The notes under the pieces: model-generated
Seen by the model: only the letters and a program-made list of their open reading frames with translations
What the model was told of the DNA's origin: nothing
Database searches by the model: none
Part shown: positions 1-64,000 of the stretch, piece after piece
Position numbering within the stretch: position 1 is the stretch's first letter
Layout: every line of letters begins with the position of its first letter
Made by a program: the position numbers and the translations under genes
Assembly (NCBI RefSeq): GCF_010993735.1
Contig: NZ_WQNI01000001.1
Coordinates: 496,001 to 560,000, forward strand
Length of the DNA: 64,000 bases
Direction of reading: 5' to 3'
From: Chelativorans alearensis
GTDB taxonomy: Bacteria > Pseudomonadota > Alphaproteobacteria > Rhizobiales > Rhizobiaceae

Positions 1-353
1 CGCAGGTGATCGGCATCGCGGAAGAGGTAGGCCGAGGTCAGCACCGACCATGCGGGAATCTGGTTGGAGATATCCTGCGGCGCGATGTTGCCCATCTCCA
101 GATTGCCGCGCTGCAACGCGACCAGTTCGGTACCCTGCTTGAACAGCGTGCCGCCGTAGTAGCCCTGGTAGTCGAACTCGTCACCGATCGCCTCGGCGAA
201 TTTATTCATCATCTCCGCCCGGATGTCCTGCTCGGAGAAGACCGCCGAGAACCGCAGCTGGATCTTGTCCTGAGCCACGGCCGTGGTGGCGAAGCCGGCA
301 AGCGCCAGGGCAGCGCCTGCCGCCACCAGCGTTCGTCTGGTCAAATTGATCAT
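1..353 (-). CDS. TRAP transporter solute-binding protein, DctP family (partial)
   Basis: Periplasmic binding protein that would deliver an organic acid to a TRAP permease. The reading frame starts at the ATG complementary to 351-353, behind a strong GGAGG ribosome site, and is still open at the window edge, so the C-terminus and the permease genes lie outside. The first ~28 residues form a signal peptide with an RR pair (NLTRRTLVAAG) and a likely AVA-Q cleavage. The following KIQLRFSAVFSEQD and a TLFKQGTELVALQRGNLEM stretch are typical of DctP. It is divergent from two GntR regulators and near aroE-quiC, so a shikimate/quinate-like substrate is a reasonable guess, but the substrate is not shown by the sequence. 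Confidence 0.85.
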   Translation of the reverse strand, partial: MINLTRRTLVAAGAALALAGFATTAVAQDKIQLRFSAVFSEQDIRAEMMNKFAEAIGDEFDYQGYYGGTLFKQGTELVALQRGNLEMGNIAPQDISNQIPAWSVLTSAYLFRDADHL

Positions 354-454
354 GGCATTCCTCCCTGGCCATTTCGCGACGGTGGCCGGCAGCCGAAAAC
401 CGTCGAGAACGGACTCTCGCCACTAGATAGATCGGCGATCAATATATATTTCTC

Positions 455-471
455 ATAATATCTGGTATTAT
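455..471. promoter_or_regulatory. Inverted repeat between TRAP gene and GntR gene
   Basis: ATAATA-TCTGG-TATTAT is a perfect 6-bp inverted repeat with a 5-bp spacer, in an A+T-rich stretch of the divergent TRAP/GntR promoter region. Size and place suit a GntR operator, but no binding is shown. Confidence 0.35.
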
Positions 472-561
472 TGCTTACATCATTCATATTTCAAATCCCG
501 ACACGATCTTGCCGAACCCCGCCGAACCTGCCATGAGCTTCGAAGATCAGGATGGCAGCAT

Positions 562-1236
562 ATGGCAAAGTCGGTTCCCGCCGTTGATACGGCAGGCGAG
601 AATGCCTACAGGCAGATTCGCCATGACATCATTTTCGGTAAGCTGCAGCCGGGCGCGCGACTGCGCCTGGATGGGCTGAAACCTGCCTATCTGGCGAGCA
701 TCAGCACGCTGCGCGAGATTCTCAGCCGGCTTTCGTCCGAGCGATTTGTCGTTGCCGAGGGGCAGCGGGGCTTTGAGGTCGCGCCCGTTTCGCAGCAGCA
801 CTTCCGCGAGGTGGCCGTAATGCGCGAGCTTCTCGAAGGGCATGCATTGAAGGAGTCTTTCGAGCGTGGCGATGTCGAATGGGAAGGGCGCGTCGTTGCC
901 GCACATCATAAGCTGGCGCGCATGGAAGCGCGCATGGGCGCGGGCGATCGCAGCGAGACCGAACTGTGGAAGCGCTATGACCGCGAGTTTCACGGCGCAC
1001 TGATATCCGCCTGCGGCTCCCGCGCGCTGATGGAGGCCCATAGACAGATATTCGATCACTATCTGCGCTATCAGATCATCGCCGTGATCTACCGGGGACA
1101 GGCAGCATCCGATGAGCACCGGCAACTGCTCGCATGCGCGGTCGAGCGCAACCATGCCACAGCAATGGAAGTTCTAGGCCACCACATCCGTTCCTGCGTT
1201 GAGCATACGCTCAGTGCCGGCCTGCTCGCTGGATAA
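562..1236 (+). CDS. GntR family transcriptional regulator, FCD domain (first of a tandem pair)
   Basis: 224-residue DNA-binding regulator. An N-terminal winged helix-turn-helix (about residues 14-75; ENAYRQIRHDIIFGKLQPG, then STLREILSRL) is followed by an all-helical FCD effector domain (about 85-215; ELWKRYDREFHGALISACGS, which includes a typical metal/ligand histidine). It is the close paralogue of the next gene, sharing REILxRLxSE, VAEGQRGFEVAPVS and GDRSETELWKRYD. FCD regulators bind carboxylic acids; the neighbours (TRAP transporter, aroE, quiC) suggest control of an aromatic-precursor pathway. Function is inferred from context only. Confidence 0.9.
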   Translation: MAKSVPAVDTAGENAYRQIRHDIIFGKLQPGARLRLDGLKPAYLASISTLREILSRLSSERFVVAEGQRGFEVAPVSQQHFREVAVMRELLEGHALKESFERGDVEWEGRVVAAHHKLARMEARMGAGDRSETELWKRYDREFHGALISACGSRALMEAHRQIFDHYLRYQIIAVIYRGQAASDEHRQLLACAVERNHATAMEVLGHHIRSCVEHTLSAGLLAG

Positions 1237-1285
1237 TTTGGCGAATGCCGTTGCACGGCCTTCTCTCCGATATTATCAGAATCAT

Positions 1286-1972
1286 ATGAAACACGATGCG
1301 CCTCAGGGTCAGAGCGGTCAGATTCCGACCGTCGGAGAAAACGCCTATCGTCGGATAAGGGCGGATATCGTGTTCGGGCGGCTCGCACCGCGCCAGAAGC
1401 TCAAGCTCGAGAAATTGCGGGACAGCTACGGCGCAAGCATCAGCACGCTGCGCGAAATCCTGAACAGGCTTGCCTCCGAGAGCCTTGTCCTGGCGGAGGG
1501 CCAACGCGGCTTCGAGGTCGCGCCGGTCTCGGTGGAGAACCTGCGCGAAATCGCCGCCCTGCGCCTGCTGCTCGAAAATCACGCACTTGAGCAGTCCTTG
1601 GCGGCGGGAGACATGGAATGGGAGGGGCGCGTGGTGGCCGCCCATCACAAGCTCGCCACACTGGAGAGGCGCATGAGTGAGGGAGACCGCAGCGAGACCG
1701 AGCTATGGAAGCGGTACGACTGGGAATTCCATCAAGCGCTCATCTCGGCCTGCGGCTCCTCGGTTCTGATGGATACGCACGCAGGCGTGTTCGATAAATA
1801 CCTCCGCTACCAGATGATAGCCCTTTCCTTCCGAGGCGACATAGCGGCCGAAGAGCACAGAATTCTCCTCGAGTGCGCGCTCGAGCGGGATTCGGTGCGC
1901 GCGCGCGAGGTGCTCGTGCGACATGTCGAAGGCGGCGTCGAACACGCCTTGGCGACGGGCACGATCCGCTAG
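1286..1972 (+). CDS. GntR family transcriptional regulator, FCD domain (second of a tandem pair)
   Basis: 228-residue regulator with the same wHTH plus FCD layout as its upstream neighbour and extensive identity to it, pointing to a tandem duplication. I chose the ATG at 1286, after the previous stop; an in-frame ATG at 1199 would overlap the previous gene and add 29 residues that do not look like GntR sequence. Conserved features include GENAYRRIRADIVFGRLAP and ISTLREILNRLASE in the wHTH, and WEFHQALISACGSSVLMD in the FCD domain. It lies 215 bp upstream of aroE-quiC and may regulate it. Confidence 0.9.
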   Translation: MKHDAPQGQSGQIPTVGENAYRRIRADIVFGRLAPRQKLKLEKLRDSYGASISTLREILNRLASESLVLAEGQRGFEVAPVSVENLREIAALRLLLENHALEQSLAAGDMEWEGRVVAAHHKLATLERRMSEGDRSETELWKRYDWEFHQALISACGSSVLMDTHAGVFDKYLRYQMIALSFRGDIAAEEHRILLECALERDSVRAREVLVRHVEGGVEHALATGTIR

Positions 1973-2001
1973 ACCATAGATATGAGATAATAGAAAACAC
2001 C

Positions 2002-2016
2002 ATACGAAATGCGTAT
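2002..2016. promoter_or_regulatory. Inverted repeat upstream of aroE-quiC
   Basis: ATACG-AAATG-CGTAT, a perfect 5-bp inverted repeat with 5-bp spacer in the A+T-rich leader between the second GntR gene and aroE. It is a plausible operator for one of the GntR proteins; this is inference. Confidence 0.35.
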
Positions 2017-2064
2017 TGTGTGTTGAAAAATCGGCGTCCGCCGGATAAGCTCCTCCAAACTGCC

Positions 2065-2178
2065 CTAGAGCAATTCCAGGAAAAGTGAGAACCGGTTTTC
2101 CGTCCGGAATTGCGACAAAACAACAACTTAGGCCAGTTCATCGATTCTATGAAACGATGAACTGGTCTAGAGCTAGAG
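2065..2178. repeat. Intergenic palindromic repeat element (two hairpins) before aroE
   Basis: Two hairpin modules in tandem. The first has GCAATTCC (2070-2077) facing GGAATTGC (2106-2113). The second has CCAGTTCATCG (2133-2143) facing CGATGAACTGG (2155-2165), a perfect 11-bp stem. CTAGAG occurs at 2065-2070 and twice at 2167-2178. The first module resembles an intergenic repeat I know from several Rhizobiales genomes. The last CTAGAG plus the next G gives the AGAGG that serves as the aroE ribosome site. No second copy was seen in the window. Confidence 0.7.
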
Positions 2179-2187
2179 GTTCAGTGC

Positions 2188-3039
2188 ATGGCCGCCATAC
2201 GGCTCGGCCTTATCGGCGACAACATCGCTCGCTCACGTTCGCCCCGGCTTCATGTCGAGGCTGGCAGGCTGTGTGGACTCGACGTGACTTACGAGCGGCT
2301 GATACCGCGCGATCTCGGGCTCGAATTCGAGGCTGTGTTCGATTGGTGCGCGTCCGCGGGCTTTCGCGGCATCAACGTCACTTATCCCTACAAGGAAGAG
2401 GTTGTGCCGCGGGTTTCGATGCAGGACCCGGTGACCGCGAAAATCGGCGCTTGCAACACCATTCTCTACGATGGCCTGCAGCCGCAGGGGCATAATACCG
2501 ATTATACGGGATTCGTTTCCGCCTTCCGGGCGGCGTTTGGCGATTCCGGACCGGGTGTGGTCGCCATGGCCGGTGCGGGAGGCGTCGGTAAGGCCATTGC
2601 CTTTGCCCTGGCCCGCCTTGGCGCGCGCGAATTGCGCATCTTCGACACCGACACCAGAAAGGCCGATGAATTGGCAAGCGCGCTGGTGGCGGCGCAAGTG
2701 GCGATGAATGTCGCGTCCATGCCTTCGATATCGGCAGCGACGAACGGCGCGGACGGGCTCGTCAACTGCACACCTCTGGGCATGGATGGCCATCCTGGAA
2801 CGGCGATGGAAGGCGACAGCTTTCGTGGTGCGGCCTGGGCGTTCGATGCGGTCTATACGCCCGTTGAGACGCGCTTTCTGCGCCTCGCCTTGGATGCCGG
2901 CCTCGCGGTGATGAGCGGCTACGAGCTTTTCTTTCACCAAGGCATTGACGCTTTTCGGCATTTCACGGGGCAGGAGGTCGACGCCACGGAACTGCGCAAC
3001 GCACTTGGCGCGGTGGGGCTCGAAAAGCTGGACGCATGA
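2188..3039 (+). CDS. aroE: Shikimate/quinate dehydrogenase (AroE family), probably catabolic
   Basis: 283-residue NAD(P)-dependent dehydrogenase interconverting shikimate (or quinate) and the 3-dehydro compound. The substrate site shows IARSRSPRLH near residue 13 and NVTYPYKEE (catalytic Lys69), then GHNTDYTGF. The nucleotide-binding loop is GAGGVGKA. The next strand ends IFDTDTRK, with acidic residues where biosynthetic NADP enzymes have a basic NRTxxR motif, which favours NAD and a catabolic role. The conserved GYELFFHQG is near the C-terminus. It overlaps quiC by 4 bp (ATGA), so the two are co-translated: shikimate to 3-dehydroshikimate to protocatechuate. Confidence 0.88.
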   Translation: MAAIRLGLIGDNIARSRSPRLHVEAGRLCGLDVTYERLIPRDLGLEFEAVFDWCASAGFRGINVTYPYKEEVVPRVSMQDPVTAKIGACNTILYDGLQPQGHNTDYTGFVSAFRAAFGDSGPGVVAMAGAGGVGKAIAFALARLGARELRIFDTDTRKADELASALVAAQVAMNVASMPSISAATNGADGLVNCTPLGMDGHPGTAMEGDSFRGAAWAFDAVYTPVETRFLRLALDAGLAVMSGYELFFHQGIDAFRHFTGQEVDATELRNALGAVGLEKLDA

Positions 3040-4934
3040 AGACATCCATCGCCACCGTCTCCATAAGCGGAGATCTGCGGGAAAAACTGGCGGCAATCGC
3101 CGCTGCCGGTTTCGACGGGGTGGAGATCTTCGAGAACGATTTCCTGGCCTTCGACGGAACCCCGGCCGAGGTCGGCAAGATGATCCGTGACCATGGCCTG
3201 GAGATCACGCTGTTCCAGCCATTCCGGGATTTCGAAGGGCTGCCCGAGCCGCAGCGCGCCCGTGCCTTCGCTCGGGCGGAGCGCAAGTTCGATCTCATGC
3301 AGGAACTCGGCACGGACCTCATGCTGGTCTGCTCGAACGTTTCGCCAGCAGCATTGGGCGGCATCGACCGGGCCGCCGCCGACTTTCGCGAATTGGGGGA
3401 ACGCGCCGCGCGGCGCGGCTTGCGCGTCGGCTACGAGGCGCTCGCCTGGGGGCGCCACATCAACGATCATCGCGATGCCTGGGAGATCGTGCGCCGGGCC
3501 GACTACCCCAATATCGGCCTGATCCTGGATTCCTTCCATACGCTGGCGCGTGGCATCGACGTCGACACGATCCGTTCGATACCCGGCGACCGCATCTTCA
3601 TTGTCCAGCTAGCGGACGCACCGCGCATGGAGATGGAAACGCTCTCGTGGAGCCGCCACTATCGCAACATGCCCGGCGAAGGAGACCTGCCCGTCGTCGA
3701 TTTCATGCGTGCCGTGGCGGCGACCGGATATGCCGGCCCGCTGTCGCTGGAAATATTCAACGACCAGTTCCGCGGCGGCTCACCGAAGACGATCGCGGTG
3801 GATGGCCGCCGCTCGCTGGTGAACCTCATGGACGACGTGCGCCACGCAGAGCCCGGAATCTCCATCGCCGTGCCGGCCATGCCGGAGCGCGTGCGGGTCG
3901 AGGGCGTCGAGTTCATCGAATTCGCCGCAAACGAGGAAGAGGCGTCGCAACTCGGCGAGATGCTCTCCACCATGGGCTTCACGCCGCGCGCACGGCATCG
4001 CAACAAGGATGTGGTTCTGTGGCGCCAGGGACCGGACGCCGGCGGTATCAACATCATCATCAACACCGAGCGCGAAGGCCTGGCACACACCTCCTACATC
4101 GTTCACGGGACGAACGCCTACGCCATCGGCATCCGCGTCGAGAATGCGGCCGCTACCGTGGCGCGCGCCCGTGCGCTCGGCGCCGAACCGTTTGAGCAGA
4201 AGCACGGGCCGGGCGAGCTCGCAATCCCGGCGATCCGCGGCGTGGGCGGCGGCGTTATCTATTTCATCGACGGCGGCGAACTGGCCAGAGTTTGGGACAT
4301 CGAATTCGAGTGGCTCCCATCTCCCGATATCGGGGACGCCGGTCTGCTGGCAATCGACCACATCGCGCAGACCATGAACTACGAGGAAATGCTGACCTGG
4401 GTGCTTTTCTATACCTCCATATTGAAGACCCGGAAGCTGCCCATGGTGGACGTCGTGGATCCCGGCGGCCTGGTCCGCAGCCAGGTCATCGAGGGGGAAG
4501 ACGGAGCGCTGCGCCTGACGCTCAACGGAGCGGAAAACCGCAAGACGCTCGCCGGTCATTTTCTGGCAGAGAGCTTCGGCTCCACGGTCCAGCATCTCGC
4601 TTTCGCGACAGCTGACATCTTCGCCACGGCCGAACGCATGCGAACGCTCGGTTTCCGCTCGCTCGAAATCTCACCGAACTACTATGAGGATCTGGAAGCA
4701 CGGTTCGGACTCGAGCCCAGCCTGACAGACCGCCTTCGTGCCGGCAACATCCTCTATGATCGCGACGAAACGGGCGAGTATCTCCAGTTCTACAGCACTA
4801 CTTACGCCGAAGGCTTCTTCTTTGAGATCGTGGAGCGCCGTGGCGACTACAAAGGCTACGGTGCAGCCAACGCACCTTTCCGTATCGCGGCCCAGAAGCG
4901 GGCGCTCAGGCCCAAGGGTTTACCCCGGCGCTGA
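3036..4934 (+). CDS. quiC: 3-dehydroshikimate dehydratase, two-domain QuiC1-type
   Basis: 632-residue fusion. Residues ~1-280 form a sugar-phosphate-isomerase-like TIM barrel; metal-binding candidates are the Glu in VGYEALAWGRHIN, the Asp/His of LILDSFHTLARG and the Glu of LSLEIFNDQF. Residues ~290-630 form a 4-hydroxyphenylpyruvate-dioxygenase-like VOC part with FIEFAANEEEA, LAIDHIAQTMNYEEM and FYSTTYAEGFFFEIVERRG. This architecture and length match the bacterial QuiC1 dehydratase, which makes protocatechuate from 3-dehydroshikimate. ATGA overlap with aroE supports one pathway. No protocatechuate ring-cleavage genes are in the window. Confidence 0.88.
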   Translation: MKTSIATVSISGDLREKLAAIAAAGFDGVEIFENDFLAFDGTPAEVGKMIRDHGLEITLFQPFRDFEGLPEPQRARAFARAERKFDLMQELGTDLMLVCSNVSPAALGGIDRAAADFRELGERAARRGLRVGYEALAWGRHINDHRDAWEIVRRADYPNIGLILDSFHTLARGIDVDTIRSIPGDRIFIVQLADAPRMEMETLSWSRHYRNMPGEGDLPVVDFMRAVAATGYAGPLSLEIFNDQFRGGSPKTIAVDGRRSLVNLMDDVRHAEPGISIAVPAMPERVRVEGVEFIEFAANEEEASQLGEMLSTMGFTPRARHRNKDVVLWRQGPDAGGINIIINTEREGLAHTSYIVHGTNAYAIGIRVENAAATVARARALGAEPFEQKHGPGELAIPAIRGVGGGVIYFIDGGELARVWDIEFEWLPSPDIGDAGLLAIDHIAQTMNYEEMLTWVLFYTSILKTRKLPMVDVVDPGGLVRSQVIEGEDGALRLTLNGAENRKTLAGHFLAESFGSTVQHLAFATADIFATAERMRTLGFRSLEISPNYYEDLEARFGLEPSLTDRLRAGNILYDRDETGEYLQFYSTTYAEGFFFEIVERRGDYKGYGAANAPFRIAAQKRALRPKGLPRR

Positions 4935-4953
4935 TACGACGCGGTCTCCAGCC

Positions 4954-5448
4954 CTATGATATCGTTGTTCCACCGATCATCCGGCACCAGCGATCCCGCA
5001 GCGCCTGCATGTCCGGCCCGTGATCGAACAGGAGAGCACCCGCTTCGGGCAACGGGACCCAGGGTTGCTTGCTCGCGGTGAAGATGTGCCCGGCCGGTTT
5101 CAGCCAGGAGGTATCGTCAAGCGTGCCTGGCTTTACCACGACGACGTCGCTACCCTGGATTTGGTGCGTCACGCGTCCGCCACAGGTGGGGCAGAAGACG
5201 CGGTCCGACATCCTGCCCGAGCCACCCCTGCAGGCGTAAGTCTCGAACGGGCCGTGCAGTTCGATGCCCTGCGCGGGAACCATCAGAGACGAGCCGTACG
5301 CACTGCCGGACTGCTTCTGACAGTCCGTGCAGTGGCAGACGTAGTAGGTGAGTGGCGCCGCGATAATTCGATAGCCGAGGTTGCCGCACTGGCATCCCCC
5401 CTCGATCGGCAGTTCGGGAAGCTTCACTCGTGGGATCTTTTCGTCCAT
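4954..5448 (-). CDS. GFA/CENP-V family zinc protein
   Basis: 164-residue protein of the glutathione-dependent formaldehyde-activating (GFA) fold. Zinc-binding cysteines are visible in GGCQCGNLGYRI, CHCTDCQKQSGSAYGSS and RVFCPTCGGRV. Family members are often annotated as formaldehyde-activating, but this activity is shown for few of them, so only the fold is certain. It is co-directional with the ferredoxin reductase just upstream (9 bp gap) and convergent with quiC, so it probably belongs to the reductase transcript. Confidence 0.85.
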   Translation of the reverse strand: MDEKIPRVKLPELPIEGGCQCGNLGYRIIAAPLTYYVCHCTDCQKQSGSAYGSSLMVPAQGIELHGPFETYACRGGSGRMSDRVFCPTCGGRVTHQIQGSDVVVVKPGTLDDTSWLKPAGHIFTASKQPWVPLPEAGALLFDHGPDMQALRDRWCRMIGGTTIS

Positions 5449-5457
5449 CCGTTTTGC

Positions 5458-6702
5458 CTACTCTGCGGCCGAACGTTCAATGGAAAGGGCCTTGACCCTT
5501 TCCCGCAGATCGAAGGCTTCGTCGGCGATCTCGGCGCGCGTGATCACCGCGTCCGCTTCCAGGAGCTTGCGCGCCATGACATAGGTCGCCGCGTCGTTCA
5601 GGCTGTCCACCGCGATCAGCCGCCCTTGCCTGAAATAGAAGAACGAGACCGAGCCCCCGCGCTTGCCCGGCCGCGCAAGCACGGCGTCATAGCCCCGGTT
5701 GAACCCGGCGATCTGCAGCTTCACATCATACTGATCGGACCAGAACCAGGGATGCGGCTTGTAGGCGGTGGGCATCCCGGCGATGTTGGCGGCGGCAATG
5801 GCGGCCTGGTCCTGTGCGTTCTGCATGGATTCGAGGCGGGTGGGCATCCCCTGAAAGGGCAAGACGGTGCAGTCGCCGGCCGCGAAGATGGCTGGGTCGC
5901 TTGTGCGGCAATGGTCGTCGACGACGATCCCATCCCTCACATCCAGCCCAGCCGCTTGTGCCAACTGCGCGTTCGGGTCGATGCCGATGCCGATAATTGC
6001 AAGGTCGAGCGCCAGCTCCCGACCATCCTTCAGCCGCACCGCGCCGGCCAGTCCGTCCCTCTCGAGAATGCGTTCGACGTGCGCATTCTCGAGAATATCG
6101 ACGCCGTGCCCCTTGTGCAGCGCGCGGAAGGCCGCGGCGGTTTCCTTGCATGCCACGCGCTTCAAGATCCGATCGGCGGCCTCGATCACCGTGACCTTCA
6201 GCCCCTTCTTGGCCGCTTCCGCGGCCGCCTCCAGACCGATATATCCGCCGCCGATCACCACCGCCTTCCTGCCGGCCGCCATTTCCGCCGTCAGCCATCG
6301 GGCATCCGACAGCGTGCGCATGACACGCACATTGGAAAGATCTCCGCCCATCTCAGCCGGCAGGCGGCGCGCGGTGGCGCCCGTGGCAAGCAAGAGCGCA
6401 TCATAGGCGAGCGTGTCGCCGTCGGCGAGCCGGACCGCGTTCTTGCGCCGGTCTATCGAAGCCGCGGCAGTGCCGAGGCGCAAGCCGATGCGCCGTTCGT
6501 CGTACCATTCGCGCGGGCGCAACCGCAGCCGCTCGATGCTCATGGCGCCCGACATATACTCCTTCGACAAGGGCGGCCGCTGGTAGGGAAGCTCTTCTTC
6601 CTCGGAAACGATGACGATCTCCATCCCCGGCGCGTATTGGCGCAGCGCGCTGGCCGCGGCGACTGCCGCGTGGCTTCCTCCGATGATGACGGTTCTTGTC
6701 AT
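5458..6702 (-). CDS. FAD-dependent ferredoxin reductase-like oxidoreductase
   Basis: 414-residue flavoprotein that would pass electrons from NAD(P)H to a ferredoxin. It opens with an FAD-binding strand and glycine loop (VIIGGSHAAVAAASALRQ; the loop is GGSHAA instead of the usual GAGQAG), then LPYQRPPLSKEYM, the NAD-binding VVIGGGYIGLEAAAEA and the second FAD motif AIFAAGDC. Length and order match reductases of Rieske oxygenase systems (rhodocoxin/BphA4 type). A Rieske ferredoxin is encoded 2.4 kb away on the other strand and is a likely partner. No oxygenase alpha subunit is present here. Confidence 0.87.
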   Translation of the reverse strand: MTRTVIIGGSHAAVAAASALRQYAPGMEIVIVSEEEELPYQRPPLSKEYMSGAMSIERLRLRPREWYDERRIGLRLGTAAASIDRRKNAVRLADGDTLAYDALLLATGATARRLPAEMGGDLSNVRVMRTLSDARWLTAEMAAGRKAVVIGGGYIGLEAAAEAAKKGLKVTVIEAADRILKRVACKETAAAFRALHKGHGVDILENAHVERILERDGLAGAVRLKDGRELALDLAIIGIGIDPNAQLAQAAGLDVRDGIVVDDHCRTSDPAIFAAGDCTVLPFQGMPTRLESMQNAQDQAAIAAANIAGMPTAYKPHPWFWSDQYDVKLQIAGFNRGYDAVLARPGKRGGSVSFFYFRQGRLIAVDSLNDAATYVMARKLLEADAVITRAEIADEAFDLRERVKALSIERSAAE

Positions 6703-6980
6703 GCCCTATCCGTGTGCCGTTTCTCTCATCCGCAAACGCCGTGATCGTGAGACTTGGGGTGCGTTATTGCAGGGTGCCGAGGCCCGCGTGAAGAGTGGAT
6801 TTCGGCGCGCCTGTTTTTCTCCAGCGCGAAAACCCGCGGGGCGAGCGGCCACAGCATGCCGATGAACCCGCGCGCGGGGGCGCTCGTTTCGCGACAGGTG
6901 CTTTCGTGAATTGCTCAGTTCCTCGAGGCAGAGGCTGGAAATATGATCCGCGTTCGAGACGAATGCCGGGAGGAAGCGAC
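6703..6980. promoter_or_regulatory. Divergent promoter region with TTTCGCGA-type motif
   Basis: 278-bp region between the divergent reductase and amidohydrolase genes. It holds CGTTTCGCGACAGGTG (6885-6900), which matches the leader of the TRAP-1 operon at 14 of 16 positions (9640-9655). The ATG at 6795 and the one at 6963 are in frame with the amidohydrolase but lack a good ribosome site. Promoter boxes could not be assigned. Confidence 0.35.
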
Positions 6981-8060
6981 GTGCCGTCACGGAGACCGTT
7001 GCGCATCGATGCGGATTTTCATCTGCCGCAGGCGGAGGTCGGCGACCTTTTACCCTTCCTCGACGAATACTGGCAAATGCAGGTGGTCGACCGCGAACTT
7101 CCCTCGATGCCGTTCCGGCTGACCTCCTATCCAGCGAACGCGCCGCTTACGCGCAATCCCGATTTCGAGGGGCTGGACGTGCCGGCGGCGCTCGACCGCT
7201 TCGGGACCGGTATCGCGATTGCCTCGATGCTCCACGGCGTCGTGGCGCTCCACAATCCCGACATGCGGGCGGCACTCTTAAGCGCTGTCAACGACTATGT
7301 GGCGGCGGCCTGGCTCGACGCCGAACCGCGCCTGCGCGGCTCGATCTACGTCTCGGGCGAGGACCCGGCGGCTTCGGTCGCCGAGATCGAGCGGCTTTCG
7401 GGCGACCGGCGGTTCGTGCAGGTGCTGATGCTTGCCATGCAGGAGATCCATCACGGAAACCGCCACTACTGGCCGATCTACGAGGCCTGCCAGAAACACG
7501 GCCTCACGCTGGCGATCCATGCAGGCGGGCTCTATCGCATCCCGCCGAGCGTGTCCGGCTGGCCGTCCTACCAGTTCGAGGACTATGTGATGCAGTCCAT
7601 GGCCTTCGAGAACATCCTCACGGGATTTCTCGGCGAAGGCGTGTTCCAGAAATTCCCCGACCTGCGCGTCGTCTTCCTGGAAAGCGGCTTCGCCTGGCTG
7701 CCGACGACGATCTGGCGCAATGACAAGACCTGGCGCGGGGTGCGCCAGGAGGTACCATGGCTGGACCGCAAGCCCTCCGAGATCATGGCGGGACGTGTGT
7801 TCCTGTCGCTGCAGCCGGTCGATCCGCCGGGTGCCGAGGAACTCCGCCAGATCCTGAAGCACATCGGCAGCACCGACATGTTGCTTTATTCGACCGACTA
7901 TCCGCACAGGCAGTTCACCGGCGGCGAGCCCCTGCCGACCGGCCTGCCCGAGGAAGCCCTTCCCGGCATCCTGGCCGGAAACGCGCTCAAAGCCTACCCG
8001 CGCCTTGCCGCCGATCCGGCGGTGCGGCAGGCCGCCGAAGCCATGGAGGAGACGACATGA
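6981..8060 (+). CDS. Amidohydrolase family protein (ACMSD-like), first of a tandem pair
   Basis: 359-residue metal-dependent hydrolase or decarboxylase of the amidohydrolase_2 family. Metal-site motifs are the DxH near the start (D12, H14 in RIDADFH), LAIHAGG in the middle, LESGFAWLP and the late Asp of LYSTDYPHRQ. I chose the GTG at 6981 because GGAGGAAG lies 6 bp upstream; the ATG at 6963 is possible. Relatives include o-amino-carboxymuconate semialdehyde decarboxylase and resorcylate-type decarboxylases, so a ring-carboxylate or ring-cleavage product is a possible substrate. Its stop overlaps the next start (ATGA). Confidence 0.82.
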   Translation: MPSRRPLRIDADFHLPQAEVGDLLPFLDEYWQMQVVDRELPSMPFRLTSYPANAPLTRNPDFEGLDVPAALDRFGTGIAIASMLHGVVALHNPDMRAALLSAVNDYVAAAWLDAEPRLRGSIYVSGEDPAASVAEIERLSGDRRFVQVLMLAMQEIHHGNRHYWPIYEACQKHGLTLAIHAGGLYRIPPSVSGWPSYQFEDYVMQSMAFENILTGFLGEGVFQKFPDLRVVFLESGFAWLPTTIWRNDKTWRGVRQEVPWLDRKPSEIMAGRVFLSLQPVDPPGAEELRQILKHIGSTDMLLYSTDYPHRQFTGGEPLPTGLPEEALPGILAGNALKAYPRLAADPAVRQAAEAMEETT

Positions 8061-9154
8061 ACCGGCCGCTCGTGGAAACGGAGGGCACGACGCGGCTTCG
8101 CATCGTCGACTGCGATATCCATCCGACCCAGAAATCGCCGGCGGCACTCTTTCCCTATATGGAAAAGCGCTGGGTCGAGCATTTGCAGACCTTCGGCGCG
8201 CATATCCGCCAGGCACTGGTTGGACAGCTCTCCTATCCACGCATGACCGCGAACGGGATGCGCATGGACGCGCGTCCAGCGGACGGACCGCCCGGATCGA
8301 GCCTAGAGATGCTGCGCGAACAGCATCTTGACCTGCTCGACATCGAGGTGGGCCACCTGATCGCGTTGGGGCGCGGCGGCATGGAAGAACGCAATCCCGA
8401 CCTCTCCGCGGCCATGGCCCGGGCGGTGAACGACTGGCAGATTGCCGAATGGGTGGAGCCCGAGCCGCGTCTCAGGGCGGGGATCGTGGTGCCGCAGGAC
8501 AACCCTGAAGCCGCCGTCGCCGAGATCGAGCGGCGGGCCGGCGACGGGCGGTTCGCGCAGGTGATCATGTCCACCCGCCCGAACGAGACGCTCGGCGCCC
8601 GCAAGTACTGGCCGATCTATGCGGCGGCGGCCGAGGCGGGTTTGCCGCTCTGCCTGCATCCGGCCGGCTATTCCTCCGGCAAGCCCTCCACCGGGACCGG
8701 CTGGCCGAGTTTCTATTTCCAGGAGCACTACACCTTCGTTCCAGGCTCCGAGGCACTGGTGACCAGTCTCATCATCGAGGGTGTTGTGGAGGCCTTCCCA
8801 AAGCTGAAGGTGGCGATCATCGAGGGTGGCTTCTCCTGGGCGCCGGCGCTCGGCTGGCGAATGGACAAGCACTTCGACACCTTCCACAAGGAGGTTCCGC
8901 ATCTGAAGCGCAAACCTTCGGACTATATGAAAGAGCACTTCTGGTGGGCGACCCAGCCCATGGAAGAGCCGAAGAACGGCCGCCACATCGCCGACGTGAT
9001 CGACTGGATCGGCTGGGACCGGATTCTCTATTCGTCGGATTATCCACACTGGGACTACGACGACGCCTACCGCATCTTCCGCTTCCCGGTCGAGCCGCAT
9101 CAGCGCGAGAGCGTGCTCGGCGGCAACGCTCGCAAGCTGTACGGCTACGCATGA
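8057..9154 (+). CDS. Amidohydrolase family protein (ACMSD-like), second of a tandem pair
   Basis: 365-residue paralogue of the preceding enzyme, with the same motif order: DxH (D20, H22 in VDCDIHP), LCLHPAGY, IEGGFSWAP and LYSSDYPHWDYDD. The start at 8057 overlaps the previous stop by 4 bp. Shared blocks such as WLDAEPRLR/WVEPEPRLR, AVAEIERR and RKYWPIY/RHYWPIY show that the two arose by duplication. They may form a hetero-oligomer or act on successive intermediates. Its stop overlaps the Rieske gene start, so three genes form one translationally coupled unit. Confidence 0.83.
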   Translation: MNRPLVETEGTTRLRIVDCDIHPTQKSPAALFPYMEKRWVEHLQTFGAHIRQALVGQLSYPRMTANGMRMDARPADGPPGSSLEMLREQHLDLLDIEVGHLIALGRGGMEERNPDLSAAMARAVNDWQIAEWVEPEPRLRAGIVVPQDNPEAAVAEIERRAGDGRFAQVIMSTRPNETLGARKYWPIYAAAAEAGLPLCLHPAGYSSGKPSTGTGWPSFYFQEHYTFVPGSEALVTSLIIEGVVEAFPKLKVAIIEGGFSWAPALGWRMDKHFDTFHKEVPHLKRKPSDYMKEHFWWATQPMEEPKNGRHIADVIDWIGWDRILYSSDYPHWDYDDAYRIFRFPVEPHQRESVLGGNARKLYGYA

Positions 9155-9606
9155 CCCGGCATGTCGTGGCAAGTGTGGACGGCTTCCCGGACAAGGGCAT
9201 CCGCCGGATCGAGGTCGCCGGCAGGGAAATCTGCCTGATACGGGTGGGCGACGAGTTCTTCGCCCTCCTCGATCGGTGCCCGCACGCCGGCGCCCGCCTG
9301 TCGGGCGGCCGGCTCTCCGGAACGGTGGAGAGCGACGGGCCGGGGGACTACCGTCTGTGCCGGAAAGCGGAGATGCTGAAATGCCCGTGGCACGGCTGGG
9401 AATACGACGTGCGTACCGGGCAATCCTGGAGTGACCCGAAATCCACCCGCACCCGCGCCTATGCCGTGGAGGCAGTCGCCGGCGGGGAACTCGTCAAGGG
9501 GCCTTACGTTGCCGACATCGTGCCGGTGGAGGTCGAGGACGAATATGTGGTGGTGGACCTTCCGGAGCCGGCCGCCAGGCGGGCGGATGCTTCCACCAAG
9601 GAATGA
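9151..9606 (+). CDS. Rieske [2Fe-2S] ferredoxin
   Basis: 151-residue soluble Rieske protein. The cluster ligands are in CPHAG (C43, H45) and CPWHGWEYD (C78, H81), the classical CxH...CxxH pattern. There is no signal peptide or membrane segment, so it acts in the cytoplasm as an electron carrier, probably with the reductase on the opposite strand. It overlaps the second amidohydrolase by 4 bp (ATGA). The C-terminal ~40 residues are charged and not needed for the fold. The missing terminal oxygenase leaves its acceptor unknown. Confidence 0.88.
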   Translation: MTRHVVASVDGFPDKGIRRIEVAGREICLIRVGDEFFALLDRCPHAGARLSGGRLSGTVESDGPGDYRLCRKAEMLKCPWHGWEYDVRTGQSWSDPKSTRTRAYAVEAVAGGELVKGPYVADIVPVEVEDEYVVVDLPEPAARRADASTKE

Positions 9607-9639
9607 TGCATACCGGTATCGTTTGCTGGTCGGCCTTCG

Positions 9640-9655
9640 CGTTTCGCGAAAGATG
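9640..9655. promoter_or_regulatory. Shared leader motif CGTTTCGCGAAAGATG upstream of TRAP-1
   Basis: Partly palindromic (TTTCGCGAAA core). The 19-mer from 9636 to 9654 matches the AcnX/TRAP-2 operon leader at 18 of 19 positions (24578-24596). TTTCGCGA alone also occurs in coding sequence (for example inside quiC), so the operator role is tentative. Confidence 0.35.
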
Positions 9656-9722
9656 TAAGCGCTAAATCAGTCATTCCCTGTCGAGTCGCGATTGAATAGC
9701 CTCCTGACCGGGAGGAATGCCA

Positions 9723-9887
9723 GTGCAGCTGGAAGGTAGCGATATCACAGCGTGCAGCTACCGGCGAAGCGGTGGCGCGTTCGCACCGCTCCCCGTTCGA
9801 GGCAGCATTTCCCCCTATCCCGGAATATCCCAATCCGCGCGGCAAAGGCGCGGAACGAACTGCTCATCAAAGGGAGGAGAGACTTGA
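9723..9887 (+). CDS. Possible small upstream ORF (54 codons) before TRAP-1
   Basis: GTG start at 9723 sits behind GGGAGGAATGCCA, the same ribosome-site sequence as at the TRAP gene at 353. The frame ends in TGA overlapping the ATG of the next gene (TGATG), a usual sign of translational coupling. The peptide has no recognisable family. It may be a leader peptide or chance; there is no protein-level evidence. Confidence 0.2.
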   Translation: MQLEGSDITACSYRRSGGAFAPLPVRGSISPYPGISQSARQRRGTNCSSKGGET

Positions 9888-11014
9888 TGAGACGTCTGGC
9901 TGTATTCACCGCGACCGTTGCTCTGGCGCTTTCCACGGCCACGGCATCGGCGGCGGCGGCGGAATTCACCTACGGGTCCTGGGTCCCGGCCTCCGACTAT
10001 ATAAATTCCGATGCCCTGCCGGAGGTCTTCCGGCGGATCGAGGAGGATACGGGCGGCGAGATCAAGTGGAACCTGATCGCCGGCGGCCAGCTCGCCGGAG
10101 GGGTCGAGACATTCGCCGCAATCCAGGACGGGCTGATGGATGCCGGCGTGGCGGCCACCAACTACGTCCCGAACCTTCTCCCCTCCACCGCCACGCTCTA
10201 CGGACTTGCCGTACCGGGCGACGACCCGGTCGCGGCGGCTGGCGCGGCGAACGAAGTGGTGATGCTGCACTGCCCGTCGTGCATCGAGGAGACCAAGAAG
10301 CTCAACATGGTGCCGATGGGGGGCTATGCCAGCGCGCCTTATATGCTGATCTGCCGCGATCCGATTGAAACCGTCGACCAACTTAAGAACCTGCGGGTGC
10401 GCTCCTCCGGCGCGCCGCTCAACATCATGCAGATGGCAGGCGCCAACACGGTCCAGGTCTCGCTGATCGATACGGTCTCCCTGCTCCAGCGCGGCGGCAT
10501 CGACTGTACGACAGGCATCGGCGACTGGCTCAAGACCTTCGGCTATGGCGATTTCGCCAAGAACGTGACCGACTTCTCGCTCGGCGTTTCGGCCCCGATC
10601 ATCGGCCTGATGATCAACCACGACGTTTGGGACAGCTTCACCGAGGACCAGAAGCGCGCCCACCTGAAGGCCGTGGTGCATCTTTCGGCGGCGCACACGA
10701 TCAACAATTTCATCATCCGCACCAACGAGGTGCTGGAAGACCAGATCGCCAACAACGGCGTGAAGATGATCGAACCGCAAAATCCCGAAGAATGGCAGGC
10801 GCTGATGGACAATTTCATCAAGGACCAGCGCAACATCGCCATCGGTTTTGCCAAGGGATTTGGCGTCGAGCACCCCGAAGCGTTTCTCGACGCCTACGAC
10901 ACCGCGCTGGTGAAGTGGCGCGGCCTGTCGGCCAAGATCGGGACCGATGTGGAGGCCTTCGAGAAGGCGCTCTGGGAAGAGGTCTACTCCAAGGTCGACC
11001 CGGGGAGCCTCTAA
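9887..11014 (+). CDS. TRAP transporter solute-binding protein, DctP-like (TRAP-1)
   Basis: 375-residue periplasmic binding protein. A signal peptide covers ~25 residues (RRLAVFTATVALALSTATA, cleavage near AAA-EF). The mature start FTYGSWVPASDY is the same as in the TRAP-2 binding protein (LVYGSWLGASNN), marking an unusual DctP subgroup. Four cysteines are conserved between both: a CxxC in LHCPSCIEE (near residue 128), ICRDP and GIDCTTG. An RSSGAPLNIMQ block corresponds to the usual carboxylate-binding region. The ATG at 9887 follows GGGAGGAG. First gene of a TRAP/GMC/LysR operon; substrate unknown. Confidence 0.87.
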   Translation: MRRLAVFTATVALALSTATASAAAAEFTYGSWVPASDYINSDALPEVFRRIEEDTGGEIKWNLIAGGQLAGGVETFAAIQDGLMDAGVAATNYVPNLLPSTATLYGLAVPGDDPVAAAGAANEVVMLHCPSCIEETKKLNMVPMGGYASAPYMLICRDPIETVDQLKNLRVRSSGAPLNIMQMAGANTVQVSLIDTVSLLQRGGIDCTTGIGDWLKTFGYGDFAKNVTDFSLGVSAPIIGLMINHDVWDSFTEDQKRAHLKAVVHLSAAHTINNFIIRTNEVLEDQIANNGVKMIEPQNPEEWQALMDNFIKDQRNIAIGFAKGFGVEHPEAFLDAYDTALVKWRGLSAKIGTDVEAFEKALWEEVYSKVDPGSL

Positions 11015-11545
11015 TTGCTGGACCGGATCGATCGGCTCCTGGAATTGTGGTCGCGGGCGCTTCTGGCGCTCGCGATCCTCGCCGGGTTCACGATGATGAT
11101 CCATGTCAGCGTGGACGTCTTCGCGCGCACGGTGCTGAATGCGCCGCTGCGGCAGGCAAACCAGACGGTCGCGGCCTACTACATGATCGCCGTTGCCTTC
11201 CTGCCGATCGCCCTTCTTGGCAAGTATGACGACCATATCTCGGTCGGTGTGTTCACCGATGCCATGCGGCCGTGGATGCGCCGCGCGCTCGCCATCTTCA
11301 CCACGCTTCTCGGCATGGCCTACATGTTCGCCTTCACCTGGGAGAGCTGGGTTTCGGCCGCTCGACGGACGGAACAAGGCGAAGTGCTGGAGATCTCCGG
11401 CGGTTACATGATCGTCTGGCCGGGGCGCTGGCTTTTGCCGATCGCGGGCGCGAGCCTCTTCCTCTGCCTGACGCTGCGGCTCGCCCGCCTGCTCTTGCCG
11501 GACGACGGCGAGAGCCCCCATCAAGCCCGCATCCCCGACGCATGA
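11015..11545 (+). CDS. TRAP transporter small permease, DctQ family (TRAP-1)
   Basis: 176-residue inner-membrane protein with four predicted helices (about residues 15-35, 50-70, 85-108 and 130-155). It starts with TTG directly after the stop of the binding protein, so it depends on re-initiation. The internal motif ISGGYMIVWPGRW is typical of DctQ subunits. It pairs with the large permease that follows after 10 bp. Confidence 0.82.
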   Translation: MLDRIDRLLELWSRALLALAILAGFTMMIHVSVDVFARTVLNAPLRQANQTVAAYYMIAVAFLPIALLGKYDDHISVGVFTDAMRPWMRRALAIFTTLLGMAYMFAFTWESWVSAARRTEQGEVLEISGGYMIVWPGRWLLPIAGASLFLCLTLRLARLLLPDDGESPHQARIPDA

Positions 11546-11555
11546 GCGGAAACCG

Positions 11556-12869
11556 ATGGATGGACTGATCCTGAGCCTCGTCTGCCTTGGCGCTGTGCTG
11601 GCCCTGATTGCGGTCCGCACGCCGATCGGCGTGGCGCTCGGCGTCGTCAGCTTCGCGGGCTTCTGGTGGCTGCGCAACTTCAACGCCGCGCTCGGCCAGC
11701 TGCGCGAGATCCCCTACTATTTCGCCGCCAACTGGGACCTTTCGGCGATCCCGATGTTCCTGCTCATGGGCTCGATCGTCTATGTCTCGGGCATCGCCAC
11801 CGCACTCTTCAACGCCGCCCGCCTATGGCTCTCCGCCCTTCCCGGCGGCCTTGCCGTCGCCGCCAACGCCGCTTCCGCGGGGTTTGCGGCGGGCTGCGGC
11901 TCGTCGGTCGCCGCCGCTGCCGCGATGGGGCGCCTCGCCATCCCCGAGATGTTGAAGGCGGGCTACGACAAGGGCCTTGCCTCGGGTGTCGTCGCCTCTG
12001 CCGGCACCATCGCCGCGCTGATCCCGCCCTCGATCCTCATGGTGCTTTACGGCATCTTCGCCGAGACCTCGATCGTCAATCTCCTGATCGCCGGTATCGT
12101 CCCCGGCCTCATGACCGCCATTGCCTACACGATCATGATCGTCCTGCGCTGCTGGCGCAATCCTGCGCTTGCCCCGCGTATCGCCCACGCGGGCGGCAAC
12201 CTCAGCCGCGAGCGCTGGCGGGCGCTGGCCGAGATCTGGCCGCTCTTCGTCCTCGTTCTCGGCGTGATCGGCGGGCTCTATAGCGGCACCGTCACTCCGA
12301 CGGAGGCAGGTGCGGCGGGCGCGCTCCTCGCACTTTTCATCGCCGTCGTCCAAGGCCGCATGACGCTTGCCAAGCTCTGGAAAGCTGTGCGCGAGGCGGT
12401 GATGACGACGGCGCAGATCTTCTTCGTCGGCATGGGCGCGTTGATGTTCACGCGCCTTTTGAGCTTCTCGGGCGCCTCGGCCATGCTGACGGACCTCGTC
12501 GCCCCGCTCGGCCTCGATCCCTTGGCTGTCGTTCTCGCCATGACGGCGGTCTACCTGGTCCTCGGCATGTTTCTCGACCCGATCGGCATCATGCTGATCA
12601 CCATGCCGGTCTTCATCCCGCTCCTGACGGCGCTCGACCTCGACCTCGTCTGGTATGGCGTCTTGGTGGTGAAGTTCATCGAGATCGGCATGCTGACCCC
12701 GCCGCTGGGCTTCAATGTCTTCGTGGTCAGCGGCGTCGCGGGCCGTGAGATTCCGGTGACCACCATCTTCCGCGGCGTCGGCTGGTTCCTGGTCTGCGAC
12801 CTGATCGTGGTGACGCTCCTGATCGCCTTTCCGCAGCTGGCGCTGTTCCTGCCCGCGTTGATGAACTGA
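11556..12869 (+). CDS. TRAP transporter large permease, DctM family (TRAP-1)
   Basis: 437-residue membrane protein with about 12 helices that carries out Na+-coupled import with the small permease and binding protein. Family motifs include IPMFLLMGSIVYVSG, SAGFAAGCGSSVAAAAAMGR, the IPPSILMVLYG loop and TPPLGFNVFVV near the end. It is paralogous to the large permease of the convergent TRAP-2 operon. Followed 9 bp later by a GMC oxidoreductase. Confidence 0.9.
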   Translation: MDGLILSLVCLGAVLALIAVRTPIGVALGVVSFAGFWWLRNFNAALGQLREIPYYFAANWDLSAIPMFLLMGSIVYVSGIATALFNAARLWLSALPGGLAVAANAASAGFAAGCGSSVAAAAAMGRLAIPEMLKAGYDKGLASGVVASAGTIAALIPPSILMVLYGIFAETSIVNLLIAGIVPGLMTAIAYTIMIVLRCWRNPALAPRIAHAGGNLSRERWRALAEIWPLFVLVLGVIGGLYSGTVTPTEAGAAGALLALFIAVVQGRMTLAKLWKAVREAVMTTAQIFFVGMGALMFTRLLSFSGASAMLTDLVAPLGLDPLAVVLAMTAVYLVLGMFLDPIGIMLITMPVFIPLLTALDLDLVWYGVLVVKFIEIGMLTPPLGFNVFVVSGVAGREIPVTTIFRGVGWFLVCDLIVVTLLIAFPQLALFLPALMN

Positions 12870-12878
12870 GAGGGATCG

Positions 12879-14534
12879 ATGAGCGGCCTTACCTATGACT
12901 ACATCATCGCCGGCGGCGGCACCGCCGGCTGCCTGCTTGCGAACCGCCTCAGCAAGGACCCGAACATCCGCGTTTTGATGGTGGAAGCGGGCGGCTCCGG
13001 CCGGCACCCTTACATCGAGGTGCCGCTGTTGCTTCCGAAGCTTCTCGGCAACCCAAAATTCGACTGGATGTACAAAAGCGCGCCCGAGCCCCACTGCGGC
13101 GGGCGCACCATCCCCCTGCCGCGAGGCCGGATGCTGGGCGGTTCGTCCGGCATCAACGGCATGGTCTATGTACGCGGCCACCGGTGGGACTACGACAACT
13201 GGGCGGCACAAGGGAACGAGGGATGGAGCTGGGACGACGTGCTGCCCTACTTCATGCGCTCCGAAAACTTCATCGGCGAGGACCTGCAGGGGCGCGGCAA
13301 GACGGGCGAGTGGAAGATCACCGATCCGGGAATGCGCTGGCCGGTGCTCGACGCCTACGCCGAGGCCGCCACGCAAATCGGCATCCCGGCGACACGCGAC
13401 TACAACTCCGGCGAAAACGAGGGCGTCCAGTATTTCCAGGCGCAGGTCATGCGCGGCCGCCGGCAATCCACCGAAAAGGCGTTCCTCCGCCCCGCCTCCG
13501 GCCGAGAGAACCTGACGGTCCGCACCGGCGCCATGGCCGAGCGGGTTATCTGTAAGGGTAGACGCGCCACAGGGTTGGCATTTCGTGCGGACGGAGAGAC
13601 GGTCATTGCGACGGCGCGGCGCGAGGTGATCCTGTGCGCGGGCGCATTCGGCACGCCCATTCTCCTGGAGCGTTCGGGCATCGGTGCAGCCGAGCGGATA
13701 AAGGCGCTTGGTGTCGACCCCGTGCATGAGCTACCGGGAGTTGGCGAGAACCTGCAGGACCACTGGCATATCCGCGTGCAGACCCGCGTGCGCAATACCA
13801 GGACGCTCAACAGCCGGGTGAGCTCGCCGTTCGGCAAGGCGCTCATGGGGGCGGATTACGTGCTGCGCCGGCGCGGACCGCTATCCGCCCAGCCCGCACT
13901 CCTTGCCGTCTTCGCCAAAGTGATGGAGGATGCACCCGCCCCGGACGTGCAGATTCACGCCTCGGCCGCCAGCTACGACCGCGTGGGCGGGCCGATCCAC
14001 AACTATCCCGGCATGACGTCGGCGGTCTGCATTCTGCGCCCCGAAAGCCGGGGGCACGTCCACGCCACCGGCCCCGAGCCGAAGGCGCAGCCCGAAATCC
14101 TCCACAACTTCCTCGCCACGGACTATGACTGCGAGATCGCTGTGCGCTCGGTCGAGCTCGTCCGCCGGATCACCTGCGCCCCCGCCATGGCGCGCTTCGA
14201 GCCGCAGGAGATCGCCCCCGGCGCCGGGCTTCGGACCCGCGACGAACTCCTCGGCTATGCGCGCCGGACCGTCACGACCACTTTCCATCCCGTCGGCACC
14301 TGCAAGATGGGGCCGGGGCCGGAGGCAGTGGTGGATGCCCGCCTGAAAGTTCACGGCATGGCGGGGCTGCGCGTGGTCGACGCCTCGATCATGCCCACCA
14401 TCCCCTCCGGCAACACCTGCGCGCCGGTCGTCATGATCGCCGAGCGGGCCGTGGACCTGATCCTTGGGGAGCGAACCGAAGAGGCGGCCGATAACAAGGC
14501 CGGAAATCTCGAATGGATATCATCTCCAACATAA
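12879..14534 (+). CDS. GMC family FAD oxidoreductase (choline dehydrogenase-like)
   Basis: 551-residue flavoenzyme oxidising a primary alcohol. The N-terminal FAD loop is IIAGGGTAGCLLANRL, ending with the ribose-binding Glu of LMVEAG; the GMC signature is RGRMLGGSSGINGMVYVRG; the second signature GAFGTPILLERSGIG and the catalytic C-terminal His in HPVGTCKMG are present. Co-transcription with a TRAP transporter suggests that the imported compound is the alcohol oxidised here. There is no signal peptide, so it acts in the cytoplasm. Its last 22 bp overlap the LysR gene. Confidence 0.9.
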   Translation: MSGLTYDYIIAGGGTAGCLLANRLSKDPNIRVLMVEAGGSGRHPYIEVPLLLPKLLGNPKFDWMYKSAPEPHCGGRTIPLPRGRMLGGSSGINGMVYVRGHRWDYDNWAAQGNEGWSWDDVLPYFMRSENFIGEDLQGRGKTGEWKITDPGMRWPVLDAYAEAATQIGIPATRDYNSGENEGVQYFQAQVMRGRRQSTEKAFLRPASGRENLTVRTGAMAERVICKGRRATGLAFRADGETVIATARREVILCAGAFGTPILLERSGIGAAERIKALGVDPVHELPGVGENLQDHWHIRVQTRVRNTRTLNSRVSSPFGKALMGADYVLRRRGPLSAQPALLAVFAKVMEDAPAPDVQIHASAASYDRVGGPIHNYPGMTSAVCILRPESRGHVHATGPEPKAQPEILHNFLATDYDCEIAVRSVELVRRITCAPAMARFEPQEIAPGAGLRTRDELLGYARRTVTTTFHPVGTCKMGPGPEAVVDARLKVHGMAGLRVVDASIMPTIPSGNTCAPVVMIAERAVDLILGERTEEAADNKAGNLEWISSPT

Positions 14535-15439
14535 GGGCATTCCTGACCGTCGCGCGGGCCGGCAGCTTCTCGGCCGCAGCGCGCGAATCGCACACGGTCC
14601 CGTCGGTCGTCTCCAAGCGCATCTCGCAGCTCGAGTATCAATTGAAGACGCAGCTCTTCATGCGCTCGACCCGGGGCCTGGAGCTGACCGCCGCGGGACA
14701 TGGCTATCAACAGCGCTTCATCGCCCTCCTCGCCGAACTCGACGCGGCTCTCGACGGCGTGGAAGGTGCTGCAAAAGCGCAGGAGCATGTCCGCATCAAA
14801 TGCCCGTCCACGCTCACGTCGCTGCATTTGAGCGATGTGCTGATCCAGTTCCGCATCGACAATCCCGGCGTGCGCATGGATCTCGCCATGGTCGATCGAA
14901 CCGTGAACCCGCTGGAAGAAGGCTACGACCTTGCGCTCGGGGCGCTGCCGGCGACCTTCCCGCATGTGTTCGACATTCCCCTCTGCCCGTTGCCCAGGGT
15001 GATCGTGGCTTCCCCCACCTACCTTTCGCGCCGCGGGAACCCGCAGCATCCGCGCGACCTGGCGCACCATGACTGCATCACTTTTCCGGCGAGCGGAACG
15101 CGGTGGGCCTTCGAAGGCCCCTCCGGCGAGGTGGCCGTCGAGGTCAACAGCGTATTCAGCGCGACCGACGGCCGCGTTCTGCACGACGCGGCGGCAAGCG
15201 GCGTGGGCGTGGCGATCGTCTCCGAATACATGGCGCGGCCGTCGCTGGAGGCCGGGGAGATGGTCGAGATTTTCCCGGACTTCCGCGTGCCCGATCTCTA
15301 CATGAAGATTCTGGTTCCCGAAGGTCGTCAGGCGAACCCGACGATCCAGGCGATCATCGACGCCCTTGTCACTGCGTCGCGGCCGCTTCCCCCGTGGGAT
15401 GGCTTCCGCAGGGAGGCAGAGAAACGAATTCCTGCCTGA
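14513..15439 (+). CDS. LysR family regulator at the end of the TRAP-1 operon
   Basis: 308 residues: N-terminal winged HTH (residues ~1-60; FLTVARAGSFSAAARES, SVVSKRISQLE) and a co-inducer-binding domain with VDRTVNPLEEGYDLALGALP. It starts inside the GMC gene (22-bp overlap), so it is probably co-expressed with the TRAP-1 operon. Its 3' end overlaps the 3' end of the convergent LysR gene by 71 bp. The two proteins are paralogues (both have RTVNPLEE or RSVNPLEE and the same length). Confidence 0.9.
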   Translation: MDIISNIRAFLTVARAGSFSAAARESHTVPSVVSKRISQLEYQLKTQLFMRSTRGLELTAAGHGYQQRFIALLAELDAALDGVEGAAKAQEHVRIKCPSTLTSLHLSDVLIQFRIDNPGVRMDLAMVDRTVNPLEEGYDLALGALPATFPHVFDIPLCPLPRVIVASPTYLSRRGNPQHPRDLAHHDCITFPASGTRWAFEGPSGEVAVEVNSVFSATDGRVLHDAAASGVGVAIVSEYMARPSLEAGEMVEIFPDFRVPDLYMKILVPEGRQANPTIQAIIDALVTASRPLPPWDGFRREAEKRIPA

Positions 15440-16295
15440 GGTGCTGCACCAAGGCGGCAACCTCTGGACGCTCCAGCCGGTTTCGCGGCACCAGCGCCTT
15501 GAACCACAGCGGTGTGATCGGATGATCCTCCAGGATCGGGCAAAGACGTCCGGCCTGGATTTCCGCATCCGCCAAAAAGCGTGGCAGGACCGTGATGCCG
15601 AGCCCCTCAAGCGCGGCGGTGAGCAGGACGCGGCTGTCGTTGACGAGGAAAACCGAGCGGGTATCCACCACCTGCGTTCCTCCCTCACTGTTGAAGGTCC
15701 AGGATATACCGATAGGAAGGAAGGCGAGGCAATTGTATCCGATGATCTCGGCCGGGCGGCGAGGCGCACCGTAGCGTCTTATGAAATCCGGCGATGCCAC
15801 GACCACGCGGTGATATTGGCAAAGAGGAACGTCCTCTACGCTGTTGTAGGAGGAAGGCAGCGCGCCAAGCGCCACGTCGAAATTCTCTTCCAGGGGATTG
15901 ACCGAGCGGTCCATCATCGAGAGTTCGGTCGTGACCCCCGGATTGGCCTTCTGGAACCGCGCGAGCGACTGGCCGACAAACATGGTGCCGACCGTCGTGG
16001 GAGACTTGACCCGTAGTCTGCCGCGGATGGATTTGTCCCGGATTGCGCCGTTGAGAACGGTTTCGTGCAACTCGGCGAGGACCACCTGCAACCGCGGGCG
16101 CAGGCGCTCGCCGTCGAGCGTCAAGGCAAGCTTCCGCGTGGAGCGCGTGAACAGCTTCGTCCCGACGACATCTTCCAGCCGCGAAACGCGTTTGGTGACG
16201 ACCGATGTGGCCGTCCCCATCTCGCGCGCGGCAGCGGAAAAGCTTCCCAAGCGCGCCGTAGCCAGAAACGCCTCCAGATCGACCAACTGAAACAT
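15369..16295 (-). CDS. LysR family regulator at the end of the TRAP-2 operon
   Basis: 308-residue paralogue of the convergent LysR protein, with HTH FLATARLGSFSAAAREM/SVVTKRVSRLE and sensor-domain block MDRSVNPLEENFDVALGALP. It lies 58 bp downstream of the TRAP-2 large permease on the same strand, so it ends the AcnX/TRAP-2 operon just as its paralogue ends the TRAP-1 operon. The last 71 bp are transcribed from both strands, allowing transcriptional interference or antisense pairing between the two messages. Confidence 0.9.
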   Translation of the reverse strand: MFQLVDLEAFLATARLGSFSAAAREMGTATSVVTKRVSRLEDVVGTKLFTRSTRKLALTLDGERLRPRLQVVLAELHETVLNGAIRDKSIRGRLRVKSPTTVGTMFVGQSLARFQKANPGVTTELSMMDRSVNPLEENFDVALGALPSSYNSVEDVPLCQYHRVVVASPDFIRRYGAPRRPAEIIGYNCLAFLPIGISWTFNSEGGTQVVDTRSVFLVNDSRVLLTAALEGLGITVLPRFLADAEIQAGRLCPILEDHPITPLWFKALVPRNRLERPEVAALVQHLRQEFVSLPPCGSHPTGEAAATQ

Positions 16296-16353
16296 TCACG
16301 TCCACCCGCTCAGGAATTGAGGGATGAAGAATGAATGCTTTTCCGCATGACGG

Positions 16354-17676
16354 TCAATTGCGCATCATGTTGGGAAGGAACAGCGACAGTTCCGGAAAGC
16401 TCAGCAACAGAACCATGATGACCGCCTCGCAGGCAAGGAACCAGCCGATACCACGGAAGATCGTCTCCAAGGAGATCCGGTCGCCGACAACGTTCTTCAC
16501 CACATAGGCGTTGAACCCGACGGGCGGCGTAATGAGGCCGATCTCGATATATTTCACGACGATCACGCCGAGCCAGATGGGGTCGAGCCCAAGCGCGGCG
16601 AACATCGGCTGCACGATCGGCAGTGTGAGCAGGAGCACGCCGAGCGGATCGAGAAACATGCCGAGGATGATGTAGATGATCGACACCGCGACCAGCATCA
16701 GCACCGGGTCCAGCGCCCAGTCGCCCATCAGCGCCGCCATCATGCCGGGCACTCCGGCAAGCGCGAGGAAGCGCGTATACATCACCGCGCCGAAAGCGAC
16801 GAACAGCAGTTGCGACGTGGTCTTAATCGTGTCGAAGACCGCCGAAAACAGCATGTCCATCGTCAGCCGGCGCTGCATAAAACCGACCGCGCAGGCCAGG
16901 AACGCGCCTGCCGCACCGGCTTCCGTGGGGGTCACGACGCCCGCATAAAGGCCGCCGATGATGCCGACGATGAGGACCAGAAGCGGCCAGATCGGCAGGA
17001 GCGAGGCCCAGCGCGCACGCCACAAGGCGCGTCCCTTCATCGTATGGTCGAGCCGGGGCGCGATCTCCGGTTGGAAATAGCATCGGCCGATAATCATGGC
17101 GGCATAGATAAAGGCCGTCAGCAGCCCGGGGATGACGCCGGCGATGAGGAGCCGCGTGATCGAGACTTCGGCGAAAACGCCATAGATGACGAAGAGGATC
17201 GACGGCGGGATCAGGGCGCCAAGCGTGCCCGAGGATGCAACCACCCCGGCCGCCAGGCTTGGCGCATAGCCCGCCTTCAGCATCTCGGGAATGGCGAGCC
17301 GGCCCATGGTCGCCGACGTGGCCACCGAGGAGCCGGAAGCGGCGGCAAAGCCCGCCGAGGCGAAATTGGTCGCCACGGCGAGACCGCCCGGCAAGGCACT
17401 GAACCACAGGCGCGCGGCGTTGAAGATCGCTGTGGAGATGCCGGACGCATGGGCCACCGCTCCCATCAGGATGAACATGGGCACCGCCGAAAGCTCCCAC
17501 TTGGCGGCCACTTCGAAAGGGGTGTTCTGCATCACCGCGAAGGCGACGCGTTCATTGCGCAGAAGGGTCAGGCCAAGAAAGGCGACGACGCCGAGCGCCA
17601 CGCCGATGGGGATGCGGATTGCGATCAGCAGGAGGACGAGGCCGAGACTGCCGAAGCCCAGAAGCTCGTTGCTCAT
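16354..17676 (-). CDS. TRAP transporter large permease, DctM family (TRAP-2)
   Basis: 440-residue multi-helix permease. I chose the ATG at 17676 (MSNELLGFGSLG), whose ATGA overlaps the stop of the small permease; the open frame extends further but that part reads as the small subunit in another frame. Motifs: PMFILMGAVAHASG, ASAGFAAASGSSVATSATMG, IPPSILFVIYG and TPPVGFNAYVV. It is clearly paralogous to the TRAP-1 large permease. Confidence 0.9.
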   Translation of the reverse strand: MSNELLGFGSLGLVLLLIAIRIPIGVALGVVAFLGLTLLRNERVAFAVMQNTPFEVAAKWELSAVPMFILMGAVAHASGISTAIFNAARLWFSALPGGLAVATNFASAGFAAASGSSVATSATMGRLAIPEMLKAGYAPSLAAGVVASSGTLGALIPPSILFVIYGVFAEVSITRLLIAGVIPGLLTAFIYAAMIIGRCYFQPEIAPRLDHTMKGRALWRARWASLLPIWPLLVLIVGIIGGLYAGVVTPTEAGAAGAFLACAVGFMQRRLTMDMLFSAVFDTIKTTSQLLFVAFGAVMYTRFLALAGVPGMMAALMGDWALDPVLMLVAVSIIYIILGMFLDPLGVLLLTLPIVQPMFAALGLDPIWLGVIVVKYIEIGLITPPVGFNAYVVKNVVGDRISLETIFRGIGWFLACEAVIMVLLLSFPELSLFLPNMMRN

Positions 17677-18239
17677 AGGTTCGCACCTCCATCCCGGGGG
17701 CTCTCGCTCCCGAAGCCGCCCGCGCCCGCATTGGGATCGAGGCGTCCGGTGACGCCGGCGCGAAGATCGCGGAAGAGATAGATGGCGAGATAGACCGCCA
17801 TGAGCGTGAAGCCCGCCACCACCGTCCAGCGGGAGGGCCATATCTCGATGACGCCGGTGCCGGTCTCCTGGGCCTCGCGTATGCGCATCTTGCTTACGGC
17901 GATCTCAAAGGCCTTCCAGGCAAAGGTGGCGGTATAGGTAAGGGTGACGATACCCACGAGCCCATCGAGCAGCGTCCTTGAGCGCGGCTTCATCCAGCCT
18001 GTGAACAGATCCACGATGATGTGGCCCCGTTCGCGCGTCACCAGTGCCAGCGGCAGGAAGACGATAGCCGCCATGTAGTAGGCCGAAACGATCTCGATCG
18101 TCCCGGCGATCGGCCGGCTGAAGAAGGTGCGGCCGATCGCGTCCGCCGTCACGTGGAGCATCATCAGGATGGTTGCCGCGACGGCAACCCAGGCGAAGAA
18201 CCGGGTGAGCCCGGAAAGAAGGCGCTCGAGCAGAGCCAT
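17673..18239 (-). CDS. TRAP transporter small permease, DctQ family (TRAP-2)
   Basis: 188-residue membrane protein with four predicted helices (residues ~15-35, 50-70, 90-112, 130-155). IEIWPSRWTVVAGF near residue 125-140 is typical of DctQ. It shares a 4-bp overlap with the large permease gene. A 287-bp gap with a large palindromic repeat separates it from its binding-protein gene. Confidence 0.85.
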   Translation of the reverse strand: MALLERLLSGLTRFFAWVAVAATILMMLHVTADAIGRTFFSRPIAGTIEIVSAYYMAAIVFLPLALVTRERGHIIVDLFTGWMKPRSRTLLDGLVGIVTLTYTATFAWKAFEIAVSKMRIREAQETGTGVIEIWPSRWTVVAGFTLMAVYLAIYLFRDLRAGVTGRLDPNAGAGGFGSESPRDGGANL

Positions 18240-18328
18240 GGCAAGTTCCTTGTCTCATGACCGGAAAAGGCTGCCGGACAGCAGGGTGGTGCGACCCGTC
18301 GCGAACTCGGGTTAACGCGGCACCAATC

Positions 18329-18470
18329 ACCCCCACTCCGTCTTGCTTCGCAAGCCACCTCTCCCCCTGCCGGGGGAGAGGAAGGGCGCCAAGCGGTCCG
18401 GCCGGCGCTTCCTCTCCCCCGTCGAGCGGGGGAGAGGTGGATCGGCCGAAGGCCGAGACGGAGTGGGGGT
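18329..18470. repeat. Large palindromic repeat between TRAP-2 binding protein and permeases
   Basis: Outer arms ACCCCCACTCCGTC (18329-18342) and its exact reverse complement (18457-18470). Inside are two G/C hairpins, CCTCTCCCCC facing GGGGGAGAGG at 18358-18381 and again at 18411-18437; CCACCTCTCCCCC (18355-18367) also pairs perfectly with 18428-18440. The element can fold as one long hairpin or as a cruciform. Related CTCTCCCCC-rich palindromes are common between genes of Rhizobiales. In the message it would protect the upstream binding-protein transcript or lower permease expression. Confidence 0.8.
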
Positions 18471-18526
18471 CGACGCGGCATCCGTTGGCCCCGGCTCGTT
18501 GCCTTGGAGTCGCAAGAAAACGGGCA

Positions 18527-19669
18527 TCAAAGCGCTTCCGGATCCACCTTCGCGTAAACCTCGCGCCACAGCGCCTCGCGGAAGGCTTCGCGGTCGTCGC
18601 CGACCTCGTTCTCGATGATGCCCTTCCATTTCTCGAAGGCCGCGAGATAGAAATCGAGGATCGCTTCCGGATCCTTCACACCGGAATCGCGCGCGGCCGC
18701 GACATTCTCCTCGTACTGGATCGCATCCCGCTTCTCCATCACCTGGGCAAAGGGCTCTCCCCCCTCGATGAAGGTGATGCCACGCGAGCGCGCCTCCTCT
18801 TCCGTCTTCTCGTCCACGGCGATTTGCGCATCGAAGGTGGTCATCGTCACCAGATCGGGCGCGTGGTCGATATGCGCCTTCCGCGCCTCGGGCGACATGG
18901 CTTCCCAAATGTCGCGGTTGACATACATCATCACCGGCGGGCCACCCATGCCCATCGGTGCGTCGATCACCGTGTTGACGACATCCATGTAGCCGTAGCT
19001 CGTAAGCCAGGCGACAGCGCCCAGCACGCAGTCGAGCGCGCCGCGCTCGAGCGCCGATGTCGCCTCGCTCGGCGGCATGGAAACCGGCGTGCCGCCCAGG
19101 ATATTGGTGATGCTCACCCCACCGCCGGAGCTGCGGATGGCAAGGCCCTGCAAATCCTCTATGCCCTCAGGCTTGCCCCGGCACATGAAGAGATAGGGCG
19201 ATGTGCCGTAGCCCGCGAAGCCGACTGCGTTGTTGGCTTCAAACTCCTCGCGGCACTCGTCGCAGCCCAGCATCAGTGCCTCGTTCATGGCGCCGACCGA
19301 GGCCAGATAATGGTCGCCGATGAGGGACTGGCTGAAGATCAGGTTCGTGGCTGGCAGCATGCGCGGCTGATAGGGCGCCATGACGAGGCCGGCATCCATG
19401 AGGTTGCTGCCCACCGCCTCCGGCGTGCCCGGACCCGTCGCGAGCTGCGCGCCGCCGACCATCTTCCAATCGACTTCGCCGCCCGTCGCCTCCCGCACCA
19501 TGTCGAAATAGGGCACCAGGGCCTTCGTGTTGGTGTTGTTGCTGGCCCCGAGCCACGAACCGTAGACAAGTTCCTGCGCGGCGAGCGGGCTCGCGACGGC
19601 GAGCTGGAGCGCGATTGCCGCTGCAGCCGCCCCAGTCAGGTGTCTTGTATCTTTTATAAGATATCTCAT
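18527..19669 (-). CDS. TRAP transporter solute-binding protein, DctP-like (TRAP-2)
   Basis: 380-residue periplasmic protein. I chose the ATG at 19669, behind AGGAGGAG; an ATG seven codons upstream is less suited. The signal peptide runs to about residue 31 (GAAAAAIALQLAVASPLAA-QE). The mature N-terminus LVYGSWLGASN and cysteine pattern (CxxC in LGCDECREE near residue 135, FMCRGK, ALDCVLG) match the TRAP-1 binding protein. Association with AcnX, IlvD and an FAD oxidoreductase suggests a hydroxylated acid as substrate; this is inference. Confidence 0.87.
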   Translation of the reverse strand: MRYLIKDTRHLTGAAAAAIALQLAVASPLAAQELVYGSWLGASNNTNTKALVPYFDMVREATGGEVDWKMVGGAQLATGPGTPEAVGSNLMDAGLVMAPYQPRMLPATNLIFSQSLIGDHYLASVGAMNEALMLGCDECREEFEANNAVGFAGYGTSPYLFMCRGKPEGIEDLQGLAIRSSGGGVSITNILGGTPVSMPPSEATSALERGALDCVLGAVAWLTSYGYMDVVNTVIDAPMGMGGPPVMMYVNRDIWEAMSPEARKAHIDHAPDLVTMTTFDAQIAVDEKTEEEARSRGITFIEGGEPFAQVMEKRDAIQYEENVAAARDSGVKDPEAILDFYLAAFEKWKGIIENEVGDDREAFREALWREVYAKVDPEAL

Positions 19670-19714
19670 GTCTTTCTCCTCCTTGAGCACGTCGCCCTCC
19701 CGGACGTTCGAAAA

Positions 19715-20146
19715 TCAGAACCGCACGCGCGTGACCTCCACCCTCCCCGCGTCGGCATCCACGCGAACCAGGTCTCCGTCGCGAATCACCTTGAAGGGAT
19801 CGCGGTCGAAATCGGTCATCGCCGGCACGCGGGTCACCACCGCGCCGAGCGCGATCTTGGTCGTCATGATGGTGAACAGCATGGCCGCCGGCGCTGTCCC
19901 GAGCCGTCTGGTCATGTGGAAGTAGTGGGACCAGCCGGAAGACCCCTTGGCGCCGGGAAAGACGAGCACACGCCCTGCAAAGGATTCGCCGCGCCTTTCA
20001 TGCCGCATCTCGGTGATGGCGCCGGTTGCAGCATCGATACCGCCCCAGCCGGAAATCGTCTGGGTGGTCACGAAGGCCCTACCCTCGGCCACACCGCCCA
20101 CCACGCAGCGCCCCCGGATCACGACTGTTTCGGTCTCCGCCGCCAT
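19715..20146 (-). CDS. AcnX small subunit (DUF126, swivelling domain)
   Basis: 143 residues from the ATG at 20146 (an upstream in-frame ATG at 20167 would overlap the large subunit). The DUF126 fold is recognised from GRCVVGGVAEGRAFVTTQTISGWGG split over its N-terminus and PGAKGSSGWSHYF in the centre. In AcnX enzymes this small subunit caps the active site of the large subunit; a family signature is the Ser in GSSG. It starts 2 bp after the large-subunit stop. Known AcnX activities are cis-3-hydroxy-L-proline dehydratase (bacteria) and mevalonate-5-phosphate dehydratase (archaea). Confidence 0.85.
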   Translation of the reverse strand: MAAETETVVIRGRCVVGGVAEGRAFVTTQTISGWGGIDAATGAITEMRHERRGESFAGRVLVFPGAKGSSGWSHYFHMTRRLGTAPAAMLFTIMTTKIALGAVVTRVPAMTDFDRDPFKVIRDGDLVRVDADAGRVEVTRVRF

Positions 20147-20148
20147 GG

Positions 20149-21429
20149 TCACAGCTCCCCGCTCCACCGTCCGGTCATGGCGGCGTCGATGCAGTGCTCG
20201 AGCGAGCCAAACCAGGTCTCTTTGCCGGTGATGGCCGGCAGGTAGTGCGCCTGCTTGCAGCTATCGGTGGCGATGACTTCGGTGCCGGGCGGGGTGGCGC
20301 GGTTGATCGCCGGGCAACTGTCGGACATGACGTGGCCGCCGGCACGTTCGATGACGGCCGTGTAGCCGCAATCGTCGCACAGGGCCCGGATCTGGCGCGG
20401 CGTGTGAACCCAGAGAGCGACATTGGAGCTGATCCGGCGCCCGTCGAGCAAGGCCGCGATCTGCCACATCTGCTCGATGGAATTGTGCGGGCAGCCCAAC
20501 ATGACGAAATCGACACTGCGATTGCTCGCCTGGGCATTGATATGCTCGAACGCCCGCCGCCGCGCCGCCTCGTCATAGACGAATTCCTCTCGCGGCGCGC
20601 GACCGCCGAGCGCCTCTTCCTCGCTCGAGGCTTCCGCCGTCACACCGGGTATGTGGTACATCTCCACCCCGCCCGAGCTCGCCGCCGCGGCGCCGAAATG
20701 CTTCAGGTGCATCGGTCGCGGCTGCGGGATCGCCCCGGAGAGAAGGGGGATATCGTCCACCACCATCTCGCCGGCGGCATAGCCCAAGAGGCCCCAATCC
20801 ATCATGGTCTCGGGTGCCGCTTCGACCCGGACCCGATGCGTCGCGAGCCTGTTTTCCGTGATGTGGAGGCTGAAATCCGGGATGAGGCCGGTGATGGAGG
20901 CAGCACCGGTGGATTCGCGCCCCTCGACATTCGTGCGCGCGCCGAGAACGGCGTTGGCATAGACCACCGCCGAACTCTCCATCCAGGCAAGATGCTCCCC
21001 CTTCACCGGGACATTGCCCACCTGATAGGGCGTGCAGGTGGACGCCCATTGCACGCCGCGGCGGCCGAAAAACTCCTCCGATTTGCGCTGCAACTCGGCC
21101 TTTTCCCGGCTGAAGCCCTGAAGCGCGTGGTTCCGCGTGTCGATGCCGTGGATCAACTGGCAGGTGGAGACTACAGCCTGCGGCGTCTCCACCGTGTCGT
21201 CGGAATCGAGGTTGAAGCGGGAGAAGATCGTGTCGAAATCGTCCGGCGCGTCGAGGTCCGCCTGCACCCATGGGGTGGTCGACGACCAAGTGCCCGCGAC
21301 ATTGGTGACGGGGATCAGCCGCTCGGCCCCAAGTGCGGTGCCATAGCGGACGAGCAAATCCATCGCGCGCTGGCGCGCTGGGCCTTCGGCCCCGTCCAGC
21401 ATCGCCTTCTCACGGTCGCTCAGACGCAT
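20149..21429 (-). CDS. AcnX large subunit (DUF521, aconitase X catalytic domain)
   Basis: 426-residue catalytic subunit of an aconitase-X dehydratase. The ATG at 21429 follows a GGAGAGG ribosome site. Recognisable parts: RLSDREKAMLDG at the start, STCTPYQVGNVPVKGEH in the middle, VMLGCPHNSIEQ and MSDSCPAINR near the end. The cysteines in these three blocks fit the Fe-S ligands of the family. The reaction is probably removal of water from a hydroxylated acid such as cis-3-hydroxyproline. No proline racemase or pyrroline-carboxylate reductase is nearby, so a different substrate is possible. Confidence 0.87.
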   Translation of the reverse strand: MRLSDREKAMLDGAEGPARQRAMDLLVRYGTALGAERLIPVTNVAGTWSSTTPWVQADLDAPDDFDTIFSRFNLDSDDTVETPQAVVSTCQLIHGIDTRNHALQGFSREKAELQRKSEEFFGRRGVQWASTCTPYQVGNVPVKGEHLAWMESSAVVYANAVLGARTNVEGRESTGAASITGLIPDFSLHITENRLATHRVRVEAAPETMMDWGLLGYAAGEMVVDDIPLLSGAIPQPRPMHLKHFGAAAASSGGVEMYHIPGVTAEASSEEEALGGRAPREEFVYDEAARRRAFEHINAQASNRSVDFVMLGCPHNSIEQMWQIAALLDGRRISSNVALWVHTPRQIRALCDDCGYTAVIERAGGHVMSDSCPAINRATPPGTEVIATDSCKQAHYLPAITGKETWFGSLEHCIDAAMTGRWSGEL

Positions 21430-21472
21430 TCCAACACCCCTCTCCTTCACCTCAGCGTCTATTCCCTCCCTG

Positions 21473-22786
21473 TCACGGCGCCACGCTGTCGCAGCGTTCG
21501 AGATTGTCCGCCACACGCTTCTGCAGTGCGGCGATATCGATGTCGTGCACGCTTCCCGATCCCGCGAGATCGAGGGCGTTTGCGGCGGCTCGGGCCATGG
21601 CCATGCACGGGCCCATGACCCGCACCGACGAAAGGGCAGCCGGATCGCCGTCGATACAGCGGCCGACCGCGACGACGTTTTCGGCTTCCGGCGAAAGCAT
21701 CGCCGACAGGGGAACGTAGTGAACGTGGTCCTCGCCGAAGACTTCCCACACAAAGGTTTCCGGTGCGTTGTGCAGTTCGATCGGCCAGGCGGTGCGGGCG
21801 ATGGCATCGGCATAGCGATGGCCCGATTTCACCTCCTCCGTCGTGATCTGGTGCACGCCCTTGATCCAGCGGGTCTGGCGAATGCCGGGAAAGCCGTAGC
21901 TGCGCACGCGGATATTACCGAAGATATCGGGAAACTCATCGCGCAAGAGCCGGACGCCGCGGTCCACCTGATCCTTGCCGATGATGCCGGTCCGGGAGGC
22001 TTCTATCGGGTCGAGCGGCGTCTCCACATGCGTCATGTTGAGGACGGCCACATCCTTCCCCGGAAAATAGAAGACCAGGCCGTTGTGGCGAATGAGGCCG
22101 TATTCGCCCGCCTTCTTCTCGATGCGCGCCGCCAATTCCTCGCGCGAGGGCGGCTCGCCGTCGCCGATGCCCTCGATCACCGCCTGCTGGCTGCCATAGA
22201 TCTTCTCCACCGGCTCGCGGCAGGCGAAGCCCGCGCGATACATCAGCGCCGCATCGCCCGAGCAATCGGCATAGCTTTGCGCGCGGATCGTCACATCGCC
22301 ATATCGCGTGATGAAGTGGAGACCGGTGATACGTCGGTCGTCCCGATGCACGGTGCGCAGGGTCGCACCGACGATGGGGGTGATGCCGGCCGCATCGATG
22401 GAGCGCTCCACCCAGCGCGACAGGGCAATCTCGTTATAGTGCACCACCGTCGTCATCGGCCCATGCCGGTAGTGGACCGCGCCCTCCGCCCCCAGCGCCG
22501 CAAGCATGTCGTCCACCACGCCATAAGTGAAACGGTAGCCGTGGGTGCCGTTGCTGTAGAGCCCGCAGAACGTGCCGATGATCGAGTTGACCGCCTGTCC
22601 GCCGAGCGCGGGGAACGCATCGACGATGGCGACCTTCATGCCCAGCCGCGCCGCTTCCAGCGCGGTGGTGGTGCCGGAGATTCCCGCCCCGACGACGCAC
22701 AGGTCCACCTCCAGCTCGCGGCTTTCATCGACGCCGTTCCACCGGACGATGGTCGTCTCCGGGTTGATGGGACGCGATGCGGTCAT
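21473..22786 (-). CDS. FAD-dependent oxidoreductase (FAD_oxidored family)
   Basis: 437-residue flavoprotein. The FAD loop CVVGAGISGTTTALEAARLG starts about residue 28, followed by DAFPALGGQAVNS; the C-terminal FAD contact is NVVAVGRCIDGDPAALS. YADCSGDAALMYRAG is typical of this family, whose members are mostly uncharacterised oxidases or dehydrogenases. ATGA overlap with the IlvD-type gene upstream shows tight coupling. It may oxidise the substrate before or after dehydration by AcnX or IlvD. Confidence 0.8.
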   Translation of the reverse strand: MTASRPINPETTIVRWNGVDESRELEVDLCVVGAGISGTTTALEAARLGMKVAIVDAFPALGGQAVNSIIGTFCGLYSNGTHGYRFTYGVVDDMLAALGAEGAVHYRHGPMTTVVHYNEIALSRWVERSIDAAGITPIVGATLRTVHRDDRRITGLHFITRYGDVTIRAQSYADCSGDAALMYRAGFACREPVEKIYGSQQAVIEGIGDGEPPSREELAARIEKKAGEYGLIRHNGLVFYFPGKDVAVLNMTHVETPLDPIEASRTGIIGKDQVDRGVRLLRDEFPDIFGNIRVRSYGFPGIRQTRWIKGVHQITTEEVKSGHRYADAIARTAWPIELHNAPETFVWEVFGEDHVHYVPLSAMLSPEAENVVAVGRCIDGDPAALSSVRVMGPCMAMARAAANALDLAGSGSVHDIDIAALQKRVADNLERCDSVAP

Positions 22787-24489
22787 TCCTTCTCCTTTAC
22801 GGCGGTTTCGATGAGTGAGCCCCCACGGCGGAGCGGCTGGACGTTCTGCCGGTAGATCTTCAGCCAGCCCGAGTCGTCCGGGGGTGATGGGGGCGAGAAG
22901 CTTGCCGCGCGGGTGGCGAGTTCGTCGGCATCCACTTCGAGGTCGATGCGCTTGTCGCGCACGTCGATGTCGATCACGTCTCCATCGCGAACGAGCGCGA
23001 GCGGGCCGCCATCGGCGGCTTCCGGCTGCACCTCGCCGACCACCAGCCCCTTGTTCACAAGGCCGGAAAGCTGCCCGTCCGTGACCACGGCCACCTCGGC
23101 GCCCAGGCCAGCACCTTCCAGCGCGAAGACCAGCCGCGATGCGCCGCCCATGCCAGGCCCGCCGCGAACCCCCTGCCCGCGCAGCACGACCACATCGCCC
23201 GCCACGATCCGCCCCGCCGACAAGGCAGCCTCTGCACTGGCGCCGTCTTCGAAGATGCGGGCGCGACCACGAAATGCCAGCTTGCGGTCCGGCGTCCGCA
23301 GCCCGACCTTCACGATGGCTGTTTCCGGCGCAAGGCTGCCGCTGAGGAGCACGATCGCCGCCTCCTTCGACCAGGGCTGCTCCAGCGGCCGGATGACCGT
23401 GTCGCCGGCCAACGCCACGTCCGCGAGTTCGGTGCCGAGGCTCCGGCCGGTCGCCGTCAGCACATCCGTATCGAGCAGCGGCTCCAGCCGCTTCATCACG
23501 GCGCGGGCACCGCCTGCCGCTTCGAACGCTTCTATGCTGTCGGCACCGATGGGGCGCACGGCGGCAAGCACTGGTGTGCGATCCGACTCCCTGTCGAAGG
23601 TCTCGTAGATGTCGATATCGACGCCCGCCTCCAGCGCTACGGCCTGCAGATGCTTGATGCAGTTGATCGAACCGGCCTCGGCCAGCACCACGCGCGCGGC
23701 ATTGCGGAAGGCGCCTTCGGTCAGGATCTGCCTTGGGAGGAGATCTTCCCACACCATCTCGACAATCCGCCGGCAACTGCGCTCCACCATCTCCCACATG
23801 TGGGGCGAATTGGCCGCGACAGGCGCGCTTCCCGGCAGCGCCATGCCCAAGGCCTCGACCACCGAATGCATCGAATTCGCCGTTCCCATGCCGGAACACA
23901 CGCCCGGCGAGCGAATGGCGGCATCGGCCATCGCAGTAAGCCGCTCGAGGCTGATCGCCCCCTGCGCATGGTGGCCGGCATGCAGGAATACCTCCTCGAT
24001 ATCCACATGCTCGCCGTCCAGCTCGCCACTCGCCTGATAACCGCAGATAACGACCAGTGCGGGAATGTTCAGCCGGGCAGCCGCCATCAACTGCCCCGGC
24101 ACGGTCTTGTCGCAGGAGGTCAGAAGGATCATCCCGTCGAGTTGCGGGCCTTCCACCTGAACCTCGATGTCGTTGGCGATCAGGTCCCGGCTCGGCAGGA
24201 TGAAGGTGGCGCGACGGCCAGCGGAAATGATGAAATCGGACGGAGCCGTGGTGCGTATCTCGAAAGGAAGTCCGCCCGCCTCGCGAATCCATCCTTTCGC
24301 TCTCCTGGCGATTTCGTCCACATGAGAAAAACAGATGGCTATATCCGACGACGTGTTCACGACCGCGATTTTCGGCTTGAGCATGTCTTCGTCGGTGATG
24401 CCGAGAGCACGCCACTGCGCCCGCCGAACCGCCCAACGCGACGTTCCGACCTCGAAATTCGAGCGCAAGGCCCGTTTTCGGCCGCTCAT
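22783..24489 (-). CDS. IlvD/Edd family dehydratase
   Basis: 568-residue Fe-S dehydratase of hydroxy or sugar acids. The ATG at 24489 follows GAGGAGGAG; the frame extends upstream but without similarity. Cluster ligands: Cys in DIAICFSHVDEI, Cys in TSCDKTVPG (with the Lys that is carbamylated in relatives) and Cys in GVCSGMGTANSM; the last has VC where dihydroxyacid dehydratase has CC. GxSRLVFALEG and TDGQLSGLV complete the C-terminal domain. As first gene in an AcnX/FAD/TRAP operon it is more likely a sugar-acid dehydratase than the valine/isoleucine enzyme. Confidence 0.87.
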   Translation of the reverse strand: MSGRKRALRSNFEVGTSRWAVRRAQWRALGITDEDMLKPKIAVVNTSSDIAICFSHVDEIARRAKGWIREAGGLPFEIRTTAPSDFIISAGRRATFILPSRDLIANDIEVQVEGPQLDGMILLTSCDKTVPGQLMAAARLNIPALVVICGYQASGELDGEHVDIEEVFLHAGHHAQGAISLERLTAMADAAIRSPGVCSGMGTANSMHSVVEALGMALPGSAPVAANSPHMWEMVERSCRRIVEMVWEDLLPRQILTEGAFRNAARVVLAEAGSINCIKHLQAVALEAGVDIDIYETFDRESDRTPVLAAVRPIGADSIEAFEAAGGARAVMKRLEPLLDTDVLTATGRSLGTELADVALAGDTVIRPLEQPWSKEAAIVLLSGSLAPETAIVKVGLRTPDRKLAFRGRARIFEDGASAEAALSAGRIVAGDVVVLRGQGVRGGPGMGGASRLVFALEGAGLGAEVAVVTDGQLSGLVNKGLVVGEVQPEAADGGPLALVRDGDVIDIDVRDKRIDLEVDADELATRAASFSPPSPPDDSGWLKIYRQNVQPLRRGGSLIETAVKEKE

Positions 24490-24638
24490 CAAATCTCCTC
24501 CTCGGTCATCATTCGACCGGGGACCAAAAAGCCATAGGACGACCGACGACAGAAGGCACCGGCTGCGCCATTCACCTTTCGCGTTTCGAGAAAGATTGCG
24601 CTGCGGGCGCCGTGTTTGCGGGAGAATGTGTCGGACAT
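24489..24638 (-). CDS. Possible small upstream ORF (49 codons) before the IlvD-type gene
   Basis: ATG at 24638 behind a strong AGGAGG site, TGA overlapping the next ATG (TGATG). The peptide (starts MSDTFSRKHGARS) has no recognised family. It contains the antisense of the shared motif at 24582-24597. The arrangement parallels that before TRAP-1. It may be a leader peptide or a degenerated gene start. Confidence 0.28.
   Translation of the reverse strand: MSDTFSRKHGARSAIFLETRKVNGAAGAFCRRSSYGFLVPGRMMTEEEI
24582..24597. promoter_or_regulatory. Shared leader motif CGTTTCGAGAAAGATT upstream of the AcnX operon
   Basis: Near-copy of the motif at 9640-9655 in the TRAP-1 leader. It lies about 95 bp upstream of the IlvD-type start. 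Possible operator common to both TRAP operons; tentative. Confidence 0.3.
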
Positions 24639-24661
24639 TGTTTCCTCCTGCCGGTTCCAGG

Positions 24662-25126
24662 CTATGCGGGAATGCGTCCATCCTCGGAAAAGGCACGCAA
24701 GTTGAACCACGGCATAGGCGGGCGCGTCTTTAGGGTCCGCGCGTGTTCAACCCATGTGTCCTCATCCATCGTGCCGAGGTGATGGCGGAGATTGGTCGGA
24801 TAGGTCGTACCCCACGGACCGCTGTATCCGAGAGAGTCGCCCACGAGCCATCGGTCTTCGGGAATGTCGCCCGCACTCGTCAAGTAGCCCGGCCGGTCTC
24901 TTGAGTAGGTCGGGTACCAGGCGTCACCGGCTACCTCACCCCAACGACCATCGGGTAAGGGCTGCTCAGATCCTCGTGAGGGATCGCGGCGAAGCCGGTA
25001 GCGCGCAACCTCGGAACGAGGTGCGCGCCTTACGCTCTCGCTGCGAAGCTGGCGGGCGAGCCGGGCATGATGCTCGGTATCGATCGAGCCGTCGGGACGG
25101 AATTTGATCTGAAGACCGCTGGACAT
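24662..25126 (-). pseudogene. Mosaic hypothetical: cytochrome c-like C-terminal fragment without heme motif
   Basis: 154-codon frame without any cysteine. Residues ~95-150 (GPWGTTYPTNLRHHLG, then RTLKTRPPMPWFNLRA) look like the C-terminal half of a diheme-type cytochrome c family protein, but there is no CxxCH and the frame stops where a final helix would follow. The N-terminus (MSSGLQIKFRPDGSIDTEHH) instead resembles a group of small Rhizobiales proteins of unknown function. It therefore seems to be a fusion of two remnants. It lies next to a decayed kinase gene. Confidence 0.5.
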
Positions 25127-25136
25127 AACGTCGTTC

Positions 25137-26392
25137 TCACGCCGCCTCGCGCCCGTCCAGATGCGGCAGCGGGACGACGCTTTCCTGCGGGCGGGCGTAG
25201 CCGGTCATCAGTACGATCGGAACGTCCGGGCGCACCTTATGCATGGCGCCGGCAAGCTCGGTGCCCGTCATCTGTGGCATGACCTCGTCCGTCAGCACCA
25301 GGTCGAAGCGTTCCGGGTCGGCGCGGAACGCGGCAAACGCGGCATCACTCGCATCGAAGCCGACCGGTTCGCAGCCGAGGGCGGCGAGCATCTCCTCGCC
25401 GAGGTGGAGGAGCGACTTCTCGTCGTCGACGATGAGGACTGTTTCGCCGTGGCCGGTCCGACGCGGCAGTTCGGCGCTTTTGCATTCTTCGGCCGCGAGG
25501 GTCTTCTCCTCCGCGACGACCTCCTCCATTTGCGGGAGGTAAACCTCGAAGGTGGCGCCTTTCCCCCGCCGGTTCCGCACGTTGAGGGCACCGCCGTGTC
25601 CACCGACGATCCCATGGACGGTGGACAGCCCCAGCCCTGTGCCCTGCCCGGCAGGTTTGGTCGTGAAGAAGGGTTCGAAGATGCGCTCCATCGTCGCCCG
25701 GTCGATCCCGGGGCCGGTGTCCCGGACGCAGAAGCGCAGATAGCGGCCGGCGGGCAGGCTGCCGTGCGACAGCCTCAGGGCTTTGGCGGTATCGACCGCG
25801 TCGAGCGAGAGCGTCAGCAGGCCCCGTCCCTCCATCGCCTGCGCCGCGTTTGTGCACAGGTTCATGACCACCTGCTGGATCTCGGTTGGGTCGCCCCGCA
25901 CAAAAGCACTTCCCGCCTTGAGTTGCCCGTGCACCGATAGCGTTGCCGGAAGGGAAGCGCGGACCAGATCGACCGCTTCGGCGACGACCGGCTCCACCCG
26001 GACCGGCCGGAGTTCCCGCTCGCGGCGGCGTCCGAAGGCGAGGATCTGCTCGATGACATCCTGCGCCCGTTCGCCCGCTTTCATGATCTGCTCGACATAA
26101 CGCCGTGCGCGCGAGATTCCTTGACGAGCACGGCCAGCGCCATCTCGCTGTAGCCGCGGATGGCGCCCAGGATGTTGTTGAACTCATGCGCGATACCGCC
26201 GGCGAGCGTGCCGATCGCCTCAAGCCGCTGCGACTGGTTGAGGCGGGCCTGAAGCGCCTCGCGCTCGGCCTCGCCCCGCTCGCGCGCGATCGCGTTTGCG
26301 AAGATTTCCGCCGCCGTCCTCAGCAGCGCGATGTCATCGTCCCGCCAATGCGCTTTGAGGCAGGGCGGCCGACAAGTCCCTTCTTTATCGCT
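25137..26392 (-). pseudogene. Truncated, frameshifted hybrid histidine kinase (VirA-like)
   Basis: The strand order is: end of a GAF-type linker ([19 protein letters not shown]), HisKA box [20 protein letters not shown], ATPase domain (NLCTNAAQAM, RDTGPGID, GTGLGLSTVHG) and receiver (VLIVDDEKS, LVLTDEVMPQ). The HisKA and ATPase parts are in different frames: one missing G in the run at 26119-26120 breaks the junction, and adding it restores [15 protein letters not shown]. The receiver stops after VLMTGYARPQ without its conserved Lys, and the usual N-terminal sensor region is absent upstream. The gene is thus damaged at three places; the longest intact frame is 25137-26084. Confidence 0.8.
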
Positions 26393-26550
26393 TCAGCGAC
26401 GGGACGCCCGTAGAACCTGGGTTGCGCATCCGCGCCGGCCACCATACGTCAACGGAGCGCGTGAATGGCAGCCCAAAGGCGCTTTCCCTTGGTCTCGCCG
26501 CTTGATAGCCCGGATCGTGGTCTGCGGCTCGATACGGAGGATAGCCCTCG

Positions 26551-27660
26551 ATGTCTCAGACCTACCCAGGCCCCATGGCGCCGAGTGTCGCCGTCAAGGT
26601 GCAGATCGTCGTCATTGGGGCTGGCCAGGCGGGTCTCTCGGCGGCATATCACCTGAAGAGGCAGGGCTTGGCCCCGCACAAGGGTTTCGTGGTGCTCGAC
26701 CAATCGAACGAGCCCGGCGGCGCCTGGCAACATCGCTGGCCCTCGCTCACGCTCAGCACTGTGAACCGCATCCACGATCTGCCGGGCATGCCCTTTTCCG
26801 AGGCGGTCGAGACCAGCGCCACCGAGGTGCCGGCCAATTCCGCCGTGCCGGCGTATTTCGCCGCATACGAGAAGAGGTTCGAGCTTCCGGTCTACCGCCC
26901 GGTGGCGGTGAAGATCGTCTGCGAGAGGGACGGCCGCTTCAGGGTGGAAACGGACCGCATCCAGTTCTCGGCACGCGGGCTCATCAACGCTACGGGGACT
27001 TGGGAGAGCCCCTACATTCCCGATGTCCCCGGGCGCGATCGGTTCAAGGGCAGGCAACTGCACACGAGGGACTACCATACGGCCGAGGAGTTCAGGGGAC
27101 AGCATGTCGTCGTCGTAGGGGGCGGCATCTCGGCGATCCAGTTGCTCGACGAGGTCTCGCGCATCACCTCCACCAGTTGGGTGACGCGAAGGCCGCCGGC
27201 GTTCCGGCAGGGACCTTTTGACGAGCAGGCCGGCCGCGCGGCAGTGGCGATGGTGGAGGACCGGGTGCGCCGCGGCCTGCCGCCTGCGTCCGTCGTCTCG
27301 GTCACCGGCATTCCGCTCACGCCCGCCATCGAGGCGATGCGGGCACGCGGCGTGTTGAACCGGTTCCCCATGTTCAACGAGGTCACCGAGGATGGAGTGC
27401 GCTGGCCCGACGGCACCGCGCTTCGCACCGACGTGATCCTCTGGTGCACCGGCTTCCGCAGCTCGCTCGATCACCTCGCGCCACTCATGCTGCGCGAGCC
27501 CGACGACGGCATCGTCATGACAGGGCGGCTGGCGACACAGGTCGCGAAGAACCCCGAGGTGCATCTGGTGGGCTACGGCCCATCCGCCTCCACCATTGGG
27601 GCGAACCGGGCAGGCGCCGCCGCCGCGCGAGAACTTATGGCAGCTCTCGGTCTTGCGTAA
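26551..27660 (+). CDS. Flavin-containing monooxygenase-like NAD(P)-binding protein
   Basis: 369-residue flavoprotein. FAD loop VVIGAGQAGLSAAYHLKRQG (residues ~14-33), then NEPGGAWQHRWPSL typical of FMO/CzcO-like proteins; the NADPH loop is VVVVGGGISAIQLLDEV. Length and motifs fit single-component monooxygenase-like oxidoreductases, whose substrates range from amines to ketones. It stands alone between decayed genes and the convergent dehydratase. A GGAGG lies 12 bp before the ATG. Confidence 0.8.
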   Translation: MSQTYPGPMAPSVAVKVQIVVIGAGQAGLSAAYHLKRQGLAPHKGFVVLDQSNEPGGAWQHRWPSLTLSTVNRIHDLPGMPFSEAVETSATEVPANSAVPAYFAAYEKRFELPVYRPVAVKIVCERDGRFRVETDRIQFSARGLINATGTWESPYIPDVPGRDRFKGRQLHTRDYHTAEEFRGQHVVVVGGGISAIQLLDEVSRITSTSWVTRRPPAFRQGPFDEQAGRAAVAMVEDRVRRGLPPASVVSVTGIPLTPAIEAMRARGVLNRFPMFNEVTEDGVRWPDGTALRTDVILWCTGFRSSLDHLAPLMLREPDDGIVMTGRLATQVAKNPEVHLVGYGPSASTIGANRAGAAAARELMAALGLA

Positions 27661-27715
27661 CGAAATCGCCCCCCTGCTCTTCCACCTCGCCTGAAGTTGC
27701 TGACGTTCGAACACT

Positions 27716-28660
27716 TCACTGGAACTGCACCGCCATTGTATTGGCGCCGCAGATCAGGACCGCAACGCGCTCGCCCGCGGCGGGCACATACCTTCCGCTG
27801 AGGAGAGCGGCAAATGCCGCCGCCCCACCTGGTTCCACAACAATCCGCGCTGTTTCCCACAGCGCGGCCTGCGCGAGCCTGATCTCCTCGTCGCTGACGA
27901 GGATAGACCGCTCCACAAAGGCTTGTGCGATCGGGAACACCAACTCGCCGACCCGCCTGGGCGCAAGCGAGTCGGCGGCAATTCCCTCAGCAGGCGCGTC
28001 AACAGGCTGGCCCGCATCCAGCGCCATGCGCAGCGTCGGAGAGCCTTCCGGCTCGACCGAGACGATCCGCTTCCTACCAGCGAACCAGGCGGCGATGCCG
28101 CCGATCAACCCCCCGCCGCCGACTGCGACAAGCAAGGTGTCGAACGCCGGCAGGTCCTCGTCGATCTCAAGCCCGAGCGTCCCCTGGCCGATCAGTGTCT
28201 CGGCCTGGTCGTAGGCGTGGATCGCTATTGCGCCCGACTCCCTGCTGAAGATCTCGCTTGCCACGAGCGCGTCGGCATAGCGCTCTCCCTCCACCACCAG
28301 CCTTGCGCCGTAGCTGCTGATCCGCTCCGCCTTGGCGGGCGAGGTAACGCCTGGCACGTAGATTGTTGCGGGCACCCCCACACGTCTTGCGGCATAGGCA
28401 ACCGCCGCCCCGTGATTGCCGCCCGAAGCAGCAACCACCCCGGCGTCGGGCAAGGCTTTCCCAAGAAGATTGGTGAAGGCGCCACGGACCTTGAACGATC
28501 CGGTATGCTGCAGGCACTCGAGCTTGAGCGCGACCGGCATGGGTGTTCCGCCGAAATCCGCCATGTCGGCCTGGAGGACGGGCGTGCGCCGGACATGGGG
28601 ACGGATCAGCGCCTCTGCATCGCGGATGCGCTCTGGGGTGACGGACGTATCGATGGTCAT
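27716..28660 (-). CDS. PLP-dependent threonine/serine dehydratase-like protein
   Basis: 314-residue fold-type II PLP enzyme. Schiff-base lysine in TGSFKVRGAFTNLLG (near residue 54), SGGNHGAAVAYAA binding substrate carboxylate, and the glycine loop VGGGGLIGGIAAW that binds phosphate. Start taken at the ATG at 28660, after GGAG; an upstream in-frame ATG (28687) would overlap the promoter of the divergent ArsR gene. Relatives deaminate threonine or serine or racemise them; the exact substrate is not clear. No ACT regulatory domain, so it is of the catabolic type. Confidence 0.83.
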   Translation of the reverse strand: MTIDTSVTPERIRDAEALIRPHVRRTPVLQADMADFGGTPMPVALKLECLQHTGSFKVRGAFTNLLGKALPDAGVVAASGGNHGAAVAYAARRVGVPATIYVPGVTSPAKAERISSYGARLVVEGERYADALVASEIFSRESGAIAIHAYDQAETLIGQGTLGLEIDEDLPAFDTLLVAVGGGGLIGGIAAWFAGRKRIVSVEPEGSPTLRMALDAGQPVDAPAEGIAADSLAPRRVGELVFPIAQAFVERSILVSDEEIRLAQAALWETARIVVEPGGAAAFAALLSGRYVPAAGERVAVLICGANTMAVQFQ

Positions 28661-28676
28661 GAAAGGCTCCAAAAGT

Positions 28677-28688
28677 ATTGACATCAAT
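28677..28688. promoter_or_regulatory. Small palindrome in the dehydratase/ArsR divergent promoter
   Basis: ATTGA-CA-TCAAT lies midway between the two divergent starts. The gap is only 51 bp, so an ArsR dimer bound here would affect both genes. Binding is inferred from position. Confidence 0.35.
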
Positions 28689-28711
28689 TAGTAACTTGGC
28701 AAATTAACGAA

Positions 28712-29014
28712 ATGCAAGAGGTCGATGTCATCAAGGCGATCGCCAACGAGCGGCGGCTCCAGATTCTCGACTGGCTCAAGGAGCCACGGTCCCATTTCCG
28801 GCCACAGGTCGATGGCGACCTTGTCGAGGATGGCGTCTGCGCAGTCCTGATAGCGGAGAAGCTGGGGATTTCCCCGGCCACTCTCAGCGAGCACATGCGG
28901 GTGCTTTCCCAGGCAGGGCTCGTGCGTTCGAAACGGATCAAGCAATGGATTTTCTACAGGCGGGATGAGGAACGAATCAGCGCGTTCAAGACCCTGATCC
29001 AGGAGCAACTGTGA
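28712..29014 (+). CDS. ArsR family winged-helix regulator
   Basis: 100-residue HTH protein (VIKAIANERRLQILDWL; recognition helix in ISPATLSEHMRVLSQAGLV; wing RIKQWIFYRRDE). Only one cysteine (DGVCAVL) precedes the recognition helices, so the metal-binding CxC motif of classical ArsR is absent and a metal-sensing role is unlikely. Divergent from the PLP dehydratase, which it probably controls. Confidence 0.85.
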   Translation: MQEVDVIKAIANERRLQILDWLKEPRSHFRPQVDGDLVEDGVCAVLIAEKLGISPATLSEHMRVLSQAGLVRSKRIKQWIFYRRDEERISAFKTLIQEQL

Positions 29015-29065
29015 AGTGTGCCCCCGTGCTCACGCAAAAAGGCCGAACGTGATCGCATATCGGTC

Positions 29066-29644
29066 TTAGCGCTTGCGCAGCCCGTCGACGAAGACGTCGA
29101 CGAGGCGCAGGGCGGTCGGCTGCCAATCGGTCGTGCCCTGGGAATAGAAGATGCCGACGAGGGTGCGCAGCAGATCTTCCGGCGGAACGTCGGAGCGGAT
29201 TTCGCCCGCCGCGACGGCGCGGTCGAGCAGCAGGCCGATCGAATTGGTCATCCGCTCGAAGGAATAGGCCTTCAGGTCCGAAGAGCCGTGCGCGACGAGT
29301 TGAAGCGCCTCGATCATGCCTTTCTTGGTCGCCACGAGGCGAACGTTGGCTTGCAGCCATTTTCGCAGCGCCTCCACCGGGTCGTCTTCGTGGGCAAGTT
29401 CCTCGGCAAGTTCGCCGAGGAGGTCCACTTCATGGCGGTAGACAGCCTCGAACAAGGCCTCGCGCGTCGGAAAATGCCGGTAGAGCGTGCCGATGCCGAC
29501 GCCGGCCTGGCGCGCGACCGCTTCCAGGCTCGCCTGCGGGCCGCCGGCGCTGAAGATTTGCGTCGCCGCCTCAAGCAGGCGCTCGCGGTTGCGGAGCGAG
29601 TCCGCGCGCGGCTTGCGCCTTGTCTTTGCGTTCTCAGGTCTCAT
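29066..29644 (-). CDS. TetR family regulator divergent from the aldehyde oxidoreductase operon
   Basis: 192 residues. HTH at residues ~20-65 (RERLLEAATQIFSAGG, VARQAGVGIGTLYRHFPTR) followed by an all-helical ligand domain with many basic N-terminal residues. It lies head-to-head with the three-subunit molybdenum enzyme genes (202-bp gap) and is the likely local repressor. No clear operator palindrome was found in the gap. Confidence 0.88.
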   Translation of the reverse strand: MRPENAKTRRKPRADSLRNRERLLEAATQIFSAGGPQASLEAVARQAGVGIGTLYRHFPTREALFEAVYRHEVDLLGELAEELAHEDDPVEALRKWLQANVRLVATKKGMIEALQLVAHGSSDLKAYSFERMTNSIGLLLDRAVAAGEIRSDVPPEDLLRTLVGIFYSQGTTDWQPTALRLVDVFVDGLRKR

Positions 29645-29846
29645 TTCCGCCAGACAGGGTTCTTTCCCTCTTGATAAACGGAGGCATCCTCCGTATAAAT
29701 AAGTTCCACACCGCGCGATCGCACAAAAACACGCATTCCCGGCCAGGGCCGACTGGCGTTCGCGTCAGTTCCTTCCCGCGCCCGCATCCTCTGCCGCCCT
29801 TTGGTGGCTCCGATCCATACATCACAATCACTGAATGGGGTACCAT

Positions 29847-30344
29847 ATGTCACTCTCCATCAGACTCACGATCAATGGTCTCAAGCGCGAGATCGCGCTG
29901 GACGACCCACGCGTGACGCTGCTCGACCTGTTGCGCGAGCGGCTCCACCTGACAGGCACCAAGAAGGGGTGCGACCGCGGCCAGTGCGGCGCCTGCACCG
30001 TGCTGGTCGATGGGCGGCGCATCAACTCATGTCTCTCGCTGGCTGCCAGCCTCGACGGGGCGGAGATCACCACCATCGAGGGGCTTGCCGATGGCGAGGA
30101 CCTGCATCCGGTCCAGGCCGCTTTCATCGCACATGATGGTTTCCAGTGCGGCTACTGCACGCCGGGCCAGATCATGAGCGCCGTCGGCCTCATCTCGGAG
30201 GGCAACGCGGGTGACGACCCCGAGCGCATCCGCGAACTGATGAGCGGCAATATCTGCCGCTGCGGTGCCTATCAGGGCATCACCGAAGCGGTGCTGGAGG
30301 CGCAGAAGGATCTCGCAGAGCGCAACCGGAGGGACGCGGCATGA
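29847..30344 (+). CDS. paoA: Molybdenum aldehyde oxidoreductase, [2Fe-2S] subunit (PaoA/YagT-like)
   Basis: 165-residue iron-sulfur subunit. First cluster (plant ferredoxin fold): C42, C47, C50 and C62 in KGCDRGQCGACTVLVDG and INSC. Second cluster: FQCGYCTPGQ and NICRCGAYQG. I chose the ATG at 29847; an upstream in-frame ATG at 29835 would add four residues. Unlike E. coli PaoA there is no Tat signal, so the complex should be cytoplasmic. Gene order small-medium-large with overlaps (ATGA to the next gene) matches PaoABC. Confidence 0.87.
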   Translation: MSLSIRLTINGLKREIALDDPRVTLLDLLRERLHLTGTKKGCDRGQCGACTVLVDGRRINSCLSLAASLDGAEITTIEGLADGEDLHPVQAAFIAHDGFQCGYCTPGQIMSAVGLISEGNAGDDPERIRELMSGNICRCGAYQGITEAVLEAQKDLAERNRRDAA

Positions 30345-31399
30345 ACCGCTTCGACTATATCCGGCCGGCCAGCGTGCCGGAGGCTGTGGAAGCTGCGGCC
30401 GTACCAGGGTCGACCTATCTCGCAGCCGGCACCAACCTGCTCGACCTGATGAAGGGCGGCGCAGCACGGCCCGAGCGGGTTATCGACATCACGCGGCTGC
30501 CCGGTCTCGATCGCATCGAATGGCTGCCGGACGGCAGTGTGCGGGTCGGTGCGCTGGTTCGAAATTCGGACCTTGCCTATGACGACCGCTTCGCGCGGAC
30601 CTTTCCGGCCGTTGCCGAAGCGCTGCTTTCGGGAGCCTCGGCACAGCTTCGCAATGCGGCGACCGTAGGCGGCAATCTGATGCAGCGCACGCGCTGCGCC
30701 TATTTCCACGACCTGGCAAGCGCCTGCAACCGGCGGGCGCCGGGATCGGGCTGCGACGCCCGCGAAGGGGAAAATCGCCTCCACGCCGTGCTTGGCTGGA
30801 GCGAGCACTGCATCGCCACACACCCCTCCGATTTCTGCGTGCCGCTTGTAGCGCTCGATGCCGTGGCCGAGGTGGCAGGCGCGCATGGCGCCCGCGAGAT
30901 TCCCGTCGACGCGCTGCACGTTCTGCCCGGTGCCACGCCGGAACAGGAAACGGCGTTGGCGCCCGGCGAACTGATCGTTTCGCTCCGGATCCCAGCCGAA
31001 GCGGCAGCGTTTGCACGCAATGCGCGCTACCTGAAACTGCGCGAGCGCACTTCCTTTGCCTTTGCCGTCGTATCGGTGGCCGCCGCGCTGGAAATGGAGG
31101 CCGGCGCGATCCGCAAGGCGCGCATCGCGCTCGGCGGCATTGCGGCGAAGCCTTGGCGGGCACGCGAGGCGGAGGTTTCGCTGGAAGGCGCGGAGGCAAA
31201 CCCAGAGGCATTCGCCAAGGCAGCCGAAATGGCGCTCGCTGAGGCGCGCCCCTCCGGCGACAACGCCTTCAAAATCGAACTGGCGCGCCGCATCGTCGCG
31301 CGCGCCCTGACCCTCGCGCTCGACGGCACGCCGGAAGCCATGCCTGCGCTGCCAGCCTCGCCCTTCTCGACAACTCCCGGAGCGAACCATGCCGCTTGA
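30341..31399 (+). CDS. paoB: Molybdenum aldehyde oxidoreductase, FAD subunit (PaoB/YagS-like)
   Basis: 352 residues of the CO-dehydrogenase flavoprotein family. FAD contacts: YLAAGTNLLDLMKGG and ATVGGNLMQRTRC. The insert from there, with cysteines in TRCAYFHD, ACNRRAPGSGCDAR and SEHCIATHPSD, is the loop that holds an extra [4Fe-4S] cluster in PaoB and 4-hydroxybenzoyl-CoA reductase; this supports the PaoABC-like assignment over ordinary xanthine dehydrogenase. Overlaps the large subunit gene by 11 bp. Confidence 0.87.
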   Translation: MNRFDYIRPASVPEAVEAAAVPGSTYLAAGTNLLDLMKGGAARPERVIDITRLPGLDRIEWLPDGSVRVGALVRNSDLAYDDRFARTFPAVAEALLSGASAQLRNAATVGGNLMQRTRCAYFHDLASACNRRAPGSGCDAREGENRLHAVLGWSEHCIATHPSDFCVPLVALDAVAEVAGAHGAREIPVDALHVLPGATPEQETALAPGELIVSLRIPAEAAAFARNARYLKLRERTSFAFAVVSVAAALEMEAGAIRKARIALGGIAAKPWRAREAEVSLEGAEANPEAFAKAAEMALAEARPSGDNAFKIELARRIVARALTLALDGTPEAMPALPASPFSTTPGANHAA

Positions 31400-33659
31400 G
31401 ACCACTTCTCCCCTTCCCCAGCATCGCCGGCACGGTTCCAGTGCCGGACAGCCGCTGACGCGCCGCGACGGCGTGCTCAAGGTCACCGGGCGCGCAACCT
31501 ATGCGGCCGATAACCACCCCGATGGCATGCTTTACGCCGTGACGGCCGTAAGCAGCATCGCGCGCGGGCGCGTCACCGCGCTCGACGTCGAGGCCGCCAA
31601 GGCGCATCCCGGCGTCGTCGAGGTTCTCACACCGGCCAACCGGCCGCCGCTGGCGCATGACCCGGACGAGAAGATGCCGCCCTTCGGCTTCCGCGTGGAG
31701 GTGCTGCAGGACGATACCGTGCGCTACGTCAACCAGCCGATCGCGATCGTGATCGCCGAGACACCGGAGGCCGCGACGGAAGGTGCAGCGCTACTCAACC
31801 CCCAATATGAAGTCGAGCCGGCGCGCACGGGCCGGGAAAGCGGCGAGCGCTTCGATCCTGAAGTGATCGGCATCGGCGCACCGGCACGCACGGCCCATGG
31901 CGACATCGAGGCGGGTTTCGCCGCCGCCGTCCGGGTGACGGAGGCCGACTATGTCACTCCGCCGCAATATCACAATGCGATGGAACCGCACGCGGTCGTC
32001 GCCCAGTGGGACGGCGACCGCGTGACGCTCGACATGCCGAACCAGGCCCTGGCGCTGAGCTGCGCATCCCATGCGGCCTATTTCGGCATTCCGGCCGAGA
32101 ACGTGCTGATCCGTTCGCCCTTCCTCGGCGGAGGCTTCGGCTCGAAGGCGATCCTCAACGGACCGCAGATCCTCGCCATCCTTGCCGCGCGCATGCTCGA
32201 CCGCCCGGTCAAGCTGGCGCTCACTAGGGCGCAGATGTACGGCCCCGTCGGCCACCGCGGCCGCACCTGGCAGAAGCTGCGCCTCGGCATGGATGAAGAG
32301 GGGCGCCTGACCGCGCTTCACCATCAGGCGCTTTGCACCACCTCCAGCTTCGACGAATTCCTCGAGCCGGCGGCCAACGCATCGCTGCCGCTCTATGCAA
32401 GCCCTGCCATTCTCGCTGAGCATGAAGGCCTGCGGCTCGATGTCGGCACGCCGGGGCCGATGCGTGCGCCAGGCCTCGCGTCCGGCTCAGCCGCGCTTGA
32501 AGTCGCGATGGACGAGGCGGCCGAAGCCTGCGGCATGGACCCGCTCGACTTCAGGCTTGCCAACTACGCCGAGACGGAGCCGACCACCGGCAAGCCCTTT
32601 TCCTCCAAGGCATTGCGCGAGTGCTATGCCGAGGGGGCCAAGCGCTTCGGCTGGTCCGGACGGCCGCATGAGCCGCGCACGATGCGCGACGAGAGCGGCT
32701 TTCTCGTCGGCTGGGGCATGGGCACGGCGGTCTTCCATTGTCCGCACTTTCCGGCCGAGGCGCGTGCCACCTTGCGCGCCGACGGCACGGCGCTGGTGGA
32801 AACGGCAGGCGCCGATATGGGGCAAGGCGCCTGGACGGCGCTTGCCCAGATCGCGGCAGAGGCGCTGGGCCTCGATCCCGACCAGGTCGAGCTCAATTCC
32901 GGCATCTCCAGCCTGCCCGACGGTGGCATCGCGGGTGGCTCCGGCCATACCGCCAGCGCAGGACTGGCACTGCACAATGCCGGCGAGGATGCGATCGCCC
33001 GGCTCGCGGAGCTCGCCACCACCGATCCCGCCTCGCCGCTTTTCGGCGCCGGGAATATCGGCGTTGTCGCCCGCGCCGGCCGGCTTCACCGTCGCGACGA
33101 CGAGAACCGCAGTGAGAGCTATGCGGAGATTCTGGCGCGTGCCGGCCGCAGCGATGTCGTCGGCACGGCCAAGGCCGCCCGCGACCCGGCAGTTGCGTCG
33201 GCCCACGCGATGTATTCGCACGGCGCGGTCTTTGCCGAGGTGAAGGTAGATCCCGACCTCGGCCAGATCCGGGTGGCGCGGCTGGTCGGAGCTTTTGCCG
33301 CCGGCCGGGTCATCAATCCCCGTCTCGTACGCAGCCAGTATTTCGGCGGCATGATCTGGGGCGCCTCCTTCGCGTTGCACGAGGAAGCGATTGCCGACCG
33401 CCGGACAGGGCGGATCATGAATGCCGACCTTGCCGAGTATCATGTTCCCGTCAACGCGGACGTGCCCTCGCTCGATGCGATCCTGATCCCGGAGGACGAC
33501 CCTTACGTCAATCCGATCGGCGTGAAGGGGGTGGGCGAGATCGGCATCACGGGTACGGTGGGCGCAATCGCCAATGCGGTCTGGCATGCAACCGGCGTGC
33601 GCGTCCGGCGCTTCCCGGTTCGTGTCGAAGATCTCATTATCAGCCGGGAATTCGCCTAA
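31389..33659 (+). CDS. paoC: Molybdenum aldehyde oxidoreductase, Mo-cofactor subunit (PaoC/YagR-like)
   Basis: 756-residue catalytic subunit of the xanthine oxidase family. Motifs: TRRDGVLKVTGRATYAAD near the start, FLGGGFGSKA for pterin binding, QGAWTALAQIAAEALG, and the catalytic Glu of KGVGEIGITG at the C-terminus. The complex would oxidise an aldehyde or hydroxylate an aromatic aldehyde/heterocycle with water as oxygen source. No dedicated MocR/XdhC-type maturation gene follows, so cofactor insertion must depend on factors coded elsewhere. Confidence 0.87.
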   Translation: MPLETTSPLPQHRRHGSSAGQPLTRRDGVLKVTGRATYAADNHPDGMLYAVTAVSSIARGRVTALDVEAAKAHPGVVEVLTPANRPPLAHDPDEKMPPFGFRVEVLQDDTVRYVNQPIAIVIAETPEAATEGAALLNPQYEVEPARTGRESGERFDPEVIGIGAPARTAHGDIEAGFAAAVRVTEADYVTPPQYHNAMEPHAVVAQWDGDRVTLDMPNQALALSCASHAAYFGIPAENVLIRSPFLGGGFGSKAILNGPQILAILAARMLDRPVKLALTRAQMYGPVGHRGRTWQKLRLGMDEEGRLTALHHQALCTTSSFDEFLEPAANASLPLYASPAILAEHEGLRLDVGTPGPMRAPGLASGSAALEVAMDEAAEACGMDPLDFRLANYAETEPTTGKPFSSKALRECYAEGAKRFGWSGRPHEPRTMRDESGFLVGWGMGTAVFHCPHFPAEARATLRADGTALVETAGADMGQGAWTALAQIAAEALGLDPDQVELNSGISSLPDGGIAGGSGHTASAGLALHNAGEDAIARLAELATTDPASPLFGAGNIGVVARAGRLHRRDDENRSESYAEILARAGRSDVVGTAKAARDPAVASAHAMYSHGAVFAEVKVDPDLGQIRVARLVGAFAAGRVINPRLVRSQYFGGMIWGASFALHEEAIADRRTGRIMNADLAEYHVPVNADVPSLDAILIPEDDPYVNPIGVKGVGEIGITGTVGAIANAVWHATGVRVRRFPVRVEDLIISREFA

Positions 33660-33664
33660 GGGTA

Positions 33665-33697
33665 TGGCCGGCGGAGCGCTCGTCACTTCGCCGGCCA
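33665..33697 (+). terminator. Hairpin after the aldehyde oxidoreductase operon
   Basis: TGGCCGGCG (33665-33673) pairs perfectly with CGCCGGCCA (33689-33697) across a 15-base loop, 5 bp after the stop codon. There is no run of T, so it may act as an mRNA end-protecting structure instead of an intrinsic terminator. Confidence 0.35.
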
Positions 33698-33785
33698 CAC
33701 CTGCACAGCGGCCAGGACCGACGGCCCTTGGCAAGCCCGAAGACCCATGCGTGGGCATCGACACGCAAGCAGCTTTCGGGTGGGC

Positions 33786-33823
33786 TTGACAAAATGAATT
33801 GTGACGAATATCAATATTCATCA
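33786..33823 (+). promoter_or_regulatory. Promoter and palindromic operator of the TetR-RND operon
   Basis: TTGACA (33786-33791), 17-bp spacer and TATCAA (33809-33814) form a sigma-70-like promoter. A 22-bp palindrome, TGACGAATAT-CA-ATATTCATCA (33802-33823; 9 of 10 arm positions pair), covers the -10 box, the classical position for TetR autorepression. Confidence 0.6.
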
Positions 33824-33840
33824 TTCTTTTGGAGATGCCG

Positions 33841-34455
33841 ATGAGTCGCCCGGTCCGAACGCGAACCGATCCTGATGAGATGCGCGTGCGCATTCTCGAA
33901 GTGGCGGAGGACCACTTTCGCCGCATCGGCTACCAGAAGACGTCGGTGGCCGACATCGCCGCCGAACTCGGCATGAGCCCGGCCAACATCTACCGTTTCT
34001 TTCCCTCCAAGGGCGCCATCAACGAGTCGATCTGCGGGCGCGTCACGCAGGAGATCGTGGACCTGGCTTTCGCCGTCGCGCGGACAAAGGCGACGGCTTC
34101 CGAGAAGATCGACCGGCTTCTGACGGCGATCCACCGGCACAACAAATCCACGCTGATCAAGGAAAAGAAGACCCACGACATGATCGCGGTAGCCATGGAG
34201 GAGAATTGGCCGATCATCAAGGAGCATATCGACCGGATGACGACGATCTTCGAAGCGATCATCCGCGAGGGCGTCGAGGCGGGTGAATTCCAGGTCGAGG
34301 ATCCGGCGGCAGCGGCGCGGGCGGTCAAGATCTCGTTCATCCCGTTCTTCCATCCGCTCCTGATCGAACACTGCATCCGGCACGGCGAAGACACCGAGGC
34401 GGACCTGCGTGACCAGATCCGCTTCATCCTGAAGGCTCTCGGAAAGACAGGCTAG
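33841..34455 (+). CDS. TetR family regulator of the RND efflux operon
   Basis: 204 residues. HTH ~residues 12-60 (RVRILEVAEDHFRRIGYQKT, then MSPANIYRFFPSK). The ATG at 33841 has GGAG 6 bp upstream; the earlier ATG (33835) touches the ribosome site. It precedes the efflux genes in the same direction (93-bp gap) and carries a strong palindrome at its own promoter, so it probably represses itself and the pump. C-terminal ligand domain resembles TetR_C of multidrug regulators. Confidence 0.88.
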   Translation: MSRPVRTRTDPDEMRVRILEVAEDHFRRIGYQKTSVADIAAELGMSPANIYRFFPSKGAINESICGRVTQEIVDLAFAVARTKATASEKIDRLLTAIHRHNKSTLIKEKKTHDMIAVAMEENWPIIKEHIDRMTTIFEAIIREGVEAGEFQVEDPAAAARAVKISFIPFFHPLLIEHCIRHGEDTEADLRDQIRFILKALGKTG

Positions 34456-34548
34456 CAAAGCCCGCCCGGCGCGAGGGTTTTGCGCGCCCGAGTGCTGATG
34501 AATGTAGAGAGTTATCACTAGTAAGTATTCACACCAGTGAGGTGAGAC

Positions 34549-35637
34549 ATGCGGCCGACAGCGGCGAAGTGGATTGCAGTTCTGATGGCGACGGTGGCGC
34601 TCGCCTCGTGCCAGGAGGCGGAGGTGGTGGAGCGTCAAGACCCGGTGGTGCGGGTGGCCACGGTGGAGCTTGCGCCGCTCGCCGAAACGCGCAGCTACAC
34701 GGGCACCATCGTCCCGCGGACCGAGGTCGCCGAAGCTTTCCGGGTCGGCGGCAAGGTCGCCGCGCGGCTTGTCGATGTGGGCGACCGCGTGGAGGCTGGC
34801 CAAGTGCTCGCGCGTCTCGATACGGTCGATCTCGGCCTGCAACTGGAGCAGCGGCAGGCGGAGCTAAGGGCCTCGCGCGCCAACCTTGCCACGGCTGAAG
34901 CCGATGCGGAGCGCGCCCGCGCGCTGTTTAAGCGCGGCCATGTCACACAGGCCGCGCTCGATGCCCGCCAGCTTGCCGTGGATGAGGCGCGTTCGCGCCT
35001 CGAACAGGCCGAGCGCGCCGTCTCGCTTGCGACCAACCAGATGGAATATGCGGAACTGAAGGCCTCCGCCGACGGCGCGGTGAGCGCGACCTCGGTCGAG
35101 GCCGGCCAGGTCATATCGGCGGGGCAGCCGGTGGTGAGCATCGCCCGCCTCGATGAGAAGGAGGTTGAGGTGGCGCTGCCCGAAAGCCGCCTTGCCAATC
35201 TCGAAGGCTCGACTGCCGAGGTCGAGCTGTGGGCGGGCGGCGCGCGCTTTTCTGCGCGCCTGCGTGAGGTGGCGCCCGAGGCCGACCCGACAAGCCGCAC
35301 CTATCGCGCGCGTTTTTCGATTCCCGATGCCGACGAGACCGTGCGCCTCGGCATGACGGCCACACTGTCGTTGACCAAGGGCGATCCCGCTCCGATAGCG
35401 CGCGTTCCCATGACAGCCCTTCTCGACGACGGCCGGGGACCGGTGGTCTTCGTGGTCGACCCCACCTCCAGCGAACTCGAGCGCCGGCCGATCGTCGTCG
35501 AGGCCTACAGGTCGGAGGAGGCGATCGTGAGCGACGGGCTGGAGGAGGGCGAGGCGATCGTCACGCTCGGTGTGCAGAAGCTTGAAGAGGGCACCACCGT
35601 GCGGGTGGCGCGCACCCGGACCGCCAGCGCCGAGTGA
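34549..35637 (+). CDS. RND efflux periplasmic adaptor (membrane fusion protein), lipoprotein
   Basis: 362 residues. A lipoprotein signal peptide ends with LASC (Cys21). The domain order is barrel-sandwich hybrid (SYTGTIVPRTEVAEAFRVGG), coiled-coil hairpin (about residues 95-165), lipoyl half (SADGAVSATSVEAGQVISAG), beta-barrel and membrane-proximal domain. It connects the RND pump to an outer-membrane TolC channel coded elsewhere. The GAGGTG ribosome site is good. 12 bp separate it from the pump gene. Confidence 0.9.
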   Translation: MRPTAAKWIAVLMATVALASCQEAEVVERQDPVVRVATVELAPLAETRSYTGTIVPRTEVAEAFRVGGKVAARLVDVGDRVEAGQVLARLDTVDLGLQLEQRQAELRASRANLATAEADAERARALFKRGHVTQAALDARQLAVDEARSRLEQAERAVSLATNQMEYAELKASADGAVSATSVEAGQVISAGQPVVSIARLDEKEVEVALPESRLANLEGSTAEVELWAGGARFSARLREVAPEADPTSRTYRARFSIPDADETVRLGMTATLSLTKGDPAPIARVPMTALLDDGRGPVVFVVDPTSSELERRPIVVEAYRSEEAIVSDGLEEGEAIVTLGVQKLEEGTTVRVARTRTASAE

Positions 35638-35649
35638 CGGAGAGGGACG

Positions 35650-38600
35650 ATGCAGAACTTCAATCTTTCGCGGTGGGCGGTCACCCACCAGACGCTGGTC
35701 CTCTTCCTGATCATCGTCCTATCGCTTGGCGGCGTCTATTCCTACGCTCGTCTGGGGCGGGCGGAGGACCCGAGCTTCACCATCAAGGTGGCGGTGGTCA
35801 CCGCCGTGTGGCCGGGCGCGACGGCGGGCGAGATCCAGCGCCAGGTCGCCGACCCGATCGAGAAGACGCTGCAGGAAATCCCCTATTTCGACAAGGTCAC
35901 CACCTATTCCAAGCCCGGCTCCACCTACATGCAGGTGCAGCTTAAAGACACCACTCCACCGGGCGAGGTGGCTGACATCTGGTACCAGGTGAGGAAGCGC
36001 GTGGGCGACATCCGCTCCTCGCTTCCCTCCGATGTCATCGGCCCCTTCTTCAACGACGAGTTCGGCGACGTCGACAGCGCCCTTTATATGCTCACGGGCG
36101 AAGGCACCTCGATGCGCGACCTGAAGGATGCGGCGGAGGAAATCCGCCAGCGGCTCCTGCGGGTGCCGGATGTGGAGAAGGTCCGCTTCTATGGCGACCA
36201 GGACGAACGGATCTTCGTCGAGTTCTCCCATTCCAAGCTCGCCACGCTCGGCATCGACCCGCAGGCGATCTTCAACTCCATCGCCGCGCAGAACGCGGTA
36301 ACACCCGCCGGCGAGATCGAAACGGCGTCCGACCGGCTCTTCCTGCGCGTCGAAGGCGCGCTCAAGGGAGTGGAGGCGGTCGCGGCCGTTCCCGTCGCCG
36401 CGGGCGGCACCGTGTTCCGGCTCGGCGACATTGCCGACGTGCGGCGCGGCTATGAAGACCCGCCGACCTATACGGTGCGGCACGAAGGCCAGCCGGCGAT
36501 CGCCATCGGTGTCGTCATGGCCGAAGGCGCCAATATCCTAACGCTCGGCGAAAACCTCAGGGAAGCAATGCAGGAGGTGCGCACCGACCTGCCTGTCGGG
36601 CTCGATGTGGAGCTGGTCGCGGACCAGCCGCATGTCGTCGAGGAGTCCGTCGGCGAGTTCGTCAAGGTCTTCATGGAAGCGCTCGCCGTGGTGCTGGCGG
36701 TGAGCTTCCTTTCGCTCGGCTGGCGCACGGGCATCGTTGTGGCGCTCACCGTGCCGCTGGTGCTGGCGATCGTCATGATCGCGCTCGATCTCCTTGGAAT
36801 GAGCCTCGAGCGCATCACGCTTGGCGCCCTCATCATCGCGCTCGGGCTGCTCGTCGACGACGCCATCATCGCCGTCGAGATGATGGTGGTGAAGATGGAG
36901 CAGGGGTTCGACCGGCTGAAGGCGGCGACATTTGCTTGGACCTCGACGGCCTTCCCGATGCTCACCGGCACGCTGGTAACCGCTGCCGGTTTCCTGCCGG
37001 TCGGCTTTGCCCAGTCGACGGCCGGCGAATATGCCGGCGGCATCTTCTGGGTGGTGACCATCGCGCTCGTTGCGTCCTGGTTCGTGGCGGTGATCTTCAC
37101 GCCCTATCTCGGCGTCAAGCTCCTGCCGAACTTCCACAAGGTGAAGGCGGCCGGCGAAGGCGGGCATCACGACATCTACGATACGCGCCCCTATCACGCG
37201 CTACGCTCGATGATCGACTGGTGCATCTCCTGGCGTTGGCTCGTCATCGCCGCGGTCATCGGCCTGTTCGCCACCTCGATCTGGGCCTTTGGCTTCGTGC
37301 AGCAACAGTTCTTCCCAACCTCGCCACGGCCCGAGCTGATGGTCGAGATCCGCCTGCCCGAGGGCGCCCCGTTCAAGGCGACGGAAGCCGCCGCGCGCGA
37401 GATGGAAAAGGTTGTCGCAACGGACGAGGAGGTGCTGACCTACGCCTCCTATACGGGTGCCGGCGCGCCGCGCTGGTTCCTCGCCTCGAACCCTGAACTG
37501 CCCAAGCCGAACTACGCGATCCTGGTCATGTATACGGAGGATGCGGCAGCGCGCGACCGGGTGAAGGCGCGGCTGCAGAACTTCGTGGACGAAGGCGGCC
37601 TGCCGCAAGCGCGCGTGCGCGTGACCGAGCTCGTTTTCGGCCCGCCGGTGGGCTTCCCCGTCCAGTTCCGTGTCATCGGGCCGGACCCGCTCGAGGTGCG
37701 CCGCATCGCCTATCAGGTGCGCGACATCGTAGCCGAGAACCCGCGGGCGCTCGATCCCAATCTTGACTGGAACGAGCAGGCGAAGTCGATCCGCCTGGAG
37801 GTCGACCAGGACCGTGCCCGTGCGCTGGGCCTCACGCGGCAGGACATCGGCCGCACACTGCAGACGCTGCTTTCCGGCTTCACCGTGACATCGGTGCGCG
37901 ACGGTATCGAGGTGGTCGGCGTGGTTGCCCGCGCCGTCGAGGAAGAACGCCTCGACGTGGCACATCTCGGCGACCTCACCATCGCCACGCGCGGCGGTGC
38001 GCCGGTGCCGCTGTCTCAAGTTGCGCGCGTCGTCTACGGCCACGAGGAGCCGATCCTGTGGCGGCAGAACCGCGACATGCTGATCACCGTGCGCGCCGAC
38101 GTGCCGGCCGGTGTGCAGCCGCCCGACGTTTCGGCGGAGATCTGGCCGGCTCTGCAGCCGTTGATCGAGGAGTTGCCCGTCGGCTATCGCATCGAGATGG
38201 GCGGTTCCATCGAAGAAAGCGCCAAGGCGAACGCGGCCCTCTTCGAGGTCTTCCCCTTCATGGCGCTTGCCATGCTGACGATCCTGATGATCCAGCTACA
38301 GAGCTTCTCGCGACTGGCGCTCGTCTTCGCCACCGCGCCGCTCGGCCTCATCGGCGCTACCCTCGGCCTCCTGGTCTTCAACCAGCCCTTCGGCTTCGTC
38401 GCGCTCCTCGGCCTCATCGCGCTCGCCGGCATGATCATGCGCAACACGGTGATCCTCGTCGACCAGATCAAGCACGACCTCGACGAAGGCAAGCCGGAGT
38501 GGGAAGCCATCATCGAAGCGACGGTGCGGCGGTCACGGCCAGTGGTGTTGACTGCGCTCGCGGCAATTCTCGCCATGGTGCCCCTGTCGCAAAACGTGTT

Positions 38601-38784
38601 CTGGGGGCCGATGGCCTTCGCCATCATGGGCGGGCTTGCGGTGGCGACGGTGCTCACGATCCTGTTCGTCCCAGCGCTCTATGCCGCCTTCTATCGGGTT
38701 CGGCGACCGGACGTTCTGTCGCCCGCCGACGAGGAAGACGTCCAGCATCCACTGCCCCTCCCTCTTCCTCAGGCGGCGGAGTAG
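35650..38784 (+). CDS. RND family efflux transporter permease
   Basis: 1044-residue inner-membrane proton-driven exporter of the AcrB/MexF superfamily. Twelve helices in the usual 1+5 / 1+5 layout with two large periplasmic loops. The proton-relay acids are in helix 4 (GLLVDDAIIAVEMMVVKME). Also typical: SLGGVYSYARLGRAEDPSF at the start and PLGLIGATLGLLVFNQPFG in the second half. The RAEDPSF variant and short loops place it among the HAE1-like pumps paired with lipoprotein adaptors. An intrinsic terminator lies 116 bp downstream. Confidence 0.92.
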   Translation: MQNFNLSRWAVTHQTLVLFLIIVLSLGGVYSYARLGRAEDPSFTIKVAVVTAVWPGATAGEIQRQVADPIEKTLQEIPYFDKVTTYSKPGSTYMQVQLKDTTPPGEVADIWYQVRKRVGDIRSSLPSDVIGPFFNDEFGDVDSALYMLTGEGTSMRDLKDAAEEIRQRLLRVPDVEKVRFYGDQDERIFVEFSHSKLATLGIDPQAIFNSIAAQNAVTPAGEIETASDRLFLRVEGALKGVEAVAAVPVAAGGTVFRLGDIADVRRGYEDPPTYTVRHEGQPAIAIGVVMAEGANILTLGENLREAMQEVRTDLPVGLDVELVADQPHVVEESVGEFVKVFMEALAVVLAVSFLSLGWRTGIVVALTVPLVLAIVMIALDLLGMSLERITLGALIIALGLLVDDAIIAVEMMVVKMEQGFDRLKAATFAWTSTAFPMLTGTLVTAAGFLPVGFAQSTAGEYAGGIFWVVTIALVASWFVAVIFTPYLGVKLLPNFHKVKAAGEGGHHDIYDTRPYHALRSMIDWCISWRWLVIAAVIGLFATSIWAFGFVQQQFFPTSPRPELMVEIRLPEGAPFKATEAAAREMEKVVATDEEVLTYASYTGAGAPRWFLASNPELPKPNYAILVMYTEDAAARDRVKARLQNFVDEGGLPQARVRVTELVFGPPVGFPVQFRVIGPDPLEVRRIAYQVRDIVAENPRALDPNLDWNEQAKSIRLEVDQDRARALGLTRQDIGRTLQTLLSGFTVTSVRDGIEVVGVVARAVEEERLDVAHLGDLTIATRGGAPVPLSQVARVVYGHEEPILWRQNRDMLITVRADVPAGVQPPDVSAEIWPALQPLIEELPVGYRIEMGGSIEESAKANAALFEVFPFMALAMLTILMIQLQSFSRLALVFATAPLGLIGATLGLLVFNQPFGFVALLGLIALAGMIMRNTVILVDQIKHDLDEGKPEWEAIIEATVRRSRPVVLTALAAILAMVPLSQNVFWGPMAFAIMGGLAVATVLTILFVPALYAAFYRVRRPDVLSPADEEDVQHPLPLPLPQAAE

Positions 38785-38900
38785 GGGCCGTGCGAGGCAA
38801 GATGACCGCAGCAAGTGTGAACATCCTCACAGTCTCCGTCCAATCGGTGATGTAGAAGAAGGAACCCAACACGCCTCCTCCCAGGCGATTGTGGAACTTG

Positions 38901-38926
38901 GGGAGGGCTTCGGCCCTCCCTTTTTT
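38901..38926 (+). terminator. Intrinsic terminator after the RND operon
   Basis: GGGAGGGC-TTCG-GCCCTCCC followed by TTTTTT: a perfect 8-bp stem with a stable UUCG-type tetraloop and a six-T tail. The clearest terminator in the window. Confidence 0.9.
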
Positions 38927-39078
38927 GTTCCACCTCCCCTCCAATGTAGCCGTTATTGATTGGTATCCCTCTCCGGTCTTGGAGAGACGCGATCGTTCGT
39001 TGACATCTTTTCGCCGTTAATTTTCTCATTCTTGCCGCAGCCGCAAACTGACGTCGGGGAAGCGATGAGATATAATTT

Positions 39079-39729
39079 ATGATTGCCGGGGGATCGAAGG
39101 CGCTTGTTCCAAGCCTTATCACGTCGCTCTTGGTGCTTGCGGGGTGTGCGCAGAGTATTGATGGCGCTGCCACATCGTCTGTCGGCACAAGGCCTCACGC
39201 CTATACGCAGAAGGACAGGAAGTGCTTGGAGCGCGCCATGTTCTTCGAGTCCAACAGGTCAAGCCGTGACGGGCTGGTGGCTGTCGGCACAGTGGTCATG
39301 AACCGGGTCGATTCCGACGAATATCCCGATACGATCTGCGGCGTCGTCGGGCAGAAGGGCCAGTTCGCGCCCGGCGTGCTTTCCCGGCCGATGAATTCGA
39401 AGGCGCTGCCGGATGTGCAAAGTGCCGCCGACGCGGTGCTCAAGGGTGAGCGGCATCCCGGAGTGCAGAAATCCATGTTCTTCCATACCGCGGGGCTCAC
39501 CTTCCCCTACAAGAACATGCATTATGTGCTCGTTGCCGGCGGCAACGCGTTCTACGAAAAGCGAAGCAGGCACCTTGTGACGCAACCGGTGGCGCCTCCT
39601 CCGATCGAGCAGACCGCCGCCGCTACCCCCACACCGCAAACTGTCTCGCAACCGAGCGCGCTTTCCTATAACGCGCAGCCAGAGGCGATCGATCCGATTG
39701 GCGCGGTGATCCGCGAGCAAAGCCGGTAA
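39079..39729 (+). CDS. SleB-like cell wall hydrolase, lipoprotein
   Basis: 216 residues. Lipobox LVLAGC (Cys23) after a short hydrophobic stretch. Hydrolase_2 (SleB) domain from about residue 48 to 155: ERAMFFESNRSSRDGLVAVG with the catalytic Glu, TVVMNRVDS, DTICGVVGQKGQF and the late FFHTAGLTFPY, YVLVAGGNAFYEKR. The C-terminal ~55 residues are Pro/Thr/Gln-rich and disordered. Family members cut peptidoglycan. It stands alone; an A+T-rich 294-bp upstream gap separates it from the RND operon. Confidence 0.83.
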   Translation: MIAGGSKALVPSLITSLLVLAGCAQSIDGAATSSVGTRPHAYTQKDRKCLERAMFFESNRSSRDGLVAVGTVVMNRVDSDEYPDTICGVVGQKGQFAPGVLSRPMNSKALPDVQSAADAVLKGERHPGVQKSMFFHTAGLTFPYKNMHYVLVAGGNAFYEKRSRHLVTQPVAPPPIEQTAAATPTPQTVSQPSALSYNAQPEAIDPIGAVIREQSR

Positions 39730-39747
39730 CCGGCGCTCCGCTCTGCG

Positions 39748-40044
39748 TCAGGTGCGGAACGTCGACCAATCCTGCGCGACATTCTTGGCAGTGCGCTCGA
39801 GGACTCGCTCCGACAGGATCCCCCGATTGTTGGCAAACCGCCTGAACGCTTCCTGGGCTTCTTGAACCGTTCTCTCTCCACTGAGGGCTTTGCTGCAGAT
39901 ATCCACGGCAGCGTGATAGTCCAGGTCGGGAATTCCGTTCCATTCGAGGAGCAGGTCGTAGGCATCCAACACAGAATTGACGTCACGGGGGAAACCGAGG
40001 CCCAAGAATACTGAAATGGGCTGATCGAACTTATAAGCGGTCAT
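39748..40044 (-). CDS. DUF982 family protein
   Basis: 98-residue cytoplasmic protein. The pattern (V.VFLGLGFPRDVNSVLDAYDLLLEW, then CSKALSGERTVQEAQEAF, NRGIL) matches DUF982, a family found mostly in Rhizobiales with no known role. It stands alone between the SleB-like gene (convergent) and the SDR gene. Confidence 0.75.
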   Translation of the reverse strand: MTAYKFDQPISVFLGLGFPRDVNSVLDAYDLLLEWNGIPDLDYHAAVDICSKALSGERTVQEAQEAFRRFANNRGILSERVLERTAKNVAQDWSTFRT

Positions 40045-40188
40045 CGGCTGGAACTCCTTGTTCAGGTCACCGTTTCAGCCTCCAAAGTTGGCAAGACCTA
40101 GATCCGCTCCGTCACAAATCAAGACCAAGTGGCGCTGGCCCGTGATGTAGCGGTTGCCGGCATGACCACCGATGCCCTTGCACGTTTC

Positions 40189-40929
40189 TCATGCGTTGGC
40201 ACCGCCGTCGATCGTCAAGGCCGCGCCGGTTACCGAGCGCGCTTCCGACCCCGTCAGCCAGGCAACGAGGCTTGCGACATCCTCCGGCCGCCCGTAGCGG
40301 GAAATGGCCATCGCCCCACGCTGCAGGTCCGACTGCGGGCCGTCCGCGGGGTTCATGTCTGTCTCGGTGGAACCAGGATGGACGATGTTGACCGTTATTC
40401 CGCGCGGTCCAAGGTCGCGCGCCAGGCCTTTGGTCAATCCGATGAGGGCGGCCTTGCTGAGCGCGTAGAGGCTGATGCCGGGCCAGGGAACCCGTTCAGC
40501 CAGATTGCTGCCGATGGAGATGATGCGGCCATCTTCCCTCATATGCCCGGCTGCCGCCTTTGACGCGGCGAAGACGGCGCGCGTGTTGACGGCGACTGTC
40601 GCGTCAAAGTCCTCGAGCGAAATCTCCTCCAGCGTCCCATAAGTGAAGATACCGGCATTGTTGACCAGGATGTCGAGCCGCCCGAAGTCTGCGGCTGCCT
40701 TGTCCACCGCGGCCGAGACGGCGGCCGCGTCCATGTTGTCGGCAGCGATCGCCAAGCCCTTGCTGCCCAGCGCCCGAATCTCGTTCGCAACCGCCTCCGC
40801 CTTCTCGCTCGACCGTGCATAGGTGACGGCGACGTCGGCGCCCTCGCTCGCAAGACGCCGTGCGATCGCGGCACCGATGCCGCGGCTGCCGCCGGTCACC
40901 AGCGCTGCCTTGCCTTCAAGTTGCGACAT
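40189..40929 (-). CDS. Short-chain dehydrogenase/reductase (SDR)
   Basis: 246-residue classical SDR. TGGSRGIG cofactor loop, NNAG, catalytic Ser in ISIGSNLAE and YxxxK in LYALSKAAL. VTYARSS after the loop lacks an acidic residue, favouring NADPH. The C-terminal TGAALTIDGGANA is typical. Divergent from a TetR gene with a shared operator, so expression probably responds to a small lipophilic ligand or aldehyde. Substrate unknown. Confidence 0.88.
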   Translation of the reverse strand: MSQLEGKAALVTGGSRGIGAAIARRLASEGADVAVTYARSSEKAEAVANEIRALGSKGLAIAADNMDAAAVSAAVDKAAADFGRLDILVNNAGIFTYGTLEEISLEDFDATVAVNTRAVFAASKAAAGHMREDGRIISIGSNLAERVPWPGISLYALSKAALIGLTKGLARDLGPRGITVNIVHPGSTETDMNPADGPQSDLQRGAMAISRYGRPEDVASLVAWLTGSEARSVTGAALTIDGGANA

Positions 40930-40943
40930 ACTGTTTCTCCTTT

Positions 40944-40961
40944 ATGTATCGATCGGTACAT
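40944..40961. promoter_or_regulatory. TetR operator between SDR and TetR genes
   Basis: ATGTATCGATCGGTACAT is palindromic with one mismatched pair. A second, half-matching ATGTATCGGTCGTCAT lies at 41000-41015, close to the TetR start. Together they can serve repression of both divergent genes. Confidence 0.6.
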
Positions 40962-41028
40962 ATTTGATGCCCATCTTGCGCAGCGCGGTCAAGCGATTTA
41001 TGTATCGGTCGTCATAGAAAGAGGTTTA

Positions 41029-41661
41029 ATGGCCGAGAGAGGTCGCCCACGCAGCTTCGACCGCGCCGCCGCCTTGCGGCAGGCCATGGAGGTGTTTTGG
41101 GCCAAAGGCTATGACGGCGCCTCGCTGTCCGATCTGACGGCGGCGATGGGCATCGGTTCGCCCAGCCTTTATGCCGCCTTCGGTTCGAAGGAGGCTCTGT
41201 TCCGGGAGGCTGTCGCGCTCTTCGAGACGGAAGGCACCGAAATATGGAGCGTGATCCCCGAGGCCTCGACCGCGTACGAGGCATTCGAACGCTTCCTTGT
41301 CGCAACCGCCAGAGCCTTCACACGGCCCGGACAGCCCGCCGGTTGCCTGATCGTGCTCAGTGCGCTCAACGCAACCGACGCCAATGCGAATGTCTGCCGG
41401 GAACTGCGGGACAAGCGTGCGGCGAATGTCGCGACGTTGCGCGACCGGCTGGAGCGCGCCGTGCGGGAGGGAGAATTGCCCGAAGGCTTGGACTGCCTTG
41501 CCGTCGCGTCGTTTTATGCAACGGTCCAGCAAGGCATGTCGATCCAGGCGCGTGACGGTGCCTCGTACGAGACGCTGCTTTCCGTCGCGGCTTGCGCCAT
41601 GGCCGCCTGGGACGGGCTGGCCGCAACGGCGCGGGCCATGCCCCGCCTATCGGTCCCATAG
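41029..41661 (+). CDS. TetR family regulator divergent from the SDR gene
   Basis: 210 residues, HTH at ~10-55 (AALRQAMEVFWAKGYDG, MGIGSPSLYAAFGSKEALF). This lineage of TetR (FWxKGYxxxS, SPSLYAAFGSK) usually controls an adjacent SDR or similar oxidoreductase. Start at 41029 after GAGG; the frame extends upstream into the operator region but without a ribosome site. The last 15 bp overlap the convergent response regulator gene. Confidence 0.88.
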   Translation: MAERGRPRSFDRAAALRQAMEVFWAKGYDGASLSDLTAAMGIGSPSLYAAFGSKEALFREAVALFETEGTEIWSVIPEASTAYEAFERFLVATARAFTRPGQPAGCLIVLSALNATDANANVCRELRDKRAANVATLRDRLERAVREGELPEGLDCLAVASFYATVQQGMSIQARDGASYETLLSVAACAMAAWDGLAATARAMPRLSVP

Positions 41662-42612
41662 CACGCGTACCGACATGGTGGCCGCCGCGGTGCGGTTTTC
41701 CACGCCGAGCTTGTTGAAGATCTGCTCCAGATGCTTGTTCACCGTGCGCGGGGAGAGGTCGAGGATCTCGGCGATCTCCTTGTTCGACTTTCCGTGCGTG
41801 ATCCACAGAAGCACCTCGGCCGCGCGGAGTGACAGGTCGAAGGCAGCCGCAAGCCGCTCCTCGTCCGTGCCTGCCTCGCGGTCGATCAAGCGGATCAGGC
41901 GTTCCGCCCCGCCGACACCGCCGACGATGCGGCATTCCACCTTTTTGCCGTTGCGGCTGAGAATGTACGGTTCGGTCCGGCCCGGCTTCTGGGAGAGGAG
42001 CCAATCGGTGACCTCCCATGGCAGGCGGCCGCCCTCCTCCACCGCGACCCCGCATTTCAGGAGCAGCTCGCTAGCCTGCGGCGTCGCCCACAGGACAGTG
42101 CCCCGATTGTCGGTGACGACGATGCGCCGGCCGGTGCTGTCGAGCGCCTGGCGCGCGGAGCGGGCGCGGCGGGCATTCGCCAGATGCACCCGCATGCGCG
42201 CCAGAAGCTCGACGATCGGCACCGGCTTGACCACGAAATCCACCCCGCCGGAGGCGAGCGCGTTGACCACGTGCTCGCTTTCGCCGAAGCCGGTCATGAA
42301 GATGACGGGGATGTCGGCCATGCCCATCTCCGTCTTGAGGATGCGGCAGGTCTCGAAGCCATCGATGCCGGGCATCTTGGCGTCCATCAGGATGATGTCC
42401 GGCCCGATCTCCTGGGCTATGTTGAGTGCCGCACGCCCGCTTGTCGCCACCACCACCTTCATGCCCTCCAGCCCCAGCGCGTCTGTAAGCATGCCGAGCG
42501 CATCGGGCGAATCGTCCACCACCAGCACGACAGGTGGCGCCGAGGCGGCGGCGTTCACGCCCATTCCGGCTGCTCCCTTCGCATATGCATAGCCATGAAA
42601 GTCTCCATCCAT
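41647..42612 (-). CDS. LuxR-type response regulator of the symporter-kinase system
   Basis: 321 residues: receiver domain (~residues 25-145; VVLVVDDSPDALGML, phosphoacceptor Asp in DIILMDAKMPG, Lys in FVVKPVP), a middle sensor-like stretch (~155-250), and a C-terminal GerE helix-turn-helix (ITHGKSNKEIAEILDLSPRT, then VNKHLEQIFNKLG). The ATG at 42612 overlaps the kinase stop (ATGA), so the pair is co-translated. Probable target: the divergent urea/amide transporter operon. An ATG 48 bp further upstream is inside the kinase and unlikely. Confidence 0.88.
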   Translation of the reverse strand: MDGDFHGYAYAKGAAGMGVNAAASAPPVVLVVDDSPDALGMLTDALGLEGMKVVVATSGRAALNIAQEIGPDIILMDAKMPGIDGFETCRILKTEMGMADIPVIFMTGFGESEHVVNALASGGVDFVVKPVPIVELLARMRVHLANARRARSARQALDSTGRRIVVTDNRGTVLWATPQASELLLKCGVAVEEGGRLPWEVTDWLLSQKPGRTEPYILSRNGKKVECRIVGGVGGAERLIRLIDREAGTDEERLAAAFDLSLRAAEVLLWITHGKSNKEIAEILDLSPRTVNKHLEQIFNKLGVENRTAAATMSVRVLWDR

Positions 42613-45600
42613 CACATGCCCTCGCCGCTCTCGGCCAGCGGCCGCTCGTGATACGTCCATTCGATGCCGAGCGCCGAGCCGAGCTGTTCCATGAGGTCGT
42701 CGACACTGAACGGCTTGACGAGATAGCCGTCATGCGCGCGGCGGTATTCGGGCAGGTTGCGCTCGTTGCCCGCGTCGGCGGAAATCATGATGATCGGCAG
42801 GTTGGGATGGAGATGGCTGCGAACCTCCTGCGCCACCCGCCAACCCGAGGCGCCGGGCATGGCGACGTCGAGAATGAGCACGTCCGGCCGCGCCTCGGCA
42901 AGCGCGGCAAGGCAGGTGGTGCCGTCCGGCACGGCGGTGACCGCAAAGCCTAGCGGCTCGAGGACGTCTCCGATGAGGGCGCGCTGGGCGGGATCGTCGT
43001 CAGCGATCAGCACCTTGAGCGCCCTCCCCTTTATGCCGGCAATGGCCGCCGCCGGCGGTTTCTGCTCGTCGGGCCGTGTGGCGGCGCTGAGCATGAGCCG
43101 CACGGTGAACGTCGTGCCCCGCCCCCGTTCCGATTTCACGCTTAGGTCCCCGCCCATGATCTCCACCAGAAGCTTGGTGATCGTGAGGCCGAGGCCGGTA
43201 CCGGGCGGGCTGACGCCGCCCGTGCCCTCTATCCTCTCGAAGGGCAGGAAGATGCGGTCGATGTCTTCGGCCGCGATGCCGACGCCCGTATCCTCAATCT
43301 CGAAAGTGGCGATCTGGCTGCGGTAGGTGACGCGGAAGGAGACCTTGTCGCGTTCGGTGAACTTCACCGCGTTGGACAAGAGGTTGATGAGGATCTGCCG
43401 CAACCTCTTCTCGTCCGTGTAGACGTATTCGGGAATGTAGGATCCCGGCTCGAAGACGAAGCCGATGCCCTTCTCCTGCGCCTGCAGCGAGAACATGTCG
43501 ACGAGCTGGTCGAGATAGGGGCGAAGTGCGGTCTTGTCCCGATAGATCTGCAGGCGGCCTGCCTCGATCTTGGAGATGTCGAGAAGCCCCTCGATCATTC
43601 CCGCCAGATGCTCGCCGGAGCGCTTGATGGTGCGGGCGGCGTTGCCGACGATCTGGGGCGTGGGGTCGTGGCGCTCAAGGAGCTGCGCATAGCCGAGGAT
43701 GGAGTTGAGCGGCGTGCGCAGCTCGTGGCTCAGACCCACGATGTATTTGCTCTTGGCAAGGTTGGCCGATTCGGCCGCCTCCTTTGCCTTCTGAAGCTGC
43801 CGGTCCGTCTCCTCGTGCGCCTCGATCTCCTCCATTAAGAGCGTCGTGTGGCGCCGTGCCTCGTCCTCGGCGAAGACCCGGCTTTCATGGGCGAGCACGA
43901 AGAGCCAGACCATGATCGCGGCAATGACGAAGATGATGGCGAAAAGCCGCAGGAACATGGGGAAGACGAGGTCGGGCGGCAGGCCGCCGCCCACGGTCGA
44001 CTGGTAGTAGACCACCGAGAGCACCAGCGCGATCAGCGCCGTGACCATGGTGAGGATGCCGAGATAGCTGCCGATGCGCGAGCCGACGAGGTCGGCGATA
44101 CGCGGCGGGAAGACGGCGCGGGCGAAACCGCCGATCTGCTCCGACAGCCTTGCGCCCTCCTTGCAGCGGTCGCCGCAGCGGGCATCGAGCGAACAGCACA
44201 GCGAGCAGATGGGGCCACTGTAGATTGGGCAAGCGGCCATGTCCTCCGGCTCGAAGCTGTGCTCGCAGATGCAGCACTGGATAGTGGCGTGGCCGGAAGG
44301 CAGATGCGAGGTGCGCGCCAGATAGTAGCGCCCGCGCGTGGCGATGGCGATGACCGGCGCAAGCAGGAAAGCGGCGGCGATGGCGACATGGGCGTAAAGC
44401 GCTGCGGCGACAGCGCCGAACAGGCCGAGATAGGACATCAACGCCAGCAGGATGGCGATGGCGGCCGCGCCGAAGCCGACGGGGTTGATGTCGTAGAGGT
44501 GAGCGCGCTTGAATTCGATGTGGCGCGGCGACAGGCCGAGCGGCTTGTTGACCGCGAGGTCGGCGACGATGGCGGCAAGCCACGCGCCGGCGATCATCGC
44601 GTAGAGGCCCAGGATCTGCTCCAGCGCCTTGTAGATGCCGAACTGCATGAGAAGCAGCCCGATCACCACGTTGAAGACCACCCAGACCACGCGACCGGGA
44701 TGGCTGTGGGTGAGGCGGGAGAAGAAATTCGACCAGGCGATGGACCCAGCATAGGTGTTGGTGACGTTGATCTTGACCTGACACAGGACAATGAAGATGC
44801 CCGTCAGCCCCAGGGCGAGCTCGGGGCTCGCCACCATCTGCTGGAAGACCGACAGGTACATGCGCGTCGGCTCGGCCGCGTCATAAAAGGCGACGCCGCT
44901 CTGGAACGCGTAGTAGGCGAGGAAGGAGCCGGCCAGCATCTTCATCGCGCCCAGCACCACCCACCCGGGGCCGGCGGCGATGAGCGCACTCCACCAGGCG
45001 ATACGGTTGGCGTGTAGCTTGCGCGGCAGGAAGCGGAGATAATCGACCTGCTCGCCGATCTGCGCGACAACGGAGAAGACGACCGCCGAGGCGGCGCCGA
45101 ACATGGCAAGCGAGAAGGTGCCGTCCACGGGCCCACGAAGCCCCGTGTACCCGGTCCACCCGCGCATCGCCGGCACGCTTTGGGTGGCGATATAGAGGAA
45201 GGGCAGGAGCTGCAGCACGATCCAGAAGGGCTGCGTCCAGGCCTGAAAGCGGTTGATGAAGGTGATGCCGTGGATGACCAGCGGGATGACGAGGAGTGCG
45301 CTGATGAGGTAGCCCACGGCGAGCGGGATGCCGAAGCATAGCTCCAGCGCCGTCGCCATGATCGCCGCTTCGATGGAAAAGAAGATGAAGGTGAAGCTCG
45401 CATAGATGAGCGAGGTGACGGTGGAGCCGAGATAGCCGAAGCCAGCCCCGCGCGTCAAAAGGTCGATGTCCACGCCATATTTGGCCGAATTGTAGCAGAT
45501 CGGGATTCCCATGAGGAACATGACGAGGCAGCTCGAAAGAACCGCCCACAAGGTCGTCTCGAACCCATAGTTGAGGGTGAGCGTCCCGCCGATAGCCTCG

Positions 45601-45767
45601 AGCGCCAGGAACGAAACCGCGCCGATGGCCGTGTTGGCGATGCGCCAGGCCGGCCAGCGGCGGACCCTGGTGGCCGTGAAGCGCAGGGCGAAGTCTTCGA
45701 GCGTCTGATTGGCCACCCAGACATTGTAGGTGCGGCGCACGCGGGTGACCTTGAAACCCGCGGTCAT
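42612..45767 (-). CDS. Hybrid histidine kinase with N-terminal NCS1-type permease domain
   Basis: 1051 residues from the ATG at 45767 (a TTG six codons upstream is possible). Residues ~1-485: permease-like domain with about 12 helices, resembling purine/cytosine/allantoin permeases (NTAIGAVSFLALEAIGG, LCQVKINVTNTYAGSIAW). Residues 498-535: nine cysteines (CCICEH...CSLCC...CGDRC). Two more helices (~567-587, 605-625), a coiled coil, HisKA (SHELRTPLNSILGYAQ, His681), ATPase (NLLSNAVKF, EDTGVGI, GTGLGLTI) and a receiver (LIADDDP, Asp967, Lys1018). Lies 320 bp from the divergent urea/amide transporter operon, suggesting substrate sensing by a transport-like domain. Confidence 0.9.
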   Translation of the reverse strand: MTAGFKVTRVRRTYNVWVANQTLEDFALRFTATRVRRWPAWRIANTAIGAVSFLALEAIGGTLTLNYGFETTLWAVLSSCLVMFLMGIPICYNSAKYGVDIDLLTRGAGFGYLGSTVTSLIYASFTFIFFSIEAAIMATALELCFGIPLAVGYLISALLVIPLVIHGITFINRFQAWTQPFWIVLQLLPFLYIATQSVPAMRGWTGYTGLRGPVDGTFSLAMFGAASAVVFSVVAQIGEQVDYLRFLPRKLHANRIAWWSALIAAGPGWVVLGAMKMLAGSFLAYYAFQSGVAFYDAAEPTRMYLSVFQQMVASPELALGLTGIFIVLCQVKINVTNTYAGSIAWSNFFSRLTHSHPGRVVWVVFNVVIGLLLMQFGIYKALEQILGLYAMIAGAWLAAIVADLAVNKPLGLSPRHIEFKRAHLYDINPVGFGAAAIAILLALMSYLGLFGAVAAALYAHVAIAAAFLLAPVIAIATRGRYYLARTSHLPSGHATIQCCICEHSFEPEDMAACPIYSGPICSLCCSLDARCGDRCKEGARLSEQIGGFARAVFPPRIADLVGSRIGSYLGILTMVTALIALVLSVVYYQSTVGGGLPPDLVFPMFLRLFAIIFVIAAIMVWLFVLAHESRVFAEDEARRHTTLLMEEIEAHEETDRQLQKAKEAAESANLAKSKYIVGLSHELRTPLNSILGYAQLLERHDPTPQIVGNAARTIKRSGEHLAGMIEGLLDISKIEAGRLQIYRDKTALRPYLDQLVDMFSLQAQEKGIGFVFEPGSYIPEYVYTDEKRLRQILINLLSNAVKFTERDKVSFRVTYRSQIATFEIEDTGVGIAAEDIDRIFLPFERIEGTGGVSPPGTGLGLTITKLLVEIMGGDLSVKSERGRGTTFTVRLMLSAATRPDEQKPPAAAIAGIKGRALKVLIADDDPAQRALIGDVLEPLGFAVTAVPDGTTCLAALAEARPDVLILDVAMPGASGWRVAQEVRSHLHPNLPIIMISADAGNERNLPEYRRAHDGYLVKPFSVDDLMEQLGSALGIEWTYHERPLAESGEGM

Positions 45768-46087
45768 GTCCGCCTTGCCCCCCAAACGACTTGCTTCACA
45801 TGCATCGGTCTACTCCACACGCAACCGATGCCCTCTCAAGCGTCCCTGCCCCGCCCGCGCGTTCCTTAGAGCGCCGGCAGCACAACACTGCGGCGCCTGG
45901 GTTATTTTCCGTACCGAAGCCGGTGCGCGGAGTTCCCCTTCGTTATTTGCCGCAGCTTAGGGGGAAAAATGCACCGCGGGAATACGTCAAATGCCCCGTT
46001 GATAGGCAGCGGCCTTAAATGCCCAAAATTGCGGCAGTTGGCGATAGGCCAGCAGGTTTGAGATCAGGCAAGCGAGGCACAAGCATC
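45768..46087. promoter_or_regulatory. Divergent promoter region of kinase and urea/amide operon
   Basis: 320 bp without a gene. It contains an inverted pair CTGCGGC and GCCGCAG about 60 bp apart in its middle and a related GCGGCAG near 46030. These could be contacts for the LuxR-type regulator, but spacing is loose. No convincing sigma-54 or sigma-70 boxes were found. An in-frame ATG at 46019 starts no plausible protein extension. Confidence 0.4.
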
Positions 46088-47350
46088 ATGAGCGACGACA
46101 CCCCTCGGAAGAGTCCCATCGCAACGCGCCGGCAGGTTCTTGCCGGCATCAGCGCACTGCCCTTCATGGGCATGCTGGGCGGCAAAGTGAACGCGGCCGA
46201 CTATCCGACGGCGGAGGTGAACACCACCGGGCTTGCCGTCACCGACGACAAGGTGACGGTGGGCATCCTGCACTCCGTCACCGGCACCATGGCGATTTCG
46301 GAGACCGGCTCGGTACAGGCGGAAAAGCTCGCCATCAAGCAGATCAACGATATGGGCGGCGTGCTCGGAAGGCAGATCGACTTCATCCAGGAGGACGGCG
46401 CCTCCGACTGGCCGACCTTCGCCGAGAAGGCCAAGAAGCTTCTCGTGCAGGACAAGGTGGCCTCGGTGATGGGCTGCTGGACATCGGCCTCGCGCAAGGC
46501 GGTGCTGCCGGTCTTCGAGCAGTATAACGGCATGCTCTACTACCCGACCTTCTACGAAGGCCTCGAGGAGAGCCCGAACGTCATCTACACCGGCCAGGAA
46601 GCGACACAGCAGATCATCGCCGGTATCGACTGGGTGGCGCAGAACAAGGGCGCCAAGAGCTTCTATCTTCTGGGCTCCGATTACATCTGGCCGCGCACCT
46701 CCAACAAGATCGCCCGCAAGCACATCGATAAGCTGGGACTGGAAGTGGTGGGCGAGGAGTACTACCCACTCGGCCACACCCAGTTCAACTCGGTGATCAA
46801 CAAGATCAAGCTGAGGAAGCCCGACGTCATCTACGCCATCGTCGTCGGCGGCTCCAACGTCGCCTTCTACAAGCAGCTCAAGGCCGCCGGCATAGACATG
46901 ACCAAGGAGAAGCCGCTGCTCCTCACCATCTCGGTGACGGAGGACGAGATCCTCGGCATCGGCGGCGAGAACATCGTCGGCGCCTATGCCTGCATGAAAT
47001 ACTTCCAGAGCCTGCCGAACGACAACAATGCCGAGTTCGTCAAAGCCTTCAAGGAGATGTGGGGCGACGAGATCGTCATCGGCGATGTCACCCAGGCAGC
47101 CTATCTGGGGCCGTGGCTGTGGAAGATGGCGGTGGAGAAGGCCGGCAGTTTCGACATCGACAAGGTGCGCGAGGCCTCGCCGGGAATCGAGTTCACCAAG
47201 GCGCCGGAAGGCTACGTCCGTATCCACGAGAACCACCATCTGTGGTCGAAGACGCGCGTCGGCCATGCGCTCGACGACGGGCAATACGAGGTGGTCTTCG
47301 AGACGGAGGATCTCGTGGAGCCCGACCCCTTCCCCGAAGGCTACCAATAA
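46088..47350 (+). CDS. urtA: Urea/short-chain amide ABC transporter, binding protein
   Basis: 420 residues. Twin-arginine-like signal (ATRRQVLAGISALPFMG). The mature part is UrtA/FmdD-like: VTVGILHSVTGTMAISETGS, INDMGGVLGRQIDFIQEDGA, WPTFAEKAKKLL and MGCWTSASRKAVLPVFE. Where cyanobacterial UrtA has FYPVQYEGLECS this protein has YYPTFYEGLEES. Because formamidase follows, a short-chain amide is as likely as urea. First gene of a six-to-seven-gene operon; a palindromic repeat separates it from the permeases. Confidence 0.88.
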   Translation: MSDDTPRKSPIATRRQVLAGISALPFMGMLGGKVNAADYPTAEVNTTGLAVTDDKVTVGILHSVTGTMAISETGSVQAEKLAIKQINDMGGVLGRQIDFIQEDGASDWPTFAEKAKKLLVQDKVASVMGCWTSASRKAVLPVFEQYNGMLYYPTFYEGLEESPNVIYTGQEATQQIIAGIDWVAQNKGAKSFYLLGSDYIWPRTSNKIARKHIDKLGLEVVGEEYYPLGHTQFNSVINKIKLRKPDVIYAIVVGGSNVAFYKQLKAAGIDMTKEKPLLLTISVTEDEILGIGGENIVGAYACMKYFQSLPNDNNAEFVKAFKEMWGDEIVIGDVTQAAYLGPWLWKMAVEKAGSFDIDKVREASPGIEFTKAPEGYVRIHENHHLWSKTRVGHALDDGQYEVVFETEDLVEPDPFPEGYQ

Positions 47351-47398
47351 GCCTTCCGGCCTCCCCGGCGCTCATCCGGGGAGGCTCCCCGCGCCACG

Positions 47399-47519
47399 CG
47401 TCATCCCGGCCAAGGGAGCGCAAGCGACCGCGAGCCGGGATCCATTCCGTGACTCGTCCACCTTCCGGAATGGGTCCCCGACAGCCTCCGCCCTGCGGGC
47501 TCCGGCTTCCGGGATGACG
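47399..47519. repeat. REP-like palindromic element between urtA and urtB
   Basis: CGTCATCCCGG (47399-47409) faces CCGGGATGACG (47509-47519), and inside GGATCCATTCCG faces CGGAATGGGTCC with one mismatch. The sequence type (CGTCATCCCGG...CCGGGATGACG) is a common intergenic repeat in Alphaproteobacteria. Its place just after the binding-protein gene suggests an mRNA-stabilising function. Confidence 0.75.
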
Positions 47520-47569
47520 ACGCGGCGCGAAAGGGCGCCGGCGTCAACGCAAACAGCACGAGGCGAACC

Positions 47570-48496
47570 ATGATCGGCGACTACACCCTTGTCGAATTCA
47601 GCTCCATCCTGGCGATGCAGGGTTTCGCCGGGCTTATCCTCTTCTCCGTCTTCGTGCTGATGGCCCTGGGGCTTGCCATCATCTTCGGCCAGATGGGCGT
47701 CATCAACATGGCCCATGGCGAGTTCATGATCCTTGGCGCCTATGTCACCTGGCTCTGCTCGCACTTCGTGACGGCCTATGTGCCGGCGTTGTTTCCCATC
47801 TACTTCTTCATCGCCATGGCGCTCGCCTTTCTCGCCTCGGGCGCGCTCGGCATGCTGGTCGAATGGGCGATGATCCGGCATCTCTACAAGCGCCCGCTCG
47901 ACACGCTGCTCGCCACCTGGGGCCTTAGCCTCATCCTGCAGCAGCTCTATCGCTCGGTCTTCGGCGCACGCGAAGTCGGCGTCAGCCTGCCCGACTGGAT
48001 GATGGGGTCCATCGCGCTGACCGACATCATCGAGGTGCCGATCAACGGCATCTTCGTCATGGTGCTGACGATGCTTATTTCCCTTGGTGTCTTCATCCTG
48101 ATGTTCCGTTCCGCGTGGGGCAGGCGCGTGCGCGCGGTTGTGCAGAACCGCGCGATGGCCGGTGCCGTCGGCATCAACACCAAGAAGGTGGACCGCGTGA
48201 CCTTCGGCCTCGGCTGCGGGGTGGCGGGCGTTGCCGGCTCCGCCTTCACCATGATCGGCTCCACCGGGCCGACGGCCGGGCAGCTCTACATCGTCGACAC
48301 CTTCCTTGTCGTCGTCTTCGGCGGCGCGGCCAGCCTCATCGGCACCATCGCCTCCGCCTTCACCATCAGCCAGGCCCAGTCGACCATGGAGTTCTTCATG
48401 TCGGGCTCGATGGCCAAGGTGCTCACGCTTCTGACCGTGGTGGGCATCCTGATGCTGCGGCCCGAAGGCCTCTTCACACTCAAGATGCGCCGCTGA
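47570..48496 (+). CDS. urtB: Urea/amide ABC transporter permease 1
   Basis: 308-residue branched-chain-amino-acid-type permease with about 8 helices. Motifs: INMAHGEFMILGAYVTW, LDTLLATWGLSLILQQLYRS, FGGAASLIGTIASAF and a C-terminal LRPEGLFTLKMRR. Length equals that of the short UrtB/FmdE form without the periplasmic N-terminal extension. Followed by the second permease after 13 bp. Confidence 0.88.
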   Translation: MIGDYTLVEFSSILAMQGFAGLILFSVFVLMALGLAIIFGQMGVINMAHGEFMILGAYVTWLCSHFVTAYVPALFPIYFFIAMALAFLASGALGMLVEWAMIRHLYKRPLDTLLATWGLSLILQQLYRSVFGAREVGVSLPDWMMGSIALTDIIEVPINGIFVMVLTMLISLGVFILMFRSAWGRRVRAVVQNRAMAGAVGINTKKVDRVTFGLGCGVAGVAGSAFTMIGSTGPTAGQLYIVDTFLVVVFGGAASLIGTIASAFTISQAQSTMEFFMSGSMAKVLTLLTVVGILMLRPEGLFTLKMRR

Positions 48497-48509
48497 GGGG
48501 GACCATGCG

Positions 48510-49649
48510 ATGAACGCTACTCTCTACACCCGGCGCGAATGGATAGCCCTTGCCGTCCTGGCCGCGCTCATCCTGATCGTCTTCCCCGCCACCATGGACA
48601 TCTTCCGCCTCAACCTCGTCGGCAAGTATCTCACCTATGCCTTCGTTGCCGCGGGGTTGGTTCTGTGCTGGGGGCACGGGGGGATCCTTAGCCTCGGCCA
48701 GGGCATTTTCTTCGGCCTCGGCGGCTACTGCATGGCCATGTTCCTGAAGCTGGAGGCTTCCAGCCCGGAAAACACGGCCATCCAGTCCACGCCCGGCATT
48801 CCCGATTTCATGGACTGGAACCAGGTGACCGAACTCCCCTTCTGGTGGATCCCCTTCAAGTCCTTCCCCTTCACGCTCGCCGCCGTCATCGTCGTGCCGG
48901 TCGTCTTCGCCTACATCATCGGCGCGGCCATGTTCAAAAGGCGGGTAGGCGGCGTCTATTTCGCCATTATCACCCAGGCGATCGCCGCCATCCTCACCAT
49001 CCTCATCATCGGTCAGCAGGGCTACACCGGCGGGGTCAACGGCATCACCGACCTGCGCACCCTGCTCGGCTGGGACATCCGCACCGACAGTGCCAAGTTC
49101 ATCCTCTACTTCGTCAACGCCGCCCTCCTCATCGTAGTGCTCCTCCTCGGTCAGGCGGTGCGGGTCTCAAAGTTCGGCCGGCTCTTGATCGCCATGCGCG
49201 ACAAGGAGGACCGGGTGCGTTTCTCCGGCTACAGCGTGGCCGATTTCAAGATCTTCATCTTCTGCCTGGCGGCCGCCTTCTCCGCCATCGGCGGAGCGAT
49301 GTTCACGCTCCAGGTCGGCTTCATGTCGCCCTCCTTCGTTGGCATCGTGCCGTCCATCGAAATGGTCATCTTCGCCGCCGTCGGCGGACGCTTGTCGCTC
49401 TTCGGCGCGGTCTACGGCGCGCTCATCGTCAACTGGGCAAAGACCAGCTTCTCCGAGAGCTTTCCGGAACTCTGGCTGTTCGCCATGGGCGGCCTTTTCA
49501 TCGCCGTCGTGATGGCCTTCCCCAACGGGCTAGCCGGGCTCTTCCGCTCCCATGTGGAGCCGCTTTTGGCAAAGCTCACGCGGAAGTCGCCTCCGCCGCC
49601 CGCTCCCGACGCCACACCGGCCGAAGCCGTCAAACTGGCCGCTGAATAG
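48510..49649 (+). CDS. urtC: Urea/amide ABC transporter permease 2
   Basis: 379-residue LivM-type permease, about 9-10 helices. CWGHGGILSLGQGIFFGLGGY near residue 50 and GVNGITDLRTLLGWDIRT are UrtC-like. SFVGIVPSIEMVIFAAVGGR is the permease-ATPase coupling region. A ~30-residue Pro/Ala-rich tail ends the protein. Next gene follows after 11 bp. Confidence 0.88.
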   Translation: MNATLYTRREWIALAVLAALILIVFPATMDIFRLNLVGKYLTYAFVAAGLVLCWGHGGILSLGQGIFFGLGGYCMAMFLKLEASSPENTAIQSTPGIPDFMDWNQVTELPFWWIPFKSFPFTLAAVIVVPVVFAYIIGAAMFKRRVGGVYFAIITQAIAAILTILIIGQQGYTGGVNGITDLRTLLGWDIRTDSAKFILYFVNAALLIVVLLLGQAVRVSKFGRLLIAMRDKEDRVRFSGYSVADFKIFIFCLAAAFSAIGGAMFTLQVGFMSPSFVGIVPSIEMVIFAAVGGRLSLFGAVYGALIVNWAKTSFSESFPELWLFAMGGLFIAVVMAFPNGLAGLFRSHVEPLLAKLTRKSPPPPAPDATPAEAVKLAAE

Positions 49650-49660
49650 GAAGCTCACCC

Positions 49661-50425
49661 ATGCAACAGGCCAATCCAGCCTCCACACCCAGGGACTTCC
49701 TTCTCTCGGTCGAAGGCCTCACCGTCTCCTTCGACGGGTTCAAGGCGGTCAACGACCTTTCCTTCTACGTCGACGAGAACGAAATCCGCGTCATCATCGG
49801 CCCGAACGGCGCCGGCAAGACCACCGTGCTCGACTTGATCTGCGGACGCACGACGGCAACCGAAGGCTCGATCCGCTTCCGCGACAAGGAGCTGACGCGG
49901 ATGAAGGAGCACGAGATCGTCCACGCCGGCGTGGGGCGGAAATTCCAGAACCCGTCGATCTACGAGGATCTGACCGTCTTCGAGAACCTCGAGCTCTCCT
50001 TCCCGCGCGGCCGCGGCGTCTTCGGCGCGCTCGCCTTCAAGCGCGACAAGGAAGTGATCGACCGCGTCGAGGAGATCGCCGAGATGATCTTCCTCAGGGA
50101 CCAGCTCAAGACGGAAGCGGCGATCCTGAGCCACGGCCAGAAGCAGTGGCTGGAGATCGGCATGCTCCTGATCCAGAGCCCGGAACTCCTGATGCTCGAC
50201 GAGCCGGTGGCCGGCATGAGCGTGTCGGAGCGCGTGAAGACGGCGGAACTCCTGCACCAGATCATCAAGGATCATTCGGTGATCGTGATCGAGCACGACA
50301 TGAAATTCGTCCAGGACATCGCCCACCGCGTCACCGTGATGCACCAGGGCAAGGTCCTCTCCGAGGGCTCGATGGACCACGTCCAGCACGACCCGAAGGT
50401 CATCGAAGTCTATCTGGGCCACTAG
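49661..50425 (+). CDS. urtD: Urea/amide ABC transporter ATP-binding protein 1
   Basis: 254-residue ATPase. Walker A GPNGAGKTT, signature variant LSHGQKQWLE in place of LSGGQ (usual for UrtD), Walker B LLMLDEPVAGMS, switch His in IVIEHDMKFV. VGRKFQNPSIYEDLTVFENLEL is UrtD-typical. 9 bp to the next gene. Confidence 0.9.
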   Translation: MQQANPASTPRDFLLSVEGLTVSFDGFKAVNDLSFYVDENEIRVIIGPNGAGKTTVLDLICGRTTATEGSIRFRDKELTRMKEHEIVHAGVGRKFQNPSIYEDLTVFENLELSFPRGRGVFGALAFKRDKEVIDRVEEIAEMIFLRDQLKTEAAILSHGQKQWLEIGMLLIQSPELLMLDEPVAGMSVSERVKTAELLHQIIKDHSVIVIEHDMKFVQDIAHRVTVMHQGKVLSEGSMDHVQHDPKVIEVYLGH

Positions 50426-50434
50426 GAGGCGGAC

Positions 50435-51124
50435 ATGCTCAACGTCGACAATCTCAGCGTCTCCTACGGCCAGAGCGAGGTGATCCACTCCGTCTCCTTC
50501 GGCGTGAAGCCCGGTGAAATCGTCGCCATCATGGGGCGCAACGGCATGGGCAAGACCACGCTCATGAAGTCGCTCATCGGCATGCTGCCGGCGCAGGCGG
50601 GCGGCATCAGCATCGACGGCGATGCGATCGAAGCTTCGGAAAGCTACGAGCGGGTCGCAAAGGGCCTCGCCTATGTGCCGCAGGGGCGGATGGTCTTCTC
50701 CACGATGACGGTGAAGGAGAACATCGAGACCGGCCTTACCGTGACCGGCGAAAGCACGGTGCCGGGCGACATCTACGAGCTGTTCCCCGTGCTTCTCGAA
50801 ATGAAGAGCCGGCGCGGCGGCAATCTTTCCGGCGGCCAGCAGCAGCAGCTCGCCATCGCCCGCGCGCTTGCCTCCCGGCCCAAGGTGCTGCTGCTCGACG
50901 AGCCGACCGAGGGCATCCAGCCCTCCATCATCAAGGAGATGGCACGCACGCTCCGCCGCATCCGCGATGAGCGCGGCCTTTCCATCGTCGTCTCCGAGCA
51001 GGTTTTAAGCTTCGCCCTCGACATCGCCGACCGTGTTCTCGTCATCGAGAACGGCGAATTCGTCCACGAGAGCCCGCGCGAAGGCATCGACGAGAAGAAA
51101 GTCGCCGCCTTCCTGTCCGTCTGA
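50435..51124 (+). CDS. urtE: Urea/amide ABC transporter ATP-binding protein 2
   Basis: 229-residue LivF-type ATPase. Walker A GRNGMGKTT, signature LSGGQQQQLAIARAL, Walker B LLLDEPTEGIQPS, switch region VVSEQVLSFALD. YVPQGRMVFSTMTVKENIETG is characteristic of UrtE. Completes the ABC transporter; the amidase gene follows after 33 bp. Confidence 0.9.
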   Translation: MLNVDNLSVSYGQSEVIHSVSFGVKPGEIVAIMGRNGMGKTTLMKSLIGMLPAQAGGISIDGDAIEASESYERVAKGLAYVPQGRMVFSTMTVKENIETGLTVTGESTVPGDIYELFPVLLEMKSRRGGNLSGGQQQQLAIARALASRPKVLLLDEPTEGIQPSIIKEMARTLRRIRDERGLSIVVSEQVLSFALDIADRVLVIENGEFVHESPREGIDEKKVAAFLSV

Positions 51125-51157
51125 CCAAATCCAGCTATTCACAAAGAGGAGCCATCC

Positions 51158-52390
51158 ATGCCCGACACACTGATCAAGGTCGATCTCACCACCTCGCCCT
51201 ACGAGAACGAGAAGATCCACAACCGTTGGCATCCCGACATCCCCATGGCCTGCTGGGTAGAGCCGGGCGACGATTTCCGGGTCGAGACCTATGACTGGAC
51301 GGGCGGGCAGATCAAGAACGACGACGATGCGGCAGACGTCCGCGATGTCGACCTGAACCAGGTGCACTTCCTGTCCGGCCCCATCGGTGTCAAGGGCGCC
51401 GAGCCGGGCGATCTCCTCGTCGTCGACATCCTCGACATCGGCGCCTTCGACAATTCGCTCTGGGGTTTCAACGGCTTCTTTTCGAAGAAGAACGGCGGCG
51501 GCTTCCTGACCGAGCATTTCCCCGAGGCGCAGAAATCCATCTGGGATTTCCACGGCATGTTCACCTCCTCCCGCCACGTGCCGGGGGTGAAATATGCCGG
51601 CCTCATCCATCCGGGCCTCATCGGCTGCCTACCGGACAGGAAGATGCTGGAGATGTGGAACACGCGCGAGCAGGCACTGTTCGATACCGATCCGGAGCGC
51701 GTGCCGGCGCTTGCCACGCTCCCCAACGGCGACGAGACGGCGCATATGGGTATGCTCAAGGGCGAGGCGCGCGACAAGGCAGCCGCAGAGGGCGCGCGCA
51801 CCGTGCCGCCGCGCGAACATGGCGGCAACTGCGACATTAAGGATCTGAGCCGCGGCTCGAAGATCTACTTCCCCGTCTATGTGGACGGCGCCGGCCTCTC
51901 CATGGGCGACCTGCATTTCTCCCAGGGCGACGGCGAAATCACCTTCTGCGGCGCCATCGAGATGGCCGGCTGGCTGCACATCAAGGTTTCGCTCCTGAAA
52001 GGCGGCATGGCCAAGTACGGCATCAAGAACCCGATCTTCCGCCCCTCCCCCATCACGCCGAAATACGACGACTACCTGATCTTCGAGGGGATCTCGGTCG
52101 ACGAGGCCGGCAAGCAGCACTATCTCGATGTGCACATCGCCTACCGCCAGGCCTGCCTCAACGCCATCGAGTACCTCACCAAGTTCGGCTACTCCAGGGC
52201 TCAGGCCTACGCCATCCTCGGCACCGCCCCGGTGCAAGGGCACATTTCCGGCGTCGTCGACATCCCCAACGCCTGCGCCACGCTGTGGCTGCCCACCGAC
52301 ATCTTCGAGTTCGATATCATGCCGGGGAACGCCGGGCCGGTGAAGCACCTCGACGGCTCGGTCTCCGTACCGCTCGCACCGGATCTGTGA
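51158..52390 (+). CDS. fmdA: Formamidase/acetamidase
   Basis: 410-residue FmdA_AmdA family amidase that hydrolyses formamide or related short amides to ammonia and the acid. Family blocks: FHGMFTSSRHVPGVKYAGL, HPGLIGCLPDRKML, EHGGNCDIKDLSRGSKIYFP and GDLHFSQGDGEITFCGAIEM with metal-binding His/Asp residues. Its place after the ABC transporter is the FmdA-FmdDEF arrangement known from methylotrophs, so the operon imports and hydrolyses amides as nitrogen source. GAGGAG ribosome site. Confidence 0.92.
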   Translation: MPDTLIKVDLTTSPYENEKIHNRWHPDIPMACWVEPGDDFRVETYDWTGGQIKNDDDAADVRDVDLNQVHFLSGPIGVKGAEPGDLLVVDILDIGAFDNSLWGFNGFFSKKNGGGFLTEHFPEAQKSIWDFHGMFTSSRHVPGVKYAGLIHPGLIGCLPDRKMLEMWNTREQALFDTDPERVPALATLPNGDETAHMGMLKGEARDKAAAEGARTVPPREHGGNCDIKDLSRGSKIYFPVYVDGAGLSMGDLHFSQGDGEITFCGAIEMAGWLHIKVSLLKGGMAKYGIKNPIFRPSPITPKYDDYLIFEGISVDEAGKQHYLDVHIAYRQACLNAIEYLTKFGYSRAQAYAILGTAPVQGHISGVVDIPNACATLWLPTDIFEFDIMPGNAGPVKHLDGSVSVPLAPDL

Positions 52391-52400
52391 GGCTTCTGCG

Positions 52401-52736
52401 ATGCCCTTCTACGACTACGAATGCGGGGAGTGCGGTGTCTTCACCGCGCTCCGCCCCATGGCCAAGGCGGCCGAGCCCTGCGACTGCCCCGAATGCGGCG
52501 CGTCCGCCCCGCGTGTCATCTTGCGCACGCCCAACTTTGCCCTCATGGAGCCGGGAATGCGTGCCGCGCACGCCACCAACGAGCGCTCCGCCCATAACCC
52601 GAAGAGCACCAGGGGTGGCCAAGCACACGGGCCGGGGTGCTCGTGCTGTGCGGGAAGACGTCCGTCAAGAACCGTCAGCCAGCCAGACGGCGCCAAGGCC
52701 TTTCCGTCGGCAAGGCCGTGGATGATCAGCCACTAG
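52401..52736 (+). CDS. fmdB: FmdB family zinc-ribbon protein
   Basis: 111 residues. N-terminal zinc ribbon: MPFYDYECGECGVF and CDCPECGASAP supply four cysteines. The Arg/Ser-rich C-terminal part has a second cluster (GPGCSCC). FmdB is thought to regulate or assist formamidase expression; its mode of action is not known. 10 bp downstream of fmdA, last gene of the operon. Confidence 0.85.
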   Translation: MPFYDYECGECGVFTALRPMAKAAEPCDCPECGASAPRVILRTPNFALMEPGMRAAHATNERSAHNPKSTRGGQAHGPGCSCCAGRRPSRTVSQPDGAKAFPSARPWMISH

Positions 52737-52958
52737 CACTGCATGCTCCTCTTGAACGCCCGGTACCGCCGGAAGTCAGGCCTTTCCGCAAACTTCCGTC
52801 TTACCAGGCACGGTCTAAAGTCCGAACCGCCGGCCGTAGAGGTCCGATACCCGGAACAGCGCCGGGAAAGGCCCGTTTAGGCGCAGATTCATCGGCCATT
52901 GCACTGCCGGAGAAGCGGCGGCATCGGCCGGTGAATCGCCTACGAAGAGGAGAAACCA

Positions 52959-53834
52959 ATGAAACGGGTATTAGGACTCACGACCGCTGCCTTGATGGCA
53001 ACCTCCATCCTGGCTTTCCCCGCCTTGGCCGACGATGACGACGATGGCGGCAGCTCGGTTGACGCATCCAGCAGCGCTTCCTCCACATCCGATGCCTCCA
53101 GCAGCGTATCGGCCGACGATGGGGGCGTGTCCGGTACGGCTGACGCTTCCACCACTTCCAGCGGGACGGCAGACGTCTCCGGAACGCTGGACGGTTCCGG
53201 TGATCTGTCCGGCAGCGCCAGCGCGTCCACCGAAGCCGAAGCCGACGCCGAGGCCTCGGGAAGCTTGAACGGCGACGACGGGACCGAAGCGGACACGTCC
53301 GCCACCGCCGGCACGGAAGCGGAAGCTGAAGCTTCCGGCACATTGACCGGAGCGGAAGACGAAGGAGAGATGGCCGCCACGCCTCCGGAAGCTGACGCGG
53401 AAGCCGAGGTTCCGGACGACGGCACCACTGAAGCCGCCGCAACGGCAGAGGCTCCTGAGGAAACCGACGCTGTAACCGCGACCGCGACCGCCTCGTCCGA
53501 AGAGGTCGTCCAGGCCGTTTCGGCGATAGAGTCGAGCAACACGTTCGTCACGCAGATCAATGACGTTGGTGAAGGCGCGACGGTAAGTGTCGTGAATATC
53601 GGCTCGATCACCAATATCGAGAACAACACCACGATCGAGAACGCCATCAGCATCCACGCCGATGACATCGCCAATCTGCAAGCCGCGATTGCATCGAATG
53701 GATCGCTCAGCGCGACCCTCGAAGCCAACAACGTGAGCGTGTCCTCGATCGTTGGAGCGAGAGCCGAGGGAGACCAACTGATCCTCTACGGGCAGGATTG
53801 CGACAGAATGGGTCCCTTGGGGCGGTGTGGCTGA
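52959..53834 (+). CDS. Exported acidic low-complexity protein
   Basis: 291 residues. Signal peptide (KRVLGLTTAALMATSILAF, cleavage PALA-DD). Residues ~25-175 are almost only Ala, Ser, Thr, Gly, Asp and Glu with repeated GTADAS/GSGDLS/AEADAEASG patterns, giving a very acidic disordered region. From ~180 a structured C-terminal domain follows (AIESSNTFVTQINDVGEGA, NIGSITNIENNTTIENAIS, LEANNVSVSSIVGARA). Not a family I can name. GGAGAAACC ribosome site. It precedes another acidic exported protein and could be a cell-surface or matrix component. Confidence 0.7.
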   Translation: MKRVLGLTTAALMATSILAFPALADDDDDGGSSVDASSSASSTSDASSSVSADDGGVSGTADASTTSSGTADVSGTLDGSGDLSGSASASTEAEADAEASGSLNGDDGTEADTSATAGTEAEAEASGTLTGAEDEGEMAATPPEADAEAEVPDDGTTEAAATAEAPEETDAVTATATASSEEVVQAVSAIESSNTFVTQINDVGEGATVSVVNIGSITNIENNTTIENAISIHADDIANLQAAIASNGSLSATLEANNVSVSSIVGARAEGDQLILYGQDCDRMGPLGRCG

Positions 53835-53868
53835 CGGTTCACGTCGCGCTTACATCGCAAAGCCTGTG

Positions 53869-53898
53869 GGTCAGCCTGCCGGTCTCGGCAGGCTGACC
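53869..53898 (+). terminator. Hairpin after the acidic protein gene
   Basis: GGTCAGCCTGCCG (53869-53881), GTCT loop, CGGCAGGCTGACC (53886-53898): a perfect 13-bp stem 35 bp after the stop. It lacks a T-run (followed by ATTAG), so termination efficiency is uncertain. Confidence 0.5.
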
Positions 53899-54039
53899 AT
53901 TAGACCATCGCTTCATGAGGATGGCACTGATCTGACTGCTTCTTGGCATGAAGTCTCCACGATTGTTGCCGACAGTCACGGGTATTCTTATCTTCTTGAG
54001 TGGAGTGAGAGCGCCAAGCGGCTGTAGAGGAATGGAGCC

Positions 54040-54633
54040 ATGTTCTCAGCTAGAAAGCTCACATCCGCACTTCTCGGTGTGTCCCTCGCGGCTGCACTCG
54101 TCGCGGCCCCCTACCGCTTCACCTTCACCGGCCCCTCGAAAGGACTTCTCCCGCAGACGGCGGCCGCCCAGGACGATTCCGAAGGGAGCGATTCCGGCTC
54201 GGGCGAGGATTCACCGAGCAGCGACGGGCCCGGCAGCGCAACCGATACCGAAGGAACCCCCGGCCCAAGCGATACCGTCCAGGAGCCAGGCGGCAGCGGC
54301 GACCCTGCGGACGCGGGCGATGCTGCCCAAGAAAGTCCCGAAGAGGAGCAGGACAACACCGCGCCCATCGACAGCACCGCGCCCGTTGACAGCACCGCGC
54401 CCGTTGATAGCGACGGCACTGAACAAGTCGAGCCCGACCAGCAGGAACCCGCCGACGGGACAACCGCCGATGTGCCGACTGAAGGTGTAAACCTCGAAGT
54501 GCAGTATTCGAACGGGATGCGTGAGGAGATCCAGGACGGCCGCTATGAGATGACCGATGCGCATGGCCGTATCATAATCAATCGCCCCGCAACGCAATCC
54601 GATCACCTGCGGCTGCGCGCCGTGGGCAAATGA
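54040..54633 (+). CDS. Exported acidic Pro/Ser-rich protein with conserved C-terminal motif
   Basis: 197 residues. Signal peptide-like N-terminus (SARKLTSALLGVSLAAALVA). Residues ~45-145 are rich in Asp, Glu, Ser, Pro and Gly, including tandem DSTAP[IV] units at ~108-125. The C-terminal ~40 residues (VNLEVQYSNGMREEIQDGRY, then EMTDAHGRIIINRPATQ, D..RL) match a motif seen in many short Rhizobiales exported proteins of unknown function. Convergent with the response regulator gene. Confidence 0.7.
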   Translation: MFSARKLTSALLGVSLAAALVAAPYRFTFTGPSKGLLPQTAAAQDDSEGSDSGSGEDSPSSDGPGSATDTEGTPGPSDTVQEPGGSGDPADAGDAAQESPEEEQDNTAPIDSTAPVDSTAPVDSDGTEQVEPDQQEPADGTTADVPTEGVNLEVQYSNGMREEIQDGRYEMTDAHGRIIINRPATQSDHLRLRAVGK

Positions 54634-54664
54634 TGGCGAAACCGATCTCCTCCGGCGCTCCGGT

Positions 54665-55324
54665 TCATGCCGGAGGATAGCCGCTTTCCATCGCATCGCG
54701 CAGCACCATGGCGGCCTGGGTACGGTTACTCACGTCAAGTTTGGCGAGAATGCGCGTCATGTGGTGCTTGACCGTCTTTTCCTGAAGGTCGAGCCGTCGC
54801 GCGACATGCTTATTGCTCAACCCGCTTGCCACCAGCCTCAGGATCTCCTTTTCCCGCATCGTGAGGGTGGCAAGCGGGTTGGTCATGGGCGGCAGACCCG
54901 ATCGCGCGGAGAGGTCCGAGAGCAGTCGTGCCGACAAACTGGGCGAAACATAACTTTCGCCTGCCGCAACCGCGCGCAGGATTTCTGCAAGCGCCCGAGA
55001 GCCGACGCCTTTCAGCACATAGCCCTTGGCGCCACTGTTCAACGCCGTTGCGACATCCTCGGTTCTTTCCGAGACGGTCAGCAGGAGGATCTTCTGGCCG
55101 GGGTGGCGAGCGAGAATCGCCTCGATCGCGTTCAAGCCTCCGCCGGGCATCGATATGTCCAGCAAGACGATTTCGGGACGCTTCGCATCGGTTATTCGCA
55201 ACGCGTCCTCCTTCGTGGCCCCTTCGCCGACGATCTCAAAGCCGCCGCTTTCCGACAGGCTGCGTGTCACCCCCTCCCTGAACAGCGGGTGGTCATCGAT
55301 CACCGCAATCCGAATTGCTGCCAT
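54665..55324 (-). CDS. NarL/FixJ-type response regulator
   Basis: 219 residues. Receiver (IAVIDDHPLFREGV, phosphoacceptor in IVLLDISMPGG, Lys in GYVLKG) and GerE helix-turn-helix (LVASGLSNKHVARRLDLQ, KTVKHHMTRILAKLDV). Start at the ATG at 55324, overlapping the kinase stop (ATGA). Forms a two-component pair with that kinase. Target genes are unknown; the adjacent acidic exported proteins are candidates. Confidence 0.9.
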   Translation of the reverse strand: MAAIRIAVIDDHPLFREGVTRSLSESGGFEIVGEGATKEDALRITDAKRPEIVLLDISMPGGGLNAIEAILARHPGQKILLLTVSERTEDVATALNSGAKGYVLKGVGSRALAEILRAVAAGESYVSPSLSARLLSDLSARSGLPPMTNPLATLTMREKEILRLVASGLSNKHVARRLDLQEKTVKHHMTRILAKLDVSNRTQAAMVLRDAMESGYPPA

Positions 55325-56853
55325 CACAACGACTCCACTTCCTCTATATCGAGAGACATCCGAACCTTCGTGCCCTTGCCGGAAGAGGTAACCTCGAAAC
55401 GGCCGCCAAGGCTTTCCACCCGCTCGCGAAGGCCGGCAAGGCCGAGCCCCCCGGAGCGCACCTTCGCTGGATCGAAACCGGGGCCGCTGTCGGAGACCTC
55501 AACGGCGATGCGGCCGGCGTCCGCGGTCTGCCTCACCGCTTGCCCAACGCCTCCGCCATGACGGTAGCTGTTGTTCAGCGCTTCCTGCACAAATCGATAG
55601 ATGCAAATCTTTTCCGAAGGCGAGAGGGAATACGGTGTCTGTGACATCGACAGCGCGGCGGTCGTGCCAGTGCGCTGTTCATGCGTGCGGACGGCCAGGC
55701 GGAGAATCTCCGGCAGCTCTGCCGCCTCGACATGCGGCAGGACGAGACCGTGGCAGATGCTTCTGATTTCGCGCAAGGCTTCTTCCAGAGCGGATTTGAT
55801 GGCAAGGGCCTCGCGCTCGCGCGCCTCGCTTGCCGCGGACGCGTCGGTCAGGGCTACACTGTCCAGCTTGAGCGCTGCAAGCGCCAGGAGCTGCGAGGGT
55901 CCATCGTGCAGGTCGGCGCCGATGCGCCTCAAATAGCGCTCGTTGAGCGCGGCCGTGCGCTGTGACGCGCGCTGGACGCGCAAGCGGAGTGCCTTGTTCT
56001 GGGCAAGCAGATCCAACAGCTCGGAAACACGCTCCCTGAGGGCCTTGCTTTGGCGGTCGATCAGGCGGCTGCCTCGAAAGACAATCGCTGAAAGCGTGAG
56101 GAAGAAGCCCGATATGACGGAAGCTACGGCAAACCAACTCCAGGCGCGCGCCCGACGCAGGTCGCGTTCGAAATCGGTGGCGATCTCCTGGAATTCGGAA
56201 ACCGCGACGACATCGCCGGACCACGGCTGCAGCACCGGATTGTAGATCTCCAACAGCGGGCTGCCGCCGTCAGGCCCCGTCTCGCCCGTGAGGCCGGCGG
56301 GCCGATGGAAATCCGCGACCAGCCTGCCCGTGAAGGCGGCCTGGAGATCGTCGCTGAGCTCGAAGCGCTTGCCGATAAGCGTCTTGTCCTTGGAATAAAG
56401 GATCGTTCCGTCGCGGCTCCACAGGTTGAACGATGCAAGACGATTGCCGAGCGCGCCCTGTCCGAGTGTCTCGTCGAGCGCACGCTTGACCGGGACATCG
56501 AGCACCTTGTTCCTTTGCATGTCCGGCAACAGCGGGGCGATCACGCTGTCCACGTAACGCGCGGTTGTCGCGGCAGAATTGCGGGTGACGCTGTCCTGGA
56601 TCAGACTTGTCACAAGAAGGCCGATGATGACCATGGCTGCAACCGAAACAAACCCGCCCGCAACCAGGAACTGAACGGCCAGGGACCGCGCATTCCAAAA
56701 TTCGCGAACCCAGCGCAATTGCAGCGCTGCGCCGGCTTCACGGCGCAGCCGTTGTCCGGATTCGGCCCGGTCGGGATCGACGGCGGGAGCTTGTATAAGA
56801 GGCTCCCCGACCGACATAGCGGCCCGCGGTTTATTGCCGGCGCCAGTTGTCAT
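55324..56853 (-). CDS. NarX/DegS-type sensor histidine kinase
   Basis: 509 residues. A cytoplasmic N-tail (~1-50), TM1 (~55-78, FLVAGGFVSVAAMVIIGLLV), a ~165-residue periplasmic region of the type with FNLWSRDGTILYSKDK (single-Cache-like), TM2 (~243-265), coiled coil and a HisKA_3 box (IGADLHDGPSQLLALAALKL), then an HATPase with ALNNSYRHGGG and VSDSGPGFD. Forms a complete pair with the regulator. The periplasmic domain suggests sensing of an external small molecule. Confidence 0.9.
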   Translation of the reverse strand: MTTGAGNKPRAAMSVGEPLIQAPAVDPDRAESGQRLRREAGAALQLRWVREFWNARSLAVQFLVAGGFVSVAAMVIIGLLVTSLIQDSVTRNSAATTARYVDSVIAPLLPDMQRNKVLDVPVKRALDETLGQGALGNRLASFNLWSRDGTILYSKDKTLIGKRFELSDDLQAAFTGRLVADFHRPAGLTGETGPDGGSPLLEIYNPVLQPWSGDVVAVSEFQEIATDFERDLRRARAWSWFAVASVISGFFLTLSAIVFRGSRLIDRQSKALRERVSELLDLLAQNKALRLRVQRASQRTAALNERYLRRIGADLHDGPSQLLALAALKLDSVALTDASAASEAREREALAIKSALEEALREIRSICHGLVLPHVEAAELPEILRLAVRTHEQRTGTTAALSMSQTPYSLSPSEKICIYRFVQEALNNSYRHGGGVGQAVRQTADAGRIAVEVSDSGPGFDPAKVRSGGLGLAGLRERVESLGGRFEVTSSGKGTKVRMSLDIEEVESL

Positions 56854-57002
56854 CGAGCATCAGCGCTTTCTCCCCCAGTTTACAAAACTAGGTGCACCGG
56901 CTGAAAGGAACACTCACATCCTGGAATTTTTATGGAATCCAGACGCTCGTAGCTGCGCCGCCCCCCTCGGCTGAACCAGATCGTCAGCGAGAACACCCCG
57001 AG

Positions 57003-57120
57003 GGCATGACCGTCGATACGATCGTCCGCCACGGCACGGTCTACGAACAGATTCTCGAAGTTGCCGACGATATCGGGGCCGATCAGATCGTCATCGGCGC
57101 GCCGGCCGCAGAGAGGTCCT
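57003..57120 (+). pseudogene. UspA family fragment
   Basis: Within a frame from 56892 to 57164, the stretch TVDTIVRHGTVYEQILEVAD and DIGADQIVIGAPAAE matches the C-terminal part of universal stress proteins. The N-terminal nucleotide-binding domain and the G-X2-G-X9-G-S/T loop at the end are missing, so it is a remnant. It sits in the gap between the kinase and the GGDEF-EAL gene. Confidence 0.55.
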
Positions 57121-57123
57121 CGC

Positions 57124-59106
57124 TCACACGATACGCAAGAAGGGCTGCGCCTCTTTCCACGTGACCGCCGGGCTTGATCGGTAGCGCATCTCGCAACTCG
57201 GGCGCCCCAAATAGAAGCCCTGAGCAAGGTCGATACCCAAGGCGCGCAAGAGCGCCAACTGGTCCTCGCTTTCCACGCCTTCCACCAACACCCTTGAGCC
57301 GCGGTTGCGAACAAGGCCGGCGATATCCTGGAGCATTGCCTCCCCGCGTGCATCGTGAAGGAACGACCGATCGATTTTCACCGTATCGAAGTCGATCAGC
57401 CGCAGCCACGAAAGCCCCGCGAAACCTGTCCCGAAATCGTCGAGCCAAAACCGGATACCCAGCCGCTTCAGCTCATTCACGCAGCGGATGATATCGTTGT
57501 GGATCGCCATCTCCACCCCTTCCGTGATTTCGAAGGTGAGCCTGCTGCCGGACACGCCGGTCTCCTCGAGAATGGCCGCCACGGACGCGGCGAAGCCCGG
57601 CATTTTCAGTTGGATCGGCGAGACGTTGATGCAGATGGTCGGTACCTGAGGCTCCTCCAGGAGTTTCCGGCAGGCAGTGCTTATGGCCCACTGTCCGAGT
57701 TTCGCAATGGCGCCGGTCCGCTCCGCTACGGGAATAAACAAGCTCGGAGCAACGGATTTCCCATCGACGGTTGTAAGCCGCATGAGGGCCTCGACAGCCT
57801 CGATTCGGCCGGTCGCTAGGTTCTGAACGGGTTGGTAGACGAGTGAAATGAGGTTCTGTTCGATCGCGACCTTCAGCAAAGCCGCTATGTCTCCGCCTTC
57901 CTCGCCGCTCTCGGAATCGTTCGGATCAAACAGCCAGGCACAGTTGCGGCCCTTGCCTTTGGCCAGATACAAAGCCCTGTCGGCCTCGTGGATGATCTTC
58001 TCCAGCTTCGTGCCGTCCCCGTTTCTGGTGAAGGACGCGCCGACGCTTGCGGTGACAAAGGGCCGGTCCGGCCTTTTCTCATGTGGCAACGCCAAGGTTT
58101 CGACGGTGCGACGGATCTCCTCGGCAAGATGCACGACCTGTTTTTGTTCATCGACGCCCGCCAGGACGATGAACTCTTCACCGCCGTATCGTCCGATTGA
58201 GGCGTTGTGTCGGGCTGCGGTGCGGCCGAGAGCCTGCGCCACCACCGCCAGGCAGCGGTCGCCTTCTTGATGTCCGTAGTGGTCGTTGAACTTCTTGAAG
58301 AAGTCGATATCGATGAGGATTGCCGCAAATCCTCTCCCAAAGGCGCGCCACTCAAACCAGCGTTGGCGCAGCTTCTCCTCGATGGCTCGGCGATTGTCCA
58401 AACCAGTCAGGGGGTCGGTCCTCGACAGCCGCAGGAGAGCCTCGCCCCGTTCGGTCGCCTCTTCGTGCTGAAGCTTCGCTTCCACGGCATTCAAGAAGAC
58501 GTTGTATCGCTCCTTGTTGAGCTTCCAGTTCACGAACGACGTGAAGATGAAGCAGGAAATGTAAAACGTTCCGAGCGCAATCTGATAGGAGGCATCGGCC
58601 GGAAACAGAGTCAGGGCCAGCAAAGAGCCGGCGAGAATCGCACCGGAGGTGATCACCGAAAGGACGAAGCGGAAGCTGAAGAACAGGTTAGCTCCCATCA
58701 TGAAGATGGTGCCGAACACCATGTAGTGGGAAAAGCTTTGGACATGCTCCGTCATCATCGAAGGGCTAAGCCACCCGAGATAGCCGGCTAGCAGGGCGGC
58801 GGCGCAGACCAGGTCAAGCGCATCGGGGCTGGCTTTCGCGCGAACGAGGATTTCGATCAGGACGAGCACGACGACTGCAACCGCAACACGTCCAGTGATC
58901 GTGTAGATCGCCACATCGGGAACGAGCAGTATGTCGGTAATCGAATAAAGCAGGTAGGCGCCGACCCCCAGCCAGAGGCCATGCCTGGCCGTCGCCCGTC
59001 GCCCGTTCTCATCTTGCTCTCGGTAGAGCGCGCGCAGTTCTCCCGTGCGCAGGCTCTCCCGCTGCCCTGCGCGCTTGTCGAGCGAATCGGTCGCCCGCTC
59101 ATCCAT
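57124..59106 (-). CDS. Membrane-bound GGDEF-EAL cyclic-di-GMP protein
   Basis: 660 residues from the ATG at 59106 (upstream GTG/TTG possible). About six helices (~residues 38-195), GGDEF domain (~225-390) and EAL domain (~405-650). GGDEF active site GRYGGEEF is intact; the I-site reads RHNA instead of RxxD, so feedback inhibition is probably lost. EAL site has EALMRL, INVSPIQL, DDFGTGFAGL, VKIDRSF and VEGVES, so the phosphodiesterase may be active. Balance of synthesis and hydrolysis cannot be decided from sequence. Confidence 0.9.
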   Translation of the reverse strand: MDERATDSLDKRAGQRESLRTGELRALYREQDENGRRATARHGLWLGVGAYLLYSITDILLVPDVAIYTITGRVAVAVVVLVLIEILVRAKASPDALDLVCAAALLAGYLGWLSPSMMTEHVQSFSHYMVFGTIFMMGANLFFSFRFVLSVITSGAILAGSLLALTLFPADASYQIALGTFYISCFIFTSFVNWKLNKERYNVFLNAVEAKLQHEEATERGEALLRLSRTDPLTGLDNRRAIEEKLRQRWFEWRAFGRGFAAILIDIDFFKKFNDHYGHQEGDRCLAVVAQALGRTAARHNASIGRYGGEEFIVLAGVDEQKQVVHLAEEIRRTVETLALPHEKRPDRPFVTASVGASFTRNGDGTKLEKIIHEADRALYLAKGKGRNCAWLFDPNDSESGEEGGDIAALLKVAIEQNLISLVYQPVQNLATGRIEAVEALMRLTTVDGKSVAPSLFIPVAERTGAIAKLGQWAISTACRKLLEEPQVPTICINVSPIQLKMPGFAASVAAILEETGVSGSRLTFEITEGVEMAIHNDIIRCVNELKRLGIRFWLDDFGTGFAGLSWLRLIDFDTVKIDRSFLHDARGEAMLQDIAGLVRNRGSRVLVEGVESEDQLALLRALGIDLAQGFYLGRPSCEMRYRSSPAVTWKEAQPFLRIV

Positions 59107-59329
59107 CAAATGACGCTCAGATACGGAAAATTCCACACCCCCCACCCTACCGATTGGGCCTTCTGCGCGTGCCCGAACAGACAGAATAACCCGGCCAGCT
59201 TACGGAATTCTGGGTGAGAAGCTTCGATTTTTCCTAAAATGATCGAGGTCTGGTTGACAAAAGTGAGATGAGCGGCCGCGCGTCATGGTTGTCTCATCCT
59301 TGGTTGGCAAAAGCCCTCACCCACCGGTA

Positions 59330-59349
59330 TGGTTAATCCACATTAACCA
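59330..59349. promoter_or_regulatory. Inverted repeat in the methyltransferase leader
   Basis: TGGTTAAT-CCAC-ATTAACCA, perfect 8-bp arms, 15 bp before the methyltransferase start. A TTGGCA (59304-59309) and TATGGT (59328-59333) with 18-bp spacing could be its promoter, with the repeat overlapping the -10 box. Possible operator. Confidence 0.45.
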
Positions 59350-59364
59350 AGTGGGGGCCCAAAT

Positions 59365-60402
59365 ATGAGCGGGATGGCTTTCGACGGGGAGAGTCTCATC
59401 ACTCCCGAAGCGATTGCGACCGAAGTCGATTCGGCGGTGGGCAAGCCTTCCGCCGAACAGTTTGCCCATGCGCAAGCGCGGCTGGCGCTGGTGCTGAACA
59501 TCGCCAAGCAGCAGCTGGAAAACGGTCGAGACCCCTCCCAGGTGATCGATCGAACGGCCATAGAACTCCATCATATGCGCCGCAGTTATCGAAACGGGGT
59601 TTGGCAAGCCCTGATCCCCATCGTGCAGGGCCATCCTGTCTCCGAGTTCTTTCTGCAGGATCCGTTTACACGTTGGTCCTTCGAAAAACCGAGGGGCTAC
59701 TCCGGGGACGCGCAGTTGCTCGACTTCATATACGGCCATCCCAGTGTGGCCGGAGCGATCGCCAAGGCCTCTCCCCTTGGCCGGGCGCTCTATAGATACA
59801 CCTACAACGCCTCCTCGTCGGTCGCCGTGCGGGAACGTCGCGACCTCCTGGCAAAACAGGTCGACGAGATCGCAGCCGCCAGGGGCAAGGAAACGGAGAT
59901 CCTGGCGGTCGCCTGTGGTCACCTGCGTGAGGCGGAGCACTCAACTTCCCTTCGGGAAGGGCGTATCAATCGCTGGGTGGCGCTCGACCAGGACCCGATG
60001 AGCGTTGGCGCGATCGCCCGCGACTGGGAGGCGACATCAGTGGAGGCCGTCGAAGGCTCCGTGCGGGGGCTGCTGGCCGATGCCTACAATCTTGGCCGGT
60101 TCGATTTCGTCTACGCGGCGGGACTTTACGACTACCTTTCCCACAAGGTCGCAGTGCGGCTCACGCAGGCTTGCCTGCGAATGCTGAAACCGAACGGCAC
60201 ATTCCTCTTTGCCAATTTTGCCGATGACATCAGCGTCGACGGCTACATGGAAACGTTCATGAACTGGGCGCTGCTGCTGCGTTCGGAAGCCGAGATGTGG
60301 AACATCGTCAACGCGAGTGTCGACCGCAACACCGTCGAGGCTTCCGTGCACTTCGGCTCAAACCGCAACGTTATCTACGCAACTCTGAGGAAGCGCGCGT
60401 AA
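59365..60402 (+). CDS. Class I SAM methyltransferase, PhcB-like (3-OH fatty acid methyl ester type)
   Basis: 345 residues. An N-terminal helical part is followed by FLQDPFTRWSFEKPRGYSGD, a block typical of proteins annotated as extracellular-factor (3-hydroxypalmitate methyl ester, PhcB) methyltransferases. SAM-binding region: EILAVACGHLREAE (variant of the GxGxG loop), WVALDQDPMS, FDFVYAAGLYDYL and MLKPNGTFLFANF. No CRP-type domain as in some relatives. The product could be a quorum-sensing signal or some other methyl ester; no sensor kinase of the PhcS type is adjacent. Assignment rests on remembered family motifs. Confidence 0.65.
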   Translation: MSGMAFDGESLITPEAIATEVDSAVGKPSAEQFAHAQARLALVLNIAKQQLENGRDPSQVIDRTAIELHHMRRSYRNGVWQALIPIVQGHPVSEFFLQDPFTRWSFEKPRGYSGDAQLLDFIYGHPSVAGAIAKASPLGRALYRYTYNASSSVAVRERRDLLAKQVDEIAAARGKETEILAVACGHLREAEHSTSLREGRINRWVALDQDPMSVGAIARDWEATSVEAVEGSVRGLLADAYNLGRFDFVYAAGLYDYLSHKVAVRLTQACLRMLKPNGTFLFANFADDISVDGYMETFMNWALLLRSEAEMWNIVNASVDRNTVEASVHFGSNRNVIYATLRKRA

Positions 60403-60409
60403 GACGTGA

Positions 60410-60428
60410 AGCCGGGCGCCCCCCGGCT
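60410..60428 (+). terminator. Short hairpin after the methyltransferase gene
   Basis: AGCCGGG-CGCCC-CCCGGCT, a 7-bp stem starting 8 bp after the stop codon, without T-run. Weak terminator candidate. Confidence 0.3.
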
Positions 60429-60587
60429 CCCCACGATGTGCCCGCTGCTTCGACAACCCGGCAATGTTCCTGCATAAAAATTGAGCAGGCCTGGAAAATC
60501 CGCAACGAGCCGCCGAAAACGCTCTTGACAGGCTTCAAGCAACGCTGTGTTGATTTGTATAGACAAAATCAGCAACGGGGAACGATC

Positions 60588-61535
60588 ATGCGTGGAATTG
60601 CAAAAGTCGGGTTTCTGGCGGCGGCGGTTATCGGTGTTTCTCCAGCATTCTCTCAAACGACGGATGTCAACGTCGGTCTATCCGGGTGGACCGGATTTGC
60701 CCCCCTGACGCTCGCAAAGGAAGCCGGCATCTTCGAGAAGAACGGGCTCAATGTCACATTGGAGAAGATCCCGCAGGCAAGCCGCCATCTGGCGATCGCC
60801 TCGGGTGACATCCAGTGCGCCGCCACGACGGTCGAGACCTGGATCGTCTGGAACGCCAACGGCGTCGACACCAAGCAGATATTCCAGATGGACAAGTCCT
60901 TTGGGGCCGACGGGATCGCGGTGCGCGGCGATGTGGAAAGCTTCGCCGACCTGAAGGGCAAAACCGTCGCCGCCTCGGCGCCTGGCACGTCGCCGTATTT
61001 CCTGCTTGCCTGGATGCTGAACGAGAACGACATGGCAATGTCGGATGTGAGCATCGTCAACATGGAACCCGGGCCGGCCGCGCAAGCTTTCGTCGCCGGC
61101 CAAAACGACGCGGCGATGACCTATGAGCCCTATCTGTCGACGGTCCGCGAGGCCCCCGATTCGGGCAAGATCCTGGCGACGACGCTGGATTATCCCGCCG
61201 TCATGGACACCTTCGGCTGCACGCCCGCCTTCCTCGAAGCAAATCCCGAGGCCGCCAAGGCGCTCGCAGACAGCTATTTCGAGGCGCTGGAACTGATCGA
61301 ATCCGATCAGGACGGCTCCTACGCCACGATGGGCGCCGACGTGAACCAGACGGCCGAGCAGTTTGCCGCCTCCGCCCAATATTTGCGCTGGCAGGACCGC
61401 GAGGCCAACGATTCCTTCTTCTCCGACGAGTTCTGGAGTTTTTCCGAGGCGGCGGCTGATCTGCTGCTCGAGATCGGCGTGATCCGCAGCAAACCCGACA
61501 TCAAGGCAATCGTCGATACCAGCTTCATCGAGTAA
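60588..61535 (+). CDS. NitT/TauT-type ABC transporter, binding protein
   Basis: 315 residues. Signal peptide (RGIAKVGFLAAAVIGVSPAF, cleavage AFS-QT). NMT1/THI5-like fold: VGLSGWTGFAPLTLAKEAGI, FEKNGLNVTLEKIPQ, LAIASGDIQCAATTVET and VAGQNDAAMTYEPY. Relatives bind nitrate, taurine, sulfonates, thiamin precursors or aromatic acids. A TTGACA at 60525-60530 lies 58 bp upstream of the start as a possible -35 box. Confidence 0.87.
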   Translation: MRGIAKVGFLAAAVIGVSPAFSQTTDVNVGLSGWTGFAPLTLAKEAGIFEKNGLNVTLEKIPQASRHLAIASGDIQCAATTVETWIVWNANGVDTKQIFQMDKSFGADGIAVRGDVESFADLKGKTVAASAPGTSPYFLLAWMLNENDMAMSDVSIVNMEPGPAAQAFVAGQNDAAMTYEPYLSTVREAPDSGKILATTLDYPAVMDTFGCTPAFLEANPEAAKALADSYFEALELIESDQDGSYATMGADVNQTAEQFAASAQYLRWQDREANDSFFSDEFWSFSEAAADLLLEIGVIRSKPDIKAIVDTSFIE

Positions 61536-61668
61536 CGGCTTTCCAGCGGGGAAGCCCTGGGCCTCCCCGCCGCCCTCCCGCCGGCAGGTGTTCGAGCGGC
61601 CGCGCATCCGTCCCCTTGCGGCAGCGCCATGGTCGCGCCGCCGCTCCCAAACGAGGATCATCACCCGC

Positions 61669-62445
61669 ATGTTTCGTCCTTTCCAGCCCATCGGCTACGG
61701 GACCCGCGTTCTGCTCGGAGTAGGATTCTTCGTCTTCTTCGTCGCCTTCTGGTCGCTTGCCACCTTCGGAGGGTTCGTATCGCGGACATTCCTGGCCGAC
61801 CCGCTGACGATGGTTGCAGACGGCTGGTATCTCCTCAGCCAGCGCGGCTTCCTCTACGATATCGCCATGACGGTATGGCGGGTCGTCGGCGGCTTTGCGA
61901 TTGCCGCCCTGATCGCCGTGCCGATCGGCATCGCCATGGGCACCTATAAGCCGATCGAGGCCATGCTCGAGCCTTTCGTGTCCTTCGCCCGATACCTGCC
62001 CGCTTCGGCCTTCGTACCCCTGCTGATCCTTTGGGCGGGCATCGGCGAGACACAGAAGCTTCTCGTCATCTTCATCGGCGCCTTCTTCCAGATCATCCTG
62101 ATGGTCGCCGGCTCGGTCGGCAATACACGACGGGACCTCGTCGAGGCCGCCTACACCCTCGGAGCCACGGACAGGGGCATCGTCCGCCGCGTGCTCATGC
62201 CGGCCAATGCACCGGACATCGCAGAGAGCCTTCGCCTGGTCCTGGGCTGGGCCTGGACCTATGTGATCGTCGCCGAACTCATCGGCGCCTCCTCAGGCAT
62301 CGGCTACATGATCATCAACTCGCAGGCGCTGATGGCGACCGGCCAGATCATCTTCGGCATCATCGTGATCGGCATCATCGGCCTGATCTCCGATGCTCTC
62401 TTCAAGGCGGTCAACCAGTGGCTGTTCTCGTGGAGGCTCGCATGA
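61669..62445 (+). CDS. NitT/TauT-type ABC transporter, permease
   Basis: 258 residues, six helices. The BPD_transp_1 coupling loop is VEAAYTLGATDRGIVRRVLM with the EAA...G pattern. Start taken at the ATG at 61669 (MFRPFQPIGYGTRVLLG); the longer open frame upstream is not protein-like. ATGA overlap with the ATPase gene. Confidence 0.88.
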   Translation: MFRPFQPIGYGTRVLLGVGFFVFFVAFWSLATFGGFVSRTFLADPLTMVADGWYLLSQRGFLYDIAMTVWRVVGGFAIAALIAVPIGIAMGTYKPIEAMLEPFVSFARYLPASAFVPLLILWAGIGETQKLLVIFIGAFFQIILMVAGSVGNTRRDLVEAAYTLGATDRGIVRRVLMPANAPDIAESLRLVLGWAWTYVIVAELIGASSGIGYMIINSQALMATGQIIFGIIVIGIIGLISDALFKAVNQWLFSWRLA

Positions 62446-63227
62446 GCGAGCTCGTCATCGACGGAGTGGGCCGCACCTTTCCCGGCGTGCGGGGCGGCAA
62501 ACCGACCACCGCGCTGCAGCCGACCAGCCTCACCGTGCCGGAAAACGACTTCGTCAGCATCCTCGGCCCCTCCGGCTGCGGAAAGTCGACGCTGCTGCGC
62601 ATCGTCGCCGGGCTTGACCATCCGAGCGTCGGCAAGGTGGTGCTCGACGGCCGGGAGATCAGGGGGCCCGGATCGGACCGCGGAATGGTATTCCAGTCCT
62701 ATACGCTTTTCCCGTGGCTGACGGTGGAGGACAATATCGGCTTCGGCTTGCGCGAAAAGGGCGTGCCGGAGAACGAAAGGCGCGAGATCGTCGCCGACTA
62801 TATCGACCGCGTGGGGCTGCACGGCTTCGAGCGGCACTGGCCGAAGCAGCTCTCCGGCGGCATGCAACAGCGCACCGCCATCGCCCGCGCGCTCGCCAAC
62901 AATCCGAAGATCCTGCTCCTCGACGAACCTTTCGGTGCGCTCGACAATCAGACCCGCGGCCTGATGCAGGAGATGCTCCTCGGCATCTGGGAGCGCGAGC
63001 ACAAGATGGTGCTGTTCGTCACCCACGACATCGAAGAGGCGATCTTCGTTGCCTCGCGCGTGGTGACGATGTCGGCAAGACCGGGGCGGGTGAAGTCGAT
63101 CGTCCCGGTCGATCTTCCCTACCCGCGCCACTATACGATCAAGTCGAGCCCGGAATTCAGTGCCCTGCGCTCGCAGCTGACCGAGGAAATCCGCTCTGAA
63201 GCGATCCTCGCCGCCCAGGAGCAATGA
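62442..63227 (+). CDS. NitT/TauT-type ABC transporter, ATP-binding protein
   Basis: 261 residues. Walker [13 protein letters not shown]-loop [13 protein letters not shown], signature [15 protein letters not shown], Walker [13 protein letters not shown] and switch [10 protein letters not shown]. Typical of SsuB/TauB/NrtD proteins. Last gene of the transporter operon; the substrate is not identified. Confidence 0.9.
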
Positions 63228-63238
63228 AGAGGCGCGGC

Positions 63239-63258
63239 GGGCCTCGGCCCTTTCTTTC
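63239..63258 (+). terminator. Weak hairpin with pyrimidine tail after the ABC operon
   Basis: GGGC-CTCG-GCCC followed by TTTCTTTC. The stem is only 4 bp, so function is doubtful; it stands between convergent genes. Confidence 0.3.
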
Positions 63259-63281
63259 GGGCAACCGCTACCGGTAGAGCA

Positions 63282-64000
63282 TCAGCCCGGACGGCCGGTC
63301 TCGGCAGCCGGGTGCCGCACCAGCCGGCCCGGCTCGCTTTTTACCAACCAGCGCTCGCGCAGCCAGATGGTCATGCCGGCCGCGGTGATGATGAGTGCGC
63401 CGAGGACGGTCCAGCGGTCCGGCAGATCGCCGAAGACGACATAGCTCCAGGTCCCCAGATAGATGATGAAGACATAGGAGAACGGCGTCAGCGCGCTGGC
63501 CGAGGCAAAGCCATGGGCGCGCGTCAGCATCTCATGGCCGAGCCACCCCAAAACGCCGAGCCCAACCATCAGCGTCCAATCCAGCGGTGTGGCGGGGCTT
63601 TGCCACGCGGCCAGCGCGAAGGGTGCAAGCAGCGCCGCCCCCACCAACCCGCTGTAAAGCTGCATCGTGTCCGTGGACACTTTGCCCGAAAGCTTGCGCG
63701 TGATGAGCGCATAGATGGCGAAGGCCAGCGCGTTGCCGAGCGACAGGAACACCGCCCAGTGGAAACCGGCGTCGAAGGGCCGGATGGCGATCAGGATACC
63801 GCCGAAGCCCGCGACGATGGCCGACCACCGCCACACACCCACCCTCTCGCCCAGAAAAGGGCCGGACAGCGCGCAGATGATGATCGGCGAGGAGAACATG
63901 ATGGTCGATGTGAGCGTCAGCGGCAGGTAGCGCACAGCAATGAAGTTGAGGACGGTGCAGCTCACCAGAAGGACCGAGCGCAACAGGACGAGCCCCACCC
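63282..64000 (-). CDS. EamA/DMT family transporter (5' end outside window)
   Basis: The frame is open at the window edge: 239 codons are visible of an expected ~300. The visible part has about eight helices in two EamA repeats (SPIIICALSGPFLGERVGVW with IAVRYLPL upstream, and the second-repeat ending FSYVFIIYLGTWSYVVFGDL). Such proteins export metabolites or amino acids. Convergent with the ABC transporter operon. The C-terminal ~25 residues are basic and cytoplasmic. Confidence 0.82.
   Translation of the reverse strand, partial: VGLVLLRSVLLVSCTVLNFIAVRYLPLTLTSTIMFSSPIIICALSGPFLGERVGVWRWSAIVAGFGGILIAIRPFDAGFHWAVFLSLGNALAFAIYALITRKLSGKVSTDTMQLYSGLVGAALLAPFALAAWQSPATPLDWTLMVGLGVLGWLGHEMLTRAHGFASASALTPFSYVFIIYLGTWSYVVFGDLPDRWTVLGALIITAAGMTIWLRERWLVKSEPGRLVRHPAAETGRPG

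Follow-up and report, generated by a model that had tools for sequence, protein, structure and literature searches.

The window (the whole stretch of 64,000 nucleotides that was analysed) encodes, on the minus strand at 42612–45767, a hybrid histidine kinase of 1051 amino acids with an NCS1-type transporter domain as its input. This kinase is probably a sensor of urea or short-chain amides that would control a divergent operon for their uptake and hydrolysis, a role assigned because most of its relatives adjoin genes for urea or amide uptake and breakdown.

Domain architecture and gene context

The kinase gene is a single frame with an ATG at 45767 and an alternative TTG start upstream at 45785; frame 1 of the plus strand of the same stretch is not open, being interrupted by stops. 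AlphaFold modelling of residues 1–650 (pLDDT 79.9, pTM 0.81) yielded the membrane helices, then a loop that was only weakly modelled (approximately residues 480–540), and then two more long helices. The transporter domain, NCS1-related and with about 12 helices (residues 1–486; 44310–45767), is followed by an eight-cysteine module (residues 498–535; 44163–44276), two further membrane helices leading into a signalling helix (residues ~564–634; 43866–44078; helices 564–593 and 598–649 in the model, in addition to hydropathy), a HisKA domain with the phospho-acceptor within SHELRTP (residues 674–737; 43557–43748), a HATPase_c domain (residues 784–893; 43089–43418) and a receiver (Response_reg; residues 919–1028; 42684–43013), all on the minus strand. 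The last three each exceed the Pfam cut-off. The catalytic motifs that mark a hybrid histidine kinase were all located, namely SHELRTP at 680, NLLSNAVKF at 795, DTGVGI at 826 and GTGLGL at 856, with IADDD at 921, LDVAMP at 966 and KPF at 1018 in the receiver. The earlier note, which had described one continuous frame with a cysteine loop, two more helices and HisKA, HATPase and receiver domains with intact motifs, was thus borne out in its architecture and exact in its coordinates; the strand, which it did not give, is minus. Chance is excluded by conservation, seen in 45 of 151 genomes of the family and, among the matches listed, in 595 of 598 pattern-matched stretches from named genomes.

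The cysteines at positions 498, 501, 513, 521, 524, 525, 531 and 535 were invariant in 37/37 aligned rows, and their pattern recurred in 179/179 kinase frames (a fragment, L058, and short duplicated stretches being excluded). All 58 strong matches to the module in a sample of 398 genomes fell within kinase frames, and a shorter cysteine tail was also found in stand-alone permeases. The module is probably metal-binding. A Pfam search of residues 486–670 of the window protein gave nothing above cut-off (weakly DUF6526, E 0.038), and Pfam may hold no STAC model.

Downstream of the kinase, on the same strand, lies a response regulator with a receiver and a LuxR/GerE helix-turn-helix domain (41647–42612; Pfam assignment on the near-identical stretch 41647–42615). 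The regulator's start codon (ATG at 42612) and the stop codon of the kinase share one base (TGATG), and the longest regulator frame begins at 42660. Divergently, on the plus strand, follow genes for a urtA-like periplasmic binding protein (46088–47350; Peripla_BP_5, E 7e-129), urtB- and urtC-like ABC permeases (47570–48496 and 48510–49649; both BPD_transp_2), urtD- and urtE-like ABC ATPases (49661–50425, ABC_tran and BCA_ABC_TP_C; 50435–51124, ABC_tran), the formamidase/acetamidase FmdA (51158–52390; FmdA_AmdA, E 3e-183) and an FmdB-like zinc-ribbon protein (52401–52736; Zn_ribbon_8). The urtA frame opens at 46019, and a start at 46088, which would provide a twin-arginine-like signal, is likelier. 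The urtABCDE-fmdA neighbours proposed from the letters of the sequence were therefore confirmed by the Pfam domains of the adjoining frames.

Relationship of the input domain to NCS1 transporters

Searches of the N-terminal domain against Pfam, NCBIfam (residues 1–650, no match) and PDB sequences returned no family above cut-off, and the NCS1 profile PF02133 matched neither the window kinase nor 37 members at E values up to 10. Kinship with NCS1 was nevertheless accepted because of bridging homologues and structure. A stand-alone permease (P0002) scored 38.1 bits against PF02133 (cut-off 23.5) and shared 40% identity with the kinase input domain (E 4e-134), and a second one (L254) scored 36.4 bits and matched the kinase at E 2e-35, PF02133 being matched by only one of five near stand-alone homologues. 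A sub-cut-off NCS1 match at a further locus (L144) was dropped as an AraC-like frame by eye. With the AlphaFold model as query, Foldseek placed CodB first (E 3.1e-9, TM-score by target 0.75) and Mhp1 close to it (E 6.0e-9, 0.65), and entries from other families followed at 6.1e-6 or weaker; a structural comparison of the N-terminus with NCS1 transporters had been set as a check beforehand, and these two proteins were the nearest solved structures. Alignment by hhalign gave 98.3% over 403 columns for NCS1 vs. 0.5% for SSS and 0.1% for BCCT, rows being kept only if they matched at least five sister rows (17 of 25 for SSS, 21 of 25 for BCCT), which ruled out these other LeuT-fold families as the identity of the domain.

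The residues of the substrate pocket differ from those of CodB (pocket residues as described in PMC9379551). The two aromatic residues between which CodB stacks the base have given way to others in the kinases: W108 of TM3 by phenylalanine or leucine and F204 of TM6 by valine or leucine (37/37), vs. tryptophan in 22/22 NCS1 reference rows at the former position and phenylalanine, tryptophan or tyrosine in 21/22 at the latter. The threonines of the CodB Na2 site are absent and the Na2 region of TM8 holds a lysine (K332), invariant in 37/37 kinases, whose exact position is uncertain because the alignment is gapped there. An arginine in TM6 is conserved as in 22/22 NCS1 rows, and a tyrosine in TM8 is found as in CodB and 4/22 NCS1 rows. 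The nucleobase-binding pocket is lost in the kinase input domain. The earlier description of a purine/cytosine-permease-like domain accordingly held for the NCS1 kinship, through Foldseek, the bridges and hhalign, and not for the typical type, from which the pocket and sodium-site residues depart; the domain is a diverged branch of NCS1.

The stand-alone permeases shared 39–43% identity with the sensor domain and, in large part, its motifs. The TM8 motif QxKINVTNxYSGS occurred in 5/5 of them and, as a looser pattern, in 163/179 kinases, and the TM6 motif QIGEQxDYLRF in 4/5 and, again in looser form, in 152/179. Twelve annotated stand-alone records (in which four from Acinetobacter and two from Klebsiella are near-copies) included six with urease genes, three near formamidase, one by an aliphatic amidase and two with no urea or amide neighbour. 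A single stretch of a Methylovirgula plasmid carries formamidase, kinase, regulator, stand-alone permease and amidase. In the tree, the kinases grouped together, separate from the stand-alone permeases (99% SH-aLRT support). The latter are presumably transporters, and on balance we favour a wider reading in which both belong to a hitherto unrecognised NCS1 branch for urea and short-chain amides, with the sodium site replaced by lysine/arginine and no nucleobase sandwich. Urease operons, as in Klebsiella and Acinetobacter, would draw their urea permeases from this branch, which by a single fusion would also have given rise to the dedicated urea/amide sensor kinase of Proteobacteria, acting on a conserved palindromic operator. 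The NCS1-type kinase also draws attention to a candidate for a urea permease encoded next to urease in Klebsiella.

Association with urea and amide genes

In an evenly drawn sample of the phylum, the kinase occurred in 52 of 398 genomes, at 58 loci. Urt, fmdA, amiE or urease genes were present in the fetched stretch at 56 of these (urtA at 47, fmdA at 38, amiE at 20 and ureC at 12), a count that was unchanged at stricter bit scores, and the two other loci were both cut by contig ends. Neighbours were counted by tblastn, since the gene caller chose antisense frames at places. A regulator followed the kinase in 56/58 loci, and urtA lay divergently within 1.5 kb in 40/58. Among named loci, 75 of 80 likewise had urea or amide genes near the kinase, as had 43 of 49 in the family; such genes were absent from the fetched stretch for the intact family kinases L022, L028, L032, L034 and L035 and for the kinase L133 on a long contig. 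The second check set beforehand, on association, thus found homologues mostly with urt/fmd genes, and with urease and amidase genes as well.

Along the kinase tree, the partners alternate between urease-type and amide-type clusters: the amide label changes eight times, at least five of them forced by well-supported branches, or six times when unlabelled rows are left out. The kinase–regulator pair was found beside urt-fmd, urt-urease, urease or fmdA sets and, according to record titles, in Alpha-, Beta- and Gammaproteobacteria. Copies of the kinase lie on Klebsiella and Sinorhizobium plasmids, with matches in plasmid records of the laboratory strains Sinorhizobium meliloti RU11/001 and S. fredii NGR234. 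Urea and urease are as much part of the picture as amides, and gene linkage does not distinguish urea from amides as the ligand.

Operator-like palindrome

The palindrome ATACGTCA-N2-TGACGTAT was enriched between kinase and urtA. Regions were taken only from loci with a divergent urtA 60–900 bases away (132 found, 78 after removal of near-copies). The dyad TACGT-N7-CGTAT occurred in 46/78 regions, the best dyad in one shuffled set of approximate dinucleotide content reaching 5, and at least 11 of the 14 consensus bases were matched in 63/78 regions vs. 2/78 after a single plain shuffle. Within 600 bases upstream of 180 kinases (108 kb in all), 90 sites matched at 12 or more positions, compared to 38 in the remaining 3.4 Mb. 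No palindrome with at least 11 matches was found in the 500 bases upstream at ten listed loci adjacent to urease and four with short kinases.

The full palindrome was not found within the window at up to three mismatches. The candidate operator there, ATACGTCAAATGCCCCGTTGAT (45982–46003, unstranded), keeps the left half and has a changed right half in comparison with the conserved palindrome, and the left half was retained in 13/13 loci listed of the window's clade and its near-copies. A search of the window's own genome at up to three mismatches gave 37 places for the palindrome vs. 119 for the reversed pattern and was thus uninformative, except for a site upstream of a paralogous kinase. The candidate operator upstream of the kinase is ready for reporter use.

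Proposed role

In the proposed mechanism, urea or a small amide would bind the transporter domain, with or without transport, and the resulting conformational change would pass through the eight-cysteine module and the two extra helices to the kinase. The phosphoryl group would then reach the co-encoded LuxR-type regulator, via the kinase's own receiver or directly, and the regulator would bind the candidate site between kinase and urtA, controlling the divergent urtABCDE-fmdAB operon for uptake and hydrolysis of the compound. We infer the ligand, the signalling mechanics, the pairing of regulator and operator, and activation rather than repression.

Sensing by transport, as suggested in the earlier note, and binding without transport are equally possible. 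That the permease domain binds its ligand without transporting it, a quite conceivable arrangement though short of an even chance, has a precedent in Ks-Amt5, in which an Amt module was recruited as a sensor (PMC5764959) and which is described as sensing instead of transporting (PMC12918730). Since the kinases form one group, transport could have been lost once; against this, no pocket residue marking such a loss was identified in an unsystematic comparison of kinases and stand-alone permeases. A domain that still transports urea or an amide at a useful rate, joined to a kinase that responds to the steps of transport in the way suggested for CbrA and histidine, is put forward tentatively. The pocket-region motifs are mostly common to the stand-alone homologues, presumed transporters, and CbrA, with a lysine at the Na2 site, is reported to import histidine with protons (PMC13022988), a lysine lying in the same region here; however, K332 falls in the gapped part of the TM8 alignment, and a second transporter would be unneeded at most loci, where an ABC uptake system already adjoins the kinase.

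We consider it unlikely that the permease domain is a mere anchor and that the signal is another one, such as the ammonium or the pH that results when urea is hydrolysed, or a redox or metal cue through the cysteines. Ammonia is released by hydrolysis of both urea and amides and the eight invariant cysteines resemble a metal or redox site, but an anchor would not need the strongly conserved transporter-domain motifs, and the shorter cysteine tail of the stand-alone permeases argues against a feature specific to signalling. Accidental hitch-hiking on a mobile urea/amide island, with the kinase governing something else, is highly improbable: many copies are on plasmids (528 matching plasmid records) and few stand alone, but the pair stays beside differing urea/amide sets across three proteobacterial classes and the operator-like site is enriched upstream of the kinase.

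Comparison with known systems

The urea/amide sensor proposed here can be set against several described systems. Its operon type is that of the urtABCDE-formamidase clusters reported as UTS in Klebsiella pneumoniae CG307 (PMC13060141) and as operon III in E. guguanensis (PMC13296017), the latter with hybrid kinase and LuxR regulator genes mentioned in the text and a figure legend; in the passages covered, neither report names the permease domain or a test of the kinase. The stand-alone 'cytosine/allantoin permeases', such as the gene after ureG in Klebsiella, resemble the sensor in most motifs and in a cysteine tail, which is shorter, and differ in having no kinase; CodB and Mhp1, the solved NCS1 permeases, likewise differ by the kinase fusion. 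GrtK of Burkholderia glumae was considered as a published member and set apart, its description being that of a kinase of 427 aa whose PilS-like domain has six helices. As the earlier note had held, no characterised NCS1-fused kinase was found among the literature matches listed, nor was a dedicated membrane receptor for urea or small amides, a common nutrient.

Fusion of a transporter to a kinase is itself known. CbrA joins a LeuT-fold transporter-type membrane domain to a histidine kinase in nutrient sensing (PMC13022988) and, like CrbS and RpuS, is an SLC5/STAC kinase (PMC9100948, PMC5715377). The window kinase shares with these the combination of LeuT-fold transporter domain and histidine kinase, whereas its input domain is NCS1-related (98.3% vs. 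0.5% in hhalign) with no SSF match in Pfam, no STAC domain was recognised in its linker, which is made up of the cysteine module and two helices, and its ligand is probably urea or an amide. With Ks-Amt5, the ammonium sensor kinase of Kuenenia, it shares the use of an uptake transporter as kinase input for a nitrogen compound; as described, that protein consists of an Amt module and a kinase only and comes from an anammox bacterium (PMC5764959), whereas the present type has NCS1 kinship, is a hybrid kinase and is widespread in Proteobacteria. The NCS1-type input adds a transporter family to the SLC5 (CbrA, CrbS, RpuS) and Amt (Ks-Amt5) modules of the transporter-fused kinases described in the literature found.

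Gene organization

The kinase gene (window 42612–45767, minus strand) was a single continuous frame, as the earlier note had read it, of 1051 aa, and the catalytic motifs described there as intact were found, with HisKA, HATPase_c and receiver domains recognized by Pfam. Residues 1–650 matched no NCBIfam model and no Pfam model above its cut-off; the two last helices gave a weak Pfam match to DUF6526 (E 0.038), a family also matched in 17 of 37 relatives (best E 0.0043). The gene for a receiver-LuxR response regulator (window 41647–42612, minus strand) follows directly, with a one-base overlap (TGATG). The urea/amide uptake and hydrolysis operon said to lie beside the kinase is indeed there: urtABCDE-fmdA-fmdB (window 46088–52736, plus strand) runs divergently from the kinase gene. 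Elsewhere in the window, an AcrB-type efflux pump (35650–38784) was assigned by Pfam; a further two-component pair, a NarL-like regulator with a histidine kinase (54665–56853), and a protein reading like a GGDEF-EAL signaling protein (57124–59145) were recognized by eye.

Structural and sequence affinity of the input domain

An AlphaFold model of residues 1–650 was built from a 37-row alignment (pLDDT 79.9, pTM 0.81). In the structural comparison with NCS1 transporters that the earlier note had proposed, the NCS1 proteins ranked first: the best Foldseek hits in the PDB were CodB (E 3.1e-9) and Mhp1 (E 6.0e-9), other families reaching 6.1e-6 at best. Sequence searches of the PDB with the domain returned no match, and none of the 37 rows of the kinase alignment matched Pfam PF02133. 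The stand-alone permease P0002, encoded beside Klebsiella urease genes, passes this model (38.1 bits, cut-off 23.5) and aligns with the kinase over 519 columns at 40% identity (E 4e-134); four sister permeases gave no PF02133 match. A more distant permease (locus L254) also passes (36.4 bits), with an E value of 2e-35 against the kinase. Profile–profile comparison of the input domain gave 98.3% for NCS1 over 403 columns, 0.5% for SSS and 0.1% for BCCT, the control comparison of NCS1 with SSS giving 9.9%. Despite the missing PF02133 match, the link of the domain to NCS1 is firm at the sequence level.

The eight-cysteine pattern CX2C-X11-C-X7-C-X2-CC-X5-C-X3-C, with variable spacing allowed, was present in all 179 kinase frames. 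A profile of this module, searched against 398 genomes, gave 58 strong matches, all inside these frames, and three weak ones (E 0.0026 to 0.0096). The C-terminus of the stand-alone permeases has a shortened form of the module, which is degenerate in Arthrobacter and missing from L254. The module is likely a metal site.

Distribution and linkage to urea and amide genes

Within the same family, the kinase was present in 45 of 151 genomes, and 58 kinase loci were found in 52 of 398 genomes drawn evenly from the phylum. For named genomes the count was at least 595 of at least 598 stretches among the matches listed; the 80 loci kept were from Proteobacteria by title, except one titled only "bacterium". 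Plasmid records with a match numbered 528 (342 from Klebsiella), including a few in which the match was a stand-alone permease. Among the plasmid and E. coli records examined, annotations for the kinase included ATP-binding protein, response regulator, ArcB and hybrid kinase.

Linkage was scored as urtA, fmdA, amiE or ureC inside the retrieved sequence, at most 20 kb long. Counting how often the fusion lies beside such genes, as had been suggested for urt and fmd genes, gave 56 of the 58 loci in the 398-genome sample (urtA 47, fmdA 38, amiE 20, ureC 12), unchanged at stricter bit scores; both misses (L313, L336) were truncated by contig ends. In this sample urtA was divergent and at most 1.5 kb from the kinase start in 40 of 58 loci, and a regulator followed the kinase in 56. 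Among named loci 75 of 80 were linked, the misses being four short stretches (L109, L118, L131, L136) and one long one (L133), and in the family sample 43 of 49 were, with five intact kinases (L022, L028, L032, L034, L035) and the fragment L058 unlinked. In some loci (L259, L263, L302, L307 and L324 among others) the kinase directly adjoins urease genes with no urtA next to it. In L056, L057, L257 and L258 a shorter kinase of about 885 aa that lacks the receiver is encoded roughly 5 kb away from fmdA; it adjoins a 406–416-aa protein, which in L056 and L258 looks like a receiver protein. The genome of the window holds a second kinase-regulator pair (G000:C32, locus L050), next to urease genes and a further urt cluster.

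A quick tree of 77 kinases, reduced from 179 by removing near-copies, required eight changes of the amide label, at least five of them on well-supported branches; without unlabelled rows the number was six. The sensor thus appears to have switched repeatedly between partner genes of the urease and the formamidase type, a pattern in favour of urea together with small amides as ligands common to both.

Operator-like palindrome

The kinase–urtA regions, 78 non-redundant from 132 before filtering, shared the dyad TACGT-N7-CGTAT in 46 cases, the best dyad of one shuffled set occurring in 5. At least 11 of 14 consensus positions were matched in 63 of 78 regions vs. 2 of 78 shuffled ones, the consensus being derived from the same regions. 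Sites scoring at least 12 numbered 90 (79 of 180 loci) in the 600 bases upstream of the kinases (108 kb in total), compared with 38 in the rest of the loci (3.4 Mb). The full form, ATACGTCA-N2-TGACGTAT, was not found in the window; in all 13 listed loci of its clade and near-copies, the left half-site is kept and the right half is different. The paralogue of the window's kinase in this genome (L050) has the palindrome, with a score of 13 of 14. No site of at least 11 occurred within 500 bases upstream in ten urease-adjacent and four short-kinase loci. The co-encoded regulator may bind this palindrome.

Stand-alone homologues

Thirteen stand-alone records, 12 of them annotated, were inspected: about two-thirds of the 19 plasmid records at ≥60% identity to P0002, plus one from Methylovirgula (49%). 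Six of the 12 lie with urease genes (two Klebsiella and four Acinetobacter, near-copies of each other), three near formamidase, from Moraxella, Tsukamurella and Methylovirgula (the Methylovirgula stretch additionally contains the kinase pair and an aliphatic amidase), and one by an aliphatic amidase (Arthrobacter U41); Streptomyces angustmyceticus and Arthrobacter NicSoilB11 had no urease, formamidase or amidase neighbour. The Klebsiella records are labelled plasmid, yet rpsU and rpoD stand beside the urease genes, so that the place is probably chromosomal. In Klebsiella (L349:8944–10551, L356:8001–9608) a permease annotated as cytosine permease follows ureG; it shares 40% identity with the sensor domain of the kinase and may be a urea permease.

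In a tree with a long-branched outgroup, 79 kinases are separated from the stand-alone permeases with 99% SH-aLRT, a split that fits a single fusion. The L254 permease adjoins a carbon-nitrogen hydrolase, an AmiC-like binding protein and AmiR-ANTAR. Another stand-alone branch (L339, L344–L347) has Arg near the sodium site and, by Pfam of representatives, hydantoinase/oxoprolinase, carboxyltransferase or LamB/YcsF neighbours, which suggest 5-oxoproline transport. A third (L337, L338, L340, L342) has a regulator of about 225 aa in front, LuxR-type by Pfam in L338.

Proposed mechanism and comparison with known systems

We propose that the NCS1-related domain would act as a receptor for urea and short-chain amides, with or without transport, and would activate the divergent operon through the regulator. 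No paper on an NCS1-type kinase stood among the literature matches listed, a weak negative, as two of the searches listed 15 of 179 and 15 of 2,000 matching papers. The portions consulted of PMC13296017 and PMC2907700 name, as annotation, a kinase and a regulator next to urt genes; PMC13060141 covers the Klebsiella UTS cluster, and the terms histidine kinase and two-component are absent from its main text.

The pocket was mapped by alignment onto CodB, with CodB residues taken from part of PMC9379551. The TM6 Arg is common to the kinase input domain and all 22 NCS1 rows, and the TM8 Tyr of CodB is kept, although it is present in just 4 of the 22. Both stacking aromatics of NCS1 are lost in the kinases: TM6 has V/L in 37 of 37, and TM3 has F or L, whereas all 22 NCS1 rows have Trp. 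A small non-aromatic compound would fit this pocket better than a nucleobase. The TM8 sodium-site threonines of CodB are missing, and the region holds an invariant Lys (K332), whose exact position is uncertain because the alignment has a gap there; Lys or Arg occurs there in 13 distant stand-alone relatives, likewise in a gapped alignment. The Na2 site of CbrA, for comparison, has a Lys, linked in the part of PMC13022988 consulted to proton-driven transport.
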